Shown piece after piece: positions 1 to 64,000 of a stretch of 64,000 nt of DNA (positions are counted from its first letter, which is position 1; each line of letters starts with the position of its first letter). The notes beneath the pieces were generated by a model that did not search any database, was not told the DNA's origin, and saw only the letters and a list, made by a program, of their open reading frames with translations. The position numbers were made by a program, and so were the translations under genes. Source of the DNA: Affinundibacterium nitidum (GTDB taxonomy: Bacteria; Pseudomonadota; Gammaproteobacteria; Burkholderiales; Burkholderiaceae_D). The DNA lies in the NCBI RefSeq assembly GCF_014284155.1, contig NZ_JACOFZ010000002.1, forward strand, positions 406,711 through 470,710, written 5' to 3'.

Positions 1-1488
1 GGAACTTTGTAGGTTCACGGTACGGTGATACGCGTTTGGATATTCATCCTCTTCCAAAGTCCTAATTACGATTTCTTTTCCATCCTTAGTGATATAAGCA
101 AATTTAACCTCTGGATAAGTTGAATCGATTCTTAGAAGTTGATCTTTAACGCGTTTTCTACCTTCAATCGCTGTGCGCAGAATTTCTTCAATTTCCGCAT
201 CAGTTGCCTCACCTTGCGGATATAAAATCTTCATTAGACCAGAAAAGGTTTTATTGATCCCGTCCCGATCTCGAGTAGAGAGTGCTTCAGAAAGTTGGAA
301 CTTTGATTTATATCTGTCAGAAAAATCATGACTGCGCAATGAGCGTAGAATTTCTGCGAGGTAGTCCACAACGAAGCCATAGCCATCTGAGAACATTTCA
401 CCTCGTATGACATCTACTTCCCAACCCGGGATGTAATTATGTATCCGATCTAAAAAAGCAGAGTCATGAAATTTCTCTGGCAGCGGATCAAACAAATCGG
501 AATGTTTTAACATGTATGGAACGGTATGGTCCGTATTGCCAACAAATGCCATACTAGCCTCGGCACCGAGCGTTTCTACACCTCTCGAGAACGTCTTGTT
601 CGCCATGTAATTTTTCAAAATATCGACCAACGCTTTATCGACTTTTTTTTGCTTACCCGCAAATTCGTCGAAAGCGACCACATCCCAGTAGCCAACCAAT
701 CCAAGCTTTCCACTGCTATTATTCACAAAAAGTTTGGGAACCGTAACTTCTCCACCTGAGATCAAGATACCATGTGGTGAGAATTCTGAAAAAATGTGGG
801 ACTTTCCTGTCCCTTTGGGACCGAGTTCAATCAAATTATAATTACGTTCGCAAAATGGAATCAGCCTGACTAGTTGACTTAGCTTGTTTCGCTTACCAAA
901 CAATTGAGGATTGAATCCAATACTTTGAATTAGTAGGTCAATCCACTCTTCGGTCGTGAACTGTTTACGTGCCTCGACATACCTGTCAAAGTCAAAGTGC
1001 GAGAGTTGAATCGGCTTAATTGATGAAAGTATCCAAGGCGACGAGTTCTTATCTTCCGTGAACATGTACTCGAGATCAGCGATACACCAAACGCCACCAA
1101 CAAGCAACTTAGGATGAGTCTTAACTGTAGCGGAATCAATAATTACTTTCTTTATCCCTAAATTGGCGAACTCAGCCTCGTAAGCGTCTGATTTGTCATT
1201 CAATGCGACGCTGATACGATCAATGACTTTATGTCGTCCTTTTTCTTTTATCGTCGAGCGAACCAAACCGGCTTCATTTCGATGTACGTAGTGTTTACGC
1301 AATATCTCTCTTACGGTGTCGATCCCGGTTTCGATAGTGGCCTGGTCATCAGTAGCGCAATATTGACCAAGGAGGTATTCCAAAACATAAGTTGGCACGA
1401 TCGCGTTACCCTTGACCGTTTTAACGAGATCTTTGCGAACCACCAAACCAGCAAAATGCTGATTTATCTTGTCATCTAACTGACTCAT
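1..1488 (-). CDS. brxL: BREX Lon-like protein BrxL (C-terminus cut by window edge)
   Basis: AAA+ Lon-like protein of type I BREX; in the family it forms DNA-binding ring assemblies and is needed for phage defence. The reading frame starts with ATG at 1488 (protein begins MSQLDDKINQHF) and stays open to base 1, about 496 codons. A Walker A motif GPKGTGKSH lies near residues 220-228, followed by a typical DVVAFDEFAG Walker B-like segment about 45 residues later. BrxL proteins are usually well over 600 residues, so the C-terminal protease-like part is missing because the window ends. It is the last gene of the operon, 20 bp downstream of pglZ. Family identity is recognised from sequence and is supported by the gene order. 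Confidence 0.93.
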   Translation of the reverse strand, partial: MSQLDDKINQHFAGLVVRKDLVKTVKGNAIVPTYVLEYLLGQYCATDDQATIETGIDTVREILRKHYVHRNEAGLVRSTIKEKGRHKVIDRISVALNDKSDAYEAEFANLGIKKVIIDSATVKTHPKLLVGGVWCIADLEYMFTEDKNSSPWILSSIKPIQLSHFDFDRYVEARKQFTTEEWIDLLIQSIGFNPQLFGKRNKLSQLVRLIPFCERNYNLIELGPKGTGKSHIFSEFSPHGILISGGEVTVPKLFVNNSSGKLGLVGYWDVVAFDEFAGKQKKVDKALVDILKNYMANKTFSRGVETLGAEASMAFVGNTDHTVPYMLKHSDLFDPLPEKFHDSAFLDRIHNYIPGWEVDVIRGEMFSDGYGFVVDYLAEILRSLRSHDFSDRYKSKFQLSEALSTRDRDGINKTFSGLMKILYPQGEATDAEIEEILRTAIEGRKRVKDQLLRIDSTYPEVKFAYITKDGKEIVIRTLEEDEYPNAYHRTVNLQSS

Positions 1489-1508
1489 AGAGTTTCCCTA
1501 GCAAACGC

Positions 1509-4016
1509 TTAAAAATCAAATTCACTCGTAAACGATCGGCGAATTGTATAACGCAAGGCCTTGTATTTCGTAAAATGTGATGTACCTTCCACTTGCTCTT
1601 CCAAGCGTAGCTCAACCTGCTGGTTATTGGAATCGTCTGCCTTACGGCTTAGCATGAAGCGTACATGTAGTTCTCGCTCGCGGGGATTTTCTGAAGAAAA
1701 ATCAAAGACCAAGTCATTACTATCTGAGATAGATTCGCCACTCAAAGTGAAAAGCCCCGCCCTCAATCGTCTAGCCTGCAACTTCTCAGTAACTGGGTTG
1801 GTCTGATAAAAAACCACCGCCAATTGTCCGGTCGTGATTGTTTTGCCGCCGCCCCCGACACATTCCACGTCGACACGTCCCACATCACTATGACGTTTTT
1901 TGTTAATGCTTATAACCGGAATCACGACTTCCTGCAAAGTAGCTCCCCCATGAACAAACCTACTTCCAGAACCTTTCAATCGTAGACGATTAATGGACTT
2001 TGGAAATTGAATTTCCAAATTACCTACCAGTGACAACTGCGATGAACTGAAGGTTTTGAAGCTAGGTTGTGGACGGAGCCCATTGCCTAAAACAAAACGA
2101 CGATCAATATATTGAATTTGACGCCCCTCGGGCTCTGTACTTAGAAAATCACTTTCTGCCAATGCCCGGTTTTGGTAGATGAACCCGTGATCCGCTGTAA
2201 TAATCAAATTGTTAGCATTGGCATTAGTCAACTTTTTCACAACACGCAAAAGTTCATCAAGTGTCTCTTCAGACGCCGCGAACACACGCTCTTCAGTGTC
2301 CCTAGTGTCACCCGTTTTATCAATCAAATTATGATAGACATAAACCACATCATGATCACGGATCAGTGCACGTGACTCCTCACGCCCCATACTCATCACA
2401 TCTTTGGCCAACACAACTGTCGACGCAGGCACCGCAGCAGCCAAAATCTTTGAACGATTCGCAGATCCAACACTACTCTGACCATCAACCAGAGCATGCC
2501 CGCTCCCATCATCGACCAGTTCTAAATTTTGATTCGGTAACAGTGCTGCCATACCAAGTTGGGTGTAACTTGGCAAACTAGATAGAGCAGGCACCAACTC
2601 AGCGTCAAATTTATCTTCACGGCGGATCATACCTTGAAGCTCTTCGCCAATTTCATACCGAAATGCATCTGATATCAACACGCACACCTTATTCTTGCGC
2701 TCCAAGTAAGGACGCACAAAACAGCTGAAGAACTGTGCCTGTGATACGACCGGCGTTGCGTCCCAAAGCGAGGTCGCATCAACGTGTGTTTGCCATCGAT
2801 CATTCAGACGAACGAGATAATTGTTCGTGTATAAATTTTCGATCAAATTGTTTAAATCTAGCAGTAATGTTGCTTGGCCTGATTCTTTCGCGTGATAGAT
2901 AAATTTACGGTAGCGCTGGTCTAGGCGGAACCAAGTATGGGCATATTTTTGTACTCCATCTTCAAGTGAGCTCATCTCCAATTGAGTGATACCCAAGATC
3001 TGTATGAACTGCGCACCATGCTCAATCGCCATGTAAACATCTTCAAAACGATCAAACCAATGCCCCTGTCGGCGTTGCCGCACCCATTGCTCCACTTCCT
3101 GCGCAGTAACTATTCGAGCCGACACATCACGCACTAAATCACTCAGAATCTTCTGATCAATTATTTCAAAATAGTCGAGGTCCATCAACGTGCGGTAATC
3201 CAGTCCTGCTAATTTTTCATCAATCTGCAAGACCGTCGCACTTTCATTCGCTAGTGTCTCAAAGCGCTGATTATGGGCTTTACTGTCTTTCCAACGCCGA
3301 ATAAACACATGTGCCTCAGAATTGAGACTTGCCTTACACTCCGGCTCAACGTCAGCAAAAAAACAGGTCTTAAAAAGCTCGATTACAAAATCACGTAAGC
3401 TGGGTTGTTGCGACGTATAGCCATAAGCGCGTTTCATGCACTCCCAAAAAAACTCTAGTAAGCCGCTACGCTCAATCAGTTTTATACGAGTTTCGATACT
3501 TTCAGCAAGGTCGCCTAGTAATACTTCCAACATAACATCAAGCCGCGGCTCCGTCCCTACGCACACGGCTAGCATCTTTTGACGCAGGGCATTTTGAGTA
3601 TCGCTAGTTTCCAGCATTTGCCGCAATGCCTCACGTCGTTTACTCGCCTCAAAAAAACCAACATGGGCCTCAAGAAGTGGGTAGCTATCTTGCCCTAACT
3701 CCAGTTCTGCCAGCCACAGAGCTACCTGGTCGGTGCGAAAAGTATTCCCGCTTGCTAACTGCAAATCGAGTAGCCAATTATCTAAAGGGGCAGGTTCAGG
3801 TCCGTCACGATAAAGCAAAAATTTTTGTGTTGGTTTATCACGCAAAACTCGATGTTTGACGCCAAACTCGTTGTTGGCCAATTCAATTTTCTCGACACCG
3901 GATATCTCTAAATTTTCAAAATCTGTACGAAATTCATGCCTTGTATCGTACCAAAATACGACCCTTTGCTTGTCGAATAGATTCGACAAAGCCTGTATTA
4001 TTTTTTTATTGCTCAT
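1509..4016 (-). CDS. pglZ: BREX phosphatase-fold protein PglZ
   Basis: 835-residue alkaline-phosphatase-superfamily protein, one of the two universal BREX markers. Metal-binding motifs of the fold are visible: VCVLISDAFRYEIGEEL near residues 440-457 and NLIITADHGFIYQ near 603-616. The length fits type I PglZ. Its ATG overlaps the stop of the upstream DUF262 gene in an ATGA junction (4013-4016), which implies translational coupling. The exact role in BREX is not settled in the literature; it is required for defence and methylation together with PglX and is thought to act in the BREX complex in the cytoplasm. Confidence 0.95.
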   Translation of the reverse strand: MSNKKIIQALSNLFDKQRVVFWYDTRHEFRTDFENLEISGVEKIELANNEFGVKHRVLRDKPTQKFLLYRDGPEPAPLDNWLLDLQLASGNTFRTDQVALWLAELELGQDSYPLLEAHVGFFEASKRREALRQMLETSDTQNALRQKMLAVCVGTEPRLDVMLEVLLGDLAESIETRIKLIERSGLLEFFWECMKRAYGYTSQQPSLRDFVIELFKTCFFADVEPECKASLNSEAHVFIRRWKDSKAHNQRFETLANESATVLQIDEKLAGLDYRTLMDLDYFEIIDQKILSDLVRDVSARIVTAQEVEQWVRQRRQGHWFDRFEDVYMAIEHGAQFIQILGITQLEMSSLEDGVQKYAHTWFRLDQRYRKFIYHAKESGQATLLLDLNNLIENLYTNNYLVRLNDRWQTHVDATSLWDATPVVSQAQFFSCFVRPYLERKNKVCVLISDAFRYEIGEELQGMIRREDKFDAELVPALSSLPSYTQLGMAALLPNQNLELVDDGSGHALVDGQSSVGSANRSKILAAAVPASTVVLAKDVMSMGREESRALIRDHDVVYVYHNLIDKTGDTRDTEERVFAASEETLDELLRVVKKLTNANANNLIITADHGFIYQNRALAESDFLSTEPEGRQIQYIDRRFVLGNGLRPQPSFKTFSSSQLSLVGNLEIQFPKSINRLRLKGSGSRFVHGGATLQEVVIPVISINKKRHSDVGRVDVECVGGGGKTITTGQLAVVFYQTNPVTEKLQARRLRAGLFTLSGESISDSNDLVFDFSSENPRERELHVRFMLSRKADDSNNQQVELRLEEQVEGTSHFTKYKALRYTIRRSFTSEFDF

Positions 4017-5881
4017 TGGTCAGCCTCAACTTCCTCGTCTAAAACAACCTCAGTAATCAGTGCATTTTGGCTGACCACGACATTGCTTCGTAATCGCTGC
4101 ATCAAGACCTCACGTCGCCTTTCACAAAAAGCGAGAAAATCCTCAAATTGCAGACTGTCTCCTTCTTCCAGCAAAAGGTCGCTGTGTTTAACGCCGCTGT
4201 TAGTTCCTGACAACCAAGCAAACAAGGACTTATCTTGCTTCGAGCGATTTTGAGATTCATTTAGTAGATGCAAATTTGCGATCGAATTCCAATTGATCGG
4301 ATTTAGGAACTCAGATAATTTACTCGAATCATCTTGCAAAAATTTGTGCTTGGAAAGCTCAGTTTTGGTAAAAGCACTCTTTGGATGTAAGTGATCCATA
4401 TCCACTTTAAGATTTTCATTTATTTCTGGAAAAAGCAAACCAAGTACGGAGCGACAACGCGCATCTCCATACTGAATATCGATCAAGCCTCGGAGAAACG
4501 CCTCATCAAAGCGTAAATCTTTATTAGTGGCAGTGAAGGCTTCTATGATTTCTTCGAGCGGAAAAATCCCTCTACTCAAATTTTCTGTAATGAGCCGTTG
4601 CATCTTTGCCAGAACGCCGTCTGCTTGACCACCAAAAATTCCCCGTAATAGCACCATGTGCAGCCACTTTGAAAGTACAATGCGCTCTTCTCGATGCAGG
4701 TCAATATTCGTAATGCTCACATACAGTGGTTTGTCCTGGTAGGACTGCTCGTACAAATAATATGCCACTGGAATCACCGCATTTTTTGCCCTTAGAGATT
4801 GATCATTCAATCCGAATAGCCGCATCAGCTTAAAAGTCGCGACAATACAAGCTCTAATCTGTGGCCACTGAGATTGAATCACTCTGACTTGATCAGCATT
4901 GAAATTTTTTACTTTAAATCTGACATCTGCACCAATTAGCATCAAGCAAGTTTTCAAAATCCAGTCGCGTCCGACCGAAAACTGCGTTTCCGAACTCTGT
5001 CTAATTTCGGTAATTAGATCATCGATATCCTTGCGTGCATCCCCTTCCCAGTTCGCGATCGCAATAGACATGAGTAGAGAGCCGAACTCCAACGGAGTTC
5101 CCCCACTGTTCGTTCGGATGAAAACATCAAGTACATGGTCGATATCTTGGCTTTCTTCATTGTAGTAGTGAATAACCTCGTCTCGCCGGACTAAGTAGTA
5201 CAACCGAGTCAATGCCTTACGTGCAAACTTGTTATCTGCCCATTTATGTTCTGCCAGGTAAGGAAGCACTACCTCCATTAATATCTCATCATCAGAACGT
5301 ACATCAGGCATGCTCAATACCTTACCGACCTCAAACCAGAATGAATTAGTATCGAATTGATACGCCGCAATTTGCTTCTCCGTCAGAAATCGAAAGTCAT
5401 ACTGACTCATTGATTCGTTCTCTTCACCATCAACGCCCTTACTCAAATTAAGATACAGTCGTCGTGGTGGAAGTGCCTCATCGGTACGTGTATTTGGCCA
5501 CCAGATACGTGGCTGTTTATATGCGTAAGTTCCCTTCAAACCGATATAAATAGAAGTCAGGCGCTGCTGCCCATCAATCACCGCTTTGAAATGTTTAAAG
5601 TCGCCCTGAGTTGGAACATAATCGTTCGACTCCTTGAAGCGCTGGCAATAGTCAGTCAAGAAACTATAGAACCGATATTTATTTTTAATTTCCTGACTTG
5701 TGACGTCCCACATCATAAAGGTATTGATTGGGTATTCCCGCATCAACGAGTCAAACAGCGTGCAAATCTGCTGCGTTGTCCAGACGAAGTTACGCTGGAT
5801 CGCTGGAAGAAGAAAAGTACGATCATCGATATTGCGTACAGCTTGACGAATGGTAATAGCCTTCTCAAATCCGCCTGCCAT
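4013..5881 (-). CDS. DUF262/DUF1524 protein, GmrSD/BrxU-like type IV restriction enzyme
   Basis: Protein of about 622 residues. The N-terminal DUF262 (GmrS-like) part shows the VIDGQQRLTS motif near residues 98-107 and an early IQRNFVW segment; the C-terminal DUF1524 (GmrD-like) part shows a DHLHPKSAF histidine motif near 492-500 followed by NLHLLNESQNRSK, typical of an HNH-type nuclease. In the family such fusions cut modified DNA using NTP hydrolysis; BrxU from an Escherichia fergusonii BREX island is the known BREX-linked example. The gene sits between pglX and pglZ: ATG at 5881 follows the pglX stop by one base (an ATG at 5890 overlapping that stop is an alternative), and its own stop overlaps the pglZ start. 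It likely complements BREX by attacking phages with modified DNA; this is inference. Confidence 0.85.
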   Translation of the reverse strand: MAGGFEKAITIRQAVRNIDDRTFLLPAIQRNFVWTTQQICTLFDSLMREYPINTFMMWDVTSQEIKNKYRFYSFLTDYCQRFKESNDYVPTQGDFKHFKAVIDGQQRLTSIYIGLKGTYAYKQPRIWWPNTRTDEALPPRRLYLNLSKGVDGEENESMSQYDFRFLTEKQIAAYQFDTNSFWFEVGKVLSMPDVRSDDEILMEVVLPYLAEHKWADNKFARKALTRLYYLVRRDEVIHYYNEESQDIDHVLDVFIRTNSGGTPLEFGSLLMSIAIANWEGDARKDIDDLITEIRQSSETQFSVGRDWILKTCLMLIGADVRFKVKNFNADQVRVIQSQWPQIRACIVATFKLMRLFGLNDQSLRAKNAVIPVAYYLYEQSYQDKPLYVSITNIDLHREERIVLSKWLHMVLLRGIFGGQADGVLAKMQRLITENLSRGIFPLEEIIEAFTATNKDLRFDEAFLRGLIDIQYGDARCRSVLGLLFPEINENLKVDMDHLHPKSAFTKTELSKHKFLQDDSSKLSEFLNPINWNSIANLHLLNESQNRSKQDKSLFAWLSGTNSGVKHSDLLLEEGDSLQFEDFLAFCERRREVLMQRLRSNVVVSQNALITEVVLDEEVEADQ

Positions 5882-5882
5882 C

Positions 5883-8800
5883 TCAGTCATCTTCCTTCGC
5901 ATCCAGCCCGACAATTTTCTTCAGGGCTGCGCCCAGCTTGAGGTAATTGACTTTCACCCCGTCGTCCAGATTCAGGGGCTCTTGCTTTGTAGCCAGCGGG
6001 TAGAGCACGTCGCGTTCGTAGTCGTCCAACTCCTGCAGCTGCTTCTTGATGGTGTCGTTTTCCTTGTTGGCGCGGGTCTTCTCGACTTGGCTGGCCGTGG
6101 CGCTGACACCCACCTGCTGCAAGTAGCTCAGATGTGCGGCCAGCTTGTTGCGGAAGTCGCGTAGGTAGCCGTTGAGCACCACACTCACCGTATCCGGGCG
6201 GTAGCGATGCAAGTAAATCAGCGCGTTGAACGTGCCCTTGGGGCTGGAAAACAGCCAGTAGATCGGACGCTTTTTGTAGCGCCTGACGTGATCGCTATAG
6301 AACTCTTTGAGGAAGTAGTCGCGGATCGGTTGCGGCTTGCCTTTCTTACCCAGCGCCTTTTCGACAAACTGCAGGTTTTCCTCGTAATGCGCCTCGCCAA
6401 AAGCCACGCGCAGAAATTGGCGGAAGCGCTCGGTGATGTCGTCGGTGAACCAGTCGCCGTCTAGCATAGGAATTACGTTGTCGTCGTCCGCCGGAAAGCT
6501 CGGCTCGGGAACCTGACGCAAGTAGTCCGCGAGGGTCTCCCCCTGGCTGGCCAGGATCAGCCCCGGCTTATCCAAACTGTAGCGGCCAAACATGCAGCCC
6601 ACCGCGTAGCTCACCAGCTCGCGCATGGTGTCGGTGAGAAGTAACGCCTCCAGCTCGTCTTCGCTCTTGTCGTCCCCGTAGCGGTAGTACGGGTTGCAGG
6701 TGAGCGTGACCTCGCCCAACGGCACCTCGGGCGTTAGTTCGTCCTGTAGGCCGTAGACGTCAATAAAAAAGCGGTTGTTTTTCTCTTCCAGATGTTGCAT
6801 TTCCTGCGTCATCTCACGCCAATGTTCGCGGACCTTACGATAGGCTCCTTTCAAACTTGGCTGTCTATAACTAGGTTGCAGAAGCTGCAGCATGGTGAAC
6901 CCCCAGGACTTTTCGAAACTATCCCAGTCCTCTTGCGATTTTTTTAATAAATCAAATACCACTTGTTCTATTTCATCGTTCTGCGAAACTTGAACATACG
7001 GAAGGCTCTCAAGATACCCTGGATGTAAGTTTAGGGTTGGATTAATGGCAGCCAATGCAGCCTCCGCAACTTTGGAGTTCAAGTAGCCGAGTAATACCAT
7101 TTCACTATTGGTATCTGTCTGCAATATACCTGCCGCTGCATCAAACAAGAACCCACTAGGAACAGCCCTAAAAGTCGGCTTAGATGTTGTAACAACGGTC
7201 CAACTAATCCCACGGCGAAAAATTCTGTCAAGATTGAAGTTGGTGGCACGAACTCGAGAGCCATCATCTGTCAAATCATTGCGAATTTTATAACCATCGT
7301 TCTCCCAATTTACGAAGCACTCTGTATTTCCAGACCACCTTCGGAATTCACCGCCTTTGGCATATGGGAACCAGGGCTTACTGGACTCAATAGATTCTGT
7401 GCGACTTACACAATGAAACGCCGCGCGACTATAAGATACTTCTGACCAATCGCGAACAAATTCATCATTATTGGCTGTCACTAGTCCCTTCGCCGCCCTT
7501 GCAAAAATTCCTACTTTTGAATTACTAGAGAAGCAATTTAAAAAAGCCTCACTAAGCCAATAAGCTAGCGGGTTTCCTGGCAGACTTTTAAAGTCATTGG
7601 AGTTACGAACGTAGATAGGGCCGTTGGATCTTCTGTCCAAAAAGACACTATTTTTATCTGCAGATTGTGGTGCGTCATTTAAATTCAGGTAAGAGCCATA
7701 ATGCCCAACTGAGCCTTTAACAATAACAAAACTGGAGGCTAGTGCCACTTTTGAATTCAATTCAGGGAAGCTGTTGTATCCAATTTGGACGAATCCAGAA
7801 ATGCTGTGGTTTTGCAGAATTTTCGATCTCAATCCCTCAAAGGAAGATAAAAACATCCAGCTCTGCATAGTTACCATCGCAACAAAGCCATGGTGCTTAC
7901 TGAGCTCTAAATTTCGGTCTATGAACATAGAATACAAATCAGCCTTGCTTGCGGGGAAGCTTTTATTTGCCCAGGCTTTCATCGCACCAGTCATTCCCCC
8001 CCCTCCCATATAAGGGGGATTGGCAATCACCACATGGTATTTCGGGCTCAGGTAATCGGCCTGTCGCAGGGCTTGCAGGGCCTTCTGATGGGTTTGACTG
8101 AGGAAGAGATGCACGAAGACATTCTTTGACTCCAGAATCCTTAACATGCCGTCTACATCAGTGACATCGGGCCGGATCAGGGAACCGAAGTTGTCGGCCT
8201 CTTCAAACTGGCGTAGCGTCGTTTGTAGCGGTGCGGTGAACAGGTCTCGCCCAATAAAGCCCATGTACTCGGTCAGTTCACCCACATCAAACTTCACGTT
8301 TTCCAATACGCAGATATTGGGCTTGATGCCTTTGTTGAAGAACCTACGCTGTTTGGCGCGTGCCTTCATGGTCAAGGCAAAAGCGGCCAATTCTCCGGCG
8401 CGTTCGTCGATCTCGATGCCGTAGAGGTTATGGGTGAGAATTTTTTCCGGTATCTCCGCAGCATCTACGCCTTCTTCTTCATAGATGGCATAGAGCAAAT
8501 CGAAGGCATAGGTCAGCATGTGGCCAGAGCCACAGGCTGGATCACAGATTTTGATTTCCTCAGGGCTGCTAATCTTTAGAAAATCGGTTTCCGGTTGCTC
8601 TGGCTTGATGTAGTAATCCATCTTCTCGGCCAGCCTAGAACCGGGCCGATTGAGCATCCACAGGCGACCAAGGGAGTTTTCCACTAGGTAACGTACGATC
8701 CAATGCGGAGTAAAAAGCTGGGTGGCGGCGGGGATGTTTTCGGGCGTGATCTTCTGGTTTTTTTTCAACCCCTCGAACACCGCATCTTTTTTCTCGGAAA

Positions 8801-9413
8801 TATAGAACTGGTAGAGCCAGCCGATCACCTCGACATCTTCGCAAGCATCCGGCGTCATCGCTTCGCGGGTGTAGGCGAGGATGGAGTTGCCCGATAATAG
8901 GTCGTCGGGCATCAGTAGTTCGGTGTAGTCGTCGATACGTTCGAACAGGAATGGCATGGCGCGGTGAAAGGCGTTGCAGGCCGCGACCACCAGCAGGCGA
9001 TAGGCCTCCCCTTGTGGATCATGACTGGGCGATTTGCCCTCGAGCAGCGCAAAGATTTGCTGGCGGACTTTTTCCGGCACTGTCTCGTCGTCGATGTGCC
9101 CCATCTTGGCCTCAGCCAGAATTTCGGGCTGAAACTGCCCCTCAACGGGTGACACTACACCGATGCGGGTGTAGCGGTTCACATCCATAAAGCGCAGTGC
9201 GCAAAAGCGGTTGAACCAGATATAGGCCACGCATTCAATAACCTGTGCCTCGCCTTGGCTCTTGATTGCTTCTTCAAGTGTTTTGATGGCCTCGGCATTT
9301 TCACGCCGTGCGGCACTGCTCGGTTGCAAAACCAGTTGCAGGCGCGCCTCAACCAGCTCCATCAGTGTGCGACGGGCGTATTGGGCAAAGCGGCTTAGTT
9401 TTGTTGTTTCCAT
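5883..9413 (-). CDS. pglX: BREX-1 adenine-specific DNA methyltransferase PglX
   Basis: 1176-residue class I N6-adenine methyltransferase that modifies the host genome at the BREX site and defines its specificity. The SAM-binding motif CDPACGSGHML is near residues 289-299 and the catalytic NPPY near 464-467. The full length matches type I PglX. The middle of the gene, about 6850-7980, which encodes the probable target-recognition part, is visibly more AT-rich than both flanks, suggesting exchange of the specificity domain. It starts 3 bp after the stop of the nuclease-like gene and is followed by the DUF262 gene with a one-base gap. Confidence 0.95.
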   Translation of the reverse strand: METTKLSRFAQYARRTLMELVEARLQLVLQPSSAARRENAEAIKTLEEAIKSQGEAQVIECVAYIWFNRFCALRFMDVNRYTRIGVVSPVEGQFQPEILAEAKMGHIDDETVPEKVRQQIFALLEGKSPSHDPQGEAYRLLVVAACNAFHRAMPFLFERIDDYTELLMPDDLLSGNSILAYTREAMTPDACEDVEVIGWLYQFYISEKKDAVFEGLKKNQKITPENIPAATQLFTPHWIVRYLVENSLGRLWMLNRPGSRLAEKMDYYIKPEQPETDFLKISSPEEIKICDPACGSGHMLTYAFDLLYAIYEEEGVDAAEIPEKILTHNLYGIEIDERAGELAAFALTMKARAKQRRFFNKGIKPNICVLENVKFDVGELTEYMGFIGRDLFTAPLQTTLRQFEEADNFGSLIRPDVTDVDGMLRILESKNVFVHLFLSQTHQKALQALRQADYLSPKYHVVIANPPYMGGGGMTGAMKAWANKSFPASKADLYSMFIDRNLELSKHHGFVAMVTMQSWMFLSSFEGLRSKILQNHSISGFVQIGYNSFPELNSKVALASSFVIVKGSVGHYGSYLNLNDAPQSADKNSVFLDRRSNGPIYVRNSNDFKSLPGNPLAYWLSEAFLNCFSSNSKVGIFARAAKGLVTANNDEFVRDWSEVSYSRAAFHCVSRTESIESSKPWFPYAKGGEFRRWSGNTECFVNWENDGYKIRNDLTDDGSRVRATNFNLDRIFRRGISWTVVTTSKPTFRAVPSGFLFDAAAGILQTDTNSEMVLLGYLNSKVAEAALAAINPTLNLHPGYLESLPYVQVSQNDEIEQVVFDLLKKSQEDWDSFEKSWGFTMLQLLQPSYRQPSLKGAYRKVREHWREMTQEMQHLEEKNNRFFIDVYGLQDELTPEVPLGEVTLTCNPYYRYGDDKSEDELEALLLTDTMRELVSYAVGCMFGRYSLDKPGLILASQGETLADYLRQVPEPSFPADDDNVIPMLDGDWFTDDITERFRQFLRVAFGEAHYEENLQFVEKALGKKGKPQPIRDYFLKEFYSDHVRRYKKRPIYWLFSSPKGTFNALIYLHRYRPDTVSVVLNGYLRDFRNKLAAHLSYLQQVGVSATASQVEKTRANKENDTIKKQLQELDDYERDVLYPLATKQEPLNLDDGVKVNYLKLGAALKKIVGLDAKEDD

Positions 9414-9416
9414 TTA

Positions 9417-9956
9417 TTATGCTCCTGCGGCTGCGACAATGCGTGTGACCGGCCACTTGGGGAAATTTTCATTCCAAGTTTCAATATTGAAGACTTGGCA
9501 GTTTCTTACTGGATGTCTTTTCCAGCGTGGTGAGCTTTTATCCGCTGGGGAAAGTTTTTTGGCGATTTCATCCGAAAAATTCGGCAAAACCTCACCCTCA
9601 AGGGTGACCAAGCTGAGGTAGTGAATTTCTTTTGACAGTCTGTCTTCAGCCCAGCGGTAGAAAAAGCTATCGATAAATTTTGAGGCAAAAGTCGAACTGA
9701 GTGTTCCATCGTTCAATTCGTCTCGAAACTTTTGAAGCCCCTTTTCCTGTGCTTTGGGATTACCCGGATCTTTCACCTCAACGAACAGGATTGCCTCGTC
9801 AAGCTCGACGATGAAATCCACTCGATGCATTTCTCCAATGCCATGATAGTTCGGTTTGCCAGACTTCATTTGATCGAAGACCAATGTATCAACCGCATTG
9901 GTGAAGTCAATCTCGATACTTCGTTCCCTGAGTTTGGTGTTCAGCGATGCGCTCAT
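9417..9956 (-). CDS. PD-(D/E)XK nuclease-like protein, partner of the adjacent ATPase
   Basis: 179-residue protein of no family I can name. It shows a pattern of the PD-(D/E)XK nuclease fold: D47 in HRVDFIVELD, then E60 and K62 in ILFVEVKDP, which is the spacing expected for the D-ExK active site on adjacent strands. It contains no membrane segment or signal peptide. Its ATG overlaps the stop of the upstream ATPase gene (ATGA at 9953-9956), and pglX follows after 3 bp, so the three are co-translated. I infer an effector nuclease controlled by the ATPase. An alternative is a catalytically inactive fold used for DNA binding; the nuclease call rests only on the motif. Confidence 0.6.
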   Translation of the reverse strand: MSASLNTKLRERSIEIDFTNAVDTLVFDQMKSGKPNYHGIGEMHRVDFIVELDEAILFVEVKDPGNPKAQEKGLQKFRDELNDGTLSSTFASKFIDSFFYRWAEDRLSKEIHYLSLVTLEGEVLPNFSDEIAKKLSPADKSSPRWKRHPVRNCQVFNIETWNENFPKWPVTRIVAAAGA

Positions 9957-11014
9957 TTGCCCAAACCACCCATTTTCTTATTGACCTGTTCTTTCGTGAG
10001 TTCGTTGAATGTGTCGGCAATGGCATTAGGCGTGATTGTGCGGTAATCATCCACGCTGTCCACTTGAACGCATCCTTCGTCATTGCGATAGAGCGCGTGG
10101 AAGCGAACATGATCTTCTTTGCCTTTATCCATCAGCAGATCAAACCACTTGAGCAACACATAATCATGCGTTGCTAGGATGATTTGCTGACCGTTGCGTG
10201 ATAGTTCCAGCAGAATCTCGACCAATAGCCTCATCAGCTTGGGGTTCAAGTTGGTTTCGGGTTCATCCCAAAACAGCGGACCACTGACTCCGGGCTGAAT
10301 CGCGCCGGTCTCTAGTAGCCGAGCGAGCATTCCCGCCTTGCGAAACCCTTCTGCCATGGAATTGGCGGAATATTCGGTATTTTCGGTTTTGAAGGTAACC
10401 TTGCCGCCGCCGTAGAAAACAAATCGTCCACCACAGACTTGTTCGATCTCCGCCATCGCCCATTTCGATTTTTCACGCAAATTTTCCGGGCGGATTTCCG
10501 GAAGATCGAGCAACAGGCAGACGTCTTGGTATGACTGGTCGAACGAAAGTCCGTACTTCTCGTAAAGGCTATTGAAACCTTTCATGAAAGACAGCACTTC
10601 TTTGGTCGGAATGAAAACGGCCTCGTTCTGAAATTTCTCATAATGAGTCCGACTCTGGATAGCAAGTGTCCTAGAGTTATTAAAGAATGTCGTCGAACAT
10701 TTCTGCCCTTGGAAAAAACGAGCAGTAAAATTGGCCTGCTCAGTCGCCCCTTGACGATGCAATTTACCGAGCTTGTCATCCAGTGGCATGAAAAGACGTA
10801 GTACTTTGGTAGTAAGTGCAGTTGCAAGCTCTTCGTCATTAAGATCCGACTTATTCTTGAACAGAGGAGCACCAGCACACAAAGCATAGGCCGCCTTTAG
10901 TACATGGGTTTTCCCTGTGCCGTTCTCGCCGACGATTATGTTAATCTTGGCAGAGAACGTGATGTCCAGCTTTTCAAAGCCGGTAAAATTGGTGAGTTCT
11001 AATTTTTCTAGCAT
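9953..11014 (-). CDS. RecF/SMC-like AAA ATPase embedded in the BREX operon
   Basis: 353-residue ABC/SMC-type ATPase of the AAA_21/AAA_15 type. Walker A GENGTGKT is at residues 29-36, a signature-like SANSMAEGFRKAGML lies in the C-terminal half, Walker B with D-loop GPLFWDEPETNLNP is near 244-257, and the H-switch is in ILATHDYVLL. It has no TOPRIM domain, so it is not an OLD nuclease by itself. It is placed between brxC and pglX, 13 bp after brxC, and overlaps the following nuclease-like gene by 4 bp. Pairs of such an ATPase with a nuclease recur in phage defence (for example Septu-, PARIS- and retron-type ATPase/effector pairs); the role here is inferred by that analogy. Confidence 0.85.
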   Translation of the reverse strand: MLEKLELTNFTGFEKLDITFSAKINIIVGENGTGKTHVLKAAYALCAGAPLFKNKSDLNDEELATALTTKVLRLFMPLDDKLGKLHRQGATEQANFTARFFQGQKCSTTFFNNSRTLAIQSRTHYEKFQNEAVFIPTKEVLSFMKGFNSLYEKYGLSFDQSYQDVCLLLDLPEIRPENLREKSKWAMAEIEQVCGGRFVFYGGGKVTFKTENTEYSANSMAEGFRKAGMLARLLETGAIQPGVSGPLFWDEPETNLNPKLMRLLVEILLELSRNGQQIILATHDYVLLKWFDLLMDKGKEDHVRFHALYRNDEGCVQVDSVDDYRTITPNAIADTFNELTKEQVNKKMGGLGK

Positions 11015-11027
11015 TGGAAATCTCTTC

Positions 11028-14000
11028 TCATACCTGTACGCGGTTGCCGGCCTGAATCTCTTTCAGCCAGGCTTCACGCTGTTGTTTGAGGTACTCGTCC
11101 AACTCAGCCTCGTTGGCCAACCAGGGCTTTGGATACCCGATCTTGATGGTGCGCGCTGGCACCAAGCGAGGCTCAGCAACGACAGACGTGGGCGCAGTTG
11201 CCTGTGGCTTACCGCCTTCCACTGGCGGAGTGGTGTCGTTGGGAATGTTCGGGGGCAGCGCAACGGGTTTTGGCTTGGCCAAGCCTTCCAGTTGCAACAA
11301 CAACTGTGGATAGCGTTCATCTTCAAAGTGACGTAACTGATCGCGGATCATGGCGATCCGTTTCTGACCTTGCAGCACTTGCCCCGCTTCGATAAAAGGC
11401 TTTGAAAGTCTGGCTTGGTCGTCTGGATTTATGGTGGCGTATTCGTCGGTGGCTTGAAGACGCAATCCAAGCTCATCCAGTCGGTTGGCTGCGGTTGCCT
11501 TTTCGCTGGCTAGTTGATTAGCGATACTCTGCTGCAACGCATCCAGTTGTGGCTTGGTTTGTTGCAGTCGATTGCCTTGCCATGGGCTTTTATCGACCAA
11601 CAGGGCCTGCACAATTTCAACTTCAGTCGCGGGAACGTAGGCGAAGTTATCCTCTTGTTCAGCAACGAGTTGGCGAGCTTGATCAAAAATAGCCTTTTGC
11701 GGGCTTTTCATGAAGCGGCGCAGCGGGTCAACCAGTTTTTCCTTGGTGTCCAGCAGTGCATCTTCTGCTCGGGCAAGATCGGTCAGGAACCAGTTGACGT
11801 TCTTCTCGGATACTTCTTTCAAAGTGACCAGAACGGCATCCAATACATTCAAGAATGGGTACAGGGCTTGTTGAGCGTTCAGCTCGACCAGCTCAATTTC
11901 CAGATCCTTGATGGCATCGATCGTCTCGCGAGCCAATGCCCGAGCCTCGTTACTAGCGGCAGGCTTGTCGAAGAAGTCGGCAAAGAATTCTTTGAGTGTG
12001 CGTACTTGTGAGGCCGTGAACTCCACCTGTGGCTCCAGGACCAGTGTGGCGTGAGCGTTGGTGTTGCGAAGGCTACGCTCCAGAGCCTCTGCCTCCAAGG
12101 TATTGCTGTCTTGACGGATCTCGACCTTGCCACGCGCACTGAGCAGGGCCAGGTTGCACAATATAGCCGCGTAGTACCAACCGTAGTTCTTGCGCTCGAA
12201 GCGCTCGATCAAGCTCTTGACCGTGGTACGCACGCCGCTTCGCGCATTGCTCTGAATGAAGGCGAGCAGTTCTTGCTCCGCCTCAGTCAGACTGGTGGCG
12301 TCGTTGGCCAGCAAACCGTCTTCGGCCATACGCAGATGCTTGCCCACATCTGCTTCATTGAACGGCAGATCGCGCAACATACGTAGATTCGGGTAAGTGA
12401 TCTGGATCAGATGATCGAAACCTTTGAGCACCCGTGTCTGACCATCCTCGCTATTGACATCAATATCTGCTGCGTTGATGATCAGTGCAGCCTTGCCAAG
12501 CAGCGCTTTCGCCCGCACTTGCAGGTCGCTTAGACGTTCCGTGTTCTGGAATCCTTTGGCGTCCAGAATTCGTTTGACTGCCTCTTGCTGCGTGTTGCTG
12601 TTCTGACGGATATATTTCTCCGTGCGCTTGTGCATGGTCAGGTCTTGCATGAAGCGTGCATCGGCAGGAAGCACCACACGCAACTCGTCCCGGCCCATGC
12701 TTTGCATGCGCTGCAGAGCAATGTTATCAAAGTTATCAGACAGCGGTGTAATGATATGAATCGCAAGTTCGTACTCCCGGCTCACTGCCCGCTCATCCAT
12801 TTTTCGGGTGTACGCATAGTCCTGGCCGTTACTGTGCCGGATCTTGCGCTGTTTGATCACACCGTCGAAGAGCAGCGTCTCCAGCTCCTTAATTATATCG
12901 GCTGTTTCGACATCCGTATTCTTAATCTCTTCTTCTACGTCCTTTTCCTCATCGGTCAGGTATTCGTATAGATCACCACTACGCTGAATGTAGGTCTGTT
13001 GCTCCAACAAATTCAGCGCCGCTTCCAGCTTTTTACGCTGGGCAGGAACGTCTTCGCCAAAGCGTTCCAACATCAGGACACTCAGATTGCGCAGTGTGGC
13101 CTTGAATTCTTTAACGTACTTGACCAAAAAAAGCGCCTTGAGAACGCGGATTGCATAGGGATCACCCAGGTTTCGCTCTGCCGTGTTGATAGCACTCTGT
13201 ATGCCACTTTTTAGTGCCCCACGAATGCCTTCGAACATGCGGTCGAACGTGGCTAATTGCCCAACTGGTTCGTTATCGATGGCAATGGCTACTTCGCGGA
13301 AAACGCCAAGCATGGAGCGTTCACCGACAGAGCTGGCCTTGCCTTCAAATCCGTTGTGGACAGAGATGCCACGAATGGCCGATTGAAACAGCGGGAACTG
13401 ATACGGTACAAAGGGGTAGGCATAAATGAAGTGATCTTCATCCCGGAAGTTTTGGTAAGCTTGGCCACCGTCAGCAAAGTCAAACAGGGTTTTGAAGTTG
13501 TTGACCTGTTGGGCGTAGGTTTCTTTTAAAAGCTTTGAGCCAATTTCGTTCTTAGTAAGCAGCCGTTTCTGGATCACCTCGGCGACATCTGCGCTTGTGA
13601 GCTTAAGACGATTGGCAAAACGCGCTTGAATTTTCGTGAAGTCATTGCTTTGCTGCTTGCTCAAGTCGCCCAGCACAGAATTCATATCCTCCTGCGCAGT
13701 AACAATAATCCACGCGCGTCCCTGACACTTCGTGGCCAAGCTCTCAGCTACGGTTTGCAGATTGGTCATAAGCTTGGTGTTCTCGGCTATGTACTGCCCA
13801 ACTTCATCAACAAAAAAATTGAGCCGGAAGTTTGCAGGTTTTTTATCCAGCCATGCTTTGACTTGATTGCCGAAGTCCTCTATCGAAACACTATACTGGC
13901 TTCGGTACTTGTCGAGAATTCCTTTCGTTAGTGCTGGATCTTCACCAGTTATTTCAGCATATGCCTTAGCAATATTGCCGGCTTCCAGCAAAGCTTGCTC

Positions 14001-14579
14001 ACGCCCTCGCTCCCAAGCTTTATTTGCATGACGTAGATATGCATCTTTGAACGCATCAAACTGGTTACGGCCGTCAAGATCTCGCTCAAATTGTGCGATG
14101 TACCCCTGCTTGCCGAAATATCCGCACATCTCATTGAACACTTTCACAAACACAGAAAGAAGGGCATCGACTTGTGTCTTACTAATAATGTCCGCTTTTT
14201 GATCAATGTTAAACAAAATGCTCTTAGATGGGATAGCGATCGCCCTTTTTAATGAGGCTCGAAGGAGCTCATCTCCCATTGGGATCTTGGCAAGAAAAAT
14301 TTCTAATGCTTGTTCCCCACCGACCTCACGGTTTTCAAGTAACACCGCAAGCATTTTCAGCAGATGTGATTTACCAGATCCAAAAAAGCCGGATACCCAT
14401 ACACCGTTCGCGCTGTGGTAATCGTTGTACGCATCAAGAAAGTGCTCTAACCGTTTAGCAACTTCATTTGTTAGTACATATTCACTCAATTCATTGTGTA
14501 AGCTTGATTCATCGTCAGCTTTAATCACACCCTCTATCGGGCGGCTCACAGGATTTAGAAATATACGATTAAGTTCCAA
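11028..14579 (-). CDS. brxC: BREX ATPase BrxC
   Basis: 1183-residue P-loop ATPase (DUF6079-type, the large BREX ATPase also called PglY-like). Walker A GFFGSGKS is at residues 64-71 in the typical N-terminal position following a short stretch; FFVDEVGQYI further on fits a Walker B region. The length matches type I BrxC. It is required for BREX defence and methylation and probably powers or regulates assembly of the complex. It begins 11 bp after the brxB stop and has a higher GC content by eye than brxA/brxB and brxL/pglZ, so the operon is compositionally mosaic. Confidence 0.95.
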   Translation of the reverse strand: MELNRIFLNPVSRPIEGVIKADDESSLHNELSEYVLTNEVAKRLEHFLDAYNDYHSANGVWVSGFFGSGKSHLLKMLAVLLENREVGGEQALEIFLAKIPMGDELLRASLKRAIAIPSKSILFNIDQKADIISKTQVDALLSVFVKVFNEMCGYFGKQGYIAQFERDLDGRNQFDAFKDAYLRHANKAWERGREQALLEAGNIAKAYAEITGEDPALTKGILDKYRSQYSVSIEDFGNQVKAWLDKKPANFRLNFFVDEVGQYIAENTKLMTNLQTVAESLATKCQGRAWIIVTAQEDMNSVLGDLSKQQSNDFTKIQARFANRLKLTSADVAEVIQKRLLTKNEIGSKLLKETYAQQVNNFKTLFDFADGGQAYQNFRDEDHFIYAYPFVPYQFPLFQSAIRGISVHNGFEGKASSVGERSMLGVFREVAIAIDNEPVGQLATFDRMFEGIRGALKSGIQSAINTAERNLGDPYAIRVLKALFLVKYVKEFKATLRNLSVLMLERFGEDVPAQRKKLEAALNLLEQQTYIQRSGDLYEYLTDEEKDVEEEIKNTDVETADIIKELETLLFDGVIKQRKIRHSNGQDYAYTRKMDERAVSREYELAIHIITPLSDNFDNIALQRMQSMGRDELRVVLPADARFMQDLTMHKRTEKYIRQNSNTQQEAVKRILDAKGFQNTERLSDLQVRAKALLGKAALIINAADIDVNSEDGQTRVLKGFDHLIQITYPNLRMLRDLPFNEADVGKHLRMAEDGLLANDATSLTEAEQELLAFIQSNARSGVRTTVKSLIERFERKNYGWYYAAILCNLALLSARGKVEIRQDSNTLEAEALERSLRNTNAHATLVLEPQVEFTASQVRTLKEFFADFFDKPAASNEARALARETIDAIKDLEIELVELNAQQALYPFLNVLDAVLVTLKEVSEKNVNWFLTDLARAEDALLDTKEKLVDPLRRFMKSPQKAIFDQARQLVAEQEDNFAYVPATEVEIVQALLVDKSPWQGNRLQQTKPQLDALQQSIANQLASEKATAANRLDELGLRLQATDEYATINPDDQARLSKPFIEAGQVLQGQKRIAMIRDQLRHFEDERYPQLLLQLEGLAKPKPVALPPNIPNDTTPPVEGGKPQATAPTSVVAEPRLVPARTIKIGYPKPWLANEAELDEYLKQQREAWLKEIQAGNRVQV

Positions 14580-14590
14580 CTTTTTTCCTC

Positions 14591-15256
14591 TCAGATCTGA
14601 GTGTCAAATATGTTAAATGCTCGATAATATTTGTCATCGTGAAGCATACCAAAAAGCTCAAGCGAAGCACCCTGCTCTAGCGAGTAGCGATACTCCCCTG
14701 GAAAAAACATCACAGTAGGTTTTTCTTTGGCTGTGCTTTGCAAATTATTGAGTACATTATGCGAACGGATGTATGGAAAAACCTCCCCGATCCCAGATAA
14801 AAAAAACACGTCATATTCAGTCTGATCGATGCGTTCTCTGATCGCGGGAATTAAATAATCCTCAATGCTCAGAACATTTTGTAGCAACTCGAGAAGACTA
14901 TCTTTCTCATTTTCAGTTTCGATGGACAGTATTTCGTCCCACAAATTTGTGTCTGGACTACTACCTTCTCGAGCCTTTAGGAGGTCTACACACAAATCAT
15001 AGAGGTTGATTTCCAAAACCTTGACTCCCCGCCCCCCCAAGCAATCAATTGCGCCACTGGCAAGGGTAGTAGTGAGCTGCTGTATTATCCTCTGCATTTC
15101 AAACGTTTCTGATGCTTTGAACTCGCAAATATAAAATGGCAAATCGTTGTTCAGTCCTCGCATCTGAAGAAACCTTTGGCTGCTTATCACTTTAACTAAG
15201 TGATCAAAACGAACCGAGATCTGCTGCTGGCTTATTTTTTTATTCATGCTAACCAT
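14591..15256 (-). CDS. brxB: BREX protein BrxB (DUF1788)
   Basis: 221-residue DUF1788 protein, a conserved small BREX subunit of unknown biochemical activity. Family-like features seen are the N-terminal RFDHLVKVISSQRFL segment and the C-terminal TVMFFPGEYR segment. The first ATG is at 15256 and overlaps the end of brxA by 13 bp; an ATG three codons later (15247) is an alternative start. It sits between brxA and brxC as in all type I BREX operons. Confidence 0.93.
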   Translation of the reverse strand: MVSMNKKISQQQISVRFDHLVKVISSQRFLQMRGLNNDLPFYICEFKASETFEMQRIIQQLTTTLASGAIDCLGGRGVKVLEINLYDLCVDLLKAREGSSPDTNLWDEILSIETENEKDSLLELLQNVLSIEDYLIPAIRERIDQTEYDVFFLSGIGEVFPYIRSHNVLNNLQSTAKEKPTVMFFPGEYRYSLEQGASLELFGMLHDDKYYRAFNIFDTQI

Positions 15257-15861
15257 CGCTGAATATCGTTGTCGGTTGCAGGAAATACTTGAAGATCACT
15301 AATGTCATTCCGCGACAACACTTGCGCTAATCTGGGGCTTACCATCGCTGCTTGAATATGCAGATTGTCATCAACCAAATTTGCCTCCCGCAACATTCTG
15401 AACAAATTTTGTCGCAATTTTTTACTCGTCGAGGGAGCAATGCTATCAAGCTCCTCATGCCACAGAGACTTCGAATTCAGAAACGCGTCAAAATCACTAA
15501 GTGGCAAGTGTCGCCTCAAAACCAAATAATGCTCGCGCACTACTTCAGTTGCAAAGTCACGGATAAAGGAGTAACGCCTACAAACCGCAACCCAAAGTAA
15601 GTATCCTAGATCGCGAAAGTTGAGATAAACAAGCTCTTCGAGCTCTTCCTGAGTCAAAAATTCGAGCCGAGCGACGACCTCCTTGCTTATGCGCAGTGAA
15701 GCTGTAGACGTTCTAACTTGAAGTAAATTCTTTTCGCGAACCATGTCCCTGACTTTTTTCCAATCACCCAAGTCTAGATAAATTTCAACAATACTCGGAG
15801 TCTCAGCGATGAAAAGACCACCTGTCGTAAATGACAGCCGATAACGTTGATCATTGGCCAT
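15244..15861 (-). CDS. brxA: BREX protein BrxA (DUF1819)
   Basis: DUF1819 protein of about 205 residues; the family member that has been studied is a small helical DNA-binding protein. The frame is open up to 15891, but the ATG at 15861 is preceded by a GAGGG ribosome site at good spacing and gives the usual N-terminus (MANDQRYRLSFTTGGL). The start lies within the last codons of the HTH gene, so the two are translationally coupled. BrxA is followed by brxB with a 13-bp overlap. Confidence 0.92.
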   Translation of the reverse strand: MANDQRYRLSFTTGGLFIAETPSIVEIYLDLGDWKKVRDMVREKNLLQVRTSTASLRISKEVVARLEFLTQEELEELVYLNFRDLGYLLWVAVCRRYSFIRDFATEVVREHYLVLRRHLPLSDFDAFLNSKSLWHEELDSIAPSTSKKLRQNLFRMLREANLVDDNLHIQAAMVSPRLAQVLSRNDISDLQVFPATDNDIQRWLA

Positions 15862-16069
15862 TTTCATCGCCCTCGGACGCGTCATCGCCATGAATAATTT
15901 GTTGCTTTATCCAAGCGTCAATGTCAACGAGCGAAAATCGCCAGCTTCCTCCCACTTTGAAGGCTGGTATTTGTTTCGCGGCCGCTAACCGATAAATTGT
16001 GCGCTCCGTAACTTTTAAGTAGTCTGCGACTTGCTTTATGGTCAAAATCGCATTTTCATTCACACTCAT
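15851..16069 (-). CDS. Small excisionase/MerR-like helix-turn-helix protein at head of BREX operon
   Basis: 72-residue HTH_17-type DNA-binding protein. The order ILTIKQVADYLKVTERTIYRL, then IPAFKVGGSWRF and a terminal IDAWI is the standard excisionase-like winged-helix pattern. It is the first gene of the operon and its 3' end overlaps the brxA start. It could regulate the BREX promoter, acting in place of or together with a WYL-type BrxR. It could also be a relic of a mobile element, but the tight overlap with brxA argues for a functional operon gene. Confidence 0.8.
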   Translation of the reverse strand: MSVNENAILTIKQVADYLKVTERTIYRLAAAKQIPAFKVGGSWRFSLVDIDAWIKQQIIHGDDASEGDENGQ

Positions 16070-16103
16070 AGCCGCAACTTGGGAAAATTAGACAAGAAAC
16101 GTC

Positions 16104-16132
16104 ATAATAGTGTAAATTTTTCAAATCACCAA
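16104..16132 (-). promoter_or_regulatory. Likely BREX operon promoter
   Basis: Read on the minus strand there is TTGGTG (16127-16132), a 17-bp spacer and TATTAT (16104-16109), 34 bp before the ATG of the HTH gene. This is the only sigma70-like pair I found close to the start. The rest of 16070-16457 contains no credible gene. Confidence 0.4.
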
Positions 16133-16457
16133 CCTCGCCCACTAAGCACTTAATGTAAGCGACTAATAATTTTCACGCCAATCTTATCGTCCAGACCGAT
16201 CGATAAATTTTGCCGTGGACCTTAACATTTTTCTCAAACCAAACATCAGCTACCTTGGCTCGAAAAGTCTGAGTTTTTCTATACCGGCAAAGCATCTTTA
16301 CCAAAGAGCCTCACCAAATCAAGTCCAGCATTTGGAAATTGATAAGCCACAGCAAGTCGATTTTTAACAAATGAAGCCTGCTCGCTTCTAGCCCTATTTC
16401 AACCCAAGACTTTCTTGGCCGAGGATATTCAACCATTACTACAGATCGCCTTGAAGC

Positions 16458-17216
16458 TTAGTCCTCCCACCGTTTATGGAGCGTACGAATAAATGCATCC
16501 GATCGAAGGGAGCTACCATCTGGTCCAATCAAAGAGACGGAGCCAACTGGCAATCCAAAAACTCGTTCAATTTCTCGCTTAATATGACCAATTCGAGCAT
16601 CGCTTCGTGCGGCTCTATATCTAGCGTTTTGAGTTGTTTTAGAACTGATCGTTTTCTTAGATTGATTAGGTGCCGAAACAATAAATCGAAAATCATCCTC
16701 TTCGGAGAATTCATTACTTTCGACCAATAAGCCGTCAGGATCAGTAAAAAATTCGTCTCCAACAGCGGATGTTTCCAAATCACTTTCAACATTAAACTGA
16801 CTCTTTTCAACAGCCAATGAATACCAATTCATCATATCCTCAGGCTCCCAAAGCATACCCTCTTCGAGATGAAAGGCTTTCAATCCTTCCGATGGATACA
16901 TATAGTCACTGAATCTAGACTGTATTCCTACAATTCGCTCAAATCTAACTTTCAGGAATTCTAAAACCCCAGGATTGCTCGGAATAATCAAGAACTCAGA
17001 GCTAGAATACTCCCCAAAATTTACACTTGCTCCACCGCACAAATAGACAGTAGACACCGCGCCTTTGTGGGAAAGTGCATACTCTGTCAAAGCCTTCGAG
17101 ACGATTTCATAGAACGTGACTCCACTTTTTTCGATGCTCTCAACATTCACTTCAATCGTTGGTGACGATATTCTTCCTTCTACAAAATTCAAATCTAGAA
17201 CTGAACGCTTTAACAT
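16458..17216 (-). CDS. Hypothetical protein, unrecognised
   Basis: 252-residue acidic protein I do not recognise. No membrane segment or signal peptide is seen. It has an acidic middle (about 165-190) and a basic segment RYRAARSDARIGHIKREIERVFGLP near 200-225 that could bind nucleic acid, followed by a short conserved-looking PVGSVSLIGPDGSSLR segment. The start at 17216 has no strong ribosome site apart from the AT-rich GAGGAGT just upstream (complement of 17220-17226). It lies between the BREX operon and the WYL remnant, in the same direction, and may be regulatory or accessory to the island. Confidence 0.6.
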   Translation of the reverse strand: MLKRSVLDLNFVEGRISSPTIEVNVESIEKSGVTFYEIVSKALTEYALSHKGAVSTVYLCGGASVNFGEYSSSEFLIIPSNPGVLEFLKVRFERIVGIQSRFSDYMYPSEGLKAFHLEEGMLWEPEDMMNWYSLAVEKSQFNVESDLETSAVGDEFFTDPDGLLVESNEFSEEDDFRFIVSAPNQSKKTISSKTTQNARYRAARSDARIGHIKREIERVFGLPVGSVSLIGPDGSSLRSDAFIRTLHKRWED

Positions 17217-17346
17217 TTACTACTCCTCAAATAGGTCAATTCATTTTCTCAATTCGAAAAAATCAATATTTATACTGATTACTGAATTCAAGTTATGCTT
17301 CAAGAATTCAAACAATATTCATTTAAACATTTCAGCCGTCTTCGAT

Positions 17347-17724
17347 TCATGTCAACGGAGAATTCTCCATAACTAAAGTACTCTGCTGAATCACAAAATC
17401 TTTAATGCTTTGAGGGGAAATGACATTATCATCTGCCCCAAACCCCAACAACCACCAACGAAACCGCCGGGTATCAAGAACCTTAGCTGTCACTTCCAAA
17501 GTCGCATCATCGATCTCGCGAACATCTTGGTGGTTCGACAAAGGGGTTTCTTTCAAATGAAATCCCACTCCGTTATAGAAGCGCAGCACCACCTCAATCT
17601 CTGGCGCATCGCCACTAAATCCAAATGCGCCGCCAGCGATGTAAGTGTCGAGGTCGAAATCCTTGGGCTTGTTAGTTTTGGTGGGAAGCCTCTGCTTGCG
17701 CCGTTGAACCACAATCAAAACCAA
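17347..17724 (-). pseudogene. Truncated WYL regulator (C-terminal fragment)
   Basis: The frame encodes about 105 residues closely similar to the C-terminus of the intact WYL protein at 19166-20164: both share FDLD-YIA-GAFGFSGDAPEI, VVLRFYNG-GFHLKETPLS and RFRWWLLGFGAD. The match begins near residue 15 of this frame at PTKT; the N-terminal HTH and most of the WYL domain are missing. The most likely reading is a remnant left after duplication or recombination of the WYL gene. A short independently expressed protein is less likely. Confidence 0.75.
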
Positions 17725-17726
17725 AG

Positions 17727-18167
17727 CTACTTTGAAAAAGGTGAACCTAACTTTCCTTTTTCAGCGGCCTTTTGTGCGTTCTCATAAAAAGGAAAGTCTT
17801 TTTCATCTGTATTCCCCATCGTGCCAATAAACTTAAGGCGCTTACTTTCAACCCATCCAGACACTTCTTTCTTGTTTTGATTTTTAGGGACAAAAACGAC
17901 ATAACTCCATTCACCAAACTGCTCGTGGGCAACCAATAAATCCCCGGGGATAACAAATAGATTATCGATGCGACAGTTCAAATTGGGGGCTGCATGAAAG
18001 TACAGTCGCCCACTACCCGCCACGTTATAGCCTAGTGCGGGGAACAGACTCATGGTTTCTTTTTCTGGTGGTTCACCACACTGCTTGCCAGGTACAGCTG
18101 CTTGTGACACTGAACAAATCATGACGGCAAACGCCATTCCTACAAACTTCATTGCAAGCAAACTCAC
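17727..18167 (-). CDS. Exported SH3-like hypothetical protein
   Basis: 146 residues with an N-terminal signal peptide (hydrophobic FVGMAFAVMICSVSQA, cleavage likely after QA), so a periplasmic protein. Residues 45-115 look like a bacterial SH3 variant: a LYFHAAPN segment, a GDLLVAHEQFGEWSYV segment and VSGWVESKRLKF are characteristic strands. The start is a GTG at 18167 with AAGGAAT about 7 bases upstream; an ATG five codons later is possible. The stop is 3 bp from the WYL fragment. Confidence 0.65.
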   Translation of the reverse strand: MSLLAMKFVGMAFAVMICSVSQAAVPGKQCGEPPEKETMSLFPALGYNVAGSGRLYFHAAPNLNCRIDNLFVIPGDLLVAHEQFGEWSYVVFVPKNQNKKEVSGWVESKRLKFIGTMGNTDEKDFPFYENAQKAAEKGKLGSPFSK

Positions 18168-18337
18168 GTTAAATTCCTTATTTCAAATTACTTATTTAGG
18201 CATCCTGCCAAAGCCCCGCCCCAGCGATACTCCGCGACAATCCTGTTATAAACGAAGATAAGCGAAAAAATTCGTTCAAAATCAGCTACTCTGTTAAAGC
18301 GGGATCGCTGAACGTCAGCCGAAATGTACTCGACCAA

Positions 18338-19060
18338 TTAATTTTGAAGGTTAGTTTGGATAAACTTACCTTTGACCAATGTCATCTCATCAAACAAGCC
18401 TTGCGATCCAACTGGAAGAATCACGCTATTGTCACTTAGTTGAACCTTAAACTGGCCATAGAACCTGCCAAGCAATGTCCAATTTTCTTGCCTTCCCTCA
18501 TCAGCGACGCTACCTGGCGGATGGTATTTAATTACATTTACGTCGATCCCATATTCGGAACCTCCAAGAACGAAAACTAGTTCCGGATTGCCGTCGCCAT
18601 CAAAATCATGCTGGGCGGCCTGAACATAACAACCCTTAACGATCCCAACGTCTTCATCAAAGCAATTGCTGTTTACACTCAGTTCGACTGGTAGCTGAAT
18701 CGCGAACTTGCTGAATCTCGCGATCACTTGTACCTCACCAGTTTGAACTGCCGATCGAATTTCCAGTTCACCAGGAACGATTGCGCCCTTTAAATCCGGT
18801 TTGAAAACCAGAGACTCGAATGAGGATTTACCCCACACCCATGAATGAGTCAAAGGGACTTTTTTATTGTCTTTAATAATCTCAATGAAGTGTTCTTCAA
18901 CCGGTTTAGCCGACTGACTTTTCTCGATTTCCACAGCAGCTTGTGAAGCCTTGTTTTCTGCAATCACATCCTTATTTACCGGCGTACGAAATGAATATCC
19001 CACAAATCCTGCACCCAAGACCAACGCTGCAATTCCTGCACCTAAAGCAATTTTCTTCAT
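18338..19060 (-). CDS. Membrane-anchored hypothetical protein with FG-GAP-like loop
   Basis: 240 residues. One N-terminal hydrophobic helix (residues 4-24) without a clear cleavage site suggests an inner-membrane anchor with the rest in the periplasm. The middle contains AAQHDFDGDGNPELVFVLGG, a calcium-binding-like D-x-D-G-D-G-x-x-E loop common to FG-GAP/VCBS-type proteins. No enzymatic motif is seen. It lies between the SH3-like gene and the WYL regulator, all on the minus strand. Confidence 0.6.
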   Translation of the reverse strand: MKKIALGAGIAALVLGAGFVGYSFRTPVNKDVIAENKASQAAVEIEKSQSAKPVEEHFIEIIKDNKKVPLTHSWVWGKSSFESLVFKPDLKGAIVPGELEIRSAVQTGEVQVIARFSKFAIQLPVELSVNSNCFDEDVGIVKGCYVQAAQHDFDGDGNPELVFVLGGSEYGIDVNVIKYHPPGSVADEGRQENWTLLGRFYGQFKVQLSDNSVILPVGSQGLFDEMTLVKGKFIQTNLQN

Positions 19061-19165
19061 TTTTTCAAAGTTAAGTAAATTAAAAAAGAGTTTCCAACAC
19101 TTACCGAATCAAAGCTTTAACTATTTATCTCCTTACAAAAAGTACGAATTACTTCAACCTGATTT

Positions 19166-20164
19166 TCATTTGTCGTAGTGGGACATCGCAAACGCTAGTT
19201 GCTCAGCAACTTCTCTTCTAAATCTGTCGGGCGACAGAACTTCTACATCTGCTCCAAAGCCCAACAACCACCAACGGAATCTCCGATTATCGCGAACCAT
19301 AGTAGTCACTTCTAACGTCTGCATATCCAAATCACGAATGCTTTGGTCTTTTGATAGCGGTGTTTCCTTCAGATGAAACCCCGCCCCGTTATAGAAGCGC
19401 AGCACGACTTGGATTTCAGGCGCATCGCCACTAAATCCAAACGCACCAGATGCTATGTACGCATCAAGGTCAAAGTCTCTCAATTTTTGAGTCTTCGTTG
19501 GATGCATCTGAGCTGAGTGAATACGATGAAGCGCGAGAATACGCGCCGAGTCGTGCCCCTCAAAATTGGCAACTAAATATTGAGCTGCGCCGTGTTCGAC
19601 TAGTCCCAATAGATTGATAACGTATTCTTTAGGCTCTGACTTACCTTGGGCCTGGTAGTGGACTCGCAATTGATGATCACGCAGCAGCGCGGCGTGCACT
19701 TCTTTTTGTACCTCGTATGGCACATGCGGCTTCATCAATGGTTGGTTGGCTGGCACGGTGCGAATTTTGTCAGGCCACGAGCGAATTGCACTTTTGGCGA
19801 TGCCACTTGATAGCGTGCGTTTGGCTTCTTGAAAATAAGGTTCCAAATCTTGGGCCAAACTCTCAGGCAGCAATTGCTCGGCAAGTTGTTTGAGCATAAT
19901 AAAGCTCACGGCTTCCGCTTCACTCAAACCTGGAAACAAGTTGATTGCGACTCCTTGGGCGTAGCGCCACCATAACGCATTATCTTTTTCATCGGTGACG
20001 ATAGGATATGTCAGCGACAAACACTGCAAGTCTCGCTCAACGGTGCGTTTAGAGATACTGTGTCCAAGTGCTTCTAACTTTTGGTGAACATCAATTGTCT
20101 TGAGCGCTCTATCTTTTGACAGCATCTTCAAAATATCAAAGTGGCGCTTTAATGCATCAGACAT
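19166..20164 (-). CDS. WYL-domain transcriptional regulator
   Basis: Protein of 332 residues with an N-terminal HTH (HFDILKMLSK ... SISKRTVERDLQCL, residues 5-50), a WYL domain in the middle and a C-terminal WCX-like part containing FRWWLLGFGAD. WYL proteins sense ligands or nucleic acid and often repress defence operons; BrxR is the BREX example. I chose the ATG at 20164 because GGAG stands 6 bases upstream; the frame is open to 20191. It faces away from the unknown cluster beginning at 20557, and a TGCGAC-N7-GTCGCA palindrome lies between, so it could control that cluster, the BREX island, or both. Confidence 0.85.
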   Translation of the reverse strand: MSDALKRHFDILKMLSKDRALKTIDVHQKLEALGHSISKRTVERDLQCLSLTYPIVTDEKDNALWWRYAQGVAINLFPGLSEAEAVSFIMLKQLAEQLLPESLAQDLEPYFQEAKRTLSSGIAKSAIRSWPDKIRTVPANQPLMKPHVPYEVQKEVHAALLRDHQLRVHYQAQGKSEPKEYVINLLGLVEHGAAQYLVANFEGHDSARILALHRIHSAQMHPTKTQKLRDFDLDAYIASGAFGFSGDAPEIQVVLRFYNGAGFHLKETPLSKDQSIRDLDMQTLEVTTMVRDNRRFRWWLLGFGADVEVLSPDRFRREVAEQLAFAMSHYDK

Positions 20165-20191
20165 CCGTTCTCCCAAAAGTAAGCGCATCAC

Positions 20192-20447
20192 TTAATGCAC
20201 TTTTCATCCACGCGAAATAAAAATAGCTGCTAATCATATGGCATGGACAACAACTTTGAATAGGGCTTGTCGCAGCTTTTTGACAATTTATTTTCATCTA
20301 TCGAAGCACTAAAAAATCACGAACAAATTTACATGTAAATGAATTTATATTTTCCGTTTTATTACGCGTAAAAATGATCTGCTTTCAGGGCGTTTGGAGT
20401 CTCAAACAACAAGCTCGCTTGATTTGATTTCTAGGTTAACGATGCAT
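20192..20447. other. Divergent intergenic region with TTACATG palindrome
   Basis: Upstream region of the WYL gene (leftward) and of the 141-aa gene (rightward). It has a perfect 14-bp palindrome ATTTACATGTAAAT at 20327-20340 and an orphan half site TTGTCGCA near 20268. A related inverted repeat CATGTAA-N9-TTACATG lies upstream of the subtilase gene (23434-23456). No gene seen. Confidence 0.4.
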
Positions 20448-20466
20448 CGCGACAAAGCTTGTCGCA
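20448..20466. promoter_or_regulatory. Operator-like palindrome CGCGAC-N7-GTCGCA (copy 1)
   Basis: 6-7-6 inverted repeat, 91 bp upstream of the 141-aa gene. Same architecture and nearly same sequence as copies at 21577, 28104 and 31407. Confidence 0.55.
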
Positions 20467-20556
20467 TGTGACTTTTATGCTGAGCTGAATTTCGAAGTGA
20501 ACAAACATTTCGAACAAAATCTGAAATGAAAATATTTCTAAGCTTGAGGACATACT

Positions 20557-20982
20557 ATGACTGCACAAGCGAGTGAGAAGCTCATTCACCAAGGCAAAGG
20601 GCTTCTCATGCATTCATTACCCTTAAATCGGTGCCGATCATTCAATATCAAAGCAAGAGAACTACTCATCAGCAGCACGGGGCTATGGCGTGGCTACCTA
20701 GGTGACTGGACCATCATCGATGGTCGCCTTTATTTAATAGGTATTCATGGCACATTGAAAAATGGAGAAAAGGTATCGCTTTACTACTTCTTCCCAGGTT
20801 ACCCGAATATCGTCTTTGCTCATTGGTCCAGTGGTTCCCTCGAGGTCATGTTTGGCAAATGCATCGAATACATCCATATGGGTTTTGCCAGTCGTTATGA
20901 AAAAGAGTGGCACATCTTTGTCGAAAATGGCGTCGTCGTCGGCGAGAAAACTATTCTCAATTCCCCAGTTCAACGACCATAA
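20557..20982 (+). CDS. Hypothetical protein, paralogue A1
   Basis: 141 residues, no family recognised. It is clearly paralogous to the 143-aa protein at 21646: shared MTAQ start, a GLWRGYLG/ALWRGYIG motif, LYLIGI, FPG, and (I/V)HMGF followed by a FVENG(V/I)V terminus. No signal peptide or membrane helix. The first of a run of plus-strand genes opposite the WYL regulator; a palindromic operator-like site lies 91 bp upstream and a GAGG ribosome site directly before the ATG. Confidence 0.7.
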   Translation: MTAQASEKLIHQGKGLLMHSLPLNRCRSFNIKARELLISSTGLWRGYLGDWTIIDGRLYLIGIHGTLKNGEKVSLYYFFPGYPNIVFAHWSSGSLEVMFGKCIEYIHMGFASRYEKEWHIFVENGVVVGEKTILNSPVQRP

Positions 20983-21011
20983 GAATATAGAACCTTATTT
21001 GAGAGCTCAGC

Positions 21012-21488
21012 ATGACCGAAGCGAATACACCTAAGACAGTCCTTAATAAGATAGCGCAATTTATCTTATTGTCCCCCGTCCTATTATTAATGTCGCCCAT
21101 GCTCATTTATTGGACGATTGAAGATATTCGATTTAAAAGACGCCCCAAAGCACAACCGCATGTGTTTAAACCAAAGATTAGTGAGCTCATCGAAAGGCTC
21201 AGCATCGACACAATCGAAGCAGCAGAGCTTATCTATGACCCGTTGGATGCGGTACCACGACTTCCATTTGGCCATGAAAATTCCTGTTGGGTAGAGTTCA
21301 AGTCTCATCTTGAAGTAGACGATGAATTATGGTCGTTTGATGCCCAGATTGAAAATGAATGGGGCTGTGTCGAATATTGCGAGGGCTATGCCTCAGTCCG
21401 AATTAGCACAAACGAAATTGGAGAGTGTTTTTTTACGCGAAGCTCATCTGTACCCAGGACAAACCAGCATGATGTAGGAGTTCCGTAA
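21012..21488 (+). CDS. Hypothetical membrane-anchored protein
   Basis: 158 residues. One hydrophobic helix at about 12-35 (ILLSPVLLLMSPMLIYW), then a basic stop-transfer segment RFKRRPK and a soluble C-terminal domain with several tryptophans and acidic residues; topology is likely N-terminal anchor with cytoplasmic domain. It begins 29 bp after the 141-aa gene and is likely co-transcribed with it. No known family. Confidence 0.6.
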   Translation: MTEANTPKTVLNKIAQFILLSPVLLLMSPMLIYWTIEDIRFKRRPKAQPHVFKPKISELIERLSIDTIEAAELIYDPLDAVPRLPFGHENSCWVEFKSHLEVDDELWSFDAQIENEWGCVEYCEGYASVRISTNEIGECFFTRSSSVPRTNQHDVGVP

Positions 21489-21576
21489 GTGTTGAGCCTA
21501 CATCGAACGAGATATCAAAGAAAACCCAAGTATGTCAAAAACTATCTTGCAACGGAATATGTTCGAGGGGCTCCAT

Positions 21577-21595
21577 TGCGACATCAAATGCCGCA
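21577..21595. promoter_or_regulatory. Operator-like palindrome TGCGAC-N7-GCCGCA (copy 2)
   Basis: Same 6-7-6 repeat with one mismatch in the right arm, 50 bp upstream of paralogue A2, where it could overlap the promoter. Confidence 0.5.
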
Positions 21596-21645
21596 TCTCA
21601 ACAATAAAGTATTAGCTCATTTTTTTACTAAGCAGGAGGCAAACA

Positions 21646-22077
21646 ATGACTGCACAATTTGCTGAAGAGTTGCATTACAACGGTATAGAAATGAGACTTT
21701 TCTCATTACCTTTAGAAAGTTCGCCTCATTATCAAGAATACGCTCCGAAGATTCAATGCAATTGCACCGCACTTTGGCGAGGCTATATCGGTAAGTGGGA
21801 GATCGTTGATCACTCTCTCTATCTTATTGGAATTAAAGGAGAGACCGTTGAAGGTCTAAATATACAGCTAAGCGATATCTTTCCTGGTTGCTGCGATCGT
21901 ATATTCGCCGAATGGTACACCGGCAAACTTCGTGTTCCGCGTGGGGATTGTATGGATTACGTGCACATGGGGTTTTTTAGCACCTACGAGGAGGATCTAT
22001 TGATCTTTGTCGAAAACGGGATAGTGAAGATATCCGAAACGATATCTAACATCAACCCCGGTTTGCCTTTGCAATGA
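21646..22077 (+). CDS. Hypothetical protein, paralogue A2
   Basis: 143 residues, related to the protein at 20557 over its whole length (roughly half the residues match by eye; ALWRGYIGKWEIVD, SLYLIGIKG, DYVHMGFFSTYEEDLLIFVENGIV). GGAGG precedes the ATG at good spacing. Soluble, no recognised domain. The repeated pairing of A-type genes with the larger B-type gene downstream suggests a functional unit. Confidence 0.7.
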   Translation: MTAQFAEELHYNGIEMRLFSLPLESSPHYQEYAPKIQCNCTALWRGYIGKWEIVDHSLYLIGIKGETVEGLNIQLSDIFPGCCDRIFAEWYTGKLRVPRGDCMDYVHMGFFSTYEEDLLIFVENGIVKISETISNINPGLPLQ

Positions 22078-22187
22078 GATCAGAGCGATCACTTCATCAC
22101 GTAAACCATGGAACTAATTCGCTTTTCTAGTAGTGACGACGGTACCGCTCTAACTAAACCTTGGCCTCAATCGCTTTCATCAAGACT

Positions 22188-23270
22188 ATGCAAACTACAA
22201 CCACGATCATATCGAGAGATCACCGCGAGCAGTTGAGTCTACAGGAACAAATCGACATTGGTATTTTCCGCAGTCGCAAGCGTCCCGACGAAGAGCATCG
22301 ATTTATCGTGGCTTGCGATGCGCGACCGCTGTTGGCACTTTTTGATGCAGCAGCACTCGGGAGCCGCGTTTATGAACTAATGACCATCGCTCGTCCAGCC
22401 GATATCCTGTCATATCTACATTTAACGATGATTGATGTGGATGAAGGAGTACTGAACTTTGTCAGAAACAGAATCAAAGCAAAGGAGTTCTTCAAAGAGG
22501 TTAACTTTGAGAATGGGATTGCCTTCTTAGACTTTGACCAATGCTTTACGCTAATGGAAGACGACAATGAAGACTTCGAAAGAATCTGGCTCTCCCATCG
22601 TCGAAGCACCTATTGGAGCAAAAAACTCCTCACCCTCCTCTCGCTAACCAAAGAGGTGCAACAAAGCATTCGACAAATCGATGATTTCTTACTCCAACAT
22701 GAAATTAAGTTGATCGACCATGGACAACATCATCGCGATCTCATTCCCAAAATCGATCGCCTTTCACTCTTAGAGAATAAAGCCTACAGGAAGTCGACGT
22801 TACCGGAGCCACTATTTACGACAATTGCGCAACTCATTCAGCAAGACGATATCAGATCAGTGTCATGTCCATTTACAGACTACCCGTTATGGCGCCTACT
22901 AGTTGAAGAACAAATTCGACGCGCACAGAAAAGTGGCCTGCCAGCCAAAGAAGCTTTTTTCTTAAGCGGGCCAGATGGTTACAAAATGAACCTCACTGGC
23001 GCAGATACTCGTTACTACCCAAATGAACCTGAGGACTGGGGTGGCATAGTACACGTACCCTATGAAGGAGCAACGGGAGCAGACCTCTTTATCAAACCAG
23101 ATTGGCACAACTTCCGTAAAGATCAAGCGGGAGAGGATGGCAGTCTATCCAACGCCTTGTTCGGCAAGCCTTGCCGGTACATGTTGTCCGATAAGGATTA
23201 TGGTGAATTAGGTTGCGCGAGCAGGAGAGAAGTCGGAGATTGGGTTCTTTATCGATGTAATAAAGGCTAA
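22188..23270 (+). CDS. Hypothetical protein, paralogue B1
   Basis: About 360 residues, no family recognised. It is paralogous to the minus-strand gene at 29953-31011: both have a DARPL-ALFDAA-GSRVYELM segment, RPAD--YLYL, a conserved SCP-TDY-LWR-LVEEQ-RRAQ, WGG-VHV and a C-terminal LFIKPDWHNFR-----GG SL ... GDW-LY. No signal or membrane helix. The open frame begins at a TTG at 22161; the ATG at 22188 is preferred. The conserved DWHNFR and SCPLTDY blocks look like active-site or binding segments, but I cannot name a reaction. Confidence 0.7.
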   Translation: MQTTTTIISRDHREQLSLQEQIDIGIFRSRKRPDEEHRFIVACDARPLLALFDAAALGSRVYELMTIARPADILSYLHLTMIDVDEGVLNFVRNRIKAKEFFKEVNFENGIAFLDFDQCFTLMEDDNEDFERIWLSHRRSTYWSKKLLTLLSLTKEVQQSIRQIDDFLLQHEIKLIDHGQHHRDLIPKIDRLSLLENKAYRKSTLPEPLFTTIAQLIQQDDIRSVSCPFTDYPLWRLLVEEQIRRAQKSGLPAKEAFFLSGPDGYKMNLTGADTRYYPNEPEDWGGIVHVPYEGATGADLFIKPDWHNFRKDQAGEDGSLSNALFGKPCRYMLSDKDYGELGCASRREVGDWVLYRCNKG

Positions 23271-23687
23271 CTGGCAAGGTCAATGGTCGAAAATTTTTCT
23301 AAAGATCTACCTATCTGATGACTACAGACATTCTTAAGCCTATTTTTAATATGTGCTAGCGCTACCGTGAATATTGTTATGGCGGATCAGTTTGTGGAAT
23401 TTGATATTTAACACGCAAAAAAAATGCTAATCACATGTAAGAATTATTTTTACATGCAAAACAAATGAAGAATCGTGACAAATCGACGCTGAAGCGTGGC
23501 ACGAAACTTGCGGATGAGTAGATCCTAATATGGACCGAACATGAATACGATCAAATAAGGTCATCCCCTGAGCGAGTAAATTCATGGGTGGCAGCGACAC
23601 GCTACACTTTCCGTTAAAACGAAACACACATAGATCTAAATGAAATTTTTAGTTCCAATATGATGTAAAACGCACAGGACAAAATTT
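23271..23687. other. Intergenic region before subtilase gene
   Basis: No gene seen. Contains the inverted repeat CATGTAA-N9-TTACATG at 23434-23456, similar to the palindrome at 20327. The region just before 23688 is AT-rich with AGGAC before the ATG and presumably carries the promoter of the protease gene. Confidence 0.35.
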
Positions 23688-26600
23688 ATGGGTAACGTAG
23701 TTTTCAAAGGCAATTTCTCTTACAACATCAACCGTGTAAGTAACACAGTAACGCTGCACGTCGATGAAATCGACAATAACTCATTGGACACGACAGGTAC
23801 TCTTCGAGTTGAATTATGGCTGACGACTACCCCTTGGAACCAAAATGGCTCTAATACAGGCTACAAAATTGCCGTTGACCGAATTACAGGCCCATCAAAT
23901 GGAACGCTCGGGCCGAATCAGTATTTTTCCAATATAACGGCTACTGTTCCATACATTAACTATCCACCAGCGGGAATGTATTTCGTCACGATGGTCGTTG
24001 CAGAATACACCGGGACTTCCCCCAACATAGACGATGGTTTTCTTGTTGACTCAGCGCAGACAATGTCCTCATTTATCTTTGTCGCTAGCGATGGAAGCCT
24101 AACTCAAAGTAGCAATCAAGCTCCCCAAATTAGTGTTGAATCAAATTCGATATCGGAGGGGGACGCTGGAACAAAAAACTTGGTTTTTAATTTAACTCTG
24201 TCACACATTACACCATACGATGTATCTGTCCAAGTCGACACTGGTGGTGAAACTGCCGTCGCTGGGGTTGATTATCAATTAGTGCATCAAACCGTTACCT
24301 TTAAGGCAGGAACTAGCACAGCGAGCGTTTCTGTACCGATTATTGGAAACACATCATTCGAGCCGAATCGTGTTTTCGATTTGATCTTAAGCCATCCCGT
24401 AAATGCGACGATTTCAGATAACGCCTGGGGTATCATAAAAGACGATGATACGTTGCCGGGGGTGACCTTACCACAAGATAGCGGCTTTCCATTTGAGTGG
24501 TATCTACACACGATACGAGCCGAGCTTGCATGGCAATTGGCAACAGGTGCTGGGGTCAAAGTTGGGGTATTTGATCAAGGTATCGATTCAACGAACCCAG
24601 ACCTTTCAAAGAACGTAAATTTCGGCTTAGGGCGAAACGCCTTTGATTTGAGTACTGGCGGCTCACCTGTCCTTTCTACGGATAGCCATGGGACATGGGT
24701 TGCTGGTGTGATAGCTGCGGCGAGGGATGATCAAGGCGAAATTGGTGTTGCATACGATGCTCAATTGGTATCTATCTATACTTCATCCTCAATTTCTGCA
24801 CGGTACGTTACTGAAATCAAAAATGCGTTTTTATATGCAAAAAATCTCGATGTCCTAAACAATTCTTGGGGATTCGGGAACTTGCTAAACTCCGGAACAA
24901 ACTGGGCATTCTTAGATAATGCCCAGAGTCCACTATTCCAACCCGCGTTTCAAGCGCTACAAGATTTAGTAACAAATGGTCGCCACGGACTCGGAACTAT
25001 CGTGGTTCAGTCAGCCGGAAATACCTATTCAGTTGGCGATGACACCAACCTTCATAATTTCCAAAATAGCCGATACATTATTACCGTTGGTGGTACCGAC
25101 TATTTTGGACATGCTTCGCCTTTCAGCACGAGTGGAGCATCGATATTGGTTTCCGCTCCAGGCGGTGGCGGAGATCGAAATTTTAATAGCATCTTAACGA
25201 CAGATAGAAGCGGTGCCCTTGGTGGAGGGCCAGATAATTTCGCACTAGTCGACGGAACCTCTTTTTCATCTCCTGTCGTGTCTGGTGTCGTCGCATTGAT
25301 GTTAGAGGTAAATCCCAATCTGGGATACAGAGACGTCCAACAGATTCTTGCTTACACAGCACACCTAACCGATACGGGAAAAGGGTCCTGGAGCACCAAT
25401 GGTGCACATGATTGGAATGGCGGAGGACTACATTACAACTCGGTCGAACATTCATCTGGTTTCGGCCAGGTAGATGCACTTGCAGCTGTACGTCTTGCTC
25501 AGGGCTGGACCAATACCGCGCAAACCGTAACGAACACCAAAGAAGTAATTGCGAGTCAAACGCTTAACCAAACGATTCCAGACAACGATCGACAAATTGG
25601 CGTAAAAGGTTTTATTAACATTACGGAGCCTATGACAGTAGAGCGAGTGGATGTCACGGTCAATATTACCCATCCTTTCGTTGGCGATCTCTCTATTATT
25701 TTGACTTCCCCATCTGGTACTTCTAGCTTGTTGCTATGGAGACCTTCTGTCAGCGCCTTGAGCGCTATTGGCTCAAGTCAGGATAATATCCATTTCACTT
25801 TCGACACTGTACTTGACTGGGGCGAAAACTCTGTTGGCAACTGGCAATTAGCAGTGTATGACGCAGCGAAAGGAGATATTGGGACGTTCGAAAGTTGGAC
25901 GATTGACCTAATTGGAAAAGCTGCCAACAAGGATAATACCTTCATATATACAAACGAATATCCATACTTAGTCACATCGGATCCAGCGAGAGCAATGCTC
26001 ACTGACACCGACGGCGGTATCGATACAATAAATGCAGCTGCGTTAGGCTTAAATAATCGAATCGACCTAAGTAAAGCCACAACATCAATTTTAAATGGCG
26101 CCAATCTAACGATCTCTCCAACCACAACGATCGAAGACGCGACCGGTGGAAGTGGAAATGACACATTAATTGCTAACGCTATTGGAAGCGTTTTACGAGG
26201 CATGGATGGGAACGATACCCTAGCAGGCAATACGGGAAATGATAAGCTTTTTGGAGGCAAAGGTAACGACTCAATCAATGGTGACGCGGGAATCGATATA
26301 GCCGTTTTTAGTGGAAAATTGTCGAACTACAATCTAAACCACCAAGGAAAAACATACTCAGTGGTAGATAAAACTGGCATAGATGGCACTGACACAATTA
26401 CGAACGTTGAGACTCTCCAATTTTCTGATATGACAGTGAACCTGACAATTCAAGCCATCGCAGCGAATGCGCCGAAAGCAGGCGTTCAACGCCTGATGGA
26501 ATTGTATGTGGCGTTCTTTAACCGTGTTCCTGATGCAGATGGTATGGCATATTGGATTGGACAATTGGCTGAAGGGAAAACGATCAATCAGATTGCCGAC

Positions 26601-27029
26601 ACCTTCTATACCATTGGCGTGCAGTTCTCTAACTTGACTGGTTATAGAGCGAATATGAGCAACGCTGAGTTCATTAACATAGTCTACAAGAACGTTCTTG
26701 GTCGAACAGATGGCGCAGATGCTGGCGGGTTGGCTTATTGGACTGGAAAGCTCATCGATGGAACTGCCACTCGTGGGTCACTCGTTTCTACAATCCTCGA
26801 TGCAGCTCATACTTTTAAAGGCGATACCAATTTTGGATGGGTCGCCAACCTTCTAGATAACAAAATTACGGTGGCTAAAACTTTCGCGATCGATATGGGA
26901 TTGGGATATATTTCACAAAATGATTCTATTAGTTATGGGATGGCATTGGCTGCAGCTGTCACCCCAACTGATACGACCAATGCATTAAAATTGATTGGAG
27001 TATCTCCGTTGGATCTCAACTTAGTTTAG
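23688..27029 (+). CDS. Secreted multidomain subtilisin-like serine protease (Calx-beta, S8, P domain, RTX, DUF4214)
   Basis: 1113 residues. In order: an N-terminal beta domain (1-140), a Calx-beta domain (about 148-255), a peptidase S8 domain with Asp in VGVFDQGID (near 295), His in DSHGTWVAGV (near 333) and Ser in GTSFSSPVVSG (near 523), a proprotein convertase P domain (about 625-745), two or three RTX nonapeptides (GMDGNDTLAGNTGNDKL, near 838-865), and a DUF4214 domain (about 930-1060). There is no classical signal peptide; RTX repeats with DUF4214 at the C-terminus point to type I secretion, although no transporter genes are near. It probably degrades extracellular proteins. All three catalytic residues are present, so it should be active. 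Confidence 0.92.
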   Translation: MGNVVFKGNFSYNINRVSNTVTLHVDEIDNNSLDTTGTLRVELWLTTTPWNQNGSNTGYKIAVDRITGPSNGTLGPNQYFSNITATVPYINYPPAGMYFVTMVVAEYTGTSPNIDDGFLVDSAQTMSSFIFVASDGSLTQSSNQAPQISVESNSISEGDAGTKNLVFNLTLSHITPYDVSVQVDTGGETAVAGVDYQLVHQTVTFKAGTSTASVSVPIIGNTSFEPNRVFDLILSHPVNATISDNAWGIIKDDDTLPGVTLPQDSGFPFEWYLHTIRAELAWQLATGAGVKVGVFDQGIDSTNPDLSKNVNFGLGRNAFDLSTGGSPVLSTDSHGTWVAGVIAAARDDQGEIGVAYDAQLVSIYTSSSISARYVTEIKNAFLYAKNLDVLNNSWGFGNLLNSGTNWAFLDNAQSPLFQPAFQALQDLVTNGRHGLGTIVVQSAGNTYSVGDDTNLHNFQNSRYIITVGGTDYFGHASPFSTSGASILVSAPGGGGDRNFNSILTTDRSGALGGGPDNFALVDGTSFSSPVVSGVVALMLEVNPNLGYRDVQQILAYTAHLTDTGKGSWSTNGAHDWNGGGLHYNSVEHSSGFGQVDALAAVRLAQGWTNTAQTVTNTKEVIASQTLNQTIPDNDRQIGVKGFINITEPMTVERVDVTVNITHPFVGDLSIILTSPSGTSSLLLWRPSVSALSAIGSSQDNIHFTFDTVLDWGENSVGNWQLAVYDAAKGDIGTFESWTIDLIGKAANKDNTFIYTNEYPYLVTSDPARAMLTDTDGGIDTINAAALGLNNRIDLSKATTSILNGANLTISPTTTIEDATGGSGNDTLIANAIGSVLRGMDGNDTLAGNTGNDKLFGGKGNDSINGDAGIDIAVFSGKLSNYNLNHQGKTYSVVDKTGIDGTDTITNVETLQFSDMTVNLTIQAIAANAPKAGVQRLMELYVAFFNRVPDADGMAYWIGQLAEGKTINQIADTFYTIGVQFSNLTGYRANMSNAEFINIVYKNVLGRTDGADAGGLAYWTGKLIDGTATRGSLVSTILDAAHTFKGDTNFGWVANLLDNKITVAKTFAIDMGLGYISQNDSISYGMALAAAVTPTDTTNALKLIGVSPLDLNLV

Positions 27030-27359
27030 ATTTTTTCCTTGTTAGGTTTGTCCATCTTGTTCAAATCACTTGTTCCTTTGCTGGGTAGGTCTATACTGAG
27101 CTTACGGGCTGTAAAGATGGCGCATCAGAAGGAGAATGCATTCGGCGTCTTAAAATTCTCCCTTGGGAGAATTCCGGACGCTCGAATATAGCCTTAATTT
27201 ACAATGCGGCACCTGTGCATCAACGACTAATCACTATTCAACGGCTCAATACCTCGCCCAAGTTTGACGATTTCTTGGCGCCTACAACACACAACGTCCT
27301 TTTGTTGAATTAGTGCAAAGGTAAACCCAGCTCCATTAACTATTTTAGGGAGTAGATAG
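27030..27359. other. Intergenic region with strong palindrome
   Basis: No gene seen. AATTCTCCC-TT-GGGAGAATT at 27154-27173 is a perfect inverted repeat downstream of the protease gene. It lacks a T-run, so it may be a weak terminator or a protein-binding site. Confidence 0.35.
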
Positions 27360-27605
27360 ATGAACATCACACTGAATCCCAGAGCATGCGATCAGCTCCG
27401 AGCCATAAAAAAGGAGCTCACTATGTCCGAACAAGAGATAGTCCACATTGCGATTCAACGGCTATATAATGAAATTTTTTTAAAGCTAGAACCAGATGAT
27501 GGGCCACTCTCTGAGGAAGACCTCAAAGCCATACAAGCTAAGGCTGACGAGTATATCAAAGGCCCAGTCGTGTTCGAGCAATTTATGTTCAAAATGCCGG
27601 ATTGA
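27360..27605 (+). CDS. Small hypothetical protein, possible ribbon-helix-helix type
   Basis: 81 residues with an AGGGAG ribosome site 8 bases before the ATG. The first 45 residues (a short strand NITLNP followed by two predicted helices, CDQLRAIKKELTMSEQEIVHIAIQRLY) resemble a CopG-like ribbon-helix-helix or plasmid-type antitoxin. The acidic C-terminal part has no clear match. No toxin partner is adjacent in the same direction. Confidence 0.5.
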   Translation: MNITLNPRACDQLRAIKKELTMSEQEIVHIAIQRLYNEIFLKLEPDDGPLSEEDLKAIQAKADEYIKGPVVFEQFMFKMPD

Positions 27606-27649
27606 GTTTTCACTTAAAAATAGGCAATGTCGTACACCGTGCTTTGTAA

Positions 27650-27988
27650 CTAGTCTTTTCTCAGATGTAGAAAGAAGCCAATTCTCAACGCTGATATAGT
27701 CCAAACAACAGATAAACTCATCGTCACTTCGCTACGAGCTGAAACGCCGTCGCCTTCAGACTGAATATACAAAGCAACGAGATAAAAGGCTCCACTCGCC
27801 AACATCGCTGAGGTGAGTGTTGTCCCAATAATCCACCATATCGATATCGACTGGGTCGACAACTTCTCTTTTCTGACCAGTTCTCTCACAGTCGTCTGCC
27901 TTGTGGAAAATAGCCACCTTATTGGTAGCCAATACTCTAGCCACGCCTGCTTAGCGCTAGCAAGAAAATAATGCCAGAACGTCGTCAT
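27650..27988 (-). CDS. Small membrane protein
   Basis: 112 residues with two hydrophobic segments, about 50-72 (IWWIIGTTLTSAMLASGAFY) and 88-106 (TMSLSVVWTISALRIGFF). AGGGA lies 7 bases before the ATG at 27988. The N-terminal 45 residues are amphipathic and basic (KQAWLEYWLPIRWLFSTR). Function unknown. It faces the small gene at 27360, and the operator-like palindrome at 28104 lies 116 bp upstream. Confidence 0.55.
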   Translation of the reverse strand: MTTFWHYFLASAKQAWLEYWLPIRWLFSTRQTTVRELVRKEKLSTQSISIWWIIGTTLTSAMLASGAFYLVALYIQSEGDGVSARSEVTMSLSVVWTISALRIGFFLHLRKD

Positions 27989-28103
27989 GGACTTTCCCTA
28001 ATTTCGGAGACAACTTTTACTTTCCAAATTGTTGTTGTTCGATAGCTAGGAGAAGCCCAAAAGAATTTACCAAGTTCTTTGAGCGTCAACCTTAGAACCA
28101 TCA

Positions 28104-28122
28104 TGCGACAAAAATCGTCGCA
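28104..28122. promoter_or_regulatory. Operator-like palindrome TGCGAC-N7-GTCGCA (copy 3)
   Basis: Perfect 6-7-6 inverted repeat between the leftward membrane protein gene and the rightward 439-aa gene. The remainder of 27989-28582 shows no convincing gene. Confidence 0.55.
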
Positions 28123-28582
28123 CAACACGACTATCCTAACTACTATCCAATGTCTTCTATTTTGAAAAAGTCGGCAGTCTAAACATTGCTACTAACGTTG
28201 GAATGGAAGTTGACTTAGGTCCGGCCGACTTTCGAGGAAGAGAGGGAATTTAGAAAGCGTATCCAGCATTGAAAGGGGTAGAAATTGAAACACAACGTAT
28301 TGATGAATAGAACGAATCTCCCAGATATGTAATATGTATGAATACATGTCTTGCTGCGATATGAGGAGCTAGAAATCTTGATCCTTTGTCTGACATAACG
28401 AAATGTGAGTTAATGAATGCCGCACGCTCTTGCCCTCACGGCGGATCCATCGCAAACCCAAATATTTTGAAATTTTATGATTGTAGCTGGATCAGAAATC
28501 GAAAAAACCTCTGTCTAATCGGGCTCCTTGACCGTCCTCATATCGATTCACTAGAGGCGACTTCATATAGGAATGATGCATC

Positions 28583-29902
28583 ATGCACAGCGCTCGCAAC
28601 AGCCGGAAAATACTTCCCAAAACGCCGATACCATTTTTCTCTCCCCTCGTAAAAGCAATCGAATCAATGAAGCAAGAACGGGCAACCGCTTCACATTGGA
28701 CGAACACTATCAAGAATCTCATACACCAAGGGGTATCAAACGAAGAGATATTCGACTCTGAAATAAATAGCTGGCTTTCGCTATTCTCTGCAGAAAACAT
28801 CATAATGAAAAGCGATGTCCTAAAACGACTTAACCTGAACGACCGTATTCCTACAATTTGTACGGAGGGAAAAATACGGTATAGACCAAGTGTCGAGTTT
28901 GAATCTTGCGACATTAAAATCAAGGGAGCTGCCTTGCCGAAAAAATTAAAACCAAGAGATGGAATCGGCATTATCTGTTTTCGAAATCCGAGTTTTAATT
29001 ATAAGCTCATGGCTTACACAGTAGTGTCCCCCCTTTTTCCTAGCCCCCAAGTTTGGTTATTGTTAGACGATCGCAATCAGATTGTTAGCGCTAGCCCATC
29101 ACGTTTGGAGTTCATCTCCGAAGCAGCTGCCATGCTATTTGCGCGTCAGCATGCTTCCGAACGATTTCCTGGGTGCGGGCCTATTGTTAGCCGAAACAAA
29201 TGGGCTGGGTTTACCCTCCCCGATGCAAAGTCATATTGCGAATATCTATTCGTGTTCCGCCCGGATCAATTCTTTGGTTACGTGACCCATTTCGATGTTC
29301 AGAATGTATTTCTTCACCTCAGGACCAGTATTCGATGCGGAGAGAATAATGAAAAAATATTTTTCATCGAGGAACTGCAAAGTGATTGGCACGCCCATGG
29401 CAAAATCGTTGGCTACGGAAAAGGTGAAGGTCAAGTTCCAACTGCGCCATTTCAGCGTAGCTGGCATGAGCTTGGCATGCGTCTTGCCTTGTATATAGCA
29501 TCGTTACAAAACTGTTCAGCGATCGGTTGGACAACAGCTGCACAGCAATGTGCACGTTTCATGACTGCCAAACGCAGCGGCATGGAAAGATTTTACGATA
29601 ACATCTTACCCAAATATTTTACGAAATTGGCGAAAGAGTGGAGCACACTTCCTTACATCACAACTATTTCGTGCCGATCGATAGGACACTATCTACGCCC
29701 AGAAGGGGATCATTGGCGTATTTTCAACGAGGGAAAATTGGTTTCAACAGAAACGTTTGAGTATGCAACAAGAAATTCTCCCGATGAACAGAGCGAATCA
29801 AATTTCAAGAAAACGCCGATTCACCGACTTGATTTATCTACCCAAATGAAAAGCGACATTTTGAGGCAAGGCATACCGCTATATGGGACATGGAAAAAAT
29901 AA
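28583..29902 (+). CDS. Protein with a phage-polyprotein-type domain (ELQSDWH / GMxxFYDxxLP / QGxPLY)
   Basis: 439 residues. The C-terminal half carries a series of blocks that I recognise from very large phage and mobile-element polyproteins: FIEELQSDWHAHG, a PTAPFQRSWHELGMRLAL stretch, AIGWTTAAQQ, GMERFYDNILPKYF, and the terminal MKSDILRQGIPLYG. In those proteins the domain sits near the C-terminus beside toxin or modifying-enzyme domains; its activity is unknown to me. Here it is a free-standing protein with an unrelated N-terminal part (about 1-220). The start could also be the ATG at 28667. It has no phage structural genes around it and lies inside the cluster of paralogue pairs. Confidence 0.7.
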   Translation: MHSARNSRKILPKTPIPFFSPLVKAIESMKQERATASHWTNTIKNLIHQGVSNEEIFDSEINSWLSLFSAENIIMKSDVLKRLNLNDRIPTICTEGKIRYRPSVEFESCDIKIKGAALPKKLKPRDGIGIICFRNPSFNYKLMAYTVVSPLFPSPQVWLLLDDRNQIVSASPSRLEFISEAAAMLFARQHASERFPGCGPIVSRNKWAGFTLPDAKSYCEYLFVFRPDQFFGYVTHFDVQNVFLHLRTSIRCGENNEKIFFIEELQSDWHAHGKIVGYGKGEGQVPTAPFQRSWHELGMRLALYIASLQNCSAIGWTTAAQQCARFMTAKRSGMERFYDNILPKYFTKLAKEWSTLPYITTISCRSIGHYLRPEGDHWRIFNEGKLVSTETFEYATRNSPDEQSESNFKKTPIHRLDLSTQMKSDILRQGIPLYGTWKK

Positions 29903-29952
29903 TGCATAATTAACCGTTATCAAAACACAGATCTTGACGAAGATTGCTTACA

Positions 29953-31011
29953 TCAAGGGGAGGACGAAAATACTAGTCTAACTTTGTTCTCATAGAGGAT
30001 CCAGTCACCTATTTCAGTCCGAATTGCACATTCAAGTTCGCCAAAATCCTCTTTTGTAAGCATGTAATGCAAGGCACTTGTATATGATGCTTGGTGAAGA
30101 CTGCCACCTATCCCTGCAAATTCTCGCCGGAAATTGTGCCAATCTGGTTTGATAAAGAGTTCAGAGGAAAACACCCCTTCATCGAGAACATGCACATCCC
30201 CCCCCCAATCCGCCGTGCCCCAATCAGTTCCCCCCCCACAACCACTTAAAAAGAGAGCATTAGAAGGTTCTTGACCAAGTGATTGTGCTCGACGCATTTG
30301 CTCTTCGACTAAAAAACGCCAAAGTGCATAATCAGTCAATGGGCAAGAAACTGAATTTACCTTATTCTCTTTTACTAGCGAGACAATCGTTTGATATAGG
30401 TCTAACGGCAGACTGGTCGTGAGGCTTATCGTATTCTCGCGTTCACTGATGCGCTCGACTTTCACTAAAAAATCTCTACGATGTTTGTGATCGTCAATCA
30501 AACTTATTTCATTCTTGAGCAATAAGTCATCTACCAGGCGCAAACGGTGCTGTACTCTCTTTGTTAAATCAAGCAGCGCAAGCAATTTGAGATCCCAAAA
30601 ATCGCTCTCTCGATGTTCGAGCCAACATCTGCAGAAAAGCGCCGGCCCATCATCATTCGAGCTAAAACAACGATCAAATTCTAGGAACTTCATTCCACCA
30701 AGAAATGGCATAACATCGAATCTGGCACGCGGCCCGAAGAAATTTTGAACATGTCTCAATATGCTCGGATCTATGTCTACAAAATCGAGATACAAGTAAT
30801 GAAATAAATCTGCGGGGCGGGAAATTTTCATTAGTTCATATACTCTGCTACCACAAATTGCTGCGTCAAATAGCGCAGCCAATGGCCGTGCATTCAGACC
30901 TAGGACAAACGGACGATTATCGTCATATGGACTGAGTTGAAGGAGCTCTTCTGCCACGAGAGAATTTCGCTCTTCCGCGTTAATCAAGAATTTAGTCGTC
31001 ATCATTTTCAT
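29953..31011 (-). CDS. Hypothetical protein, paralogue B2
   Basis: 352 residues, paralogous to the gene at 22188 over almost the entire length (see blocks ARPLAALFDAA-CGSRVYELMKISRPAD, SCPLTDYALWRFLVEEQMRRAQ, LFIKPDWHNFR and GDWILY). It is convergent with the 439-aa gene. The insertion GCGGGTDWGTADWGGD near 265 is glycine-rich and unlike B1. No known family. Two copies in one cluster in opposite orientation suggest local duplication or an inverted segment. Confidence 0.7.
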   Translation of the reverse strand: MKMMTTKFLINAEERNSLVAEELLQLSPYDDNRPFVLGLNARPLAALFDAAICGSRVYELMKISRPADLFHYLYLDFVDIDPSILRHVQNFFGPRARFDVMPFLGGMKFLEFDRCFSSNDDGPALFCRCWLEHRESDFWDLKLLALLDLTKRVQHRLRLVDDLLLKNEISLIDDHKHRRDFLVKVERISERENTISLTTSLPLDLYQTIVSLVKENKVNSVSCPLTDYALWRFLVEEQMRRAQSLGQEPSNALFLSGCGGGTDWGTADWGGDVHVLDEGVFSSELFIKPDWHNFRREFAGIGGSLHQASYTSALHYMLTKEDFGELECAIRTEIGDWILYENKVRLVFSSSP

Positions 31012-31786
31012 GCAGGATGAATGCCTACCCTTCTTAGAGCTTTATGTGAAATAATCTGGTGATACTACTTTATGGCATGTTAAACAAGGCCCTTCTTTTT
31101 AGCCAACTAAAGCAACTTAGACACTTCATTTAAGAACGCAAGCTTCGCCTCATTCATCACTTTTTTTGAATTGCGTCATCCGAAGTACCAACTAGATGTG
31201 CAATAGAATCATCGCAACCAAAAACCGATCCTGTATCAAGTAATCGAGTCTCTCTCTAAAAAACGTGAATGATCAAAGTTCGATCAAGCCCAATCAAATG
31301 GACGCGCTAATCAGAAAATTTCAACTTTCGTATTTGCGAATTTGCTGCTGTGATTCAGTGAAAGAATTGTTATGCAAGCTTTGTGGGATCAAGCATCTAG
31401 GCAAAGTGCGACACCTTATGTCGCACACGGCAACATGGCTGAAAATGTTTAGAACCTATGCAACATCAATCAAACTATTTACAGAAGGTTTTTAATTGAG
31501 GACTAGAAATTAATTCGGTACCAAATTAGGGTGCAGGTCATGGCTTCTAAACGGTCTAAGTTTTCTCTAAACAATTCGGACTGTTGGAATTACAGCCGTA
31601 AGTACTCTCAGAACAAACTACAAAAGTTTGTAAGGAGCCCAAATTCGCCGTCCTTTTCGCATCTAGAACGACACATAAATGAGTAACATGGATCAACAAA
31701 ACGGCCTCGCCATTCACATATGCCATTTATTTTTTTATTGGCGAGGGAAAATACAACTAGATATTAAGTAACTTTGAGAGGCTTAA
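31012..31786. other. Intergenic region with operator-like site
   Basis: 775 bp without a gene I would defend. A frame at 31265-31495 encodes 76 residues but has no ribosome site and spans the palindrome at 31407. The last 60 bp before 31787 are AT-rich with GAGAGG before the ATG. Confidence 0.35.
31407..31425. promoter_or_regulatory. Operator-like palindrome TGCGAC-N7-GTCGCA (copy 4)
   Basis: Perfect copy of the 6-7-6 inverted repeat, 396 bp upstream of paralogue B2 and 362 bp upstream of the ParR-like gene at 31787. Confidence 0.5.
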
Positions 31787-32110
31787 ATGAGGGATCCTAT
31801 CCGCATGTTTGTGACTATTTGTGAAATTGAAAACCCTAACCTCTATAACAAATTGCTTCCAATTCACAACCGTCAGACGCGGTCAAGAATGCTGAAAAAA
31901 TTTGCAAGCTTAGGGGTATCGCTTGAGGAGTCAGGGATGGCAATCAACGAATTAATATTGATAACTTCTGAAAAATCTAATGCGAATGTAAGCCCTGACT
32001 TAGCACAAACTGTAGAGCAAGAAGAGCCAGGGAATCTATTTCAAGATCATAAAAATATTCCACCACTGTCTATCGATTTGCGTTCGCTAGGTTTCAGCTT
32101 TGATTTTTAA
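31787..32110 (+). CDS. Small ParR/StbB-like protein
   Basis: 107 residues. The N-terminal 45 residues (IRMFVTICEIENPNLYNKLLPI followed by RQTRSRMLKKFASLGVSLEE) show the pattern of plasmid stability adaptors: a short strand, LY-x2-L, and arginines followed by a helix ending in LA-x-G. The same pattern occurs in the protein at 36822, next to the ParM-like gene. The C-terminal half is acidic and of low complexity with a short FSFDF terminus, which could contact a filament. It is followed by the palindrome array at 32199-32646, a possible binding site. Similarity is weak and motif-based. Confidence 0.5.
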   Translation: MRDPIRMFVTICEIENPNLYNKLLPIHNRQTRSRMLKKFASLGVSLEESGMAINELILITSEKSNANVSPDLAQTVEQEEPGNLFQDHKNIPPLSIDLRSLGFSFDF

Positions 32111-32198
32111 TGCGGAAAAATAGCGCGAATTTTTCTTATTAGTGAATTGCCAATTAATGGACTTTCTCTAATTCAGCAGGTACTAATTGACAGATTGA

Positions 32199-32234
32199 CA
32201 ACCAAAAAGTCCACCAAAATGGACTTTGCAATTG
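32199..32234. repeat. Imperfect 36-bp palindrome, type 1 (array unit 1)
   Basis: 15-bp arms around CCAAAA; inner arms AAAGTCCA/TGGACTTT match perfectly. Starts 61 bp before the perfect palindrome at 32260, the same spacing as in unit 2. Confidence 0.8.
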
Positions 32235-32259
32235 TTAAATTGAAAAATTATCGCAATAA

Positions 32260-32295
32260 CAACTCAAAAGTCTACCCGGGTAGACTTTTGAGTTG
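32260..32295. repeat. Perfect 36-bp palindrome, type 2 (array unit 1)
   Basis: All 18 positions pair around the centre CCCGGG: CAACTCAAAAGTCTACCC and its complement. There is no loop, so as DNA it is a dyad rather than a usual hairpin terminator. Confidence 0.9.
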
Positions 32296-32484
32296 AGAAA
32301 TTATTAACTTCTATCTCATTCTCGTCAATTAGACGTAAGCGTTTTGGTGTTGACGCGCATCCAAAATTGACCAGATGAATGCGTGTCATCAGTAAGAAAA
32401 TCTTTTATTTTTTGATATTCTTCCATTGGACTCCCCTCAATTCACTAGACATTTAATAGGGTCAAAAACAAAAAAGGAGACTCC

Positions 32485-32535
32485 ATGAGAAAAGGTACTG
32501 TTGGTTCTACAAAAAGTCCACGGGATGGATTTTGA
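32485..32535 (+). CDS. 16-residue open frame (possible leader peptide)
   Basis: ATG with AAGGAG 7 bases upstream, encoding MRKGTVGSTKSPRDGF. It lies between the two palindrome units and its last codons overlap a degenerate palindrome. It may be a leader peptide or the stump of a lost gene. Weak support apart from the ribosome site. Confidence 0.3.
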   Translation: MRKGTVGSTKSPRDGF

Positions 32536-32549
32536 AATTGACAAAATAA

Positions 32550-32585
32550 CAATTCAAAAGTCCACCAAAATGGACTTTGTAATTG
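32550..32585. repeat. Imperfect 36-bp palindrome, type 1 (array unit 2)
   Basis: Same structure as the repeat at 32199 (inner arms AAAGTCCA/TGGACTTT around CCAAAA), 351 bp downstream of it. Just before it, at 32512-32533, is a degenerate half-copy AAAAGTCCA-CGGGA-TGGATTTT that overlaps a 16-codon frame. Confidence 0.8.
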
Positions 32586-32610
32586 ATAAATTAAAAAGTT
32601 AACATAAAAA

Positions 32611-32646
32611 CAATCCAAAAGTCCACCCGGGTGGACTTTTGGATTG
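32611..32646. repeat. Perfect 36-bp palindrome, type 2 (array unit 2)
   Basis: All 18 positions pair around CCCGGG: CAATCCAAAAGTCCACCC and its complement. Relative to the copy at 32260, changes in one arm are matched by compensating changes in the other arm, which shows selection for symmetry. Downstream of both type 2 copies a further direct repeat TCGTCAATTAG-CGTAA-CG occurs. Confidence 0.9.
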
Positions 32647-32938
32647 GTGAATTAACAATAATTATCGTCAATTAGGCGTAAACGTGTTGGCGCACACTCT
32701 TTTTTCAGAAGGAGATCCACAGGTTGACATAAGCAGCTTGTGTGAGACGATAGTGTTTCTTCAACGAACAGCCGAGTAGAGAAAATATTGGAATTCGCAC
32801 AAGAACAAGTAGCGAAATTGGTTAATTTGTTGAAGCAATCAAAACGATGTCTAAGTGATGCTGTATCTCCGTACCTGAACCACAAGCCTAACTATGCAGT
32901 TTTACTGGGCAAATTGAGCTTACTTTAGAGGGTTTAAT

Positions 32939-33376
32939 ATGAAATCTAAATCGGCTATGTTGATCGATGTTATTCTGAAGATTCCAGGAAAAAAACAGGT
33001 CACGGTTATTTCCATTGGTGAAGCGCAGACCTTTGATATTGCCGCAAACGGTGACATTGGCTATGACAAAGAACATGCTTTGGAATTGCGCAGAGCTATT
33101 GGTTTGGGTATTTCCTCACCAGTGGGCGCCATTATCGTCCGACAATTCATCCCGAATTCAGAAGAATTGGTGACATTTCCAAATGGAAAGCAGGGAATGA
33201 TGCCGCGGAAGTCAATCTATGCGATAGCTACAGGAAACGAAAAGTTCGAATTTTTGAGTGCAGAAGATGTGGAGTTGGCGATGACTACAGATTCTGAAAC
33301 TGGTGAACGTATCGATCCCGAACCGTATGTTATCTATCAAGATATTCAGGCATTTTCCGATGTAACCATGAATTGA
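32939..33376 (+). CDS. Hypothetical protein of the plasmid-like element
   Basis: 145 residues, acidic C-terminus, no membrane helix. AGAGGG precedes the ATG. Residues 5-35 (a run of beta strands, ILKIPGKKQVTVISIGEAQTFDI) and GPVGAIIVR-like SPVGAIIVRQF suggest a compact beta-rich domain. It stands between the palindrome array and the recombinase gene; a TCTACCCGGGTAGA palindrome begins 14 bp after its stop. Function unknown; likely element-specific. Confidence 0.6.
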   Translation: MKSKSAMLIDVILKIPGKKQVTVISIGEAQTFDIAANGDIGYDKEHALELRRAIGLGISSPVGAIIVRQFIPNSEELVTFPNGKQGMMPRKSIYAIATGNEKFEFLSAEDVELAMTTDSETGERIDPEPYVIYQDIQAFSDVTMN

Positions 33377-33390
33377 AGAAACCTCAGAAG

Positions 33391-33404
33391 TCTACCCGGG
33401 TAGA
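33391..33404. repeat. Short palindrome TCTACCCGGGTAGA
   Basis: Core of the type 2 palindrome, 14 bp perfect, directly after the 145-aa gene. It is followed by CCTACC-N7-GGTAGG at 33420-33438. Confidence 0.7.
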
Positions 33405-33496
33405 ATTGGTCCTGATGAACCTACCCGAACTCGGTAGGCGTCAACTAAGGTCACAGACTGAAAAGAATGTAGTCATCACAAAAAATAATAAAAAGA

Positions 33497-33524
33497 GTTC
33501 CAGTCCCCCCGGGGGGACTAGAAC
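33497..33524. terminator. 28-bp palindrome between convergent genes, probable bidirectional terminator
   Basis: GTTCCAGTCCCCCC and GGGGGGACTAGAAC pair with one mismatch. A-rich DNA precedes it (33478-33494), giving a U-tract on the minus strand after the recombinase gene. It shares the GTCC-CC-GG-GGAC core with the palindrome family, so a regulatory role cannot be excluded. Confidence 0.5.
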
Positions 33525-33599
33525 CTCAACGAACTTTGCCCAGGATTTCGGTTCAACAGCTCAATCACACCATTTGGTCTTTGCCCACCCGCAGATTGC

Positions 33600-34757
33600 T
33601 TATCGCAAGAGATCAATGAATTGCAAACGTTTATAGAGGTAGCTACGAGAACACCCCAATTCTTCGGCAGCTTTCATTTTATTGCCACCGCAGTCTTTTA
33701 TTTTGGCAAGAATTTCATCGTCCTTAAGATCTTGGGCGGTTTTGACTGCCATGGCTCGATAAGAACCAATGTAAGCATTTGCTTTACTTTCCCTTGAGTG
33801 GCCTGCGGCTTCAGTCACAGATTGCCGCGCGAATCTCAGCATGTCTGGCGCTGGTGCTTCGCCACCGCGGACAGGGCTATCTGTTTTTGCGATATGTCTA
33901 AAAAGATCATTCAAGTATTGGTGCCTTAGGCCATGCGCAGTGACTCCATATTTTCCCTCTTTCTGAAGACCATGCTTTACTAAGGTGTTATAAAACTTAG
34001 CCTTCCACCGTTTTAATGAAAATTCAAGGGGAATCATGGTATTCGATTTTCCATTTACAAATTTCTTTGCGAGTTCTAGTACCTCAATTTGTTTTTCAAC
34101 ATTGTGCATTTCCACTTTTCGCCTTCTTCCGCCTTTCGTTCCATTTTCGATCGTCACGTAATAGGATCCACCTTCCAAGGTTAGAGCATTGAAAGGCCTG
34201 AGTAGTAACGCTTCCTCTACCCTTAACCCGAACATAACGATTAGTGATAATTGCATGCCGATTATTACGTTATCTTTCGCAATTTGTTCAATCACCTCCT
34301 CAACATTAATTCCGGCGGCTGTCCAAGACTTATCGTCAAACGTGATTCCAGTACGCTTTTTTAGCGTGTTCAAAATTGGGTATTGACTCGACTTCTTTAC
34401 GACATTCGGACGTTTCGTCCACGATGCCAACGTACCTAAGTACGTAATCTTATTTTCGATTGTTCCTTTCTCTTGCCCCTCATCAATCCATTTCTTAATC
34501 AAAAATTCGACGTGCTTTTCTCTTATGCTGTAGACCGAGGTGATCTCAAATTTTGCTTTTATTAATTCTGTAAGCATCGCAAGTAGATTCACGACTCTTG
34601 ATGATTGGGTCTTAATGCCCAACGGCGCTGCGGAATGCCGTGTGCGACTATACGGTTTACTTAAATTCGCCGAAAACAGAGTATTGAGCTCCTGTTTTAT
34701 GCCTTTTGGTAAATCCGCATTCGCAACATACGTATGAAATTGCAGCATCAGACTCAT
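33600..34757 (-). CDS. Tyrosine recombinase (integrase) with C-terminal Fis-like HTH
   Basis: 385 residues. Core-binding domain about 50-130; catalytic domain with R179 (GLRVEEALLL), H275-x2-R278 (HGLRHQY), H320 (AGHSRESKANAY) and the nucleophile Y329 or Y333. The last 35 residues (GGNKMKAAEELGCSRSYLYKRL) form an extra HTH of the Fis/AraC-like type, an unusual appendix for an integrase. AAGGA precedes the ATG. A 47-codon gene ends 24 bp upstream, same strand. Probably mobilises the 32-38 kb element. The att sites are not identified. Confidence 0.88.
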   Translation of the reverse strand: MSLMLQFHTYVANADLPKGIKQELNTLFSANLSKPYSRTRHSAAPLGIKTQSSRVVNLLAMLTELIKAKFEITSVYSIREKHVEFLIKKWIDEGQEKGTIENKITYLGTLASWTKRPNVVKKSSQYPILNTLKKRTGITFDDKSWTAAGINVEEVIEQIAKDNVIIGMQLSLIVMFGLRVEEALLLRPFNALTLEGGSYYVTIENGTKGGRRRKVEMHNVEKQIEVLELAKKFVNGKSNTMIPLEFSLKRWKAKFYNTLVKHGLQKEGKYGVTAHGLRHQYLNDLFRHIAKTDSPVRGGEAPAPDMLRFARQSVTEAAGHSRESKANAYIGSYRAMAVKTAQDLKDDEILAKIKDCGGNKMKAAEELGCSRSYLYKRLQFIDLLR

Positions 34758-34781
34758 TTGATTTTCCTTAAATCGTAATTT

Positions 34782-34925
34782 TTAAAGGGCGTAGGTATCG
34801 TTTACGAACGGCACTTCGTGCGCGCCAGCGTCTTTAGCGAAAAAAGTTGGCTCAATATCTTTGGCTGGCACCAGCAACATTGACGGAAAAATCCGTGTTT
34901 CAACCTGCTCTGCTTTTGACCTCAT
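34782..34925 (-). CDS. Small gene upstream of the integrase
   Basis: 47 residues (begins MRSKAEQVETRIFPSMLL, ends FVNDTYAL) with AAGGA 6 bases before the ATG, and 24 bp from the integrase start in the same direction. A co-transcribed accessory protein, possibly an excision or control factor, is likely; no domain is recognisable. Confidence 0.5.
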   Translation of the reverse strand: MRSKAEQVETRIFPSMLLVPAKDIEPTFFAKDAGAHEVPFVNDTYAL

Positions 34926-35772
34926 CCAAATTCCTTACCGTGCTGTAGAGAGTATCTAGTGAGTACTAAACCACCTAACTCTGTTGATCTCTAACTCCAC
35001 TGAAATTCGATTCGAGAAGACTACCTTGCAAATGTCTCACGGTAGTTCGAGAATCGATCTCTTGCACTCACATCTCCTCTCTAGGAAATGCACTGCGACT
35101 AAAGAATCAGCCCTGCTACGAAACTTAGGATTGAAGTCTCTGCAACCATTCTGCAAATAGAAACATCCCTATACGCTTTAACACAGGCCGTATACACCTT
35201 TCTTTTCAATTTCACACACAGCTTAAGGATTGCCTCCCTTGCCATCTGCCGGACATCTAAAATGAATATAGGAGATGTGCTCGTTGCAAACTCTGTCCAT
35301 TCATTCTCACCACTTTTTAGTGGTAATCAAAGGTCCCGTTTCTGTCTTGCTTTGTTCTTGCGCTCAATACCTTAAATTGGCCCGAGCACACTAAACTTTT
35401 AAACACTTCAAAGCAAATATCTGTCAAGTTTTCGGCCCGCTAATCTCATGCCTTTAGAATCAACGTAGTAGGTATAGACACCACAGCTACTCTCACTGGC
35501 TACCTACGACAACAAAGCGTGAAAAAAACAACCGACTAATTTTGGCTATGAGCCAATTCAACGATGCAAGTTTCCTCGCGAAAAAATGAATTCTTGGGAT
35601 TACGAACTTTAGATTAGCGAAATTTCGTGCTCCAAAAAGTTCATATGAATAGCAATTTCGCGCCCCTTTCGTAAATTCAAATCACTTTTATGTCATTACT
35701 ATGATTACGACACAACATCGAAAGCACGTTTGTTGGTGTCTTTGAAAAAAACTTTCTAAGATTGGAGAAAAA
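34926..35772. other. Long intergenic region upstream of parM-like gene
   Basis: About 850 bp without a supported gene between divergent integrase and parM-like operons. It has short inverted motifs (CACCACT...AGTGGT near 35310; GCGAAATTTCG near 35618) but no clear iteron array. A centromere or replication origin of the element could be here. The last bases carry GGAG 8 nt before the parM-like ATG. Confidence 0.35.
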
Positions 35773-36792
35773 ATGTTAATTCCAGCTGTTGGACTCGATG
35801 TAGGATTTGGGTATGTAAAAGTGGCGAAACGATCTCCACAAAATGCCAACCTCACGCAGTTCGAATCTTTCCCCTCCCTCGCGCCACGTCGAATTAGATC
35901 AGATGCAAAAATTCATGACCCGAGCGTTATCGAACGGATCTATCACGTCAACGTAAACGGGGTCGAGTTTAGTGTTGGCCCTGATGTAAAACACATCGTT
36001 GGCGGCGCGTCAGGTTCCGGCCGCGCGCTCAATGATGATTATCCGAGGACAGTCAATTACGAGGCGCTTTTTCTCGGTGGACTAGCTCTTCTCGAAGCTA
36101 CGGAGATTGGTGTTCTGGTTATGGGGCTTCCGGTACATACCATTCGCGCGCACAAGGAATTCGTCACAACAAAGTTCTGTGGCGAATTTGAAGTGGCTGA
36201 CAAAGTAGTTAAAGTCAACCACGTACATGTAATTCCACAACCAATCGGCGCAATCCTCCACTACGGTGAATCCGTCAACCATCGAATTACCATGGAGGAC
36301 AATTTTCTTGTCAACGATTTTGGCTACGGTACGACTGACTGGGTCACAACTCGAGGCATGAAGACCATCGAAAGCCGCAGTGGCGGAACACCTATTGGTG
36401 GGTCAACGATTCTTAAGTCAATCGCAGACCTGATATCGCAAGACATCGGTAAGAAATATGATGAGATTGAGCGCATCGATGATGCAATCATCTACCAAAA
36501 AGATCTAAAAATTTTTGGCTATACCTACACACCGACCGATCTGAAAGCTTACTTGAAAAGCTCAAAATATATCGCTGACGATTGCGCGAATAAAATCAAA
36601 TCTTCCGTAGGAGATGGCAGTGACCTTAACTGCATTTTAAATGTCGGTGGTGGTTCACTTTATTTCGGCGAAAGTATCGAAGAAGTGTTTGGGGGAGTGA
36701 AAATCGAAACCTTAGCAAACCCTCGTTTTTGCGTTGCTTCTGGCTTACTCGAGTACGGTGAATCACAAATGCGAAAACAAAATATGACTTAA
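35773..36792 (+). CDS. ParM/StbA-like actin-family plasmid segregation protein
   Basis: 339 residues with the three actin-fold nucleotide motifs: phosphate 1 GLDVGFGYVKVA (7-18), phosphate 2 NDFGYGTTDW (near 182-191) and adenosine motif LNVGGGSLYF (near 289-298). It belongs with ParM/StbA and PRTRC-D type proteins that polymerise to push plasmid copies apart. It is followed after 29 bp by a small ParR-like gene, the standard two-gene order. Its presence on a chromosome indicates an integrated plasmid or an ICE-like element. Confidence 0.85.
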   Translation: MLIPAVGLDVGFGYVKVAKRSPQNANLTQFESFPSLAPRRIRSDAKIHDPSVIERIYHVNVNGVEFSVGPDVKHIVGGASGSGRALNDDYPRTVNYEALFLGGLALLEATEIGVLVMGLPVHTIRAHKEFVTTKFCGEFEVADKVVKVNHVHVIPQPIGAILHYGESVNHRITMEDNFLVNDFGYGTTDWVTTRGMKTIESRSGGTPIGGSTILKSIADLISQDIGKKYDEIERIDDAIIYQKDLKIFGYTYTPTDLKAYLKSSKYIADDCANKIKSSVGDGSDLNCILNVGGGSLYFGESIEEVFGGVKIETLANPRFCVASGLLEYGESQMRKQNMT

Positions 36793-36821
36793 CCAAATTT
36801 TCTAAATAAAAGGTTTAAGTA

Positions 36822-37115
36822 ATGGTTAAAGAGCTCAATTTGCGACTCAAAATTGTTGAAGAAGACTATCCCTTGCTTTATCAATTTTTAGTTTCTGAAA
36901 CCAACCAGATGCGCAGAACGCGAAAACTTTACACGCTCGCAGAAAATGCGTTACGAACACTACCTCAAGGAGAAGGAATAGCTGTAAAAATAAACACAAG
37001 GAACATACCAATCATCCCTCAACATGATCCGACACAACCAGAGACTTCGACGGTAACCGAAAGTGATCGACCGAAGCGAGGGTCATTTGCGGATTCATTT
37101 CAATTTGATGAGTAA
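36822..37115 (+). CDS. ParR/StbB-like adaptor of the ParM-like protein
   Basis: 97 residues. N-terminal half (LNLRLKIVEEDYPLLYQFLV ... RRTRKLYTLAENALRTL) resembles plasmid stability adaptors that bind a centromere; the C-terminus is proline/acid-rich and ends FADSFQFDE, a likely filament-binding tail. Positioned directly after the parM-like gene. It resembles the protein at 31787 in both halves (LY motif, arginine cluster, F-x-F-D tail). Confidence 0.65.
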   Translation: MVKELNLRLKIVEEDYPLLYQFLVSETNQMRRTRKLYTLAENALRTLPQGEGIAVKINTRNIPIIPQHDPTQPETSTVTESDRPKRGSFADSFQFDE

Positions 37116-37123
37116 AGGGCTAT

Positions 37124-37444
37124 GTGCGATACAGAATGATGAGGAAACTTATTGCGATGTGTCGCCTCAGTCTAAATTCCACCCATTCGTCATATACGCA
37201 AATAAACAGGGTTCTTAACTACTATGTCGATGAAGATCAAATAGAGTACGCAGCGCGATGTAAGTTATTTTTCTCTTCTAAAGGCATCGATGTACTGAAT
37301 GCCTTTGAAGTGACTAGAAGCGAACCGACATCTCCCCACATAAAAAACAAGAGGATCATTTTTTTCTCAACAATTCTGTGCTCGTCTTTCAAGCAGCAAG
37401 AAATTTTCGTTCATTTGACACGAGATCGATTTGTGAAAAACTAA
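37124..37444 (+). CDS. Hypothetical protein downstream of ParMR
   Basis: 106 residues, first possible start GTG at 37124 with later ATGs at 37136 and 37139. No recognised domain. Its 3' end and the following 50 bp (coding for HLTRDRFVKN and beyond) recur in degenerate form at 58370-58440, which suggests a real gene of the element with a remnant elsewhere. Confidence 0.4.
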   Translation: MRYRMMRKLIAMCRLSLNSTHSSYTQINRVLNYYVDEDQIEYAARCKLFFSSKGIDVLNAFEVTRSEPTSPHIKNKRIIFFSTILCSSFKQQEIFVHLTRDRFVKN

Positions 37445-37529
37445 GCCTGTCAGATCGCAAAATAAAATGTGTACGCGACCTCGACATTTACATAGTCAAC
37501 ACGAATTAATCTTTATATTGGAGAATCAA

Positions 37530-37808
37530 ATGCTCGACCTACTACTAAGACAAATCATCGTTTTTTCCTCTATCTTCTTTGTCGTTTTCGTCTTCTATCG
37601 GATCATGAGCGCGCCCCAACGCCGCTGGATGTCGTATCCAACGCTTGAAGAGTATTGGAAACAAAATCCCACTTGCAAAACTGCCCGGGGCACTAAGTGT
37701 CACTACTGTCACTCCGGACATATCCGACAGTTTGGTGTGACAGATAACCGCGATAATCGACGAATTCATTTCTGCAATCAATGCAATCACGGTCTCTATA
37801 GAAGCTAA
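37530..37808 (+). CDS. Membrane-anchored zinc-ribbon protein
   Basis: 92 residues from the ATG at 37530, which has GGAG 8 bases upstream. One N-terminal membrane helix (LLLRQIIVFSSIFFVVFVFY) and a C-terminal zinc ribbon formed by C-x2-C (KCHYCHSGH) and C-x2-C (FCNQCNHG). Likely integral inner-membrane protein with a cytoplasmic metal-binding domain. Similar small proteins are common on conjugative elements. Confidence 0.65.
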   Translation: MLDLLLRQIIVFSSIFFVVFVFYRIMSAPQRRWMSYPTLEEYWKQNPTCKTARGTKCHYCHSGHIRQFGVTDNRDNRRIHFCNQCNHGLYRS

Positions 37809-37816
37809 CTACAAAA

Positions 37817-37845
37817 AGAAAGCGAACTCATGTTCGCTTTCTTAG
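37817..37845 (+). terminator. Rho-independent terminator
   Basis: AAGAAAGCGAAC-TCAT-GTTCGCTTTCTT, a perfect 12-bp stem with T-rich right arm, directly after the zinc-ribbon gene. Confidence 0.8.
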
Positions 37846-37884
37846 GGCACTTAACTAGTAAATGAAAATATGAAAGGATCAAAA

Positions 37885-38184
37885 ATGCTAAGCATGCTTA
37901 TTCGAGAAGTCGACATCGTCATCCAAGACGCTAAGCTATCGATCATAGTGGCCATCGGATGCCTAGGGGCAGCCTGTTTTAACGCAATCCAGTTTGACCA
38001 AGATACCGGTCTATCTCATGAACTACGGGCACTCCAATGCATCGTCATCGCTAGCGGCCTTTTGGTGGGTAGTACGATTAAAAACACCACAGCAAAAGGA
38101 CAACACGCTAGAAAGGTTTGGGGATTTGGTAGCATCCTCATCGCGATGCTCATTAGTGCATCGAAAATCTTCCTACCTAGCTAG
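37885..38184 (+). CDS. Small three-helix membrane protein
   Basis: 99 residues from ATG 37885 (AAAGGA upstream). Hydrophobic stretches near residues 18-35, 51-70 and 80-97 (SIIVAIGCLGAACF, IVIASGLLVGSTI, GSILIAMLISASKIF). Function unknown. Last recognisable gene of the ParMR element on this side. Confidence 0.55.
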   Translation: MLSMLIREVDIVIQDAKLSIIVAIGCLGAACFNAIQFDQDTGLSHELRALQCIVIASGLLVGSTIKNTTAKGQHARKVWGFGSILIAMLISASKIFLPS

Positions 38185-38686
38185 CGAAACATCTCCAAGG
38201 TCGGCTGACACATCACTGTTAGCCGACTTGACTTTTCTTTAGGCCGCCCTGTCCCTTCGATCTTCTGATTCTCCCTGAGCGCGCCTCAATGGACCTAACT
38301 CGATAAAACGCGATCTAACCAGAGCCTTTTCTTTCAATCACATGACTTCGACACTTGGTGGCTTCTCTTCCTCATAATAATATCGAGGCCATAGTCGATG
38401 TTTTCATCTCAAGTGATCGAGCATAGTCGTCAATAGGCTGACGCACTGTCCACTATTTGAAACCACGTTCTTCACTAAAACAATATCATCGCCATCGACA
38501 CCATTTCGTCATCAAAATAGGCCGCTCAACACAAACTCAGTGGCACCAATCTCGGTTCAAAGAACAACACCTCCTTTCCCTATCGGTGACGTCACCGTTG
38601 TGTCATACACGTCAATTAGACTTCGCGACGTTGACTGAAATTACTTCTTTTCGATATCCAACTCTCTTTCTTTGATGGGATTTTCT
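38185..38686. other. Intergenic region upstream of TonB receptor gene
   Basis: About 500 bp without a supported gene; presumably holds the receptor promoter. A frame at 38457-38675 has no ribosome site. Confidence 0.35.
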
Positions 38687-41083
38687 ATGCGCAAGCTTTT
38701 TATCAAACCACGAACATCAAGTATGATCGTTTTCGCCGCCTCCGCTCTGTGTTTGATACAAGCGAATAGCGCATTGGCTCAGGACGTCGCTGCTACGGTC
38801 ACCGCGCCAGAGGGCGCCGCTAATGCGGATCAAGCGTCGGTCAATACCGTGGAAATTTCCTCTAAAAAAACACGCTCGATCGTCGCCATGGGTTCCACTG
38901 AAATTCAAAAAATCCTGCCAGGTGTCAATCCATTAAAAGCATTGCAAACCCTGCCTGGTGTCTCTTTCCAAACTGCCGACCCATGGGGTAACAACGAACA
39001 GAATTTATTGTTGTTCGTACACGGCTTTAATGGTCAACAGTTAGGCTACACCATGGACGGTGTACCGCTCGGCGATCAACAGTATGGCAACTACAATGGT
39101 TTAGCGCCGCATCGTGCTGTGACCAGTGAAAACGTGCGTCGCGTAGTATTAGCGACAGGCGCTGGTGATCTCGGTACAGCATCCACCAGCAATCTTGGCG
39201 GCGCGATCGAGACCTATTCAAGTGATCCGATGGCAGAACGCAACTTCAATGTGCAGCAGACGGTGGGGAGTCACAGCGCTTCCCGCACATTCGTGCGTTT
39301 TGATACGGGCGACCTTGGCAATGGAAATAGTGCCTATATCTCAGTTCTCCATCATAAGGCGAAGGCCTGGGACTTTGATGGCCGTCAAAGTAATGACCAA
39401 GTGAACGCCAAGTTCATCCACAATTCCGAATCCGGCAAGTTCACGGCTTTCGCTGATTGGTCCGACAAGACGGAACCAAATGAAGACAGTATTTTGCACC
39501 GCGCTGATCTCGTGTCACCGTACACACGCCCATTTTTGTATCCAGACTTCGCCGCAGCATTAAAATATCTGAGTGCGACTGGCGCGCCACCAGCCTCCGT
39601 GGGACCCAATTTTCAGAACTACTATAGTGACGCACAGCGCACCGACAAACTCGCTTACATTAAGTACGAAGCGTTCCTAGGCGATAATTTGACATGGTCG
39701 AATCAATATTACTACCATCACAATGATGGTGTCGGTGTCGTCGCAGGACCCATCAATCAAGCAGGATTGCCTGGTTTGTTCGCTGTGTATTATCCAAATC
39801 AAAATTTGAAACAGTTGTTTGGCAATTCCGGTTACGCCACACGTACCACTGAATACAACATCAACCGCGATGGTTTCATTTCTACACTGCGTTTGGAATT
39901 AGGCGATCATGCGATCGAAGCGGGCGCGTGGTATGAGCATAATCGCTCAGGAACCTTTCGTCGTTGGTATGCGTTTGATGTGAATAATCCAAGTTCACCG
40001 TACACACGTCCTGGCAATTTGGCTCAGCCTATCATTACCCAGTATGCCAGTAAGATTGATAACGAGGTCATCCAATTCCATGTGCAAGATGATTGGAAAC
40101 TACGGTCAGACTTAAGCCTCCAAGCCGGTTTTAAATCGAGCCTGCAATTTGCGAAAGGTACCTTCCCTATCCAACAATTGCCCGCAGCGATTGGCAGCGG
40201 ATCAACTGGTTTGCCAGAAGGCGAAATTGATACCAAGAAGTGGTTCTTACCACAAATTGGTGTGCGTTGGGATGTTTCCTCGAACGATCAAGTTTTCGCG
40301 AACATTCAAAAAAATATGCGCCAATTTGTGACCTATGGTGCAGGTGGCCTTTCCCCTTGGAGTTTGGCCAGCCAGCCAGCGTTCAAACTCTTTGCAGACA
40401 CTGCCAAGCCAGAAACCTCGCTGATTTACGAATTGGGATTACGTGACAATCGCCAACTAGATATGGGCCCGCTCACTAGTTTTGAAGGCCAAATCAGTCT
40501 CTATCATGTCGACTTCAGCAATCGTTTGTTAGCGATTAGTTCCAACCCGATCATTACATCCTTTGTCGGCGGCACGACCCTCTTGGCCAACGTTGGTAGC
40601 GTTAAAACGGATGGTATTGATATTGCTAGCACGCTGCATTTTGGCCGCGATTTTTCTTTCTACAATGCCTTGTCGTTCAATAGCTCGAAATATCAAAACA
40701 ATTACACGTCCGGTACGAGCTTGGTACTCACTGCAGACAAGTCGATTCCAGGTTCGCCTGAATGGATGAACAAGTTTGTCGCGACCGCGAATTTTGGTGA
40801 CACGGAAGTACAATTGTCCGGGGATTATGTGGGTCGCCGCTATGCAACTTACACGAACGACATGTCCATTCCGAGTTACTTCTTACTCGGTTTGACGGTG
40901 ACTGGAAAATTGCCAGCGCCAGCGAGCTTTGTTAAAAATTTACGTTGGACCTTGGCGCTGACCAATGTGGCAGATCGCAAAGGGATTTTGCAAATCAATG
41001 GTAGCTATGTCGCGAGTGGTAGTTATGCAAGCTATTCAATCCCGCCGCGCCAAGGTTTCCTGACATTGAAGGCAGACTTCTAA
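38687..41083 (+). CDS. TonB-dependent outer-membrane receptor
   Basis: About 798 residues. Signal peptide (MRKLFIK ... NSALA), then a plug domain with ILPGVNPLKALQTLPGV and VRRVVLATGAGDLGTAS-type segments, and a long beta-barrel ending in an aromatic F terminus (GFLTLKADF). The ATG at 38687 has TGGGA upstream; an ATG at 38675 is in frame. Its stop overlaps the start of the glycerophosphodiester phosphodiesterase gene (TAATG at 41081-41085), so the two are coupled. The substrate is inferred to be a phosphodiester or phosphate-containing ligand from this coupling; siderophores are not suggested by context. Confidence 0.93.
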   Translation: MRKLFIKPRTSSMIVFAASALCLIQANSALAQDVAATVTAPEGAANADQASVNTVEISSKKTRSIVAMGSTEIQKILPGVNPLKALQTLPGVSFQTADPWGNNEQNLLLFVHGFNGQQLGYTMDGVPLGDQQYGNYNGLAPHRAVTSENVRRVVLATGAGDLGTASTSNLGGAIETYSSDPMAERNFNVQQTVGSHSASRTFVRFDTGDLGNGNSAYISVLHHKAKAWDFDGRQSNDQVNAKFIHNSESGKFTAFADWSDKTEPNEDSILHRADLVSPYTRPFLYPDFAAALKYLSATGAPPASVGPNFQNYYSDAQRTDKLAYIKYEAFLGDNLTWSNQYYYHHNDGVGVVAGPINQAGLPGLFAVYYPNQNLKQLFGNSGYATRTTEYNINRDGFISTLRLELGDHAIEAGAWYEHNRSGTFRRWYAFDVNNPSSPYTRPGNLAQPIITQYASKIDNEVIQFHVQDDWKLRSDLSLQAGFKSSLQFAKGTFPIQQLPAAIGSGSTGLPEGEIDTKKWFLPQIGVRWDVSSNDQVFANIQKNMRQFVTYGAGGLSPWSLASQPAFKLFADTAKPETSLIYELGLRDNRQLDMGPLTSFEGQISLYHVDFSNRLLAISSNPIITSFVGGTTLLANVGSVKTDGIDIASTLHFGRDFSFYNALSFNSSKYQNNYTSGTSLVLTADKSIPGSPEWMNKFVATANFGDTEVQLSGDYVGRRYATYTNDMSIPSYFLLGLTVTGKLPAPASFVKNLRWTLALTNVADRKGILQINGSYVASGSYASYSIPPRQGFLTLKADF

Positions 41084-42222
41084 TGGCAGCCGTTCTGCTC
41101 TCGCAGCGTTCACAAGGGCGCCGCCGCTTCCTTAAAGCCACCGCCGCAGGCGCTTTAATGGCAGCGGCACCGAGTTTTGCGCAAGGTAAAGTGAACCGAT
41201 TAAACGCCAATACCAAGCCACTTTTGCTTGCACACCGAGGCGCTAGCGCCGTACGTCCAGAACATACGCTCGCCGCGTATGCCAAGGCCATCGCCGATGG
41301 TGCCGATTATGTCGAACCAGACTTAGTCATGACAAAAGACGGGGTTTTAGTCGCGCGTCATGAGAATTATTTGTCTGAAACCACCGACGTTGGCACTCGG
41401 CCGGAGTTTGCCAATCGGCGCACCGTTAAAACCATCGATGGTGAAACGCATGATGGGTGGTTTGTCGACGACTTCACCTTCGCCGAACTCAAACAGCTGC
41501 GCGCTGTAGAACGATTGGCGACGATTCGCTCCGCCAATTGCGCCTACAACGGTCAATTTCAGATTCCCTCGCTCGAAGAAATTATTGATTTTGTCGCAGC
41601 CGAATCCGCTACACGTGGACGTGTCATTGGCATTATTCCAGAACTAAAAAGTTCGACTTACTTTGCCAGCGTTGGTTTGCCGATGGAAGACGCATTTGTA
41701 TCGACTCTATTGGCACACGAATATAGCCGACGCGCGCCGATCGAAATCCAATCGTTCGAAGTGGCGAATTTGAAATACCTGCGCAAAAAGCTTGGTCGTC
41801 CCAAGAATATGACCTTAATGCAATTGGTGTTGAACACGCCAGAAAGGCCAAGTGACGTTGCTGCAGCCAATGGTCGCACAACGTTTGCCCACATGATAAC
41901 CCCCGCAGGGATGCGCGAGATCGCTCAGTATGCCGACGTCATCGCGCCACCGACGCGCGCTGTGATCCCATTGGGCAAAGACCAACGCCTGACAGCACCG
42001 ACGTCGCTAGTCACCGATGCCCATCAAGCGGGACTACTTGTCCATGTATGGACCTTCCGTCCTGAAAACATTTTTCTTGCAGCAGATTTCCGCAACGATG
42101 CGGGCATGCATGCACGCAATGAAGCGGGCTCGATTGCAGAGATGAAGCGCTACATCGAGACTGGTATTGATGGGTTTTTCAGCGATGATTCAGCATTAGG
42201 ACGCCTTGCCATTGATACCTAA
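41083..42222 (+). CDS. glpQ: Exported glycerophosphodiester phosphodiesterase
   Basis: 379 residues of the GDPD family, which hydrolyses glycerophosphodiesters to glycerol 3-phosphate and alcohol. A twin-arginine signal (GRRRFLKATAAG) precedes LLLAHRGASAVRPEHTLAAY, with the catalytic HR and the acidic YVEPDLVMTKDG metal-binding segment; a second histidine follows in ARHENYLS. The length matches periplasmic GlpQ. It is translationally coupled with the TonB receptor upstream, consistent with periplasmic processing of an imported phosphodiester. The gene symbol is by family. Confidence 0.9.
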   Translation: MAAVLLSQRSQGRRRFLKATAAGALMAAAPSFAQGKVNRLNANTKPLLLAHRGASAVRPEHTLAAYAKAIADGADYVEPDLVMTKDGVLVARHENYLSETTDVGTRPEFANRRTVKTIDGETHDGWFVDDFTFAELKQLRAVERLATIRSANCAYNGQFQIPSLEEIIDFVAAESATRGRVIGIIPELKSSTYFASVGLPMEDAFVSTLLAHEYSRRAPIEIQSFEVANLKYLRKKLGRPKNMTLMQLVLNTPERPSDVAAANGRTTFAHMITPAGMREIAQYADVIAPPTRAVIPLGKDQRLTAPTSLVTDAHQAGLLVHVWTFRPENIFLAADFRNDAGMHARNEAGSIAEMKRYIETGIDGFFSDDSALGRLAIDT

Positions 42223-42288
42223 CCCAATGAGAATCGAGTGGCCCCTTCTTTCACGGCTCACCCGATTTTCCTTTTCACCTGCTCAGCA

Positions 42289-42317
42289 AAGTTCAGCCTT
42301 GAAACAGGGCTGAACTT
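42289..42317. terminator. Probable terminator hairpin between convergent genes
   Basis: AAGTTCAGCC-N9-GGCTGAACTT, 10-bp perfect stem. It has no long T-run. Lies between the GDPD gene and the convergent phosphoesterase gene; the rest of 42223-42527 is empty. Confidence 0.5.
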
Positions 42318-42527
42318 CGACGTTTTCATACCTCTCAAACGTTAAATAGAAACAGACTGGTATCTTCTGCTCTGATTGGGGAGCGTGTTCCAACGGAACT
42401 CTCCCATCTTGATGACGCCACAAAGCTCGTCTATTGGAAAGAGAGCATCCGCTCGCTACAACTGAGCAGCGCTCTCTTGTGGGGGAACTGTCCATCGATA
42501 GACAGAATACTTCGTCTGTATTAACTC

Positions 42528-43757
42528 TTAAAAACTCGCGGTCAAGGTCACACCGCTAAAGCTAGCATAGGCATTCACTAAAACATAGTAGGTGCCTGCC
42601 GCTGGCGAAGTGATAGAAATGGTCTCCACCGACGTCGACCCATCCGACTTTTTCAAATAAGAAGTAGTCGACGGCGCCGTTCCCAATTGAGCGTAGATAT
42701 CTGCATCACCTGTCCCGCCAGTAGTTTTGATTGTCAAACTGCTGCGCCCTGCTGGGACGGTAATTTGATAAAGATTGCTGCTGCCTTTTGTCAATGCAAC
42801 TCCCGTCACTGGCACACCGTTAGTCAACGGTGTTGCACTCGGTGGGCTGACGGTCCCCCATGGATCAACTATCGCAGAAGCAGAAGCAGCGTTGCCAATA
42901 GGTGAGAGACCATACATATCTTCTAGGGTACGCAGGACGCTGTAGTGGTTGATATTGGTGCTATACACTGCTGGGCTAATTTTCGCGCCAACGAAAATAG
43001 TCGAAATGTGATTGGCTACTTGGAAATCATCCTCATCCCACGTCAGTATCAGAAGACTGTTATGTGTTTTTGCCCACTGCACATAGGCGTCGAGCTTGGT
43101 CTTTAACCATGTGTCACCCGTATTGGTTGGGCAATCGTGGTTGTCGTTACACAGATTAGGAATCACAAAGGACACCGTGGGTAACTTCGTAAAGTCGCTA
43201 GGGAAAGCGGTGAATGGCTGATTGCTCGCCGCTGGTACATTGCTAAAATTGACCCACGGATTATGTTTGCGGGCATATTTTGCAACACTACATCCGGTAT
43301 ACCCAACGCTTGGCATATCTTCTGAGTAACCTGCAAAAGTAAAACCAGCACCAATGAGTTGGCTTGCTAAGTTGGCTTTAGAAAAACTCTTTGGACAGCT
43401 ATCATCAGTGACCCCTTGGGTCGAACCAGAAAATAGACCAATATAGTTTGGTTGGCTTGGATGAGTGATGCCATGCGAATTGGAAAAATAGGCGCCTGCT
43501 TTGGCTAAAGAGTTGATATAGGGAGCATTCGCATTTCCAATCACTTGATCGGCACTTTGATTTTCCATGATGACGATCACCACATGGTCATACCGTGGAA
43601 TGGTCTGCGCTTGGGCAGTCACCCATGTTGTTGCCACGATGGCCGTGGCACTTAGCACTGTTTTTACTAAGTGGCGGCACATTGTGGGCAAGTCTCGTAG
43701 CCCCAAAGTTTGGTTGGCCAGTAGGTGCGCTTGAAGTCTATGTAATTTCGTCAGCAT
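42528..43757 (-). CDS. Secreted phosphoesterase (acid phosphatase-like) with C-terminal PPC domain
   Basis: 409 residues. A phosphoesterase-family (PF04185-like) domain contains HVVIVIMENQSADQVIG, THPSQPNYIGLFSG and a WDEDDF metal-binding segment; C-terminal 85 residues look like a bacterial pre-peptidase (PPC) beta domain (GDADIYAQLG, GTYYVLVNAY). A signal peptide begins at the internal ATG 43682 (CRHLVKTVLSATAIV ... AQAQ), so the true start may be there rather than 43757. It likely releases phosphate from external esters and fits next to the TonB/GDPD pair. Confidence 0.85.
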   Translation of the reverse strand: MLTKLHRLQAHLLANQTLGLRDLPTMCRHLVKTVLSATAIVATTWVTAQAQTIPRYDHVVIVIMENQSADQVIGNANAPYINSLAKAGAYFSNSHGITHPSQPNYIGLFSGSTQGVTDDSCPKSFSKANLASQLIGAGFTFAGYSEDMPSVGYTGCSVAKYARKHNPWVNFSNVPAASNQPFTAFPSDFTKLPTVSFVIPNLCNDNHDCPTNTGDTWLKTKLDAYVQWAKTHNSLLILTWDEDDFQVANHISTIFVGAKISPAVYSTNINHYSVLRTLEDMYGLSPIGNAASASAIVDPWGTVSPPSATPLTNGVPVTGVALTKGSSNLYQITVPAGRSSLTIKTTGGTGDADIYAQLGTAPSTTSYLKKSDGSTSVETISITSPAAGTYYVLVNAYASFSGVTLTASF

Positions 43758-44468
43758 TTTCCCATTTCCTTATATGTTGTTGGATTATTGGTGATCGCAC
43801 ACCTCGAACTCTTGTGCCAGATACTGCTTGAGTACGACTTGGCGATCTGAACCATTATCCGATGGGAATATTAAAATTTCATGACTTTTATTATTTTATT
43901 TATGATATTTATCCTGAGAAATCTGGTGGACTTTTCTGATTAAAAGAGAGTGAAGGTACTCATGTAACTTTTCGCTACGGACATCTTAAGCTTCAGTGGA
44001 CTACGAATCGTCTTAGGAACGTTAAAACACCCTTCTGATCGTTAAAAGTAGGTTCATCGGACTTCCCCACATTTAGCGAACGGTTAATCATGTCAAAACT
44101 AAAAAGGTTGACGCGATGAAAAAAGTGCTCACGATCCGTCCAAAAGTCTACCCGGGTAGACTTCGTCGGTCGAAAAAGCATTGAAGTTTGCGATTAGTAG
44201 GCTTCCTGCCCCCTGTTCCGGTCAAGTTCAAAAAATGTTTCTCTACCCTAATGTGCGGTAGGAACCACGATAGGCGGTTGGATCGGTTCCAAAATCGAGA
44301 CTGCTATTTACAACACTGGAGAAAATGCAGTGCCCAAAACGCTAAATAGAGTGAAACCAAAATTTTTAATTGAACTTGAAAATCAAAAGTACGACAACGC
44401 ACAGATTGGCGTACCGCTCTTACCTAATCATTGAAGAGACAAAAAAGAAAATCGAGAGCACCGAAGAA
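43758..44468. other. Intergenic region with isolated palindrome
   Basis: About 700 bp with no supported gene. It includes the palindrome at 44144-44163. Frames in it lack ribosome sites. Confidence 0.35.
44144..44163. repeat. Isolated palindrome AAGTCTACCCGGGTAGACTT
   Basis: 20-bp perfect palindrome identical to the core of the array element at 32260, found about 12 kb outside the array and about 325 bp upstream of the fatty acid hydroxylase gene. Confidence 0.85.
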
Positions 44469-45011
44469 ATGAAAATTTATATTCCGACAAATAGCAAGCT
44501 TATGTATATCGCCGATCTTCTCTTTTATGGCATAACAATTTTGGTACTCTCGGTATTTCTACTATTTGCTGCTCCACGAAATCAAGCGCTAGGGCTATCT
44601 CTTCTGATTTTATGCGGTTTGCTTTCATGGACTGGTTTGGAGTATCTCATTCACCGTTTTATCTTGCACGGGGTGCTGCCGTTCGAACGCTGGCATCAAG
44701 AACATCATCGGTTTCCATCCGCATTGATACGAACACCGACGATTCTGAGTGCGAGTTTGATCTTACTATTAGTATTTTTCCCAATATCATTGTTTAGTGA
44801 GAATGTGTGGCAAGCCTGCGCCTTGACTTTAGGTTTGCTTGCTGGTTACTTCACCTACTCAATGACACATCATGCAATCCATCACTGGCATGCGAATAGC
44901 ACTTGGCTCAAGCGCCGCCAAGAATGGCATGGCTTGCATCATGATCTAGATGAGCCTAGGCGCTATGGTGTAACAAGTGAATTTTGGGACTGGATTTTTC
45001 GTAGTCGCTAA
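44469..45011 (+). CDS. Fatty acid hydroxylase/sterol desaturase family membrane protein
   Basis: About 180 residues from the ATG at 44469 (frame open from 44370). Three or four membrane helices and the eight-histidine di-iron signature: HRFILH, HQEHH, HHAIHH and HGLHHD. Such enzymes hydroxylate or desaturate lipids or carotenoids using oxygen. The substrate cannot be told from sequence. Convergent with the Stealth gene. Confidence 0.85.
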   Translation: MKIYIPTNSKLMYIADLLFYGITILVLSVFLLFAAPRNQALGLSLLILCGLLSWTGLEYLIHRFILHGVLPFERWHQEHHRFPSALIRTPTILSASLILLLVFFPISLFSENVWQACALTLGLLAGYFTYSMTHHAIHHWHANSTWLKRRQEWHGLHHDLDEPRRYGVTSEFWDWIFRSR

Positions 45012-45034
45012 CTGAACCTTTTGTTCAGCATATA

Positions 45035-46087
45035 TTATTGTGATCCGACCGCCTTAGACTCCCTAACGCCGATGGACGATGAAGCCGTTGAGTGACGGAA
45101 TAGCAATTCAAACTTCGACGGCTCAGGCAATAATTTTTTTAGCGTCTGGGCGACTCTGAGTAAACGAAAATCGTTTTCTGACGCGTCATCACAGGTATCG
45201 TTGATACAAAAAAACGGTAGCTCGCCGAATTGCGCAAGCAGCGCATCGAACTGTAGTTTGGCCTCGTTGCCTCCCGTATTAATATGCAAGGGATCTAACA
45301 CTATTTGTTGGGCGACGCCGATCTCTACCATCCAGCGCGGAACCAGATCAGGGACAATCGCTGGCGATCGCCATGTACGGAATGTTGTGGAACGCACCTG
45401 TGCGAACAATTCTGGTGCAATTTTCTCAAGCTCAAACATCACGCTCCTGAGCATAGGACGGGGGGAATGCGAATACACGCGTGGATCATGACGGTAGGTC
45501 GGATAGCGCTGCGACAGCCAAGTCTTCGATAGTATCGATGCATTAACCAATGCAGACTCCTGGGGCTGTAGGGCTTCGTAGTCTGGTATCGAATTAATCT
45601 CAGAAAAGATTCTGAGACAGTCACCAAACCACCAATCGGGATCAACATTTGCACCGAAAAAAACATCATCGTTGAGATAAATGAATTTTTCCGACAGGCC
45701 GGGGATATGGTGCAGGTAAGATTCGATATGGCCTGAGTCAAACACCGGCCCTAGTGTATTCCGAATCAAATCTCGATGGTCAATAATCGTGATATCGTCC
45801 GACGCGCGTAGCCAAGATGGAGTCTGATTGTCGCTAACGATATAGACATGGCCGTGGTCAGGGAAAAATTTTTCCAGTGCTCTTAGGTTAAAGAGCAGTT
45901 CTCCATTGTCGCGATATCTGCCAGCTGTGTTTCCGTGCGCAGCCAACTCATGCGGATTTTCGATTACCCATTGAGCATATTCTTTCTCACGTTTTATTTG
46001 CCACATCGGATCAGTACCATCTACCCATAGATAGACAATATCAATTTTTTCCACAACCTTTTGTTCGTCGTTCATTAGGCCAGCCAT
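45035..46087 (-). CDS. Stealth-family polysaccharide phosphotransferase
   Basis: 350 residues with Stealth conserved regions: CR1 VDIVYLWVDGTDP-W near the N-terminus, CR2 ELLFNLRALEKFFP ... VYIVSDNQTPSWL ... FIYLNDDVFFG, and later CR3-like segments. The family transfers hexose-1-phosphate to make phosphate-linked capsular polymers. The start at 46087 could be an ATG shortly downstream. It stands alone without other capsule genes, so may modify a surface polymer made elsewhere, or be acquired. Confidence 0.88.
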   Translation of the reverse strand: MAGLMNDEQKVVEKIDIVYLWVDGTDPMWQIKREKEYAQWVIENPHELAAHGNTAGRYRDNGELLFNLRALEKFFPDHGHVYIVSDNQTPSWLRASDDITIIDHRDLIRNTLGPVFDSGHIESYLHHIPGLSEKFIYLNDDVFFGANVDPDWWFGDCLRIFSEINSIPDYEALQPQESALVNASILSKTWLSQRYPTYRHDPRVYSHSPRPMLRSVMFELEKIAPELFAQVRSTTFRTWRSPAIVPDLVPRWMVEIGVAQQIVLDPLHINTGGNEAKLQFDALLAQFGELPFFCINDTCDDASENDFRLLRVAQTLKKLLPEPSKFELLFRHSTASSSIGVRESKAVGSQ

Positions 46088-46821
46088 TCTTCTATCAGTA
46101 TTGTTTTGTGTGGTGCATGTGCTATACGGGCTGATACAGAGCTATTCAGACTATTTGTATCGAATCGATCATTCGCCAAAACTTAGATGATCAAGCCATC
46201 GATAACTCATCAGTTAAAAACATGCAAAGCTCTGTTCAACATTCGATTGAAGTTCACAGGCACATCGCATTTCCAGTGCCGGAAGACGCGTCTTGAACCT
46301 GATTCATCTCGATATCAAGATTTATTAGCAATGAAGACCGTGACAAACGTGGTCGGGATGATGAAGTCCAAAAGGAAAGGGGTTGCAAATAGCTGCAACC
46401 CCTTGCCCCCTATCACAGTACTTACCTAGTATTTACTAAGTAGTTTTGAATTAGCATTTAAATCAAGTAGACGAAGGCTAACAGCGATTGTTATGTTTCA
46501 CAAGAATTTTCCCACCTGAATCTACCCAATATTTCGCTTTAGCCTTTGATTGAAAAAAATACTTGGATAAATTTGGCTTTTCTTGGAATACATTATTCTA
46601 GGATCGCCTAGCGCGTTGATTCAGCAAAAAAAGTGTGGCTCCAAGAACGTTGAATTAAACGACTTGCGCGTAGCGGCCGAGGCGCGCAATGGTAAAGGCG
46701 GCAGGCCCTCCAAAAACACGATCATCGTGTGTATTGATCACGCTCTTCTCCACAAACAGGCCGCAATCAGTGCGCACCGGTTCAATTACAATTAACCTGC
46801 CATATGCTCGAAACTTACACC
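46088..46821. other. Gene-poor region with repeats
   Basis: No supported gene. A hairpin AAGGGGTTGCA-N5-TGCAACCCCTT-like element is at about 46376-46408. The stretch at 46553-46593 resembles a part of the 46822-47337 repeat. Frames at 46187 and 46583 lack ribosome sites and recognisable motifs. Confidence 0.35.
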
Positions 46822-47337
46822 CCTTAGATAAAGTTTCGCACAAGAATATGCCAAATTTAGCCAACATTAATTTTTAAAGTTGCTATCTACATAAACTTCG
46901 TACAAGCCTATTGCAAATTCATGCTCAGTTTTTTTGGGTACTTTTGGTGCGTCAATCGTGTGTGGACTGCGGTGATTTTTGATTGCAAAAGCCACTCAAA
47001 TTTTCGTCTCATATGACATTTTCTAGAAGCAGTAATCTAGCTATTGTTTGGCCAGTCGTAATAAGAATTTGCTTTTTTGTGAGGAAACTCGCATCGTTTA
47101 GAGGGTGTAGTGCCCCAAATTAGTCATTGCATTTAGTCTTAAACGTAGTCGCTGTATTCCGCCCCAAGAATGGCAAACGGAATTCTTATTACAAACAGTG
47201 ACTTACTTAGTTAAACACTGAGGTGACGAAGACATTGATGAATATTGGCTTTGCGGGGTGTTTCAAAGACTTTGTCGCACTGAAGACAATTTTGAACACA
47301 CAAAACCGAACACACAAAGCAAGGGAAAACTCGCCGT
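46822..47337. repeat. Left copy of a ~500-bp inverted repeat flanking the integron
   Basis: The reverse complement of this stretch is alignable by eye along most of its length with 57390-57893. Shared blocks include GCCCCAAATTAGTC-TTGCATT, TAGTCTTAAACGTAG, GAAGACATTGATGAATATT and GTAGATAGCAA. The inner end joins the intI pseudogene directly. No long frame. Part of the inner 110 bp may itself be decayed intI coding sequence. Confidence 0.7.
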
Positions 47338-47546
47338 TTATTGGCGAACATCGTCAAGAATTCCTCTACTTCTCGCAAGCCCATTTCGATAGGATGCCTT
47401 CGACCAGACCGTATGCTGAAGAAACGTATCAAATACCCACACAGTTTTTCAGTTGACAGACTGTAGTGCTTATAGCGCAATCATTCTCGAACTTGGTCTA
47501 ATAAACGTGGTTTCGGCGCTGTCGGCAAAGTGATGTTTTTGTCCAT
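47211..47546 (-). pseudogene. intI: Integron integrase pseudogene (N-terminal part only)
   Basis: From ATG 47546 the frame reads KPRLLDQVRE, then a TGA stop (47481-47483) where an arginine codon is expected, then continues LRYKHYSLSTEKLCGYLIRFF, RHPIEMGLREVEEFLTMFANKRRV. This is the characteristic N-terminal region of IntI integrases (RYKHYS-RTE-AY..WI..FI, RHP-E-G--EVE-FLT-LA-ER). After about residue 70 similarity is lost; the catalytic R-H-R-Y region is absent. Position and orientation, divergent from the cassette array, are canonical. The integrase is certainly non-functional. A LexA box lies 10 bp upstream. Confidence 0.85.
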
Positions 47547-47555
47547 TTCGTTATG

Positions 47556-47571
47556 CTGTATAAATGTACAG
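47556..47571. promoter_or_regulatory. LexA (SOS) box of the integrase promoter
   Basis: CTGTATAAATGTACAG, a perfect CTGT-N8-ACAG LexA site just upstream of the intI start. SOS control of integron integrases is established in other integrons. Confidence 0.85.
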
Positions 47572-47675
47572 TATAACCAAATATAGCAAGCAATCATGGG
47601 GGTCTCAAGGCATTTGAAGCAAGTTGTCTTTTTGAACACTCCGAGTTAAGCTTCACTTTTGCAAATTAAATAAAC

Positions 47676-47682
47676 GTTATAC
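47676..47682 (+). other. attI crossover core
   Basis: GTTATAC at the expected place between the intI start and the first cassette ORF; matches the R-box-like GTT consensus of integron recombination sites. Confidence 0.65.
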
Positions 47683-47712
47683 AGGTCTGAGATCGAGTAA
47701 AGGTATTAATAA

Positions 47713-48159
47713 GTGACTGAAGAAATTTTAGCTCAATATGTGGCCGCGATCCGATCGGCTGTAATCGCTGACCCCAAGCACGAACGACCTGTGGGCGATG
47801 TTGGGAACATCACGTTACTTCATTTTTTCGGATACAACGTCAGTAATGGAGGTTTTGCTCAGCTAATCTTCAACGCACAAGGTCAGTATATGCAAGAGTT
47901 TGAAGATATGTTGTTGACGTCCGGCTCGCTGATCAGCCATCAATATTATGTGCAGGCGATAAGGGAGTGTTTGGACGACCGAGAGAATTTCGATCAGTTT
48001 ATGAATAGTGACTTCGTTTCTCCAAACGCGCTCAAAGACAGGTTGCATTTGCTGACTGTCGAGTATTTCCGCGCAGGAGGTGACTTAATGAAAGAGGCAT
48101 CAGACTACTTTCTCAAAATACAGCCTAAAGTAGAAAGTTGGATTGCAAGCCATGCGTAA
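47713..48159 (+). CDS. Cassette 1: DUF4375-like protein
   Basis: 148 residues, GTG start with AAAGG upstream. The helix segment GDVGNITLLHFFGYNVSNGGFAQLIFN, with the NGGF-Q motif, is typical of DUF4375 (DMP19-like) proteins often found among immunity-like or cassette-borne genes. Soluble. First cassette, so nearest to the integron promoter. Confidence 0.75.
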   Translation: MTEEILAQYVAAIRSAVIADPKHERPVGDVGNITLLHFFGYNVSNGGFAQLIFNAQGQYMQEFEDMLLTSGSLISHQYYVQAIRECLDDRENFDQFMNSDFVSPNALKDRLHLLTVEYFRAGGDLMKEASDYFLKIQPKVESWIASHA

Positions 48160-48162
48160 CAT

Positions 48163-48234
48163 TCTGTATAACTTGTCGCTCAACTCGGAATCAACGATGA
48201 AGCCGTTGATCCCGGTAGCTTAACGTTATGCATC
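48163..48234 (+). repeat. attC site 1
   Basis: Imperfect inverted repeat ending in the core GTTATGC, containing GGAATCAACGATGAAGCCGTTGATCC. The same class of sequence recurs at attC 3. Confidence 0.7.
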
Positions 48235-48236
48235 AA

Positions 48237-48635
48237 ATGAATTATCGCAAAACCGAGTATGAGGAATTGAACGTGCAAGCGCGTTGGCTTGATGCTGAAA
48301 GAGCAAAGCACGCGTATGACTTTGCGCTTCAATTCGGTCATAAAAATCGATATGGTTTGAACGAAAGTACGGTGAGTGAAATTGAAAGACATCTCATTGA
48401 AAGCCAAAGTGTTGCGAAAGCGTGGCTTAAATCTCGAATGCTAGAATCTGGAACCGTACAAATTATTTATGGCGACGAAGAGGTTTGTGTTATCGAAGCT
48501 AAGGATTTCATTGAAAAATGGAATGATATTTTTATGGCCGCAAGGGACGATGCTATTGTTCTACACAACTTAAATCGCACAGTTCTGTTTTATTGTCACG
48601 AAGAGGAATTCGAAATTGGGCAGCGTAATGCATAA
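48237..48635 (+). CDS. Cassette 2: hypothetical protein
   Basis: 132 residues from ATG 48237 (an ATG at 48228 is made by the attC core). Amphipathic, soluble, charged; no family recognised. Ends with FYCHEEEFEIGQRNA. Confidence 0.6.
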   Translation: MNYRKTEYEELNVQARWLDAERAKHAYDFALQFGHKNRYGLNESTVSEIERHLIESQSVAKAWLKSRMLESGTVQIIYGDEEVCVIEAKDFIEKWNDIFMAARDDAIVLHNLNRTVLFYCHEEEFEIGQRNA

Positions 48636-48719
48636 CAGAGTGGTCGATCGGACTGGCCGCCATGCGGCTCAGTATTTTTCTAATTTGTGGACGGCCATCC
48701 GTTCACCGTTGCGTTAAGA
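48630..48719 (+). repeat. attC site 2
   Basis: Starts GCATAAC and ends with the GTTAAGA core; inner stem GGTCGATCGGACTGGCCG pairs with CGGCCATCC-type sequence. Confidence 0.8.
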
Positions 48720-48723
48720 CTCA

Positions 48724-48996
48724 ATGAACATAAAAGACATAATTGGGATGATCTTCTGCGGCGCTGGTGCCACAATCGGTACAATAGGGTATCGACTTCT
48801 AGGTCTACAATGGTACTTTGGGTCGGGTATTCTATTAGCCATTGGTGCATATTTCATTTGTGATGCAGCTCGTGATCGAAAATTGCGTGATGCATTGGAT
48901 GAAGTACCTGGTGATTGGGGCGATCGGCACTATACCTCGGGCGCAAGTTCTACGGATGGTTTTGATGATGGAGGAGATTATGGAGATGCGTCTTAA
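48724..48996 (+). CDS. Cassette 3: small membrane protein
   Basis: 90 residues with two hydrophobic helices (about 4-25 and 30-47) and a glycine/aspartate-rich tail (GASSTDGFDDGGDYGDAS). Function unknown; common cassette type. Confidence 0.6.
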   Translation: MNIKDIIGMIFCGAGATIGTIGYRLLGLQWYFGSGILLAIGAYFICDAARDRKLRDALDEVPGDWGDRHYTSGASSTDGFDDGGDYGDAS

Positions 48997-49056
48997 CTTA
49001 CCGATCAACACGGAATCAACGTTGGCGCCGTTGATCCGGGCAGCTCAACATTAGGC
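48990..49056 (+). repeat. attC site 3
   Basis: GTCTTAAC to ATTAGGC, with GGAATCAACGTTGGCGCCGTTGATCC stem, related to attC 1. Confidence 0.75.
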
Positions 49057-49066
49057 ATCAAATCAA

Positions 49067-49327
49067 ATGAGACCACTAGAGCGAATCGATGAAATTTCCG
49101 ATCTCATTAGAGAGATTTGGAATGAGAACCCAGATATGAGATACATGCAGCTACTCTACACATTGCAATCGAGCTTTTCTCAGAAAAATATGGATGTTGG
49201 AAAGGTAGAAGAACGCGTGGATAGAGCCTACCCAAGAATAGGATTTGACTTATTTAATGTCGAGGACGAAGAGTTTAAAATTTTCCTTGAGAACTATCTA
49301 TTTGAACAAAGAAAACGTAATGCTTAA
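49067..49327 (+). CDS. Cassette 4: small acidic protein
   Basis: 86 residues, mostly helical, begins MRPLERIDEISDLIREIW. Similar short proteins are frequent in integron cassettes; I cannot name a function. Confidence 0.6.
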   Translation: MRPLERIDEISDLIREIWNENPDMRYMQLLYTLQSSFSQKNMDVGKVEERVDRAYPRIGFDLFNVEDEEFKIFLENYLFEQRKRNA

Positions 49328-49411
49328 CAGGTCAATCGACGGAGAATCTCCAATGACTATTACACTTAAATTTATGACCGTCATGGCGATCTAGTCATCT
49401 CGGCGTTAGAC
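49322..49411 (+). repeat. attC site 4
   Basis: GCTTAAC to GTTAGAC. Confidence 0.7.
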
Positions 49412-49424
49412 CTCAATCCCCACC

Positions 49425-50030
49425 ATGAAATTTTCCATTATCGTACTTTTTTTGATCGCCGCCTCCCACGTAGGTATTTCAGCTCAAGCTCAACAAGATT
49501 GGGCAGTCGAAGTGAAACAGAACGCACGTAATTATCGTAAGCTGGACAATGTTCAACTGAAGCGGGCGCCCTTCGACATCAATTTTACAGGGCCAAAGAC
49601 TATGGGCTATGCTATCGTCGCGGCAACCTCGTGTGAAGGCCTGGAACAGTTGAAAAGTCCATCTCAAATCTCGACGCTGATACGTTCGACAAACATTGCA
49701 GCGGAGAGCGCCTCGCCTTCTGAAAACACATATATCGGCATCAACACTCCCGGTACGCTCACGCCAGATATGAGTAGCGCTCATACCTGGTCGGAGCGCA
49801 AGGATGACGACATTCATAGCTTCCAGAGTTTCGTCGTTGATGCTGAAGACCGATTGACAGCAACCAGAAAAATAGAAACTATTCTCCTTTATCTTCCGGG
49901 CGACAAGACAAAGGAAGTACCTGTCGAACAGTACCCTTATCGAGAAGCATGCATCTTTATGACGGGACTACCGCCAGTTGGATACATGGCACATGTGCAG
50001 CCTAAGCTGATACGCATTGTCTTCCATTAA
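49425..50030 (+). CDS. Cassette 5: exported hypothetical protein
   Basis: 201 residues with a signal peptide (MKFSIIVLFLIAASHVGISAQA, cleavage after AQA). The mature part is beta-rich with two cysteines (CEGL, EACIF). No family recognised. Confidence 0.6.
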   Translation: MKFSIIVLFLIAASHVGISAQAQQDWAVEVKQNARNYRKLDNVQLKRAPFDINFTGPKTMGYAIVAATSCEGLEQLKSPSQISTLIRSTNIAAESASPSENTYIGINTPGTLTPDMSSAHTWSERKDDDIHSFQSFVVDAEDRLTATRKIETILLYLPGDKTKEVPVEQYPYREACIFMTGLPPVGYMAHVQPKLIRIVFH

Positions 50031-50037
50031 TACAGCG

Positions 50038-50106
50038 GTATAACAGAATGGTCGATCAGACTGGCCTCAGCTACGCTGCGGCAAGCCCTTTAGCTCTGCG
50101 TTGAAT
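50038..50106 (+). repeat. attC site 5
   Basis: GTATAAC to GTTGAAT with a GGTCGATCAGACTGGCC stem. Confidence 0.7.
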
Positions 50107-50127
50107 CGCAAACACGGAAGGTATCAA

Positions 50128-50568
50128 ATGAAAGAAGAAACCCCAGCAGAGGTAATTGCGCGTTGGTTCAGAACTCCGAGCTCCCCTCAAATTGTCCTAA
50201 GATGGCTGGCGATCGCCCCGGCAGTTATTTGCATTGCTTTAGCCTCACAACTTATTCTTCTTTTTATACTTTCGTTTCTTAATGTTGGCAGCACAGAGAG
50301 CTTAAATTGGCTAGCCAACATAATCAACGCTGCGTTCGTTCCATTTCTAATAATTGTGCTCGCGACACCGATTGCTCCAACCTCTCGCAAATCAGCGAGC
50401 ATTGGGCTTGCGATACTAGCGTTGGTTCTTGTTTCGCTCTCTCGACTTGCTTCAGAGCTTTCACATCCTACTATCACGCCCTGGCGCGAAATCTGGCTTG
50501 CCGTTTCAATAGCACTTTGTGGCACTAGCATTTGGTTTGGTCTACGTTATACTCATCGTGTAAAGTGA
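50128..50568 (+). CDS. Cassette 6: four-helix membrane protein
   Basis: 146 residues from ATG 50128 (AAGGTATCAA upstream). Four hydrophobic segments: residues about 25-50, 60-80, 93-108 and 122-138. Function unknown. Confidence 0.6.
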   Translation: MKEETPAEVIARWFRTPSSPQIVLRWLAIAPAVICIALASQLILLFILSFLNVGSTESLNWLANIINAAFVPFLIIVLATPIAPTSRKSASIGLAILALVLVSLSRLASELSHPTITPWREIWLAVSIALCGTSIWFGLRYTHRVK

Positions 50569-50654
50569 GTTGTCATTCGATCGGCTTGAGAAGATTCGAT
50601 CTCAGTTGCTATCGACGCGAGAGAATCAAAGGGCTAGATATTTATTTAGGATCG

Positions 50655-50744
50655 GTTCAACAAGACTTTCGAAAATGGCGCGCTAATAGGCGTCTCCCTT
50701 AAATTTACAGATTCGCGTGCGCGCCTTACAAATAAACGTTAGCT
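50655..50744 (+). repeat. attC site 6
   Basis: GTTCAAC to GTTAGCT, 90 bp, with GGCGCGC/GCGCGCC stem halves. Confidence 0.65.
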
Positions 50745-50754
50745 TTCAATCTTT

Positions 50755-51105
50755 ATGCACCTCGAAATTAAATCAATTTTCAGTATTGAACTGGATAAAG
50801 AAGAAGAACCCGAATCGCCGAAATGCTGCTGCGTGAGCATCAGGGCGCAAATCGGTATCCGTGGTAAAGAAGCGTCTGAACAGTTTAATTTCTACGCGAT
50901 TACTCCAGAGTTTCTTTTAGAGTACCCAGAAGTTCGATGGGGTAGAGGATATTTATTGTTGCCGGAATTTTCCTGGAACGAAGTCGAGCGTATGCTTGAA
51001 AAGTTGATTTCGGGTATTTCTGCAAGTTCATGGGAAGATGCAGCTTTAAGACTAAATAGCTATTTGGAGTGGGAATTTGACAACTACCAATCCGTCGACC
51101 GCTGA
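50755..51105 (+). CDS. Cassette 7: Imm8-like immunity protein
   Basis: 116 residues resembling immunity protein family 8: beta strands, then FNFYAITPEFLLEYPEVRWGRGYLLLPEFSWNEVERML and SWEDAALRLNSYLEWEFD. Imm8 proteins normally protect from a polymorphic toxin encoded next to them; here no toxin is in the cassette, so it is an orphan immunity gene, perhaps selected against toxins of neighbours. Confidence 0.7.
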   Translation: MHLEIKSIFSIELDKEEEPESPKCCCVSIRAQIGIRGKEASEQFNFYAITPEFLLEYPEVRWGRGYLLLPEFSWNEVERMLEKLISGISASSWEDAALRLNSYLEWEFDNYQSVDR

Positions 51106-51108
51106 AGT

Positions 51109-51198
51109 CGCTAACGGGACTATCGACAGAGAAACGCCGATGCCAATGTCGCATAAATTCTTGACCGTCGTAGTAATCTCGACATTTCAACGTTAGCG
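51109..51198 (+). repeat. attC site 7
   Basis: CGCTAAC to GTTAGCG. Confidence 0.7.
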
Positions 51199-51206
51199 CC
51201 CATTCC

Positions 51207-51707
51207 ATGACCTCACGCCGGCTTATCATATTTGATCTTGACGAGACGTTAGTTCATGCGACTGAGACGAAATTATCGTATGAGCCCAATTTCGTGGTTG
51301 AGCCTTACTTCATTTATTTGCGTCCCTATGTTCATGAACTTCTGAAGTTCACTGCGAATCGATTTGATATTGCCGTGTGGTCTTCATCAAGCCCACAATA
51401 TGTGATGGAGGTTACAAAGCAAATATTCGGCGAAACGTATCCACTCAAATTTGCTTGGTCAATCGAAAAATGTGTTCAAAAGGTCGATGCGAAGACAAAT
51501 AGCTATGTCTACGTAAAAGACTTGCGGAAGGTTCAGAGCCAAGGATATATCGTAGAGAATATTACGATTGTTGATGACAGTCCTGAGAAAATAGTACGGC
51601 AACCTCGAAGCCATTTGCTAGTTAAACCCTACCAAGGAGAATGTGACGACGTTGGTTTGATTGCTGTGCAAGAAGCCCTTGAAACGTTGAATTTGCATTT
51701 ATACTAA
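51207..51707 (+). CDS. Cassette 8: FCP1-like (NLI-interacting factor) HAD phosphatase
   Basis: 166 residues. HAD motif I FDLDETLVH near residue 10-18, motif II VWSSSSPQYV, and ITIVDDSPEKI (motif III/IV). The FCP1/NIF arrangement is known mostly from eukaryotic RNA polymerase CTD phosphatases, with bacterial members of unknown role. Here carried as an integron cassette. Confidence 0.75.
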   Translation: MTSRRLIIFDLDETLVHATETKLSYEPNFVVEPYFIYLRPYVHELLKFTANRFDIAVWSSSSPQYVMEVTKQIFGETYPLKFAWSIEKCVQKVDAKTNSYVYVKDLRKVQSQGYIVENITIVDDSPEKIVRQPRSHLLVKPYQGECDDVGLIAVQEALETLNLHLY

Positions 51708-51718
51708 TAAGGACATTG

Positions 51719-51808
51719 CGCTAATATGGCATTAGAAAATGATGCGCGAATAGGCTCTTTTTTAAAACTTATTGATTGGCGCGCGCGCCTTTCAAATCAG
51801 CGTTAGGT
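51719..51808 (+). repeat. attC site 8
   Basis: Ends GTTAGGT; GGCGCGCGCGCC palindrome in the second half. Left boundary uncertain. Confidence 0.6.
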
Positions 51809-51820
51809 ATTGAAATCCGT

Positions 51821-52090
51821 ATGCATCCGTTTAATAAAATACGATGTAATAGCATTGGATATCGACAAGGGTTTATAGAAATACTGCCCAATATCCATCA
51901 AGGCCATATTAATATAGAAACCTGGTCGGTTCACCCTGAAACAGATATTTCTAATATTGACATTTCTGATGACCAAATATCTGATGAAAGTGTTGAGGGA
52001 AATACAGAGCTTGAAATGAGTATTGATCAAGCAGAACAATTGATTGCCTTGCTTCAAGCAGCTATATCAGAAGTTAAATCTGGTGGGTAA
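51821..52090 (+). CDS. Cassette 9: hypothetical protein
   Basis: 89 residues from ATG 51821. Beta-rich first half, acidic helix MSIDQAEQLIALLQAAI at the end. The frame is open from 51776 in the attC. No family recognised. Confidence 0.55.
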   Translation: MHPFNKIRCNSIGYRQGFIEILPNIHQGHINIETWSVHPETDISNIDISDDQISDESVEGNTELEMSIDQAEQLIALLQAAISEVKSGG

Positions 52091-52093
52091 AAT

Positions 52094-52183
52094 ACCTAAC
52101 AGGATGGTCGATCAGGCTAGCCGTGATGCGGCGCGATATCTATTAAATTTGTGGGCGGCCAGCCGTTCACCGTTACGTTATGC
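52094..52183 (+). repeat. attC site 9
   Basis: ACCTAAC to GTTATGC; closely similar to attC 2 (GGTCGATC-GGCTAGCC, GCGGCCAGCCGTTCACCGTT). Confidence 0.8.
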
Positions 52184-52578
52184 ATAGTGCTCAATTAAAA
52201 TCCATTGGCAACCGTAGATGTCTTGCATTCGAGATTGCAGAATCAATCGATGGAGAATTATTAGAGGTAAATATTTGGGCTTGTGACGAGCATCTGACTT
52301 ACTTTGATAATCAGGTCCATATTCCTTCTTTTGTTTACTCAATGCAGCGAGAATATTCATTTCTAAGAACTGCGACAACGCAACAAGATCACCCTTTTTT
52401 CGTACATGGGCCAACTACTGATGATGTTTCAGGAAAAATATCGATCGATGACGGTACGGCCAAAATTTCATTTACTTTAAGAAACGGTAATCAGTGTTCG
52501 TTTACAATTGAGGTGCAAGAACTCACACAAATATACGAGCGTGTATTAAATCAAATTGACTTCATTAAAAATGCATAA
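52180..52578 (+). CDS. Cassette 10: hypothetical protein
   Basis: 132 residues. The ATG is part of the attC core itself. Mostly beta (HPFFVHGPTTDDVSGKISIDDG). No family recognised. Confidence 0.6.
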   Translation: MHSAQLKSIGNRRCLAFEIAESIDGELLEVNIWACDEHLTYFDNQVHIPSFVYSMQREYSFLRTATTQQDHPFFVHGPTTDDVSGKISIDDGTAKISFTLRNGNQCSFTIEVQELTQIYERVLNQIDFIKNA

Positions 52579-52650
52579 CAAGATATTCGAGTTTGCTCCG
52601 CTTCGCTCCGCCGGACGCGCAAGCGCGTGCCGCTCAATTTTGCGTTAGGC
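52573..52650 (+). repeat. attC site 10
   Basis: GCATAAC to GTTAGGC with a CGCTTCGCTCCG / CGCGCAAGCGCG stem-loop. Confidence 0.75.
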
Positions 52651-52659
52651 TGTGTTCGA

Positions 52660-53355
52660 ATGGAAATCGCAGAGATTAAGAAACAGTTGGCAAAGCCGGC
52701 GACAAAATTCTCAGCCGGTGGGTTTAGGCCAACGCATAGCGAGGACGAGAGCTGGCTTGGCCATGTCTTTCTATTCAGAGAGGATGAGTCCATTCCAAAA
52801 AATGACGCGGGAGAATCACTTCTGCCGTTGGCGCAATTTCACCTCCCAAGTCTTCCTTTTGTTCCCCTCTGCCTAAAAGATGTGCGTGTCTTAACCGTAT
52901 TCATATCTGAGCCGTTTCCGGAGCAGTTTGAAAAAATGGGATGCAACTGGGTGGTACGTGAGTACTCTCACCAAGAGGTCCTTGTCAGAAAAGAAGTGCG
53001 TGTAGAGAGCTCGTATCTAAAGCCATTTCCGCTAAAAGCGGAACTTGTGCATGAGGACTACCCGCTATGGGACGGCGGCGGAGTTCCCTACGATGTTGAA
53101 AGAGAAGTTCTTCGCTTAGAGAAAGATGGAGAAATCGAAAGCTACTACGATCTAATTACGCACTCCTATGAGCATAAGATCGGTGGGTATCCTTCTTTCT
53201 GTCAATCAGGGGTTGATCCAGGCGATGGATTCGAGTTCGTGTTTCAGGTGTCCTCTGACTCAAAAATTAACTTGAACGTAGTCGACAATGGAAGCCTGAT
53301 GTTTTGGAAACACCGCACATCAGGAGAGTGGGCTATCTACTATGACTTCTACTAG
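52660..53355 (+). CDS. Cassette 11: DUF1963 (YwqG-like) protein
   Basis: 231 residues from ATG 52660. The C-terminal half has KIGGYPSFCQSG and FVFQVSSDSKINLNVVDNG, the recognisable core of DUF1963. Family function is unknown, frequently near toxin immunity clusters. Cytosolic. Confidence 0.7.
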   Translation: MEIAEIKKQLAKPATKFSAGGFRPTHSEDESWLGHVFLFREDESIPKNDAGESLLPLAQFHLPSLPFVPLCLKDVRVLTVFISEPFPEQFEKMGCNWVVREYSHQEVLVRKEVRVESSYLKPFPLKAELVHEDYPLWDGGGVPYDVEREVLRLEKDGEIESYYDLITHSYEHKIGGYPSFCQSGVDPGDGFEFVFQVSSDSKINLNVVDNGSLMFWKHRTSGEWAIYYDFY

Positions 53356-53361
53356 CCATCA

Positions 53362-53451
53362 GCGTAACTCGAAAGTCGAGTGGGACAGTCACAAGCTGCG
53401 CTTGTGGCTCCCTGCGCTTCGCTCCGGCTGCCCGTCAATTCCACGTTATAC
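53362..53451 (+). repeat. attC site 11
   Basis: GCGTAAC to GTTATAC, with CTGCGCTTGTGGCTCC-type stem. Confidence 0.75.
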
Positions 53452-53462
53452 ATCAAGGAATC

Positions 53463-53804
53463 ATGCGCCAGTTAATTGAACAGACAGTGTGCCAGTGGCA
53501 AAATGTGGAGCCCAACATACCTTTGCCTGAATCAAAGCTAGGTATAGCATTAGGCACACTCGGAAAGGAACCAATAAATGGTCTTCGCCAAAATCCTGAA
53601 AATGGGACAAATGGCTGGTACATCTGGTGCGGAACGGAAATGCCTCTCGAAGATGATGCTTTTTCACCGTTACATGTTGAACATATAGATACCTATTTGG
53701 CGGGAATTAAAGAGTATCTTTCACTTCCACCCGGATATAGGTTTCTAATTGATGGAAATAATTATGAAGATGTGTGGTATGACGAGACATTACTCCATGC
53801 ATAA
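53463..53804 (+). CDS. Cassette 12: Imm33-like (DUF2185) protein
   Basis: 113 residues. NGWYIWCGTEM ... FSPLHVEHID, then LPPGYRFLIDGNNYEDVWYDETLL, typical of cassette-borne Imm33/DUF2185-like proteins. The second likely orphan immunity protein in the array. Confidence 0.6.
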   Translation: MRQLIEQTVCQWQNVEPNIPLPESKLGIALGTLGKEPINGLRQNPENGTNGWYIWCGTEMPLEDDAFSPLHVEHIDTYLAGIKEYLSLPPGYRFLIDGNNYEDVWYDETLLHA

Positions 53805-53855
53805 CTGGTCATTCGTTTCGGACGGCTGCGACGCCACACAACTCAAACGTTAAGT
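53799..53855 (+). repeat. attC site 12
   Basis: GCATAAC to GTTAAGT, short (57 bp). Confidence 0.75.
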
Positions 53856-53858
53856 TCT

Positions 53859-54227
53859 ATGCGTACTCTTCTCGCTGTGTTGAGTTTTATCGCGTTGCTC
53901 GGATGTACAGAACAAGCATCTACCAACACGCCTCTCCCGTCAAATGCTACATCCGAGTCTTTTGACGACATGCTGAGGCCTGACGATCCACACTTTTCCG
54001 CTGAGGAGCGACGTATTGTTTGGCGCGTGCAAGCCTACCTTGAGAAGAACACACAAAAGTCGGTCGATGCACGTTACAGAGTTAAGCAGACGAACGAGGG
54101 CTTTGAAGTATTTGCTATATTTATCCGCGGCTACTCAAATGGCCGTCCTTTAACTTCCCCCGGCGGTCACGTTACAGTTATTTTGCATTCAGATGGCAAT
54201 GTTATTCGTTACATACCAGGAGAGTGA
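53859..54227 (+). CDS. Cassette 13: lipoprotein
   Basis: 122 residues with a lipoprotein signal and lipobox (LLGC, Cys16). Mature part is acidic then beta-rich. No family recognised. A small gene follows after 4 bp. Confidence 0.6.
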   Translation: MRTLLAVLSFIALLGCTEQASTNTPLPSNATSESFDDMLRPDDPHFSAEERRIVWRVQAYLEKNTQKSVDARYRVKQTNEGFEVFAIFIRGYSNGRPLTSPGGHVTVILHSDGNVIRYIPGE

Positions 54228-54231
54228 GACG

Positions 54232-54339
54232 ATGACCGAACTTAACATTACATTCGAGGATGAATGGTCTTCCCCTGAGTATGTAGTCAGCATATTCGAC
54301 GAGCTACTACCGCTTCCAAAATACTTCGAGAAATCATGA
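54232..54339 (+). CDS. Small 35-codon gene at array end
   Basis: MTELNITFEDEWSSPEYV... with GAGTGAGACG spacing, 4 bp after the lipoprotein stop; could be co-translated or the stump of a longer gene lost at the array end. It is followed by a partial attC-like TTGGCGCGC segment at 54370. Confidence 0.4.
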   Translation: MTELNITFEDEWSSPEYVVSIFDELLPLPKYFEKS

Positions 54340-54424
54340 AACTCACAACAATCATCCCGGCACGAATGTTGGCGCGCTCTCAAATTTGACTAGCCGGCGG
54401 TGCGGTTAAAATTTTGGATGCGCG

Positions 54425-55783
54425 TCAACAACTTGCCGTTGCAACGAGGTTCGATTGACTAGCAAGAATGGCGGCCTGTTTTTGTATCCCCTCAATTATC
54501 GACTCGGCAAGGGATGGAGGGAAGTTTGCGGGCAATCTTCCATACACAGACTCAACAACTTTTGGGACCTGTCCAAGTACCTCTTCGATTATTTCTTCAG
54601 CATTGGTCGCGCCTAGGCCTACCTGTTTTGCCATACTAGACCAGTGTCGGCGTTGGATACGCTGGAGATGATAGTAGTTGGTGCTTCCACGGACTGCCAT
54701 AGCTAGTTTAGCGTCTTGTGGTGAAATCATATTGCGTCCGGTACCAATAACTGGGTGTGCAGATAACACGTCATAAATTGGCGTTGCCCGATATCGAGCT
54801 TTCGGCAGTAAGAAAATACTGAAATTTTTTGCGTGTCCATCGGTTGCCGCGAGCAACCAAAAGATGATTTGGGTTTTAAAGAAATTTCGTCTGTCTTTTG
54901 CCGCCCTTTCGGAGCCCAACAATAGCCGCATAATTGCGTCAATCCCTGGTCCGCCATCTCTCTGATATTTATTGAGAGGTGAACATCCCGAGGCTTGACA
55001 CATATCTTCTTGAGGAAGTCGAACAATCCAACTTTTATCGTCTGAATACTTCCGGTCAAATCTTTCTACAGCGAGCACTTTTTGTTCTTCAAACTGCAGA
55101 ATCTCTGTCTTCGCAATCGGCAGATCAAATTCTTCAAGGATGATAGAACAGAGCCATTCATTTTCGACCGAGGTACTCATGTCCGCACGCATACTTCCGA
55201 CCAATCCGAGCGGCAATTTCAATATATGTGTGGTTGGTGTACTTCCAATTGGTAAGTACCAACGTCCTTGATGGTATAGAAGAGCGTTTTTTTCCTGAGC
55301 ACCAGCAATGGAAATGCGGAAATCTTGATCATCATCTGTGTGTCCAAACCCATTTGAATTGGTAGTATCACGCAATAATTTAGCTATCGCCCGTTCATCT
55401 AATGGACGCTTACGGATGGAAAACAAGTCTTCGGGCTGCATATCTTCAGGGAGTATTTGAGCTGCGCCCACGCAATCTCTACCTATTACCCCAAGCAGTT
55501 GAAATGGAGATGTGCCACCTGTATTGTGACGCATGGCGAGCCGACGTCGAATGATGTCGCTATCTGGCAATAAATTATCGAAATAGTTTATGACTACCTG
55601 ACCAGAATAGGCATCATTGTTTGCCGTAAATGGCATCGACAATGACAATGGCCGTCCCCCCTCATCCTCTAGCCACTCATTAAAGTAAGTGAAAGTGGAA
55701 GAATTGGCTTTATTTCTCCATTGACCAACAGGAATACCGTTATGCCAAACATTTAGCGTATTGTGCTTTGCTCTGCTTGTCAT
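54425..55783 (-). CDS. hipA: HipA serine/threonine kinase toxin
   Basis: 452 residues. HipA N-terminal domain NVWHNGIPVGQW ... LSLSMP; P-loop-like SIAGAQEKNALLY; catalytic DGHAKNFSIF (D and N of the kinase loop) and a YDVLSAHP activation-loop segment. HipA phosphorylates glutamyl-tRNA synthetase in the known case, causing growth arrest. All kinase motifs appear intact. It follows hipB by 3 bp on the minus strand. Confidence 0.93.
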   Translation of the reverse strand: MTSRAKHNTLNVWHNGIPVGQWRNKANSSTFTYFNEWLEDEGGRPLSLSMPFTANNDAYSGQVVINYFDNLLPDSDIIRRRLAMRHNTGGTSPFQLLGVIGRDCVGAAQILPEDMQPEDLFSIRKRPLDERAIAKLLRDTTNSNGFGHTDDDQDFRISIAGAQEKNALLYHQGRWYLPIGSTPTTHILKLPLGLVGSMRADMSTSVENEWLCSIILEEFDLPIAKTEILQFEEQKVLAVERFDRKYSDDKSWIVRLPQEDMCQASGCSPLNKYQRDGGPGIDAIMRLLLGSERAAKDRRNFFKTQIIFWLLAATDGHAKNFSIFLLPKARYRATPIYDVLSAHPVIGTGRNMISPQDAKLAMAVRGSTNYYHLQRIQRRHWSSMAKQVGLGATNAEEIIEEVLGQVPKVVESVYGRLPANFPPSLAESIIEGIQKQAAILASQSNLVATASC

Positions 55784-55786
55784 GAA

Positions 55787-56239
55787 TCACCATTTCGTCG
55801 TGTCTGAACGCTTGCTTAGTTTTACAGGTGATGCCAAGGCTCGTCTTTTGTTGTTTACGCTTGCTTCTTCTGCTTTCGATAAAGTGCTTGACCGCTTTTC
55901 TCTCGTGACGTTTTTTCCAATACTTTGTTCTACTTTGACATCTTGTGACTTTTTAACTTTGATAGGGCTGACAAACTTTTGGGGAGAGGCGCTAGTAATA
56001 TCTCCCGTTATGGCTTGAGCCCCGGCCTGACTCGTAAAATTAATATCGATATTCAATAGCCTAAGAATTGTGTAAAGTCGTTCAACACTTGTGCTAGATA
56101 AATTTGATTCAATCTGTGCGTAAGCTTGTTGAGACACACCTAATTGCTCGGCCATTGCGGCTTGAGTCAAACCCGATTTTCGCCTAAATCCTTGAACAAG
56201 TGGCTTAAGTTGATTGAGCGTTTGAATTCGATATTCCAT
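55787..56239 (-). CDS. hipB: HipB antitoxin (XRE-type HTH)
   Basis: 150 residues from ATG 56239 (GGAGG 6 bases upstream; frame open to 56296). HTH_3 domain near residues 17-60 (SGLTQAAMAEQLGVSQQAYAQIE) with a basic low-complexity tail of about 80 residues, longer than in E. coli HipB. It should repress its own promoter by binding operators at 56283-56355. Confidence 0.9.
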   Translation of the reverse strand: MEYRIQTLNQLKPLVQGFRRKSGLTQAAMAEQLGVSQQAYAQIESNLSSTSVERLYTILRLLNIDINFTSQAGAQAITGDITSASPQKFVSPIKVKKSQDVKVEQSIGKNVTREKRSSTLSKAEEASVNNKRRALASPVKLSKRSDTTKW

Positions 56240-56282
56240 ATGCGCCTCCTGCTGGCAATGTAGACTATCTACAAGTTTAACA

Positions 56283-56355
56283 TTGTATTTCAACAATACA
56301 ACATAAAGATTGTATTAACAAATTACAAGCTATGAATTGTAAATCAAAATTACAA
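56283..56355. promoter_or_regulatory. hipBA operator array, three sites at 27-bp spacing
   Basis: Three 6-7-6 inverted repeats: TTGTAT-N7-ATACAA (56283-56301), TTGTAT-N7-TTACAA (56310-56328), TTGTAA-N7-TTACAA (56337-56355), each 27 bp apart from start to start; a half site TTGTTA follows at 56364, again 27 bp on. Upstream of hipB. Confidence 0.75.
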
Positions 56356-56573
56356 CATAAGAGTTGTTAAACGAAAATGCCTTCACCAAAAAGCGAGACT
56401 TAAAAAACCTACATTTCTCGGCCAAAAATACCCACTTGAAGCTAAAATTTCAACCACTTTTTCGCTCCGCCATTCTAAGAACAATTCAATTTCTCGGGGC
56501 AAGAATTTTCATGAAAAATATCGAATTGCGTAGAAAAAATATATCTAACCCATTGTTTTTAAATAATTTAATC

Positions 56574-56623
56574 GAGGATTTAAAATCCTTGTGTCGGTGG
56601 TTCGATTCCGCCCCGGGCCACCA
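56574..56623 (+). other. 3' fragment of tRNA-Phe (attachment-site remnant)
   Basis: 50 bp matching the 3' part of betaproteobacterial tRNA-Phe from the anticodon stem through the T-arm (GGTGGTTCGATTCCGCC) to CCA. The anticodon position reads TAA rather than GAA. The 5' half is absent. This is typical of a recreated tRNA end left at an integration site. Confidence 0.8.
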
Positions 56624-56630
56624 AAAACAT

Positions 56631-56665
56631 AAAGGGTTAGAGCCGTAGTAGGCACTAACCCTTTT
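56631..56665 (+). terminator. Terminator after tRNA-Phe fragment
   Basis: AAAGGGTTAG-N14-CTAACCCTTTTT, 10-bp stem with T-run. Confidence 0.8.
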
Positions 56666-56949
56666 TGTTCTTGGTGCTTTGGTAGGCTCTTGGGAGGCCG
56701 CTATTTTTCATCGATTCTGATGAATAATCACCCCAAAATCGACCCCTGCCCTATATTTCACACCAACCTAAGTCTGAGCGGAAAATTATCTCGAAATTCA
56801 ACCAGAGAGCGAGTGATCGGTTGACCTAAATGACTAGGTAAAGAGCGTCGTATTTAGTTAAATATCACTATTTAAATGAAGTTTTAGCGATAAATAACTA
56901 TATACGACTAATTAATGGTGATCCCCCCCATTTTTAACAGAGTTCAAAA
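56666..56949. other. Region without gene
   Basis: No supported gene; a run of AT-rich sequence with GGGGGG-type tract near 56930. Confidence 0.3.
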
Positions 56950-57276
56950 ATAGAGGCTATGCGGCCAGCGCAAATATTCGGGCCGTTCCCTTGCCAAACG
57001 CTTTTTGGGTTTGATTCGCAAATTCAATTCCAAACTCCGATAGGTTCGATAGACACGCTTGTGATTCCCACCGCAGCCTTTGACGTTGCGCAAGTACAAG
57101 AAACAGAGTCAAAAACCCTAATTGCCTTGTGAAGTGGTTAATCCGATTAACTAGCCGGCGATGATCTCGTTTTCTGTCGATAATTTTGTTTGATAGTGAA
57201 AGCAGGTTTGACTGATACCAAAAGCTTGAAAAGCTAACGATATCGAAGCAGCTTTGTAGTCCAAACTCATCGTGCC
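56950..57276 (-). pseudogene. IS3-family transposase (OrfB) remnant
   Basis: Read on the minus strand across three stops: LDYKAASISLAFQAFGISQTC..., LCFLYLRNVKG, NHKRVYRTYRSLELNLRIKP, then KKRLARERPEYL. This matches the N-terminal part of IS3-group OrfB (NHKRVYRIYRELELNLRIKPRKRL). Truncated before the DDE domain. Remnant only. Confidence 0.8.
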
Positions 57277-57389
57277 ATTTGTCGCCTGCAGGATGGTTTT
57301 ACCACTTTTTTTGAAATTTCTCCGCCACAATTTCAGCTTTGAGTCTCTCTCTTCCTCCCATTCTCAACACAATTTATGGCAATTTCACG

Positions 57390-57893
57390 TCCGGTTCTAC
57401 ATTGCTTTGTGTGTTCGGATTTATGTGTCTAAAACTGTCTTCAGTACGAAAAACTCTTTGAAAATCCCAGAAGGGTCAATATTCATCAATGTCTTCACCA
57501 CCTCACTCTTTAACTTAGTAATTCACTGTTTCTATTAAAAATTCTGCTTACCATTATTAGTGCGGAATACAGTGGCTACGTTTAAGACTAAATGCAACGA
57601 CTAATTTGGGGCATTGCGCTCTCTAAAAGATGCTATTTTCCTCGCAAAAAAATTCTTGTAACGACAGGCCAACCAATAACCAGATTTACGCACCCAGAAA
57701 ATGTCATATTTGACGTAATTTCATATGACTTTCAAACTTGAAAGTCACCGCAGTCTTGACACAATCGACACACCAAAACCAAAAAAAATACTTGGCATAA
57801 ATTTGGAATACCCTTGAACGAAATCTTTGTAGATAGCAATTTCGAAAAATGACTTTGGCCAGATTTAGCATAAATTTGTACGAAATTTATCAC
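57390..57893. repeat. Right copy of the ~500-bp inverted repeat flanking the integron
   Basis: Alignable in reverse complement with 46822-47337. Its inner end abuts the IS3 remnant. Both copies face each other about 10 kb apart around the cassette array and hipBA. No long frame. Confidence 0.7.
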
Positions 57894-58102
57894 AGCCAAA
57901 AGCCACCTAATAAGCACCGAACACGCTTCGATTATTTATCCAAGCGAAAGCAACTAAGCCACTAAATATACAGCCAACTATTCCCTTCAACCTAGATCAA
58001 GGATTGGAGAGTGAAAGTAATAATCGCAAATAAAGCTCATTATCAGAGTTGTTCGGATTTACTCTGAAACAAACTAATGACAAAACAAAGATATGAAAAG
58101 GC

Positions 58103-58225
58103 TTATTGAAAGTTCTCTCGCTCAGCCAAAATACCTCGCATAAATCCTACGCACAGATAGACAGCGTAGATCACTGCAATTCCCATTACAGTGAAATAAA
58201 GTACGAGCGGGATGTTATAAGTCAT
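58103..58225 (-). CDS. Small single-helix membrane protein
   Basis: 40 residues, begins MTYNIPLVLYFTVMGIAV, one membrane helix (about 5-28) and a charged tail RGILAERENFQ. TAGGAG stands about 7 bases upstream. Resembles small inner-membrane proteins of oxidase or transport complexes in size, but no homology is claimed. Confidence 0.5.
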   Translation of the reverse strand: MTYNIPLVLYFTVMGIAVIYAVYLCVGFMRGILAERENFQ

Positions 58226-58353
58226 TTTTATCTCCTAAAGATATCAATGTAGTTCAAGCCAATGGAATTGCAAGCAGCAAAATGGGCTACGAAAAATAGA
58301 GGATTATCGATTCAGTTTTCTCCATTACATTTGTAGTTTTACTTGTTTATTAG

Positions 58354-58440
58354 CAGAGAGTTCTCTTTCATTTGACACGAGATCGATTTGTGGAAAACTA
58401 AAGGTGCCATATCGCAAAGGTTATAAAGTACGATTTTGAC
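58354..58440. repeat. Degenerate copy of the sequence at 37410-37500
   Basis: CATTTGACACGAGATCGATT is shared with the end of the 106-aa gene at 37124-37444, followed by diverged but still similar DNA (ATCGCAAA, TCGACA/TTGACAT). Confidence 0.6.
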
Positions 58441-58543
58441 ATCCAACTCGCAAACACAAAAGAAATCTAACTACAGTTTTCGATTACCGTAAAATGATTC
58501 AAGCTTTAGAAAAAACAGTAGCGGGTACATCCATTATATCCAC

Positions 58544-58813
58544 ATGGAAAACCACATTAAAAAATACTCAAAGTTTTTGATCGACATTGTATTAGCGTCT
58601 GTGTGAGGAGCCACTACCGAAGTTAACAAATCCGTTTTTGAATTGGATTCAAAGAAAGGCTTTAAAAATATTCTTGAGGCATCAGGTCAAGCTTACTTTA
58701 GCCCTTTGAGAGGCTTTGTGAAAGGCGCATGTTTTGCCATGAAGAATAGCAAATACACGGTTGTTGATTCAAATGAAAATAATGAGGGCGACTCTTTCAC
58801 AGGCCGTAAATAA
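58544..58813 (+). pseudogene. 90-codon frame with an in-frame TGA
   Basis: ATG 58544 opens a frame with one TGA at 58604-58606 (codon 21), then continuing 68 codons to TAA at 58811-58813 (ends DSNENNEGDSFTGRK). No ribosome site is strong. Probably a gene broken by a single substitution. Confidence 0.4.
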
Positions 58814-58902
58814 ATTCTCAAGATCGATATCCTGAGGGTTCAAGACACATAGCAGAACCAACTGTGTATTCATTTTCAAAAAATCAATACAAGGACACAA
58901 AA

Positions 58903-59082
58903 ATGAGCAAAGAAAATCTAGATCATGAATTGATCAGCATAGCAAAATTCATTAGCGGAGCTTTCGCTGGAGTTGGAATTGCGTTCTCCGTCATAGAGTC
59001 AACTAGTTATCTCATCATAACCGGTGTAGCAGTATCTTGCTATGCGTTACTTATTGAGAGCGAACGTAGTCAGAATCAGTAG
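58903..59082 (+). CDS. Small membrane protein
   Basis: 59 residues from ATG 58903 (AAGGA 8 bases upstream). Two hydrophobic segments (ISGAFAGVGIAFSV, YLIITGVAVSCYALL). Followed by a good terminator. Function unknown. Confidence 0.6.
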   Translation: MSKENLDHELISIAKFISGAFAGVGIAFSVIESTSYLIITGVAVSCYALLIESERSQNQ

Positions 59083-59130
59083 CTACGTATACCAATAGCT
59101 CTAAAAGATACGAACACCAATTTAATCTAC

Positions 59131-59163
59131 AGGGACCAAAAGGCGCGAGGCCTTTTAGTCCCT
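59131..59163 (+). terminator. Rho-independent terminator
   Basis: AGGGACCAAAAGGC-N5-GCCTTTTAGTCCCT stem (one bulge/mismatch) followed by TTTACTT. Confidence 0.75.
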
Positions 59164-59183
59164 TTACTTCGCTAAAGAGAAAA

Positions 59184-59400
59184 TCAACGATATGTCATTT
59201 TCTTTTGGACCCACTCCTCAAATGCCGCCAACGGAAATAGTAACTTGCGACCGGACTTAAAGTGTGGTGGTATATCGTCTCCTTTACAAAGTCGATTTCG
59301 ACCAATTCCACAAGTAATATCGAGAGCTGTTGGCGCGCACTCAAATTTGCCCCTTAATTGATATCTCGTGTGAAGACAGTCATGTTCACATACTTACGCT
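59184..59400 (-). pseudogene. AlpA/excisionase-like HTH gene fragment
   Basis: A minus-strand frame without ATG ends at 59184 and encodes ALDITCGIGRNRLCKGDDIPP followed by HFKSGRKLLFPLAAFEEWVQ. This is the HTH_17-like pattern of AlpA regulators found near integrases. The frame extends back to about 59400 before a stop; the N-terminus is missing or the start is unusual. TTGGCGCGCACTCAAATTTG within it also occurs, with one change, at 54370. Confidence 0.45.
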
Positions 59401-59467
59401 GACATAGGTATTCATATGGCATCGTCACTCTTCGCATCGAGTTAGCTGAATCAAGAGCGCAAAAAAA

Positions 59468-59487
59468 GACCGGAACGAGTCCGGTCT
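59468..59487 (-). terminator. Terminator of the minus-strand gene at 59563
   Basis: AGACCGGA-ACGA-GTCCGGTCT stem; read on the minus strand it is followed by a run of seven T. Confidence 0.8.
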
Positions 59488-59562
59488 AAACAGGGGGTAT
59501 TCATTTTGTTGGCGACTACGCTGATCCGGTGCCCCGCTCGATTCGACTGAGGCTTGGCCAAC

Positions 59563-60012
59563 TTAGGTCAACGATAAGTCTCGTTGCTTCAATACCCGAA
59601 CGGGCCGTTGAGGCCTCTGTAGTTTCCCTTCGGTTTTGATTGCCACCCACCATGCAACAGATTGCATGTGTTTGTTGTCCACTAAACGATGCAAGTTGCC
59701 GTGAAGACGCTGCTCTACGGTGGCGTTATCAATGTTCTTAAAAAATAAATTACTGCGACATTCGTGATAATAGATTTCGTCGATGAGCAAGCGCGCAACT
59801 AATTTGCGTGAAATGCGTAAAGACATCACAAGCATGGCGATCACCACCAATAACACGCCAATAATTAGGTAGGGCACTAAAGCTACTAACATGGTTTTCT
59901 CATCGGTCCACAAAATCAAAATTAACGATACGTCAACGCTTTTACATGAAGCCGTGGTGAATATATAGAAAGCAATGCTGTGCCTCAATCGTCCGAAAGT
60001 ATGATTTATCAT
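59563..60012 (-). CDS. Membrane protein, hypothetical
   Basis: 149 residues; one strong helix (about 39-63, MLVALVPYLIIGVLLVVIAMLVM) followed by a cytoplasmic part rich in Arg and His (EQRLHGNLHRLVDNKHMQ). The true start may be an internal ATG at residue 36 (EKTMLVAL) or 41. Divergent from the histidine kinase gene. Function unknown. Confidence 0.55.
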   Translation of the reverse strand: MINHTFGRLRHSIAFYIFTTASCKSVDVSLILILWTDEKTMLVALVPYLIIGVLLVVIAMLVMSLRISRKLVARLLIDEIYYHECRSNLFFKNIDNATVEQRLHGNLHRLVDNKHMQSVAWWVAIKTEGKLQRPQRPVRVLKQRDLSLT

Positions 60013-60226
60013 TTCTTTTTGATTACCCTGCTCGATTTCTCCTCTGAAGATGCCCTTTTGCTATCAACATTAGTTCTGTCACACTAGGCTCTTACAAAAC
60101 AACAGCAGCAAGAAATGGCGATTAATCGCGGTACAATTTTTCATATAAAACAAGGCTCATGTTGGCTTGTCTTAACGCTAACGCACGCCATCCAAGATCT
60201 GCCCTCTTTCTTCTCACACGCTCAGC

Positions 60227-63200
60227 ATGTACAGGTTTTTGTATCCAACTCAATCAGTGTTAACGCATCAAGGTGCTTGGTGCGTGAAGCTCTTGGCACG
60301 CCTTCAACTTGTGATGCTGTGCACGCTGCTACCGCTACAAGAAAGTCCAGCGCAAGATTTTCCATTTATTGAACCCCGTTTTGAATTAATGCGGGACGCG
60401 GAGACAATTGACGATCAAATCATCACTGCCCTTGCGCAAGACAAGCGCGGTTTTATTTGGATAGGAACACAAGATGGATTGATTCGCTACGATGGCTATC
60501 GCTACCGGAAATTTATCCACCAGACAAAGCAATCGAATTCTTTGGTTGGCAATTATGTGTATTCCTTATTAGCTGCGAGTGATGGGCGGATTTGGATTGG
60601 GACACGTAGTGATGGTATTTCCGTCTTTGATCCGCGCACCGAAACCTTTGAACAGCTCGATTACGAGACCAGTACTAACAAAGATAGTTTGAGTGTCAGC
60701 ATGGTGAGGGCTCTCGTCGAAGACCGAGCTGGCAATGTTTGGATCGGAACTGAGACCGGCCTGCACTTCTATCAAAAGGAAAACAAACAACTACGCAATA
60801 TAGCAAACGCTTCGCCCAATATGGGTTTGCTAGCCAATAGCGTGGCAAGCCTCCTTATCGATAAAGAGGGTCGCTTGTGGTTAGGCAGTGGGCGAGGCTT
60901 ACAGCGTTTAAGTCGTGATGGTAAATTATTTGAGAATATCGTAGTGGATAAAGATATCACTGCCTTATATCAAGCTGTCGATGGCAAAATTTGGGTAGGT
61001 AGTGGAAGCTATGGCGCTGGTTGGTTCATGGCAAATAGTGCCGATACTGATACCGTGCATTTACATTGGCTAGACCGTCACAGCCTGAAAGGGCAACAAC
61101 TAAGCTCACAATGGATCACGGCCATTTCTGAAGGACGTGCGGAAGAAATTTGGCTAGCAACTTATGGCGGCGGTATCAATATCGTATCCGCTAAAGACGG
61201 GCAACTTCTACAAACTATTCGGCTCGACACCAGTTCACCTGGAAGTTTGCTTTACGATGACCTAAAACCATTATTGCGTGATCGTGCTGGGTGGTTATGG
61301 ATAGGAACTTGGGGCATAGGCTTGCAGCGAGTGAACACGCAGAACATGGCAATTCGCACCCTCAAGTACAGCGCGAATCGCCGTAACGGCTTAAGTCACC
61401 CTGACGTCTCCAGTGTGATAGAACTTCAAGACGGCAGGTTGTTGATAGGCACCAGTGGCAATGGGATAGACATCATTGATCGTAAGCTTGGGCTCATCGG
61501 CGGTTATCGCACCCATTCTTCACGCGATACAAATGATAAAAATGCGGCGTTAAGTTTGCCCGACAAAGTTATTCCCGCATTAGCACAAACAAAAGACGGT
61601 AGCATTTGGGCCGGCACACAGGAATCTGGACTATTGCGCCTACAGCCAAAGTCACAGCAATGGGAAACCATCACAGGGCTGCCCGATCAACAGGTACGCC
61701 GTCTCTTTAGCGCGCACGATGGCAGCCTCTGGATCGGAACCGATCATGGTATCGCACGTTGGCGTGCTGGCAATACCGTGGACGTACTCAAAGATGAACA
61801 AGGAAAACCTATCCTTGTCACGGTATTTGCTATTATCGAAGATCAGGAACAACATGTTTGGGTTGGCACAGACCAAGGTTTGTGGATACAAACACGAGGT
61901 CAACGAAGTTTAAAGCGCGTAGCAAACAATAGCGCGACTGGACTCGTCTCAGACTACGTACAAGGCCTACTGCTCGACCACCTTGGTCAGCTATGGGTGA
62001 ACACCGACAAAGGCCTACATCGACTAAAATCCTGGGATGGAAAAGTCGCGCAATTTGACTATGTGAGCGGCTTACTCAATCAAGCCGACAAAAATCTTGG
62101 CAGCAATTTGCTCGAAGACCAGCAAGGTCGCATTTGGACTGAAGATGCAGTGATTGACCCTGCACAAATGCAGATACGCTTTTTGAGTAGCGCCGATGGT
62201 ATCGATGCCCACACCAGCTGGAACGGTTCTTGTACTAAAACACGCGATGGTCTACTCATGTTTGGGGGTACAAAGGGTATCGCCATCATTGATGCCAATC
62301 GTTTTACTTCCATGGCACCGCTGCCCCAAATAGCCATCACTGAACTCAAGATTAATGGCCATGCTATCGCCCCGGGCAACTTGGCGAACTCCATGCAAGG
62401 TGAGCAATTTAAACTTGTACTCTCCCCTTCGCAACGTGACTTTTCGATTGAATTTGCTGCTCTTGATTTCGCCGAACCCAAAAAAAATCGCTACCAGTAC
62501 CGTCTGCAAGGCTATGACAAAGATTGGATAGAAACCGATGCAGATCATCGCAATGCGGCTTACACCAGTTTATGGCCAGGTCTATATCAACTGCACGTTC
62601 GAGCCAGCAATCGGCATGGCGAATGGATTAGTCAAGAATTGGTCATTCCCATTCGCGTCTTGCCTGCATGGTGGCAATCTTGGTGGTTCGTGGCATGTAT
62701 TTTGATTCTCATTGCGGGCTTCATTGCCGCCTTACTACGTTGGCGCGAGCAACGCCTACAGGAACAAGCTAGGCATCTGCAAACTCTGATCGACGCAAGT
62801 ACCGCAGACATTTTGGATATCGGCGCGATTGGTCGTGAGCTCACATCGACGCTCGATACCGGGCAGGCTTTTGACCGTGTATATCGTCAAATTTCATCCA
62901 AACTTCAAGTCGACGTGTTTTTTATTGGCATCGTCGACGAGAGCCGCGCCCAATTGAACTTAGCGTACAAGATGGAGGGTGGCCGTCGATTACCCGATGC
63001 AGCCATCAAGCTCAATGAGCTGCATCACCCTGCTGTATGGTGCGTGCAAATTCACGAGGATATGATCACCAAACAGCGGCATGAACTGAGCAATTACCTT
63101 GGCGACATTACGATCCCCGGAGATGTCACAAAGACAGAAACCATGATCTTTTTGCCGCTCTTTGCGGGCCATAAAGTCATAGGCTGTTTAAGCGTACAAA

Positions 63201-64000
63201 GCCATCAAATCGATGCCTATAGTAAAGAGCAAATCGATCTCTTACGTATCCTGGCAAGTTATGCAGCCATTGCATTATCCAACTCAATCGCACATAGCAG
63301 CTTGGCCAGATCAAATGAAGAACTCGCTGATGCCTTGCATGATCTCAAAACTGCACAGGCCAAATTGATTCAAGTCGAGCGCCAGCAAATTTCACTCGAC
63401 TTGCACGATAATCTTTCTCAAACGATGACAGGTATCTTGCTGCAACTCGACACGGCACGCACCGTCCTATCGCAAGAAGCAGACGCCGGTCAAAGCACAA
63501 CGCAAGCACCAACAAACAGCAACCCAGCGGCCAACGACCTCAGCCATCGTGGCTTACCTTATGTTGACCGCGCTATTGAACTTGCCCGCGACGGCATTAC
63601 GCAGACACGCTACATGCTCAAGCAGCTACGTACAAAACAGACTAAGCCGACCGCGATTGACTTGCTCGACACTTTAAGACGAGATTTAGCACGATTGGTA
63701 GCGGGGACACCAATCAAAATCAAAGTCGAACAAAGTGGCCATCCGATTCCTTTACAAGCCAAGGTTGAATCGGCAGTACTCAACGTCGCCCAACAAGCAG
63801 CAACCAATGCCTTAAGACATAGTGGTGCTAAGACGATACGCGTGACAATTGCTTTTCAGCCAGACCACGTTGTGCTCACAGTACAAGATAGCGGCTGCGG
63901 TTTTGATGCCCACTCACCTAATTTCAATCCCGGCATTGGCTTATTTGGCATGCGCCAGCGCGTGACTGCATTGTCTGGTAAATTTCATCTTGCGACTGGC
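60227..64000 (+). CDS. Two-component sensor histidine kinase with periplasmic propeller (cut at window end)
   Basis: Frame open from ATG 60227 to the window end (about 1258 codons). A signal-like segment (LARLQLVMLCTLLP) precedes a long series of Reg_prop propeller repeats (GFIWIGTQDGLIRYDGYRYR; GRIWIGTRSDGISVFD; several more with GLWIGT-type cores), a Y_Y_Y domain (about 735-811), a membrane helix (WWFVACILILIAGFIAALL), a GAF domain (about 861-1021), a HisKA_3 dimerisation/phosphoacceptor region (ISLDLHDNLSQTMTGI, His near 1063) and the start of the HATPase (DSGCGFDAH ... GIGLFGMRQRV). Probably controls a nutrient response together with a LuxR-type regulator outside the window. Confidence 0.92.
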   Translation, partial: MYRFLYPTQSVLTHQGAWCVKLLARLQLVMLCTLLPLQESPAQDFPFIEPRFELMRDAETIDDQIITALAQDKRGFIWIGTQDGLIRYDGYRYRKFIHQTKQSNSLVGNYVYSLLAASDGRIWIGTRSDGISVFDPRTETFEQLDYETSTNKDSLSVSMVRALVEDRAGNVWIGTETGLHFYQKENKQLRNIANASPNMGLLANSVASLLIDKEGRLWLGSGRGLQRLSRDGKLFENIVVDKDITALYQAVDGKIWVGSGSYGAGWFMANSADTDTVHLHWLDRHSLKGQQLSSQWITAISEGRAEEIWLATYGGGINIVSAKDGQLLQTIRLDTSSPGSLLYDDLKPLLRDRAGWLWIGTWGIGLQRVNTQNMAIRTLKYSANRRNGLSHPDVSSVIELQDGRLLIGTSGNGIDIIDRKLGLIGGYRTHSSRDTNDKNAALSLPDKVIPALAQTKDGSIWAGTQESGLLRLQPKSQQWETITGLPDQQVRRLFSAHDGSLWIGTDHGIARWRAGNTVDVLKDEQGKPILVTVFAIIEDQEQHVWVGTDQGLWIQTRGQRSLKRVANNSATGLVSDYVQGLLLDHLGQLWVNTDKGLHRLKSWDGKVAQFDYVSGLLNQADKNLGSNLLEDQQGRIWTEDAVIDPAQMQIRFLSSADGIDAHTSWNGSCTKTRDGLLMFGGTKGIAIIDANRFTSMAPLPQIAITELKINGHAIAPGNLANSMQGEQFKLVLSPSQRDFSIEFAALDFAEPKKNRYQYRLQGYDKDWIETDADHRNAAYTSLWPGLYQLHVRASNRHGEWISQELVIPIRVLPAWWQSWWFVACILILIAGFIAALLRWREQRLQEQARHLQTLIDASTADILDIGAIGRELTSTLDTGQAFDRVYRQISSKLQVDVFFIGIVDESRAQLNLAYKMEGGRRLPDAAIKLNELHHPAVWCVQIHEDMITKQRHELSNYLGDITIPGDVTKTETMIFLPLFAGHKVIGCLSVQSHQIDAYSKEQIDLLRILASYAAIALSNSIAHSSLARSNEELADALHDLKTAQAKLIQVERQQISLDLHDNLSQTMTGILLQLDTARTVLSQEADAGQSTTQAPTNSNPAANDLSHRGLPYVDRAIELARDGITQTRYMLKQLRTKQTKPTAIDLLDTLRRDLARLVAGTPIKIKVEQSGHPIPLQAKVESAVLNVAQQAATNALRHSGAKTIRVTIAFQPDHVVLTVQDSGCGFDAHSPNFNPGIGLFGMRQRVTALSGKFHLATG

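Follow-up and report, generated by a model that had tools for sequence, protein, structure and literature searches.

The block between positions 32,185 and 32,690 of the window, the 64,000-nucleotide stretch of Affinundibacterium nitidum DNA analysed here, carries four related 36-bp sites arranged in two duplicated units, and these are interpreted, with a probability of about 0.45, as hairpins of the intrinsic-terminator class that possibly belong to two tandem small-RNA genes on the minus strand. In a weaker variant of this interpretation the hairpins would form a terminator cluster between parR2 and the gene for a 145-aa protein, with no small RNA. The main rival is an array bound by a ParR protein. 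The features of the region are listed in Table 1.

Table 1 Features of the hairpin array and its surroundings (positions in the window)
Feature	Position	Strand	Basis or remark
parR2, orphan ParR-family gene, 107 aa, no adjoining ParM	31787..32110	+	HMM E 8.3e-9
Unit 1 of duplicated block	32185..32347	-	blastn 77 % to 32536-32690; D1 and D3 repeats
Type 1 site, unit 1	32199..32234		8-bp stem AAAGTCCA/TGGACTTT, 6-nt loop
Type 2 site, unit 1	32260..32295		Perfect 36-bp palindrome, T-type core
Promoter-like TTGACG-17-AATAAT, unit 1	32300..32328	-	10/12 matches; start predicted at 32293, within the hairpin by 2 nt from its 5' end
Degenerate site copy directly ahead of unit 2	32511..32533	+	Site comparison
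Unit 2 of duplicated block	32536..32690	-	Repeat search, blastn
Type 1 site, unit 2	32550..32585		Repeat search, site comparison
Type 2 site, unit 2	32611..32646		Perfect 36-bp palindrome, C-type core; top terminator-type score (minus), d = 41.2
Promoter-like TTTACG-16-TATTGT, weak, unit 2	32655..32682	-	8/12 matches; predicted start 32648
145-aa ORF, relatives not found in searches made	32939..33376	+	Database and profile searches; low-confidence model
Fifth family copy	33383..33407		Core 33388-33407 with one mismatch in 20 bp; 6 bases past the stop of the 145-aa ORF
Terminator-type hairpin past integrase gene, also with CCCGGG centre	33497..33524	-	d = 32.8
Tyrosine recombinase (Integrase_1), Fis-type HTH	33600..34757	-	Domain match
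parM, actin-like, PRTRC_D type	35773..36792	+	TIGR03739, 218.9 bits (cut-off 214.8)
parR1, ParM-adjacent ParR	36822..37115	+	HMM E 4.4e-12
Isolated far copy	44141..44163		Core 44144-44163, exact 20 bp, unrelated flanks, between divergent genes

Layout and symmetry of the array

The sites lie 61 bp apart inside each pair and 351 bp apart from unit to unit, and a repeat search returned exactly the coordinates that the earlier note had given for two duplicated units. Repeat D1 is 119 nt long with 81 % identity at an offset of 351 bp, and the homologous block recovered by blastn extends beyond it, while a tandem-repeat search identified the hairpin pair itself as a 61-bp duplication. The type 1 core is identical between units at 20 of 20 positions and the spacer at 18 of 25. 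A 16-codon ORF behind AAGGAG (32484-32534) runs into the degenerate palindrome ahead of unit 2, and may be the 5' part of a gene that the duplication interrupted. The 578-kb contig holding the window also has two tRNA genes, and the location is therefore probably chromosomal.

The array had been described as one of perfect 36-bp palindromes, which holds for the two type 2 sites (32260 and 32611), each with a CCCGGG centre, and not for the type 1 sites, in which CCAAAA replaces this centre and an 8-bp stem with a 6-nt loop is flanked by partly mismatched outer arms. No other loop-free palindrome of the window is as long as the two type 2 sites, and about 1e-6 perfect 36-bp palindromes would be expected in 64 kb where two are observed. 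The left arms of the two sites differ at three positions, and each of these changes is matched by a compensating one in the right arm (probability 1/816 that the positions coincide by chance), as had been noticed earlier and taken to indicate selection on symmetry. Over the six family copies arm pairing peaks in the proposed register (75 %, versus 25-44 % after sliding), and covariation shows no excess over shuffles, the number of cells changed on both sides being 5 against a shuffle mean of 3.5, with 132 of 500 shuffles reaching 5. The symmetry is striking, but selection on it is not proven, as hairpin selection or template switching, which is reported to make the arms of inverted repeats uniform (PMC8604942, PMC7202029), would also compensate the arms.

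Several further features of the window were recorded. A BREX defence cluster occupies 1509-15891, about 16 kb from the array, with BrxC identified by NCBIfam and the other BREX genes presumed from their translations. Similar genes of no known family lie in opposite orientation at 22161-23270 and 29953-31011, spanning about 9 kb, with an inverted 66-bp stretch that is 82 % identical. An inverted repeat of approximately 500 bp (46827-47330 and 57394-57891, 78 % identity) surrounds about 10 kb in which most genes are small; the genes enclosed include one at 54425-55783 which we take to be HipA-like. A 58-bp direct repeat (37404-37461 and 58361-58418, 86 % identity) has its copies 21 kb apart.

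Hairpins, terminator scores and putative minus-strand RNAs

Both strands of both units fold better than 200 of 200 shuffles (z -6.0 to -7.9). Terminators were scored with a formula, and promoters against a consensus. For the sites at 32611, 32260, 32199 and 32550 the terminator scores are 41.2, 9.8, 9.1 and -1.0 on the minus strand and 7.1, -5.5, -20.9 and -14.4 on the plus strand, so that a GC-rich hairpin with a U-run scores above 0 at three of four sites on the former and at one of four on the latter. This minus-strand terminator polarity, seen at all four hairpins, is a reading absent from the earlier note. The score of 41.2 (32611-32646) is the maximum of the window, in which 17 scores exceed 0; three shuffled windows had chance maxima of 9.1, 24.0 and 34.8, with 6, 3 and 9 scores above 0. 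A separate terminator pattern scan picks two of the four sites, both of them as minus-strand hairpins. All but one of the four sites have short U-runs (4-5), and the copies at 33388 and 44144 have a low terminator score or none. No minus-strand ORF of 70 aa or more is a candidate for a gene ending at the array, and parR2, which precedes it, is on the plus strand.

On the minus strand unit 1 presents, in order, a promoter region, the type 2 hairpin, a linker and the type 1 hairpin with its U-run. Promoter matches as good as the 10/12 of unit 1 occur three times on the minus strand of the 64 kb (about 6e-5 per strand-position). The limits of the block fit the proposed transcription unit, including an upstream stretch of 30 nt that is 87 % identical between units. 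Each duplicated block of approximately 160 bp (32185-32347 and 32536-32690) would thus be a small minus-strand transcription unit, with transcription starting near 32293 in unit 1 or near 32648 in unit 2. The RNA would carry at its 5' end a 16-bp stem-loop followed by an AU-rich linker, and the second hairpin with its U-run would terminate it at about 90 nt. An older 61-bp tandem duplication would have produced the hairpin pair, and a later single duplication of the whole block the second unit. This reading is favoured by the compensated type 2 differences, the folding, the score polarity, the position of the unit 1 promoter and the recurrence of the A/T-flanked stem elsewhere; production of this RNA, and a regulatory role for it, are inferred.

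Several observations stand against this reading. The promoter match of unit 2 is weaker and placed differently from that of unit 1, and the strong minus-strand type 2 terminator of unit 2 would shorten the RNA to about 40 nt. Terminator-like and promoter-like matches are frequent in this region, the former numbering 23 (17.9 expected, sd 4.1) and the latter 27 (28.6 expected, hence no enrichment). The flanking genes lie on the plus strand, on which the hairpins have the lower terminator scores. The short U-runs, and a six-copy covariation within the shuffle range, also count against it. The block was found in no relative searched, and is hence without independent conservation. A search of Rfam found no family at the gathering score, which rules out a known RNA family at that level; the best sub-threshold rows were microRNA precursor families (best E 3.3e-5, 34.9 bits, with a gathering score of 74).

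The array resembles intrinsic terminators, among them bidirectional ones that have A- and T-tracts, in its GC-containing stem between A- and T-tracts, in its terminator scores, and in the presence of the same stem in such hairpins of unrelated contigs. It differs from them in the loop-free perfect palindrome at two of four sites, in its nested duplication, and in that the strand with its better scores runs opposite to the flanking genes, which are on the plus strand. A second comparison is with the general class of tandemly duplicated small-RNA genes in bacteria: each of the paralogous units resembles them in having a promoter-like element, a 5' stem-loop, an AU-rich linker and a 3' hairpin with a U-run, whereas the lack of an Rfam family and of relatives found, together with the weak promoter of unit 2, sets the array apart from them.

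Copies of the core in this and other genomes

The earlier note had proposed looking for the palindrome in the genome and on related plasmids. The genome has further copies at 33388 and 44144 and a degenerate one near 32511; among plasmid records the array had no counterpart. A genome-wide scan allowing up to two mismatches located the 20-bp core at four places (32268, 32619, 33388 and 44144), all inside 12 kb, which rules out a genome-wide REP element. The copy at 33388 sits just past the 145-aa gene and that at 44144 before the gene at 44370.

Conservation of the array in relatives, on which the earlier interpretation had been made in part to depend, was not found: the core had no match (up to one mismatch) in the DNA of any of 59 relatives (0/59), and a looser pattern, also with up to one mismatch, matched 4 of 393 family genomes including its own, the other three having one single hairpin each. 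In two genomes of the same family the stem occurs in the same A/T-flanked hairpin form. Phage records gave one match of about 35 bp (E 0.05). The exact core was present in seven stretches of the species collection, five of them on five contigs of one unrelated MAG; these were rejected as relatives of the array, their A/T flanks and mixed gene contexts indicating terminator-type hairpins instead.

The exact core had no match in the viral collection. A 22-base stem-plus-flank pattern matched 37 viral contigs once apiece, in a sample that is biased, as the pattern demands A3 and T3, and in which many contigs are near-identical and not independent. In 35 of the 37 the stem is fully paired and, by inspection, one strand carries four or more T's; in 21 of the 37 the loop sequence on one strand is CTTCGG. 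Because the same stem is found in A/T-flanked hairpins elsewhere, it looks like a recurrent terminator stem more than a specific operator.

ParR proteins, the tyrosine recombinase and other explanations

The claim that a ParR-like gene precedes the array was upheld. An HMM of 15 ParM-adjacent ParRs, with the window's own left out, was run against the 412 window ORFs of at least 40 aa, and just two, at 36822 and 31787, passed the inclusion threshold. The ParR set was picked by eye, 30 ParM loci giving 22 with a downstream ORF, of which 16 entered the set (15 once the own ParR is excluded) and L045, L053, L055, L057, L066 and L070 were dropped as unlike ParR. Judged by its sequence, the 31787 product is a genuine ParR homologue. 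ParR matches (E <=0.01) were obtained in 25 of 393 family genomes including its own, and two ParRs only in its own, with a profile that includes both window ParRs and so favours their detection. The most solid new fact is this second ParR without an adjoining ParM, none of the other 392 genomes searched having a second one. The ParR profile had no significant match to solved structures (best E 0.07), and the predicted models are of low confidence (mean pLDDT 46 for ParR2 and 43 for the 145-aa protein). The segment 35773-37115 combines the ParM (TIGR03739 above cut-off) and the ParR (profile) of a type II (ParMRC) locus.

Binding of ParR2 (or ParR1) dimers to AAAAGTCYACC half-sites would make the array a centromere- or operator-like element, an alternative considered rather unlikely. 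In its centromere version the array would serve as parC for a second locus of type II, one that has lost its ParM and uses the ParM about 3 kb off; alternatively, it would be an autoregulatory operator. It is favoured by parR2, which ends 75 bp ahead of the block, by the restriction of the array and of a second ParR each to this genome among those searched, and by the retention of the core at 33388 and 44144 despite differing flanks. Binding of SrpR to fragments carrying two srpC repeats is a further parallel (PMC4489591). Against it, recognition of half-sites leaves the compensated changes of the outer arms unexplained, and the binding of ParR to the array is hypothetical, with a low-confidence model for ParR2. 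Neither ParR nor the tyrosine recombinase close by is linked to the array by any result of this analysis.

Repeats upstream of parM were also compared. Significant, contiguous 11-bp iterons precede parM in the genomes G015 and G013, whereas the upstream region of the window's parM has no repeat beyond shuffles, which also speaks for a ParR-bound array. Among the 19 of 30 fetched ParM loci that entered the test (own included; start of the upstream region set by the longest ORF), 3 beat all shuffles and 16 show no repeat; because only 3 of 19 give a signal, the absence of iterons before the window's parM is weak evidence, and it was withdrawn as proof of a displaced centromere. The array itself does not consist of contiguous short iterons beside parM, its dyads lying 61 and 290 bp apart, unlike those of G015 and G013, and about 3 kb from parM, although with 16 of 19 loci negative this comparison is a weak test. 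On Paraburkholderia plasmids GGGCCAA/TTGGCCC half-sites, direct at 11 bp and inverted, lie just upstream of PRTRC_D genes (L023 6800-7000, L024 5406-5560) and are a candidate parC; these arrays are not beyond shuffles at 11 bp and slightly beyond them at 8 bp in L024 only.

The srpMRC partition locus of SXT/R391, whose srpC comprises four short repeats, direct and inverted, is like the island in combining an actin-like ATPase, a small DNA-binding adaptor and an integrase on a chromosome-capable element; its repeats are upstream of srpM, whereas the island array follows an orphan ParR without ParM (PMC4489591). Chromosome-encoded ParMs, for which cassettes encoding two or more putative ParRs are reported, share with the window a ParM and ParR on a chromosome-like contig; the window ParM differs in being of the PRTRC_D type beside a plasmid-type recombinase, and the available part of that article does not describe a comparable array (PMC12270681).

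Two bolder schemes are jointly considered improbable. In one, a chromosomal island would have an orphan ParR served by a palindromic, centromere-like array of its own, with no ParM in cis, and this ParR would make use of the ParM encoded at the neighbouring locus. In the other, twin small RNAs would pair through a self-complementary core with palindrome-bearing transcripts, and the dispersed palindrome, with copies immediately downstream of the 145-aa gene and ahead of the one at 44370, would be regulator and target at once.

An array of no function, in which template switching perfected the palindrome and nested tandem duplication multiplied it, is likewise improbable. The nested 61-bp and 351-bp duplications and the lack of the array in the relatives searched agree with it, as does the homogenisation of inverted-repeat arms reported for template switching (PMC8604942, PMC7202029). 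It is opposed by the type 1 core, unchanged between units while the adjoining spacer has diverged, and by the 20-bp core retained at 44144 amid unrelated flanks.

The tyrosine recombinase gene, 1 kb from the array, is divergent from parM, and the pair forms a module also present in G013 and G015, with recombinases of 52 % identity. Relatives of the recombinase occur on 172 plasmid records, and in three of four inspected a gene annotated as PRTRC system protein D adjoins it, with a conserved hypothetical gene at the corresponding place in the fourth. A protein search of genome contigs with the recombinase gave no match; another genome search did yield relatives. Sites of such recombinases have inverted arms and a spacer that is usually asymmetric and identical in partner sites. 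The earlier note had named a recombination site among its possibilities, and as a recombination or multimer-resolution site of this enzyme, with a type 2 core and type 1 accessory sites, the array is very unlikely: the fully symmetric type 2 centre would leave sites without direction, the type 1 centre differs, and centre and outer arms vary among copies, even though one family copy is situated 0.2 kb beyond the 3' end of the gene, another lies far off at 44144, and G015 has a repeated perfect palindrome about 0.3 kb downstream of its integrase gene. An integrase-linked palindrome is not general, as G013 and the four plasmids examined out of the 172 records have only shorter or looped hairpins past the integrase and L025 has none.

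The G015 palindrome ACTTTTCCAACGCGTTGGAAAAGT is perfect twice, with one further copy having 2 mismatches and one 5, and G013 has ATTTTTCCACCGCGGTGGAAAAAT with three looser copies (4-5 mismatches). Only a TCCAMC-type half is common to these and the window palindromes, with the T/A-tract polarity reversed, and this is recorded as an observation, not as homology. Around the integrase-ParMR module of G015 the 24-26-bp palindrome occurs at L021 3456, 9367 and 15802 (G015:C2:137456, 143367, 149802), as two perfect copies and one with 2 mismatches; it is perhaps a protein site, its A/T polarity being the reverse of that of a terminator. A parS of a ParB system was rejected for the array, as the window's contig has no ParB_N match. 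Elsewhere in the window the palindrome TGACTTTCAAACTTGAAAGTCA (57726-57747) is close to three ACTTTCAAGCTTGAAAGT-type palindromes of G013 (G013:C33:106247-106669), where a ParB_N match lies about 1 kb away, and palindromes of this kind appear parS-like.

If the array does consist of terminator-class hairpins or small-RNA genes, it would represent a young, element-specific pair of such genes or terminators, and a useful case for the study of hairpin duplication and of the upkeep of arm symmetry. If instead it is bound by ParR, then a ParR and its DNA site would be separable from ParM, which would bear on the fate of partition systems after plasmid-chromosome merger.
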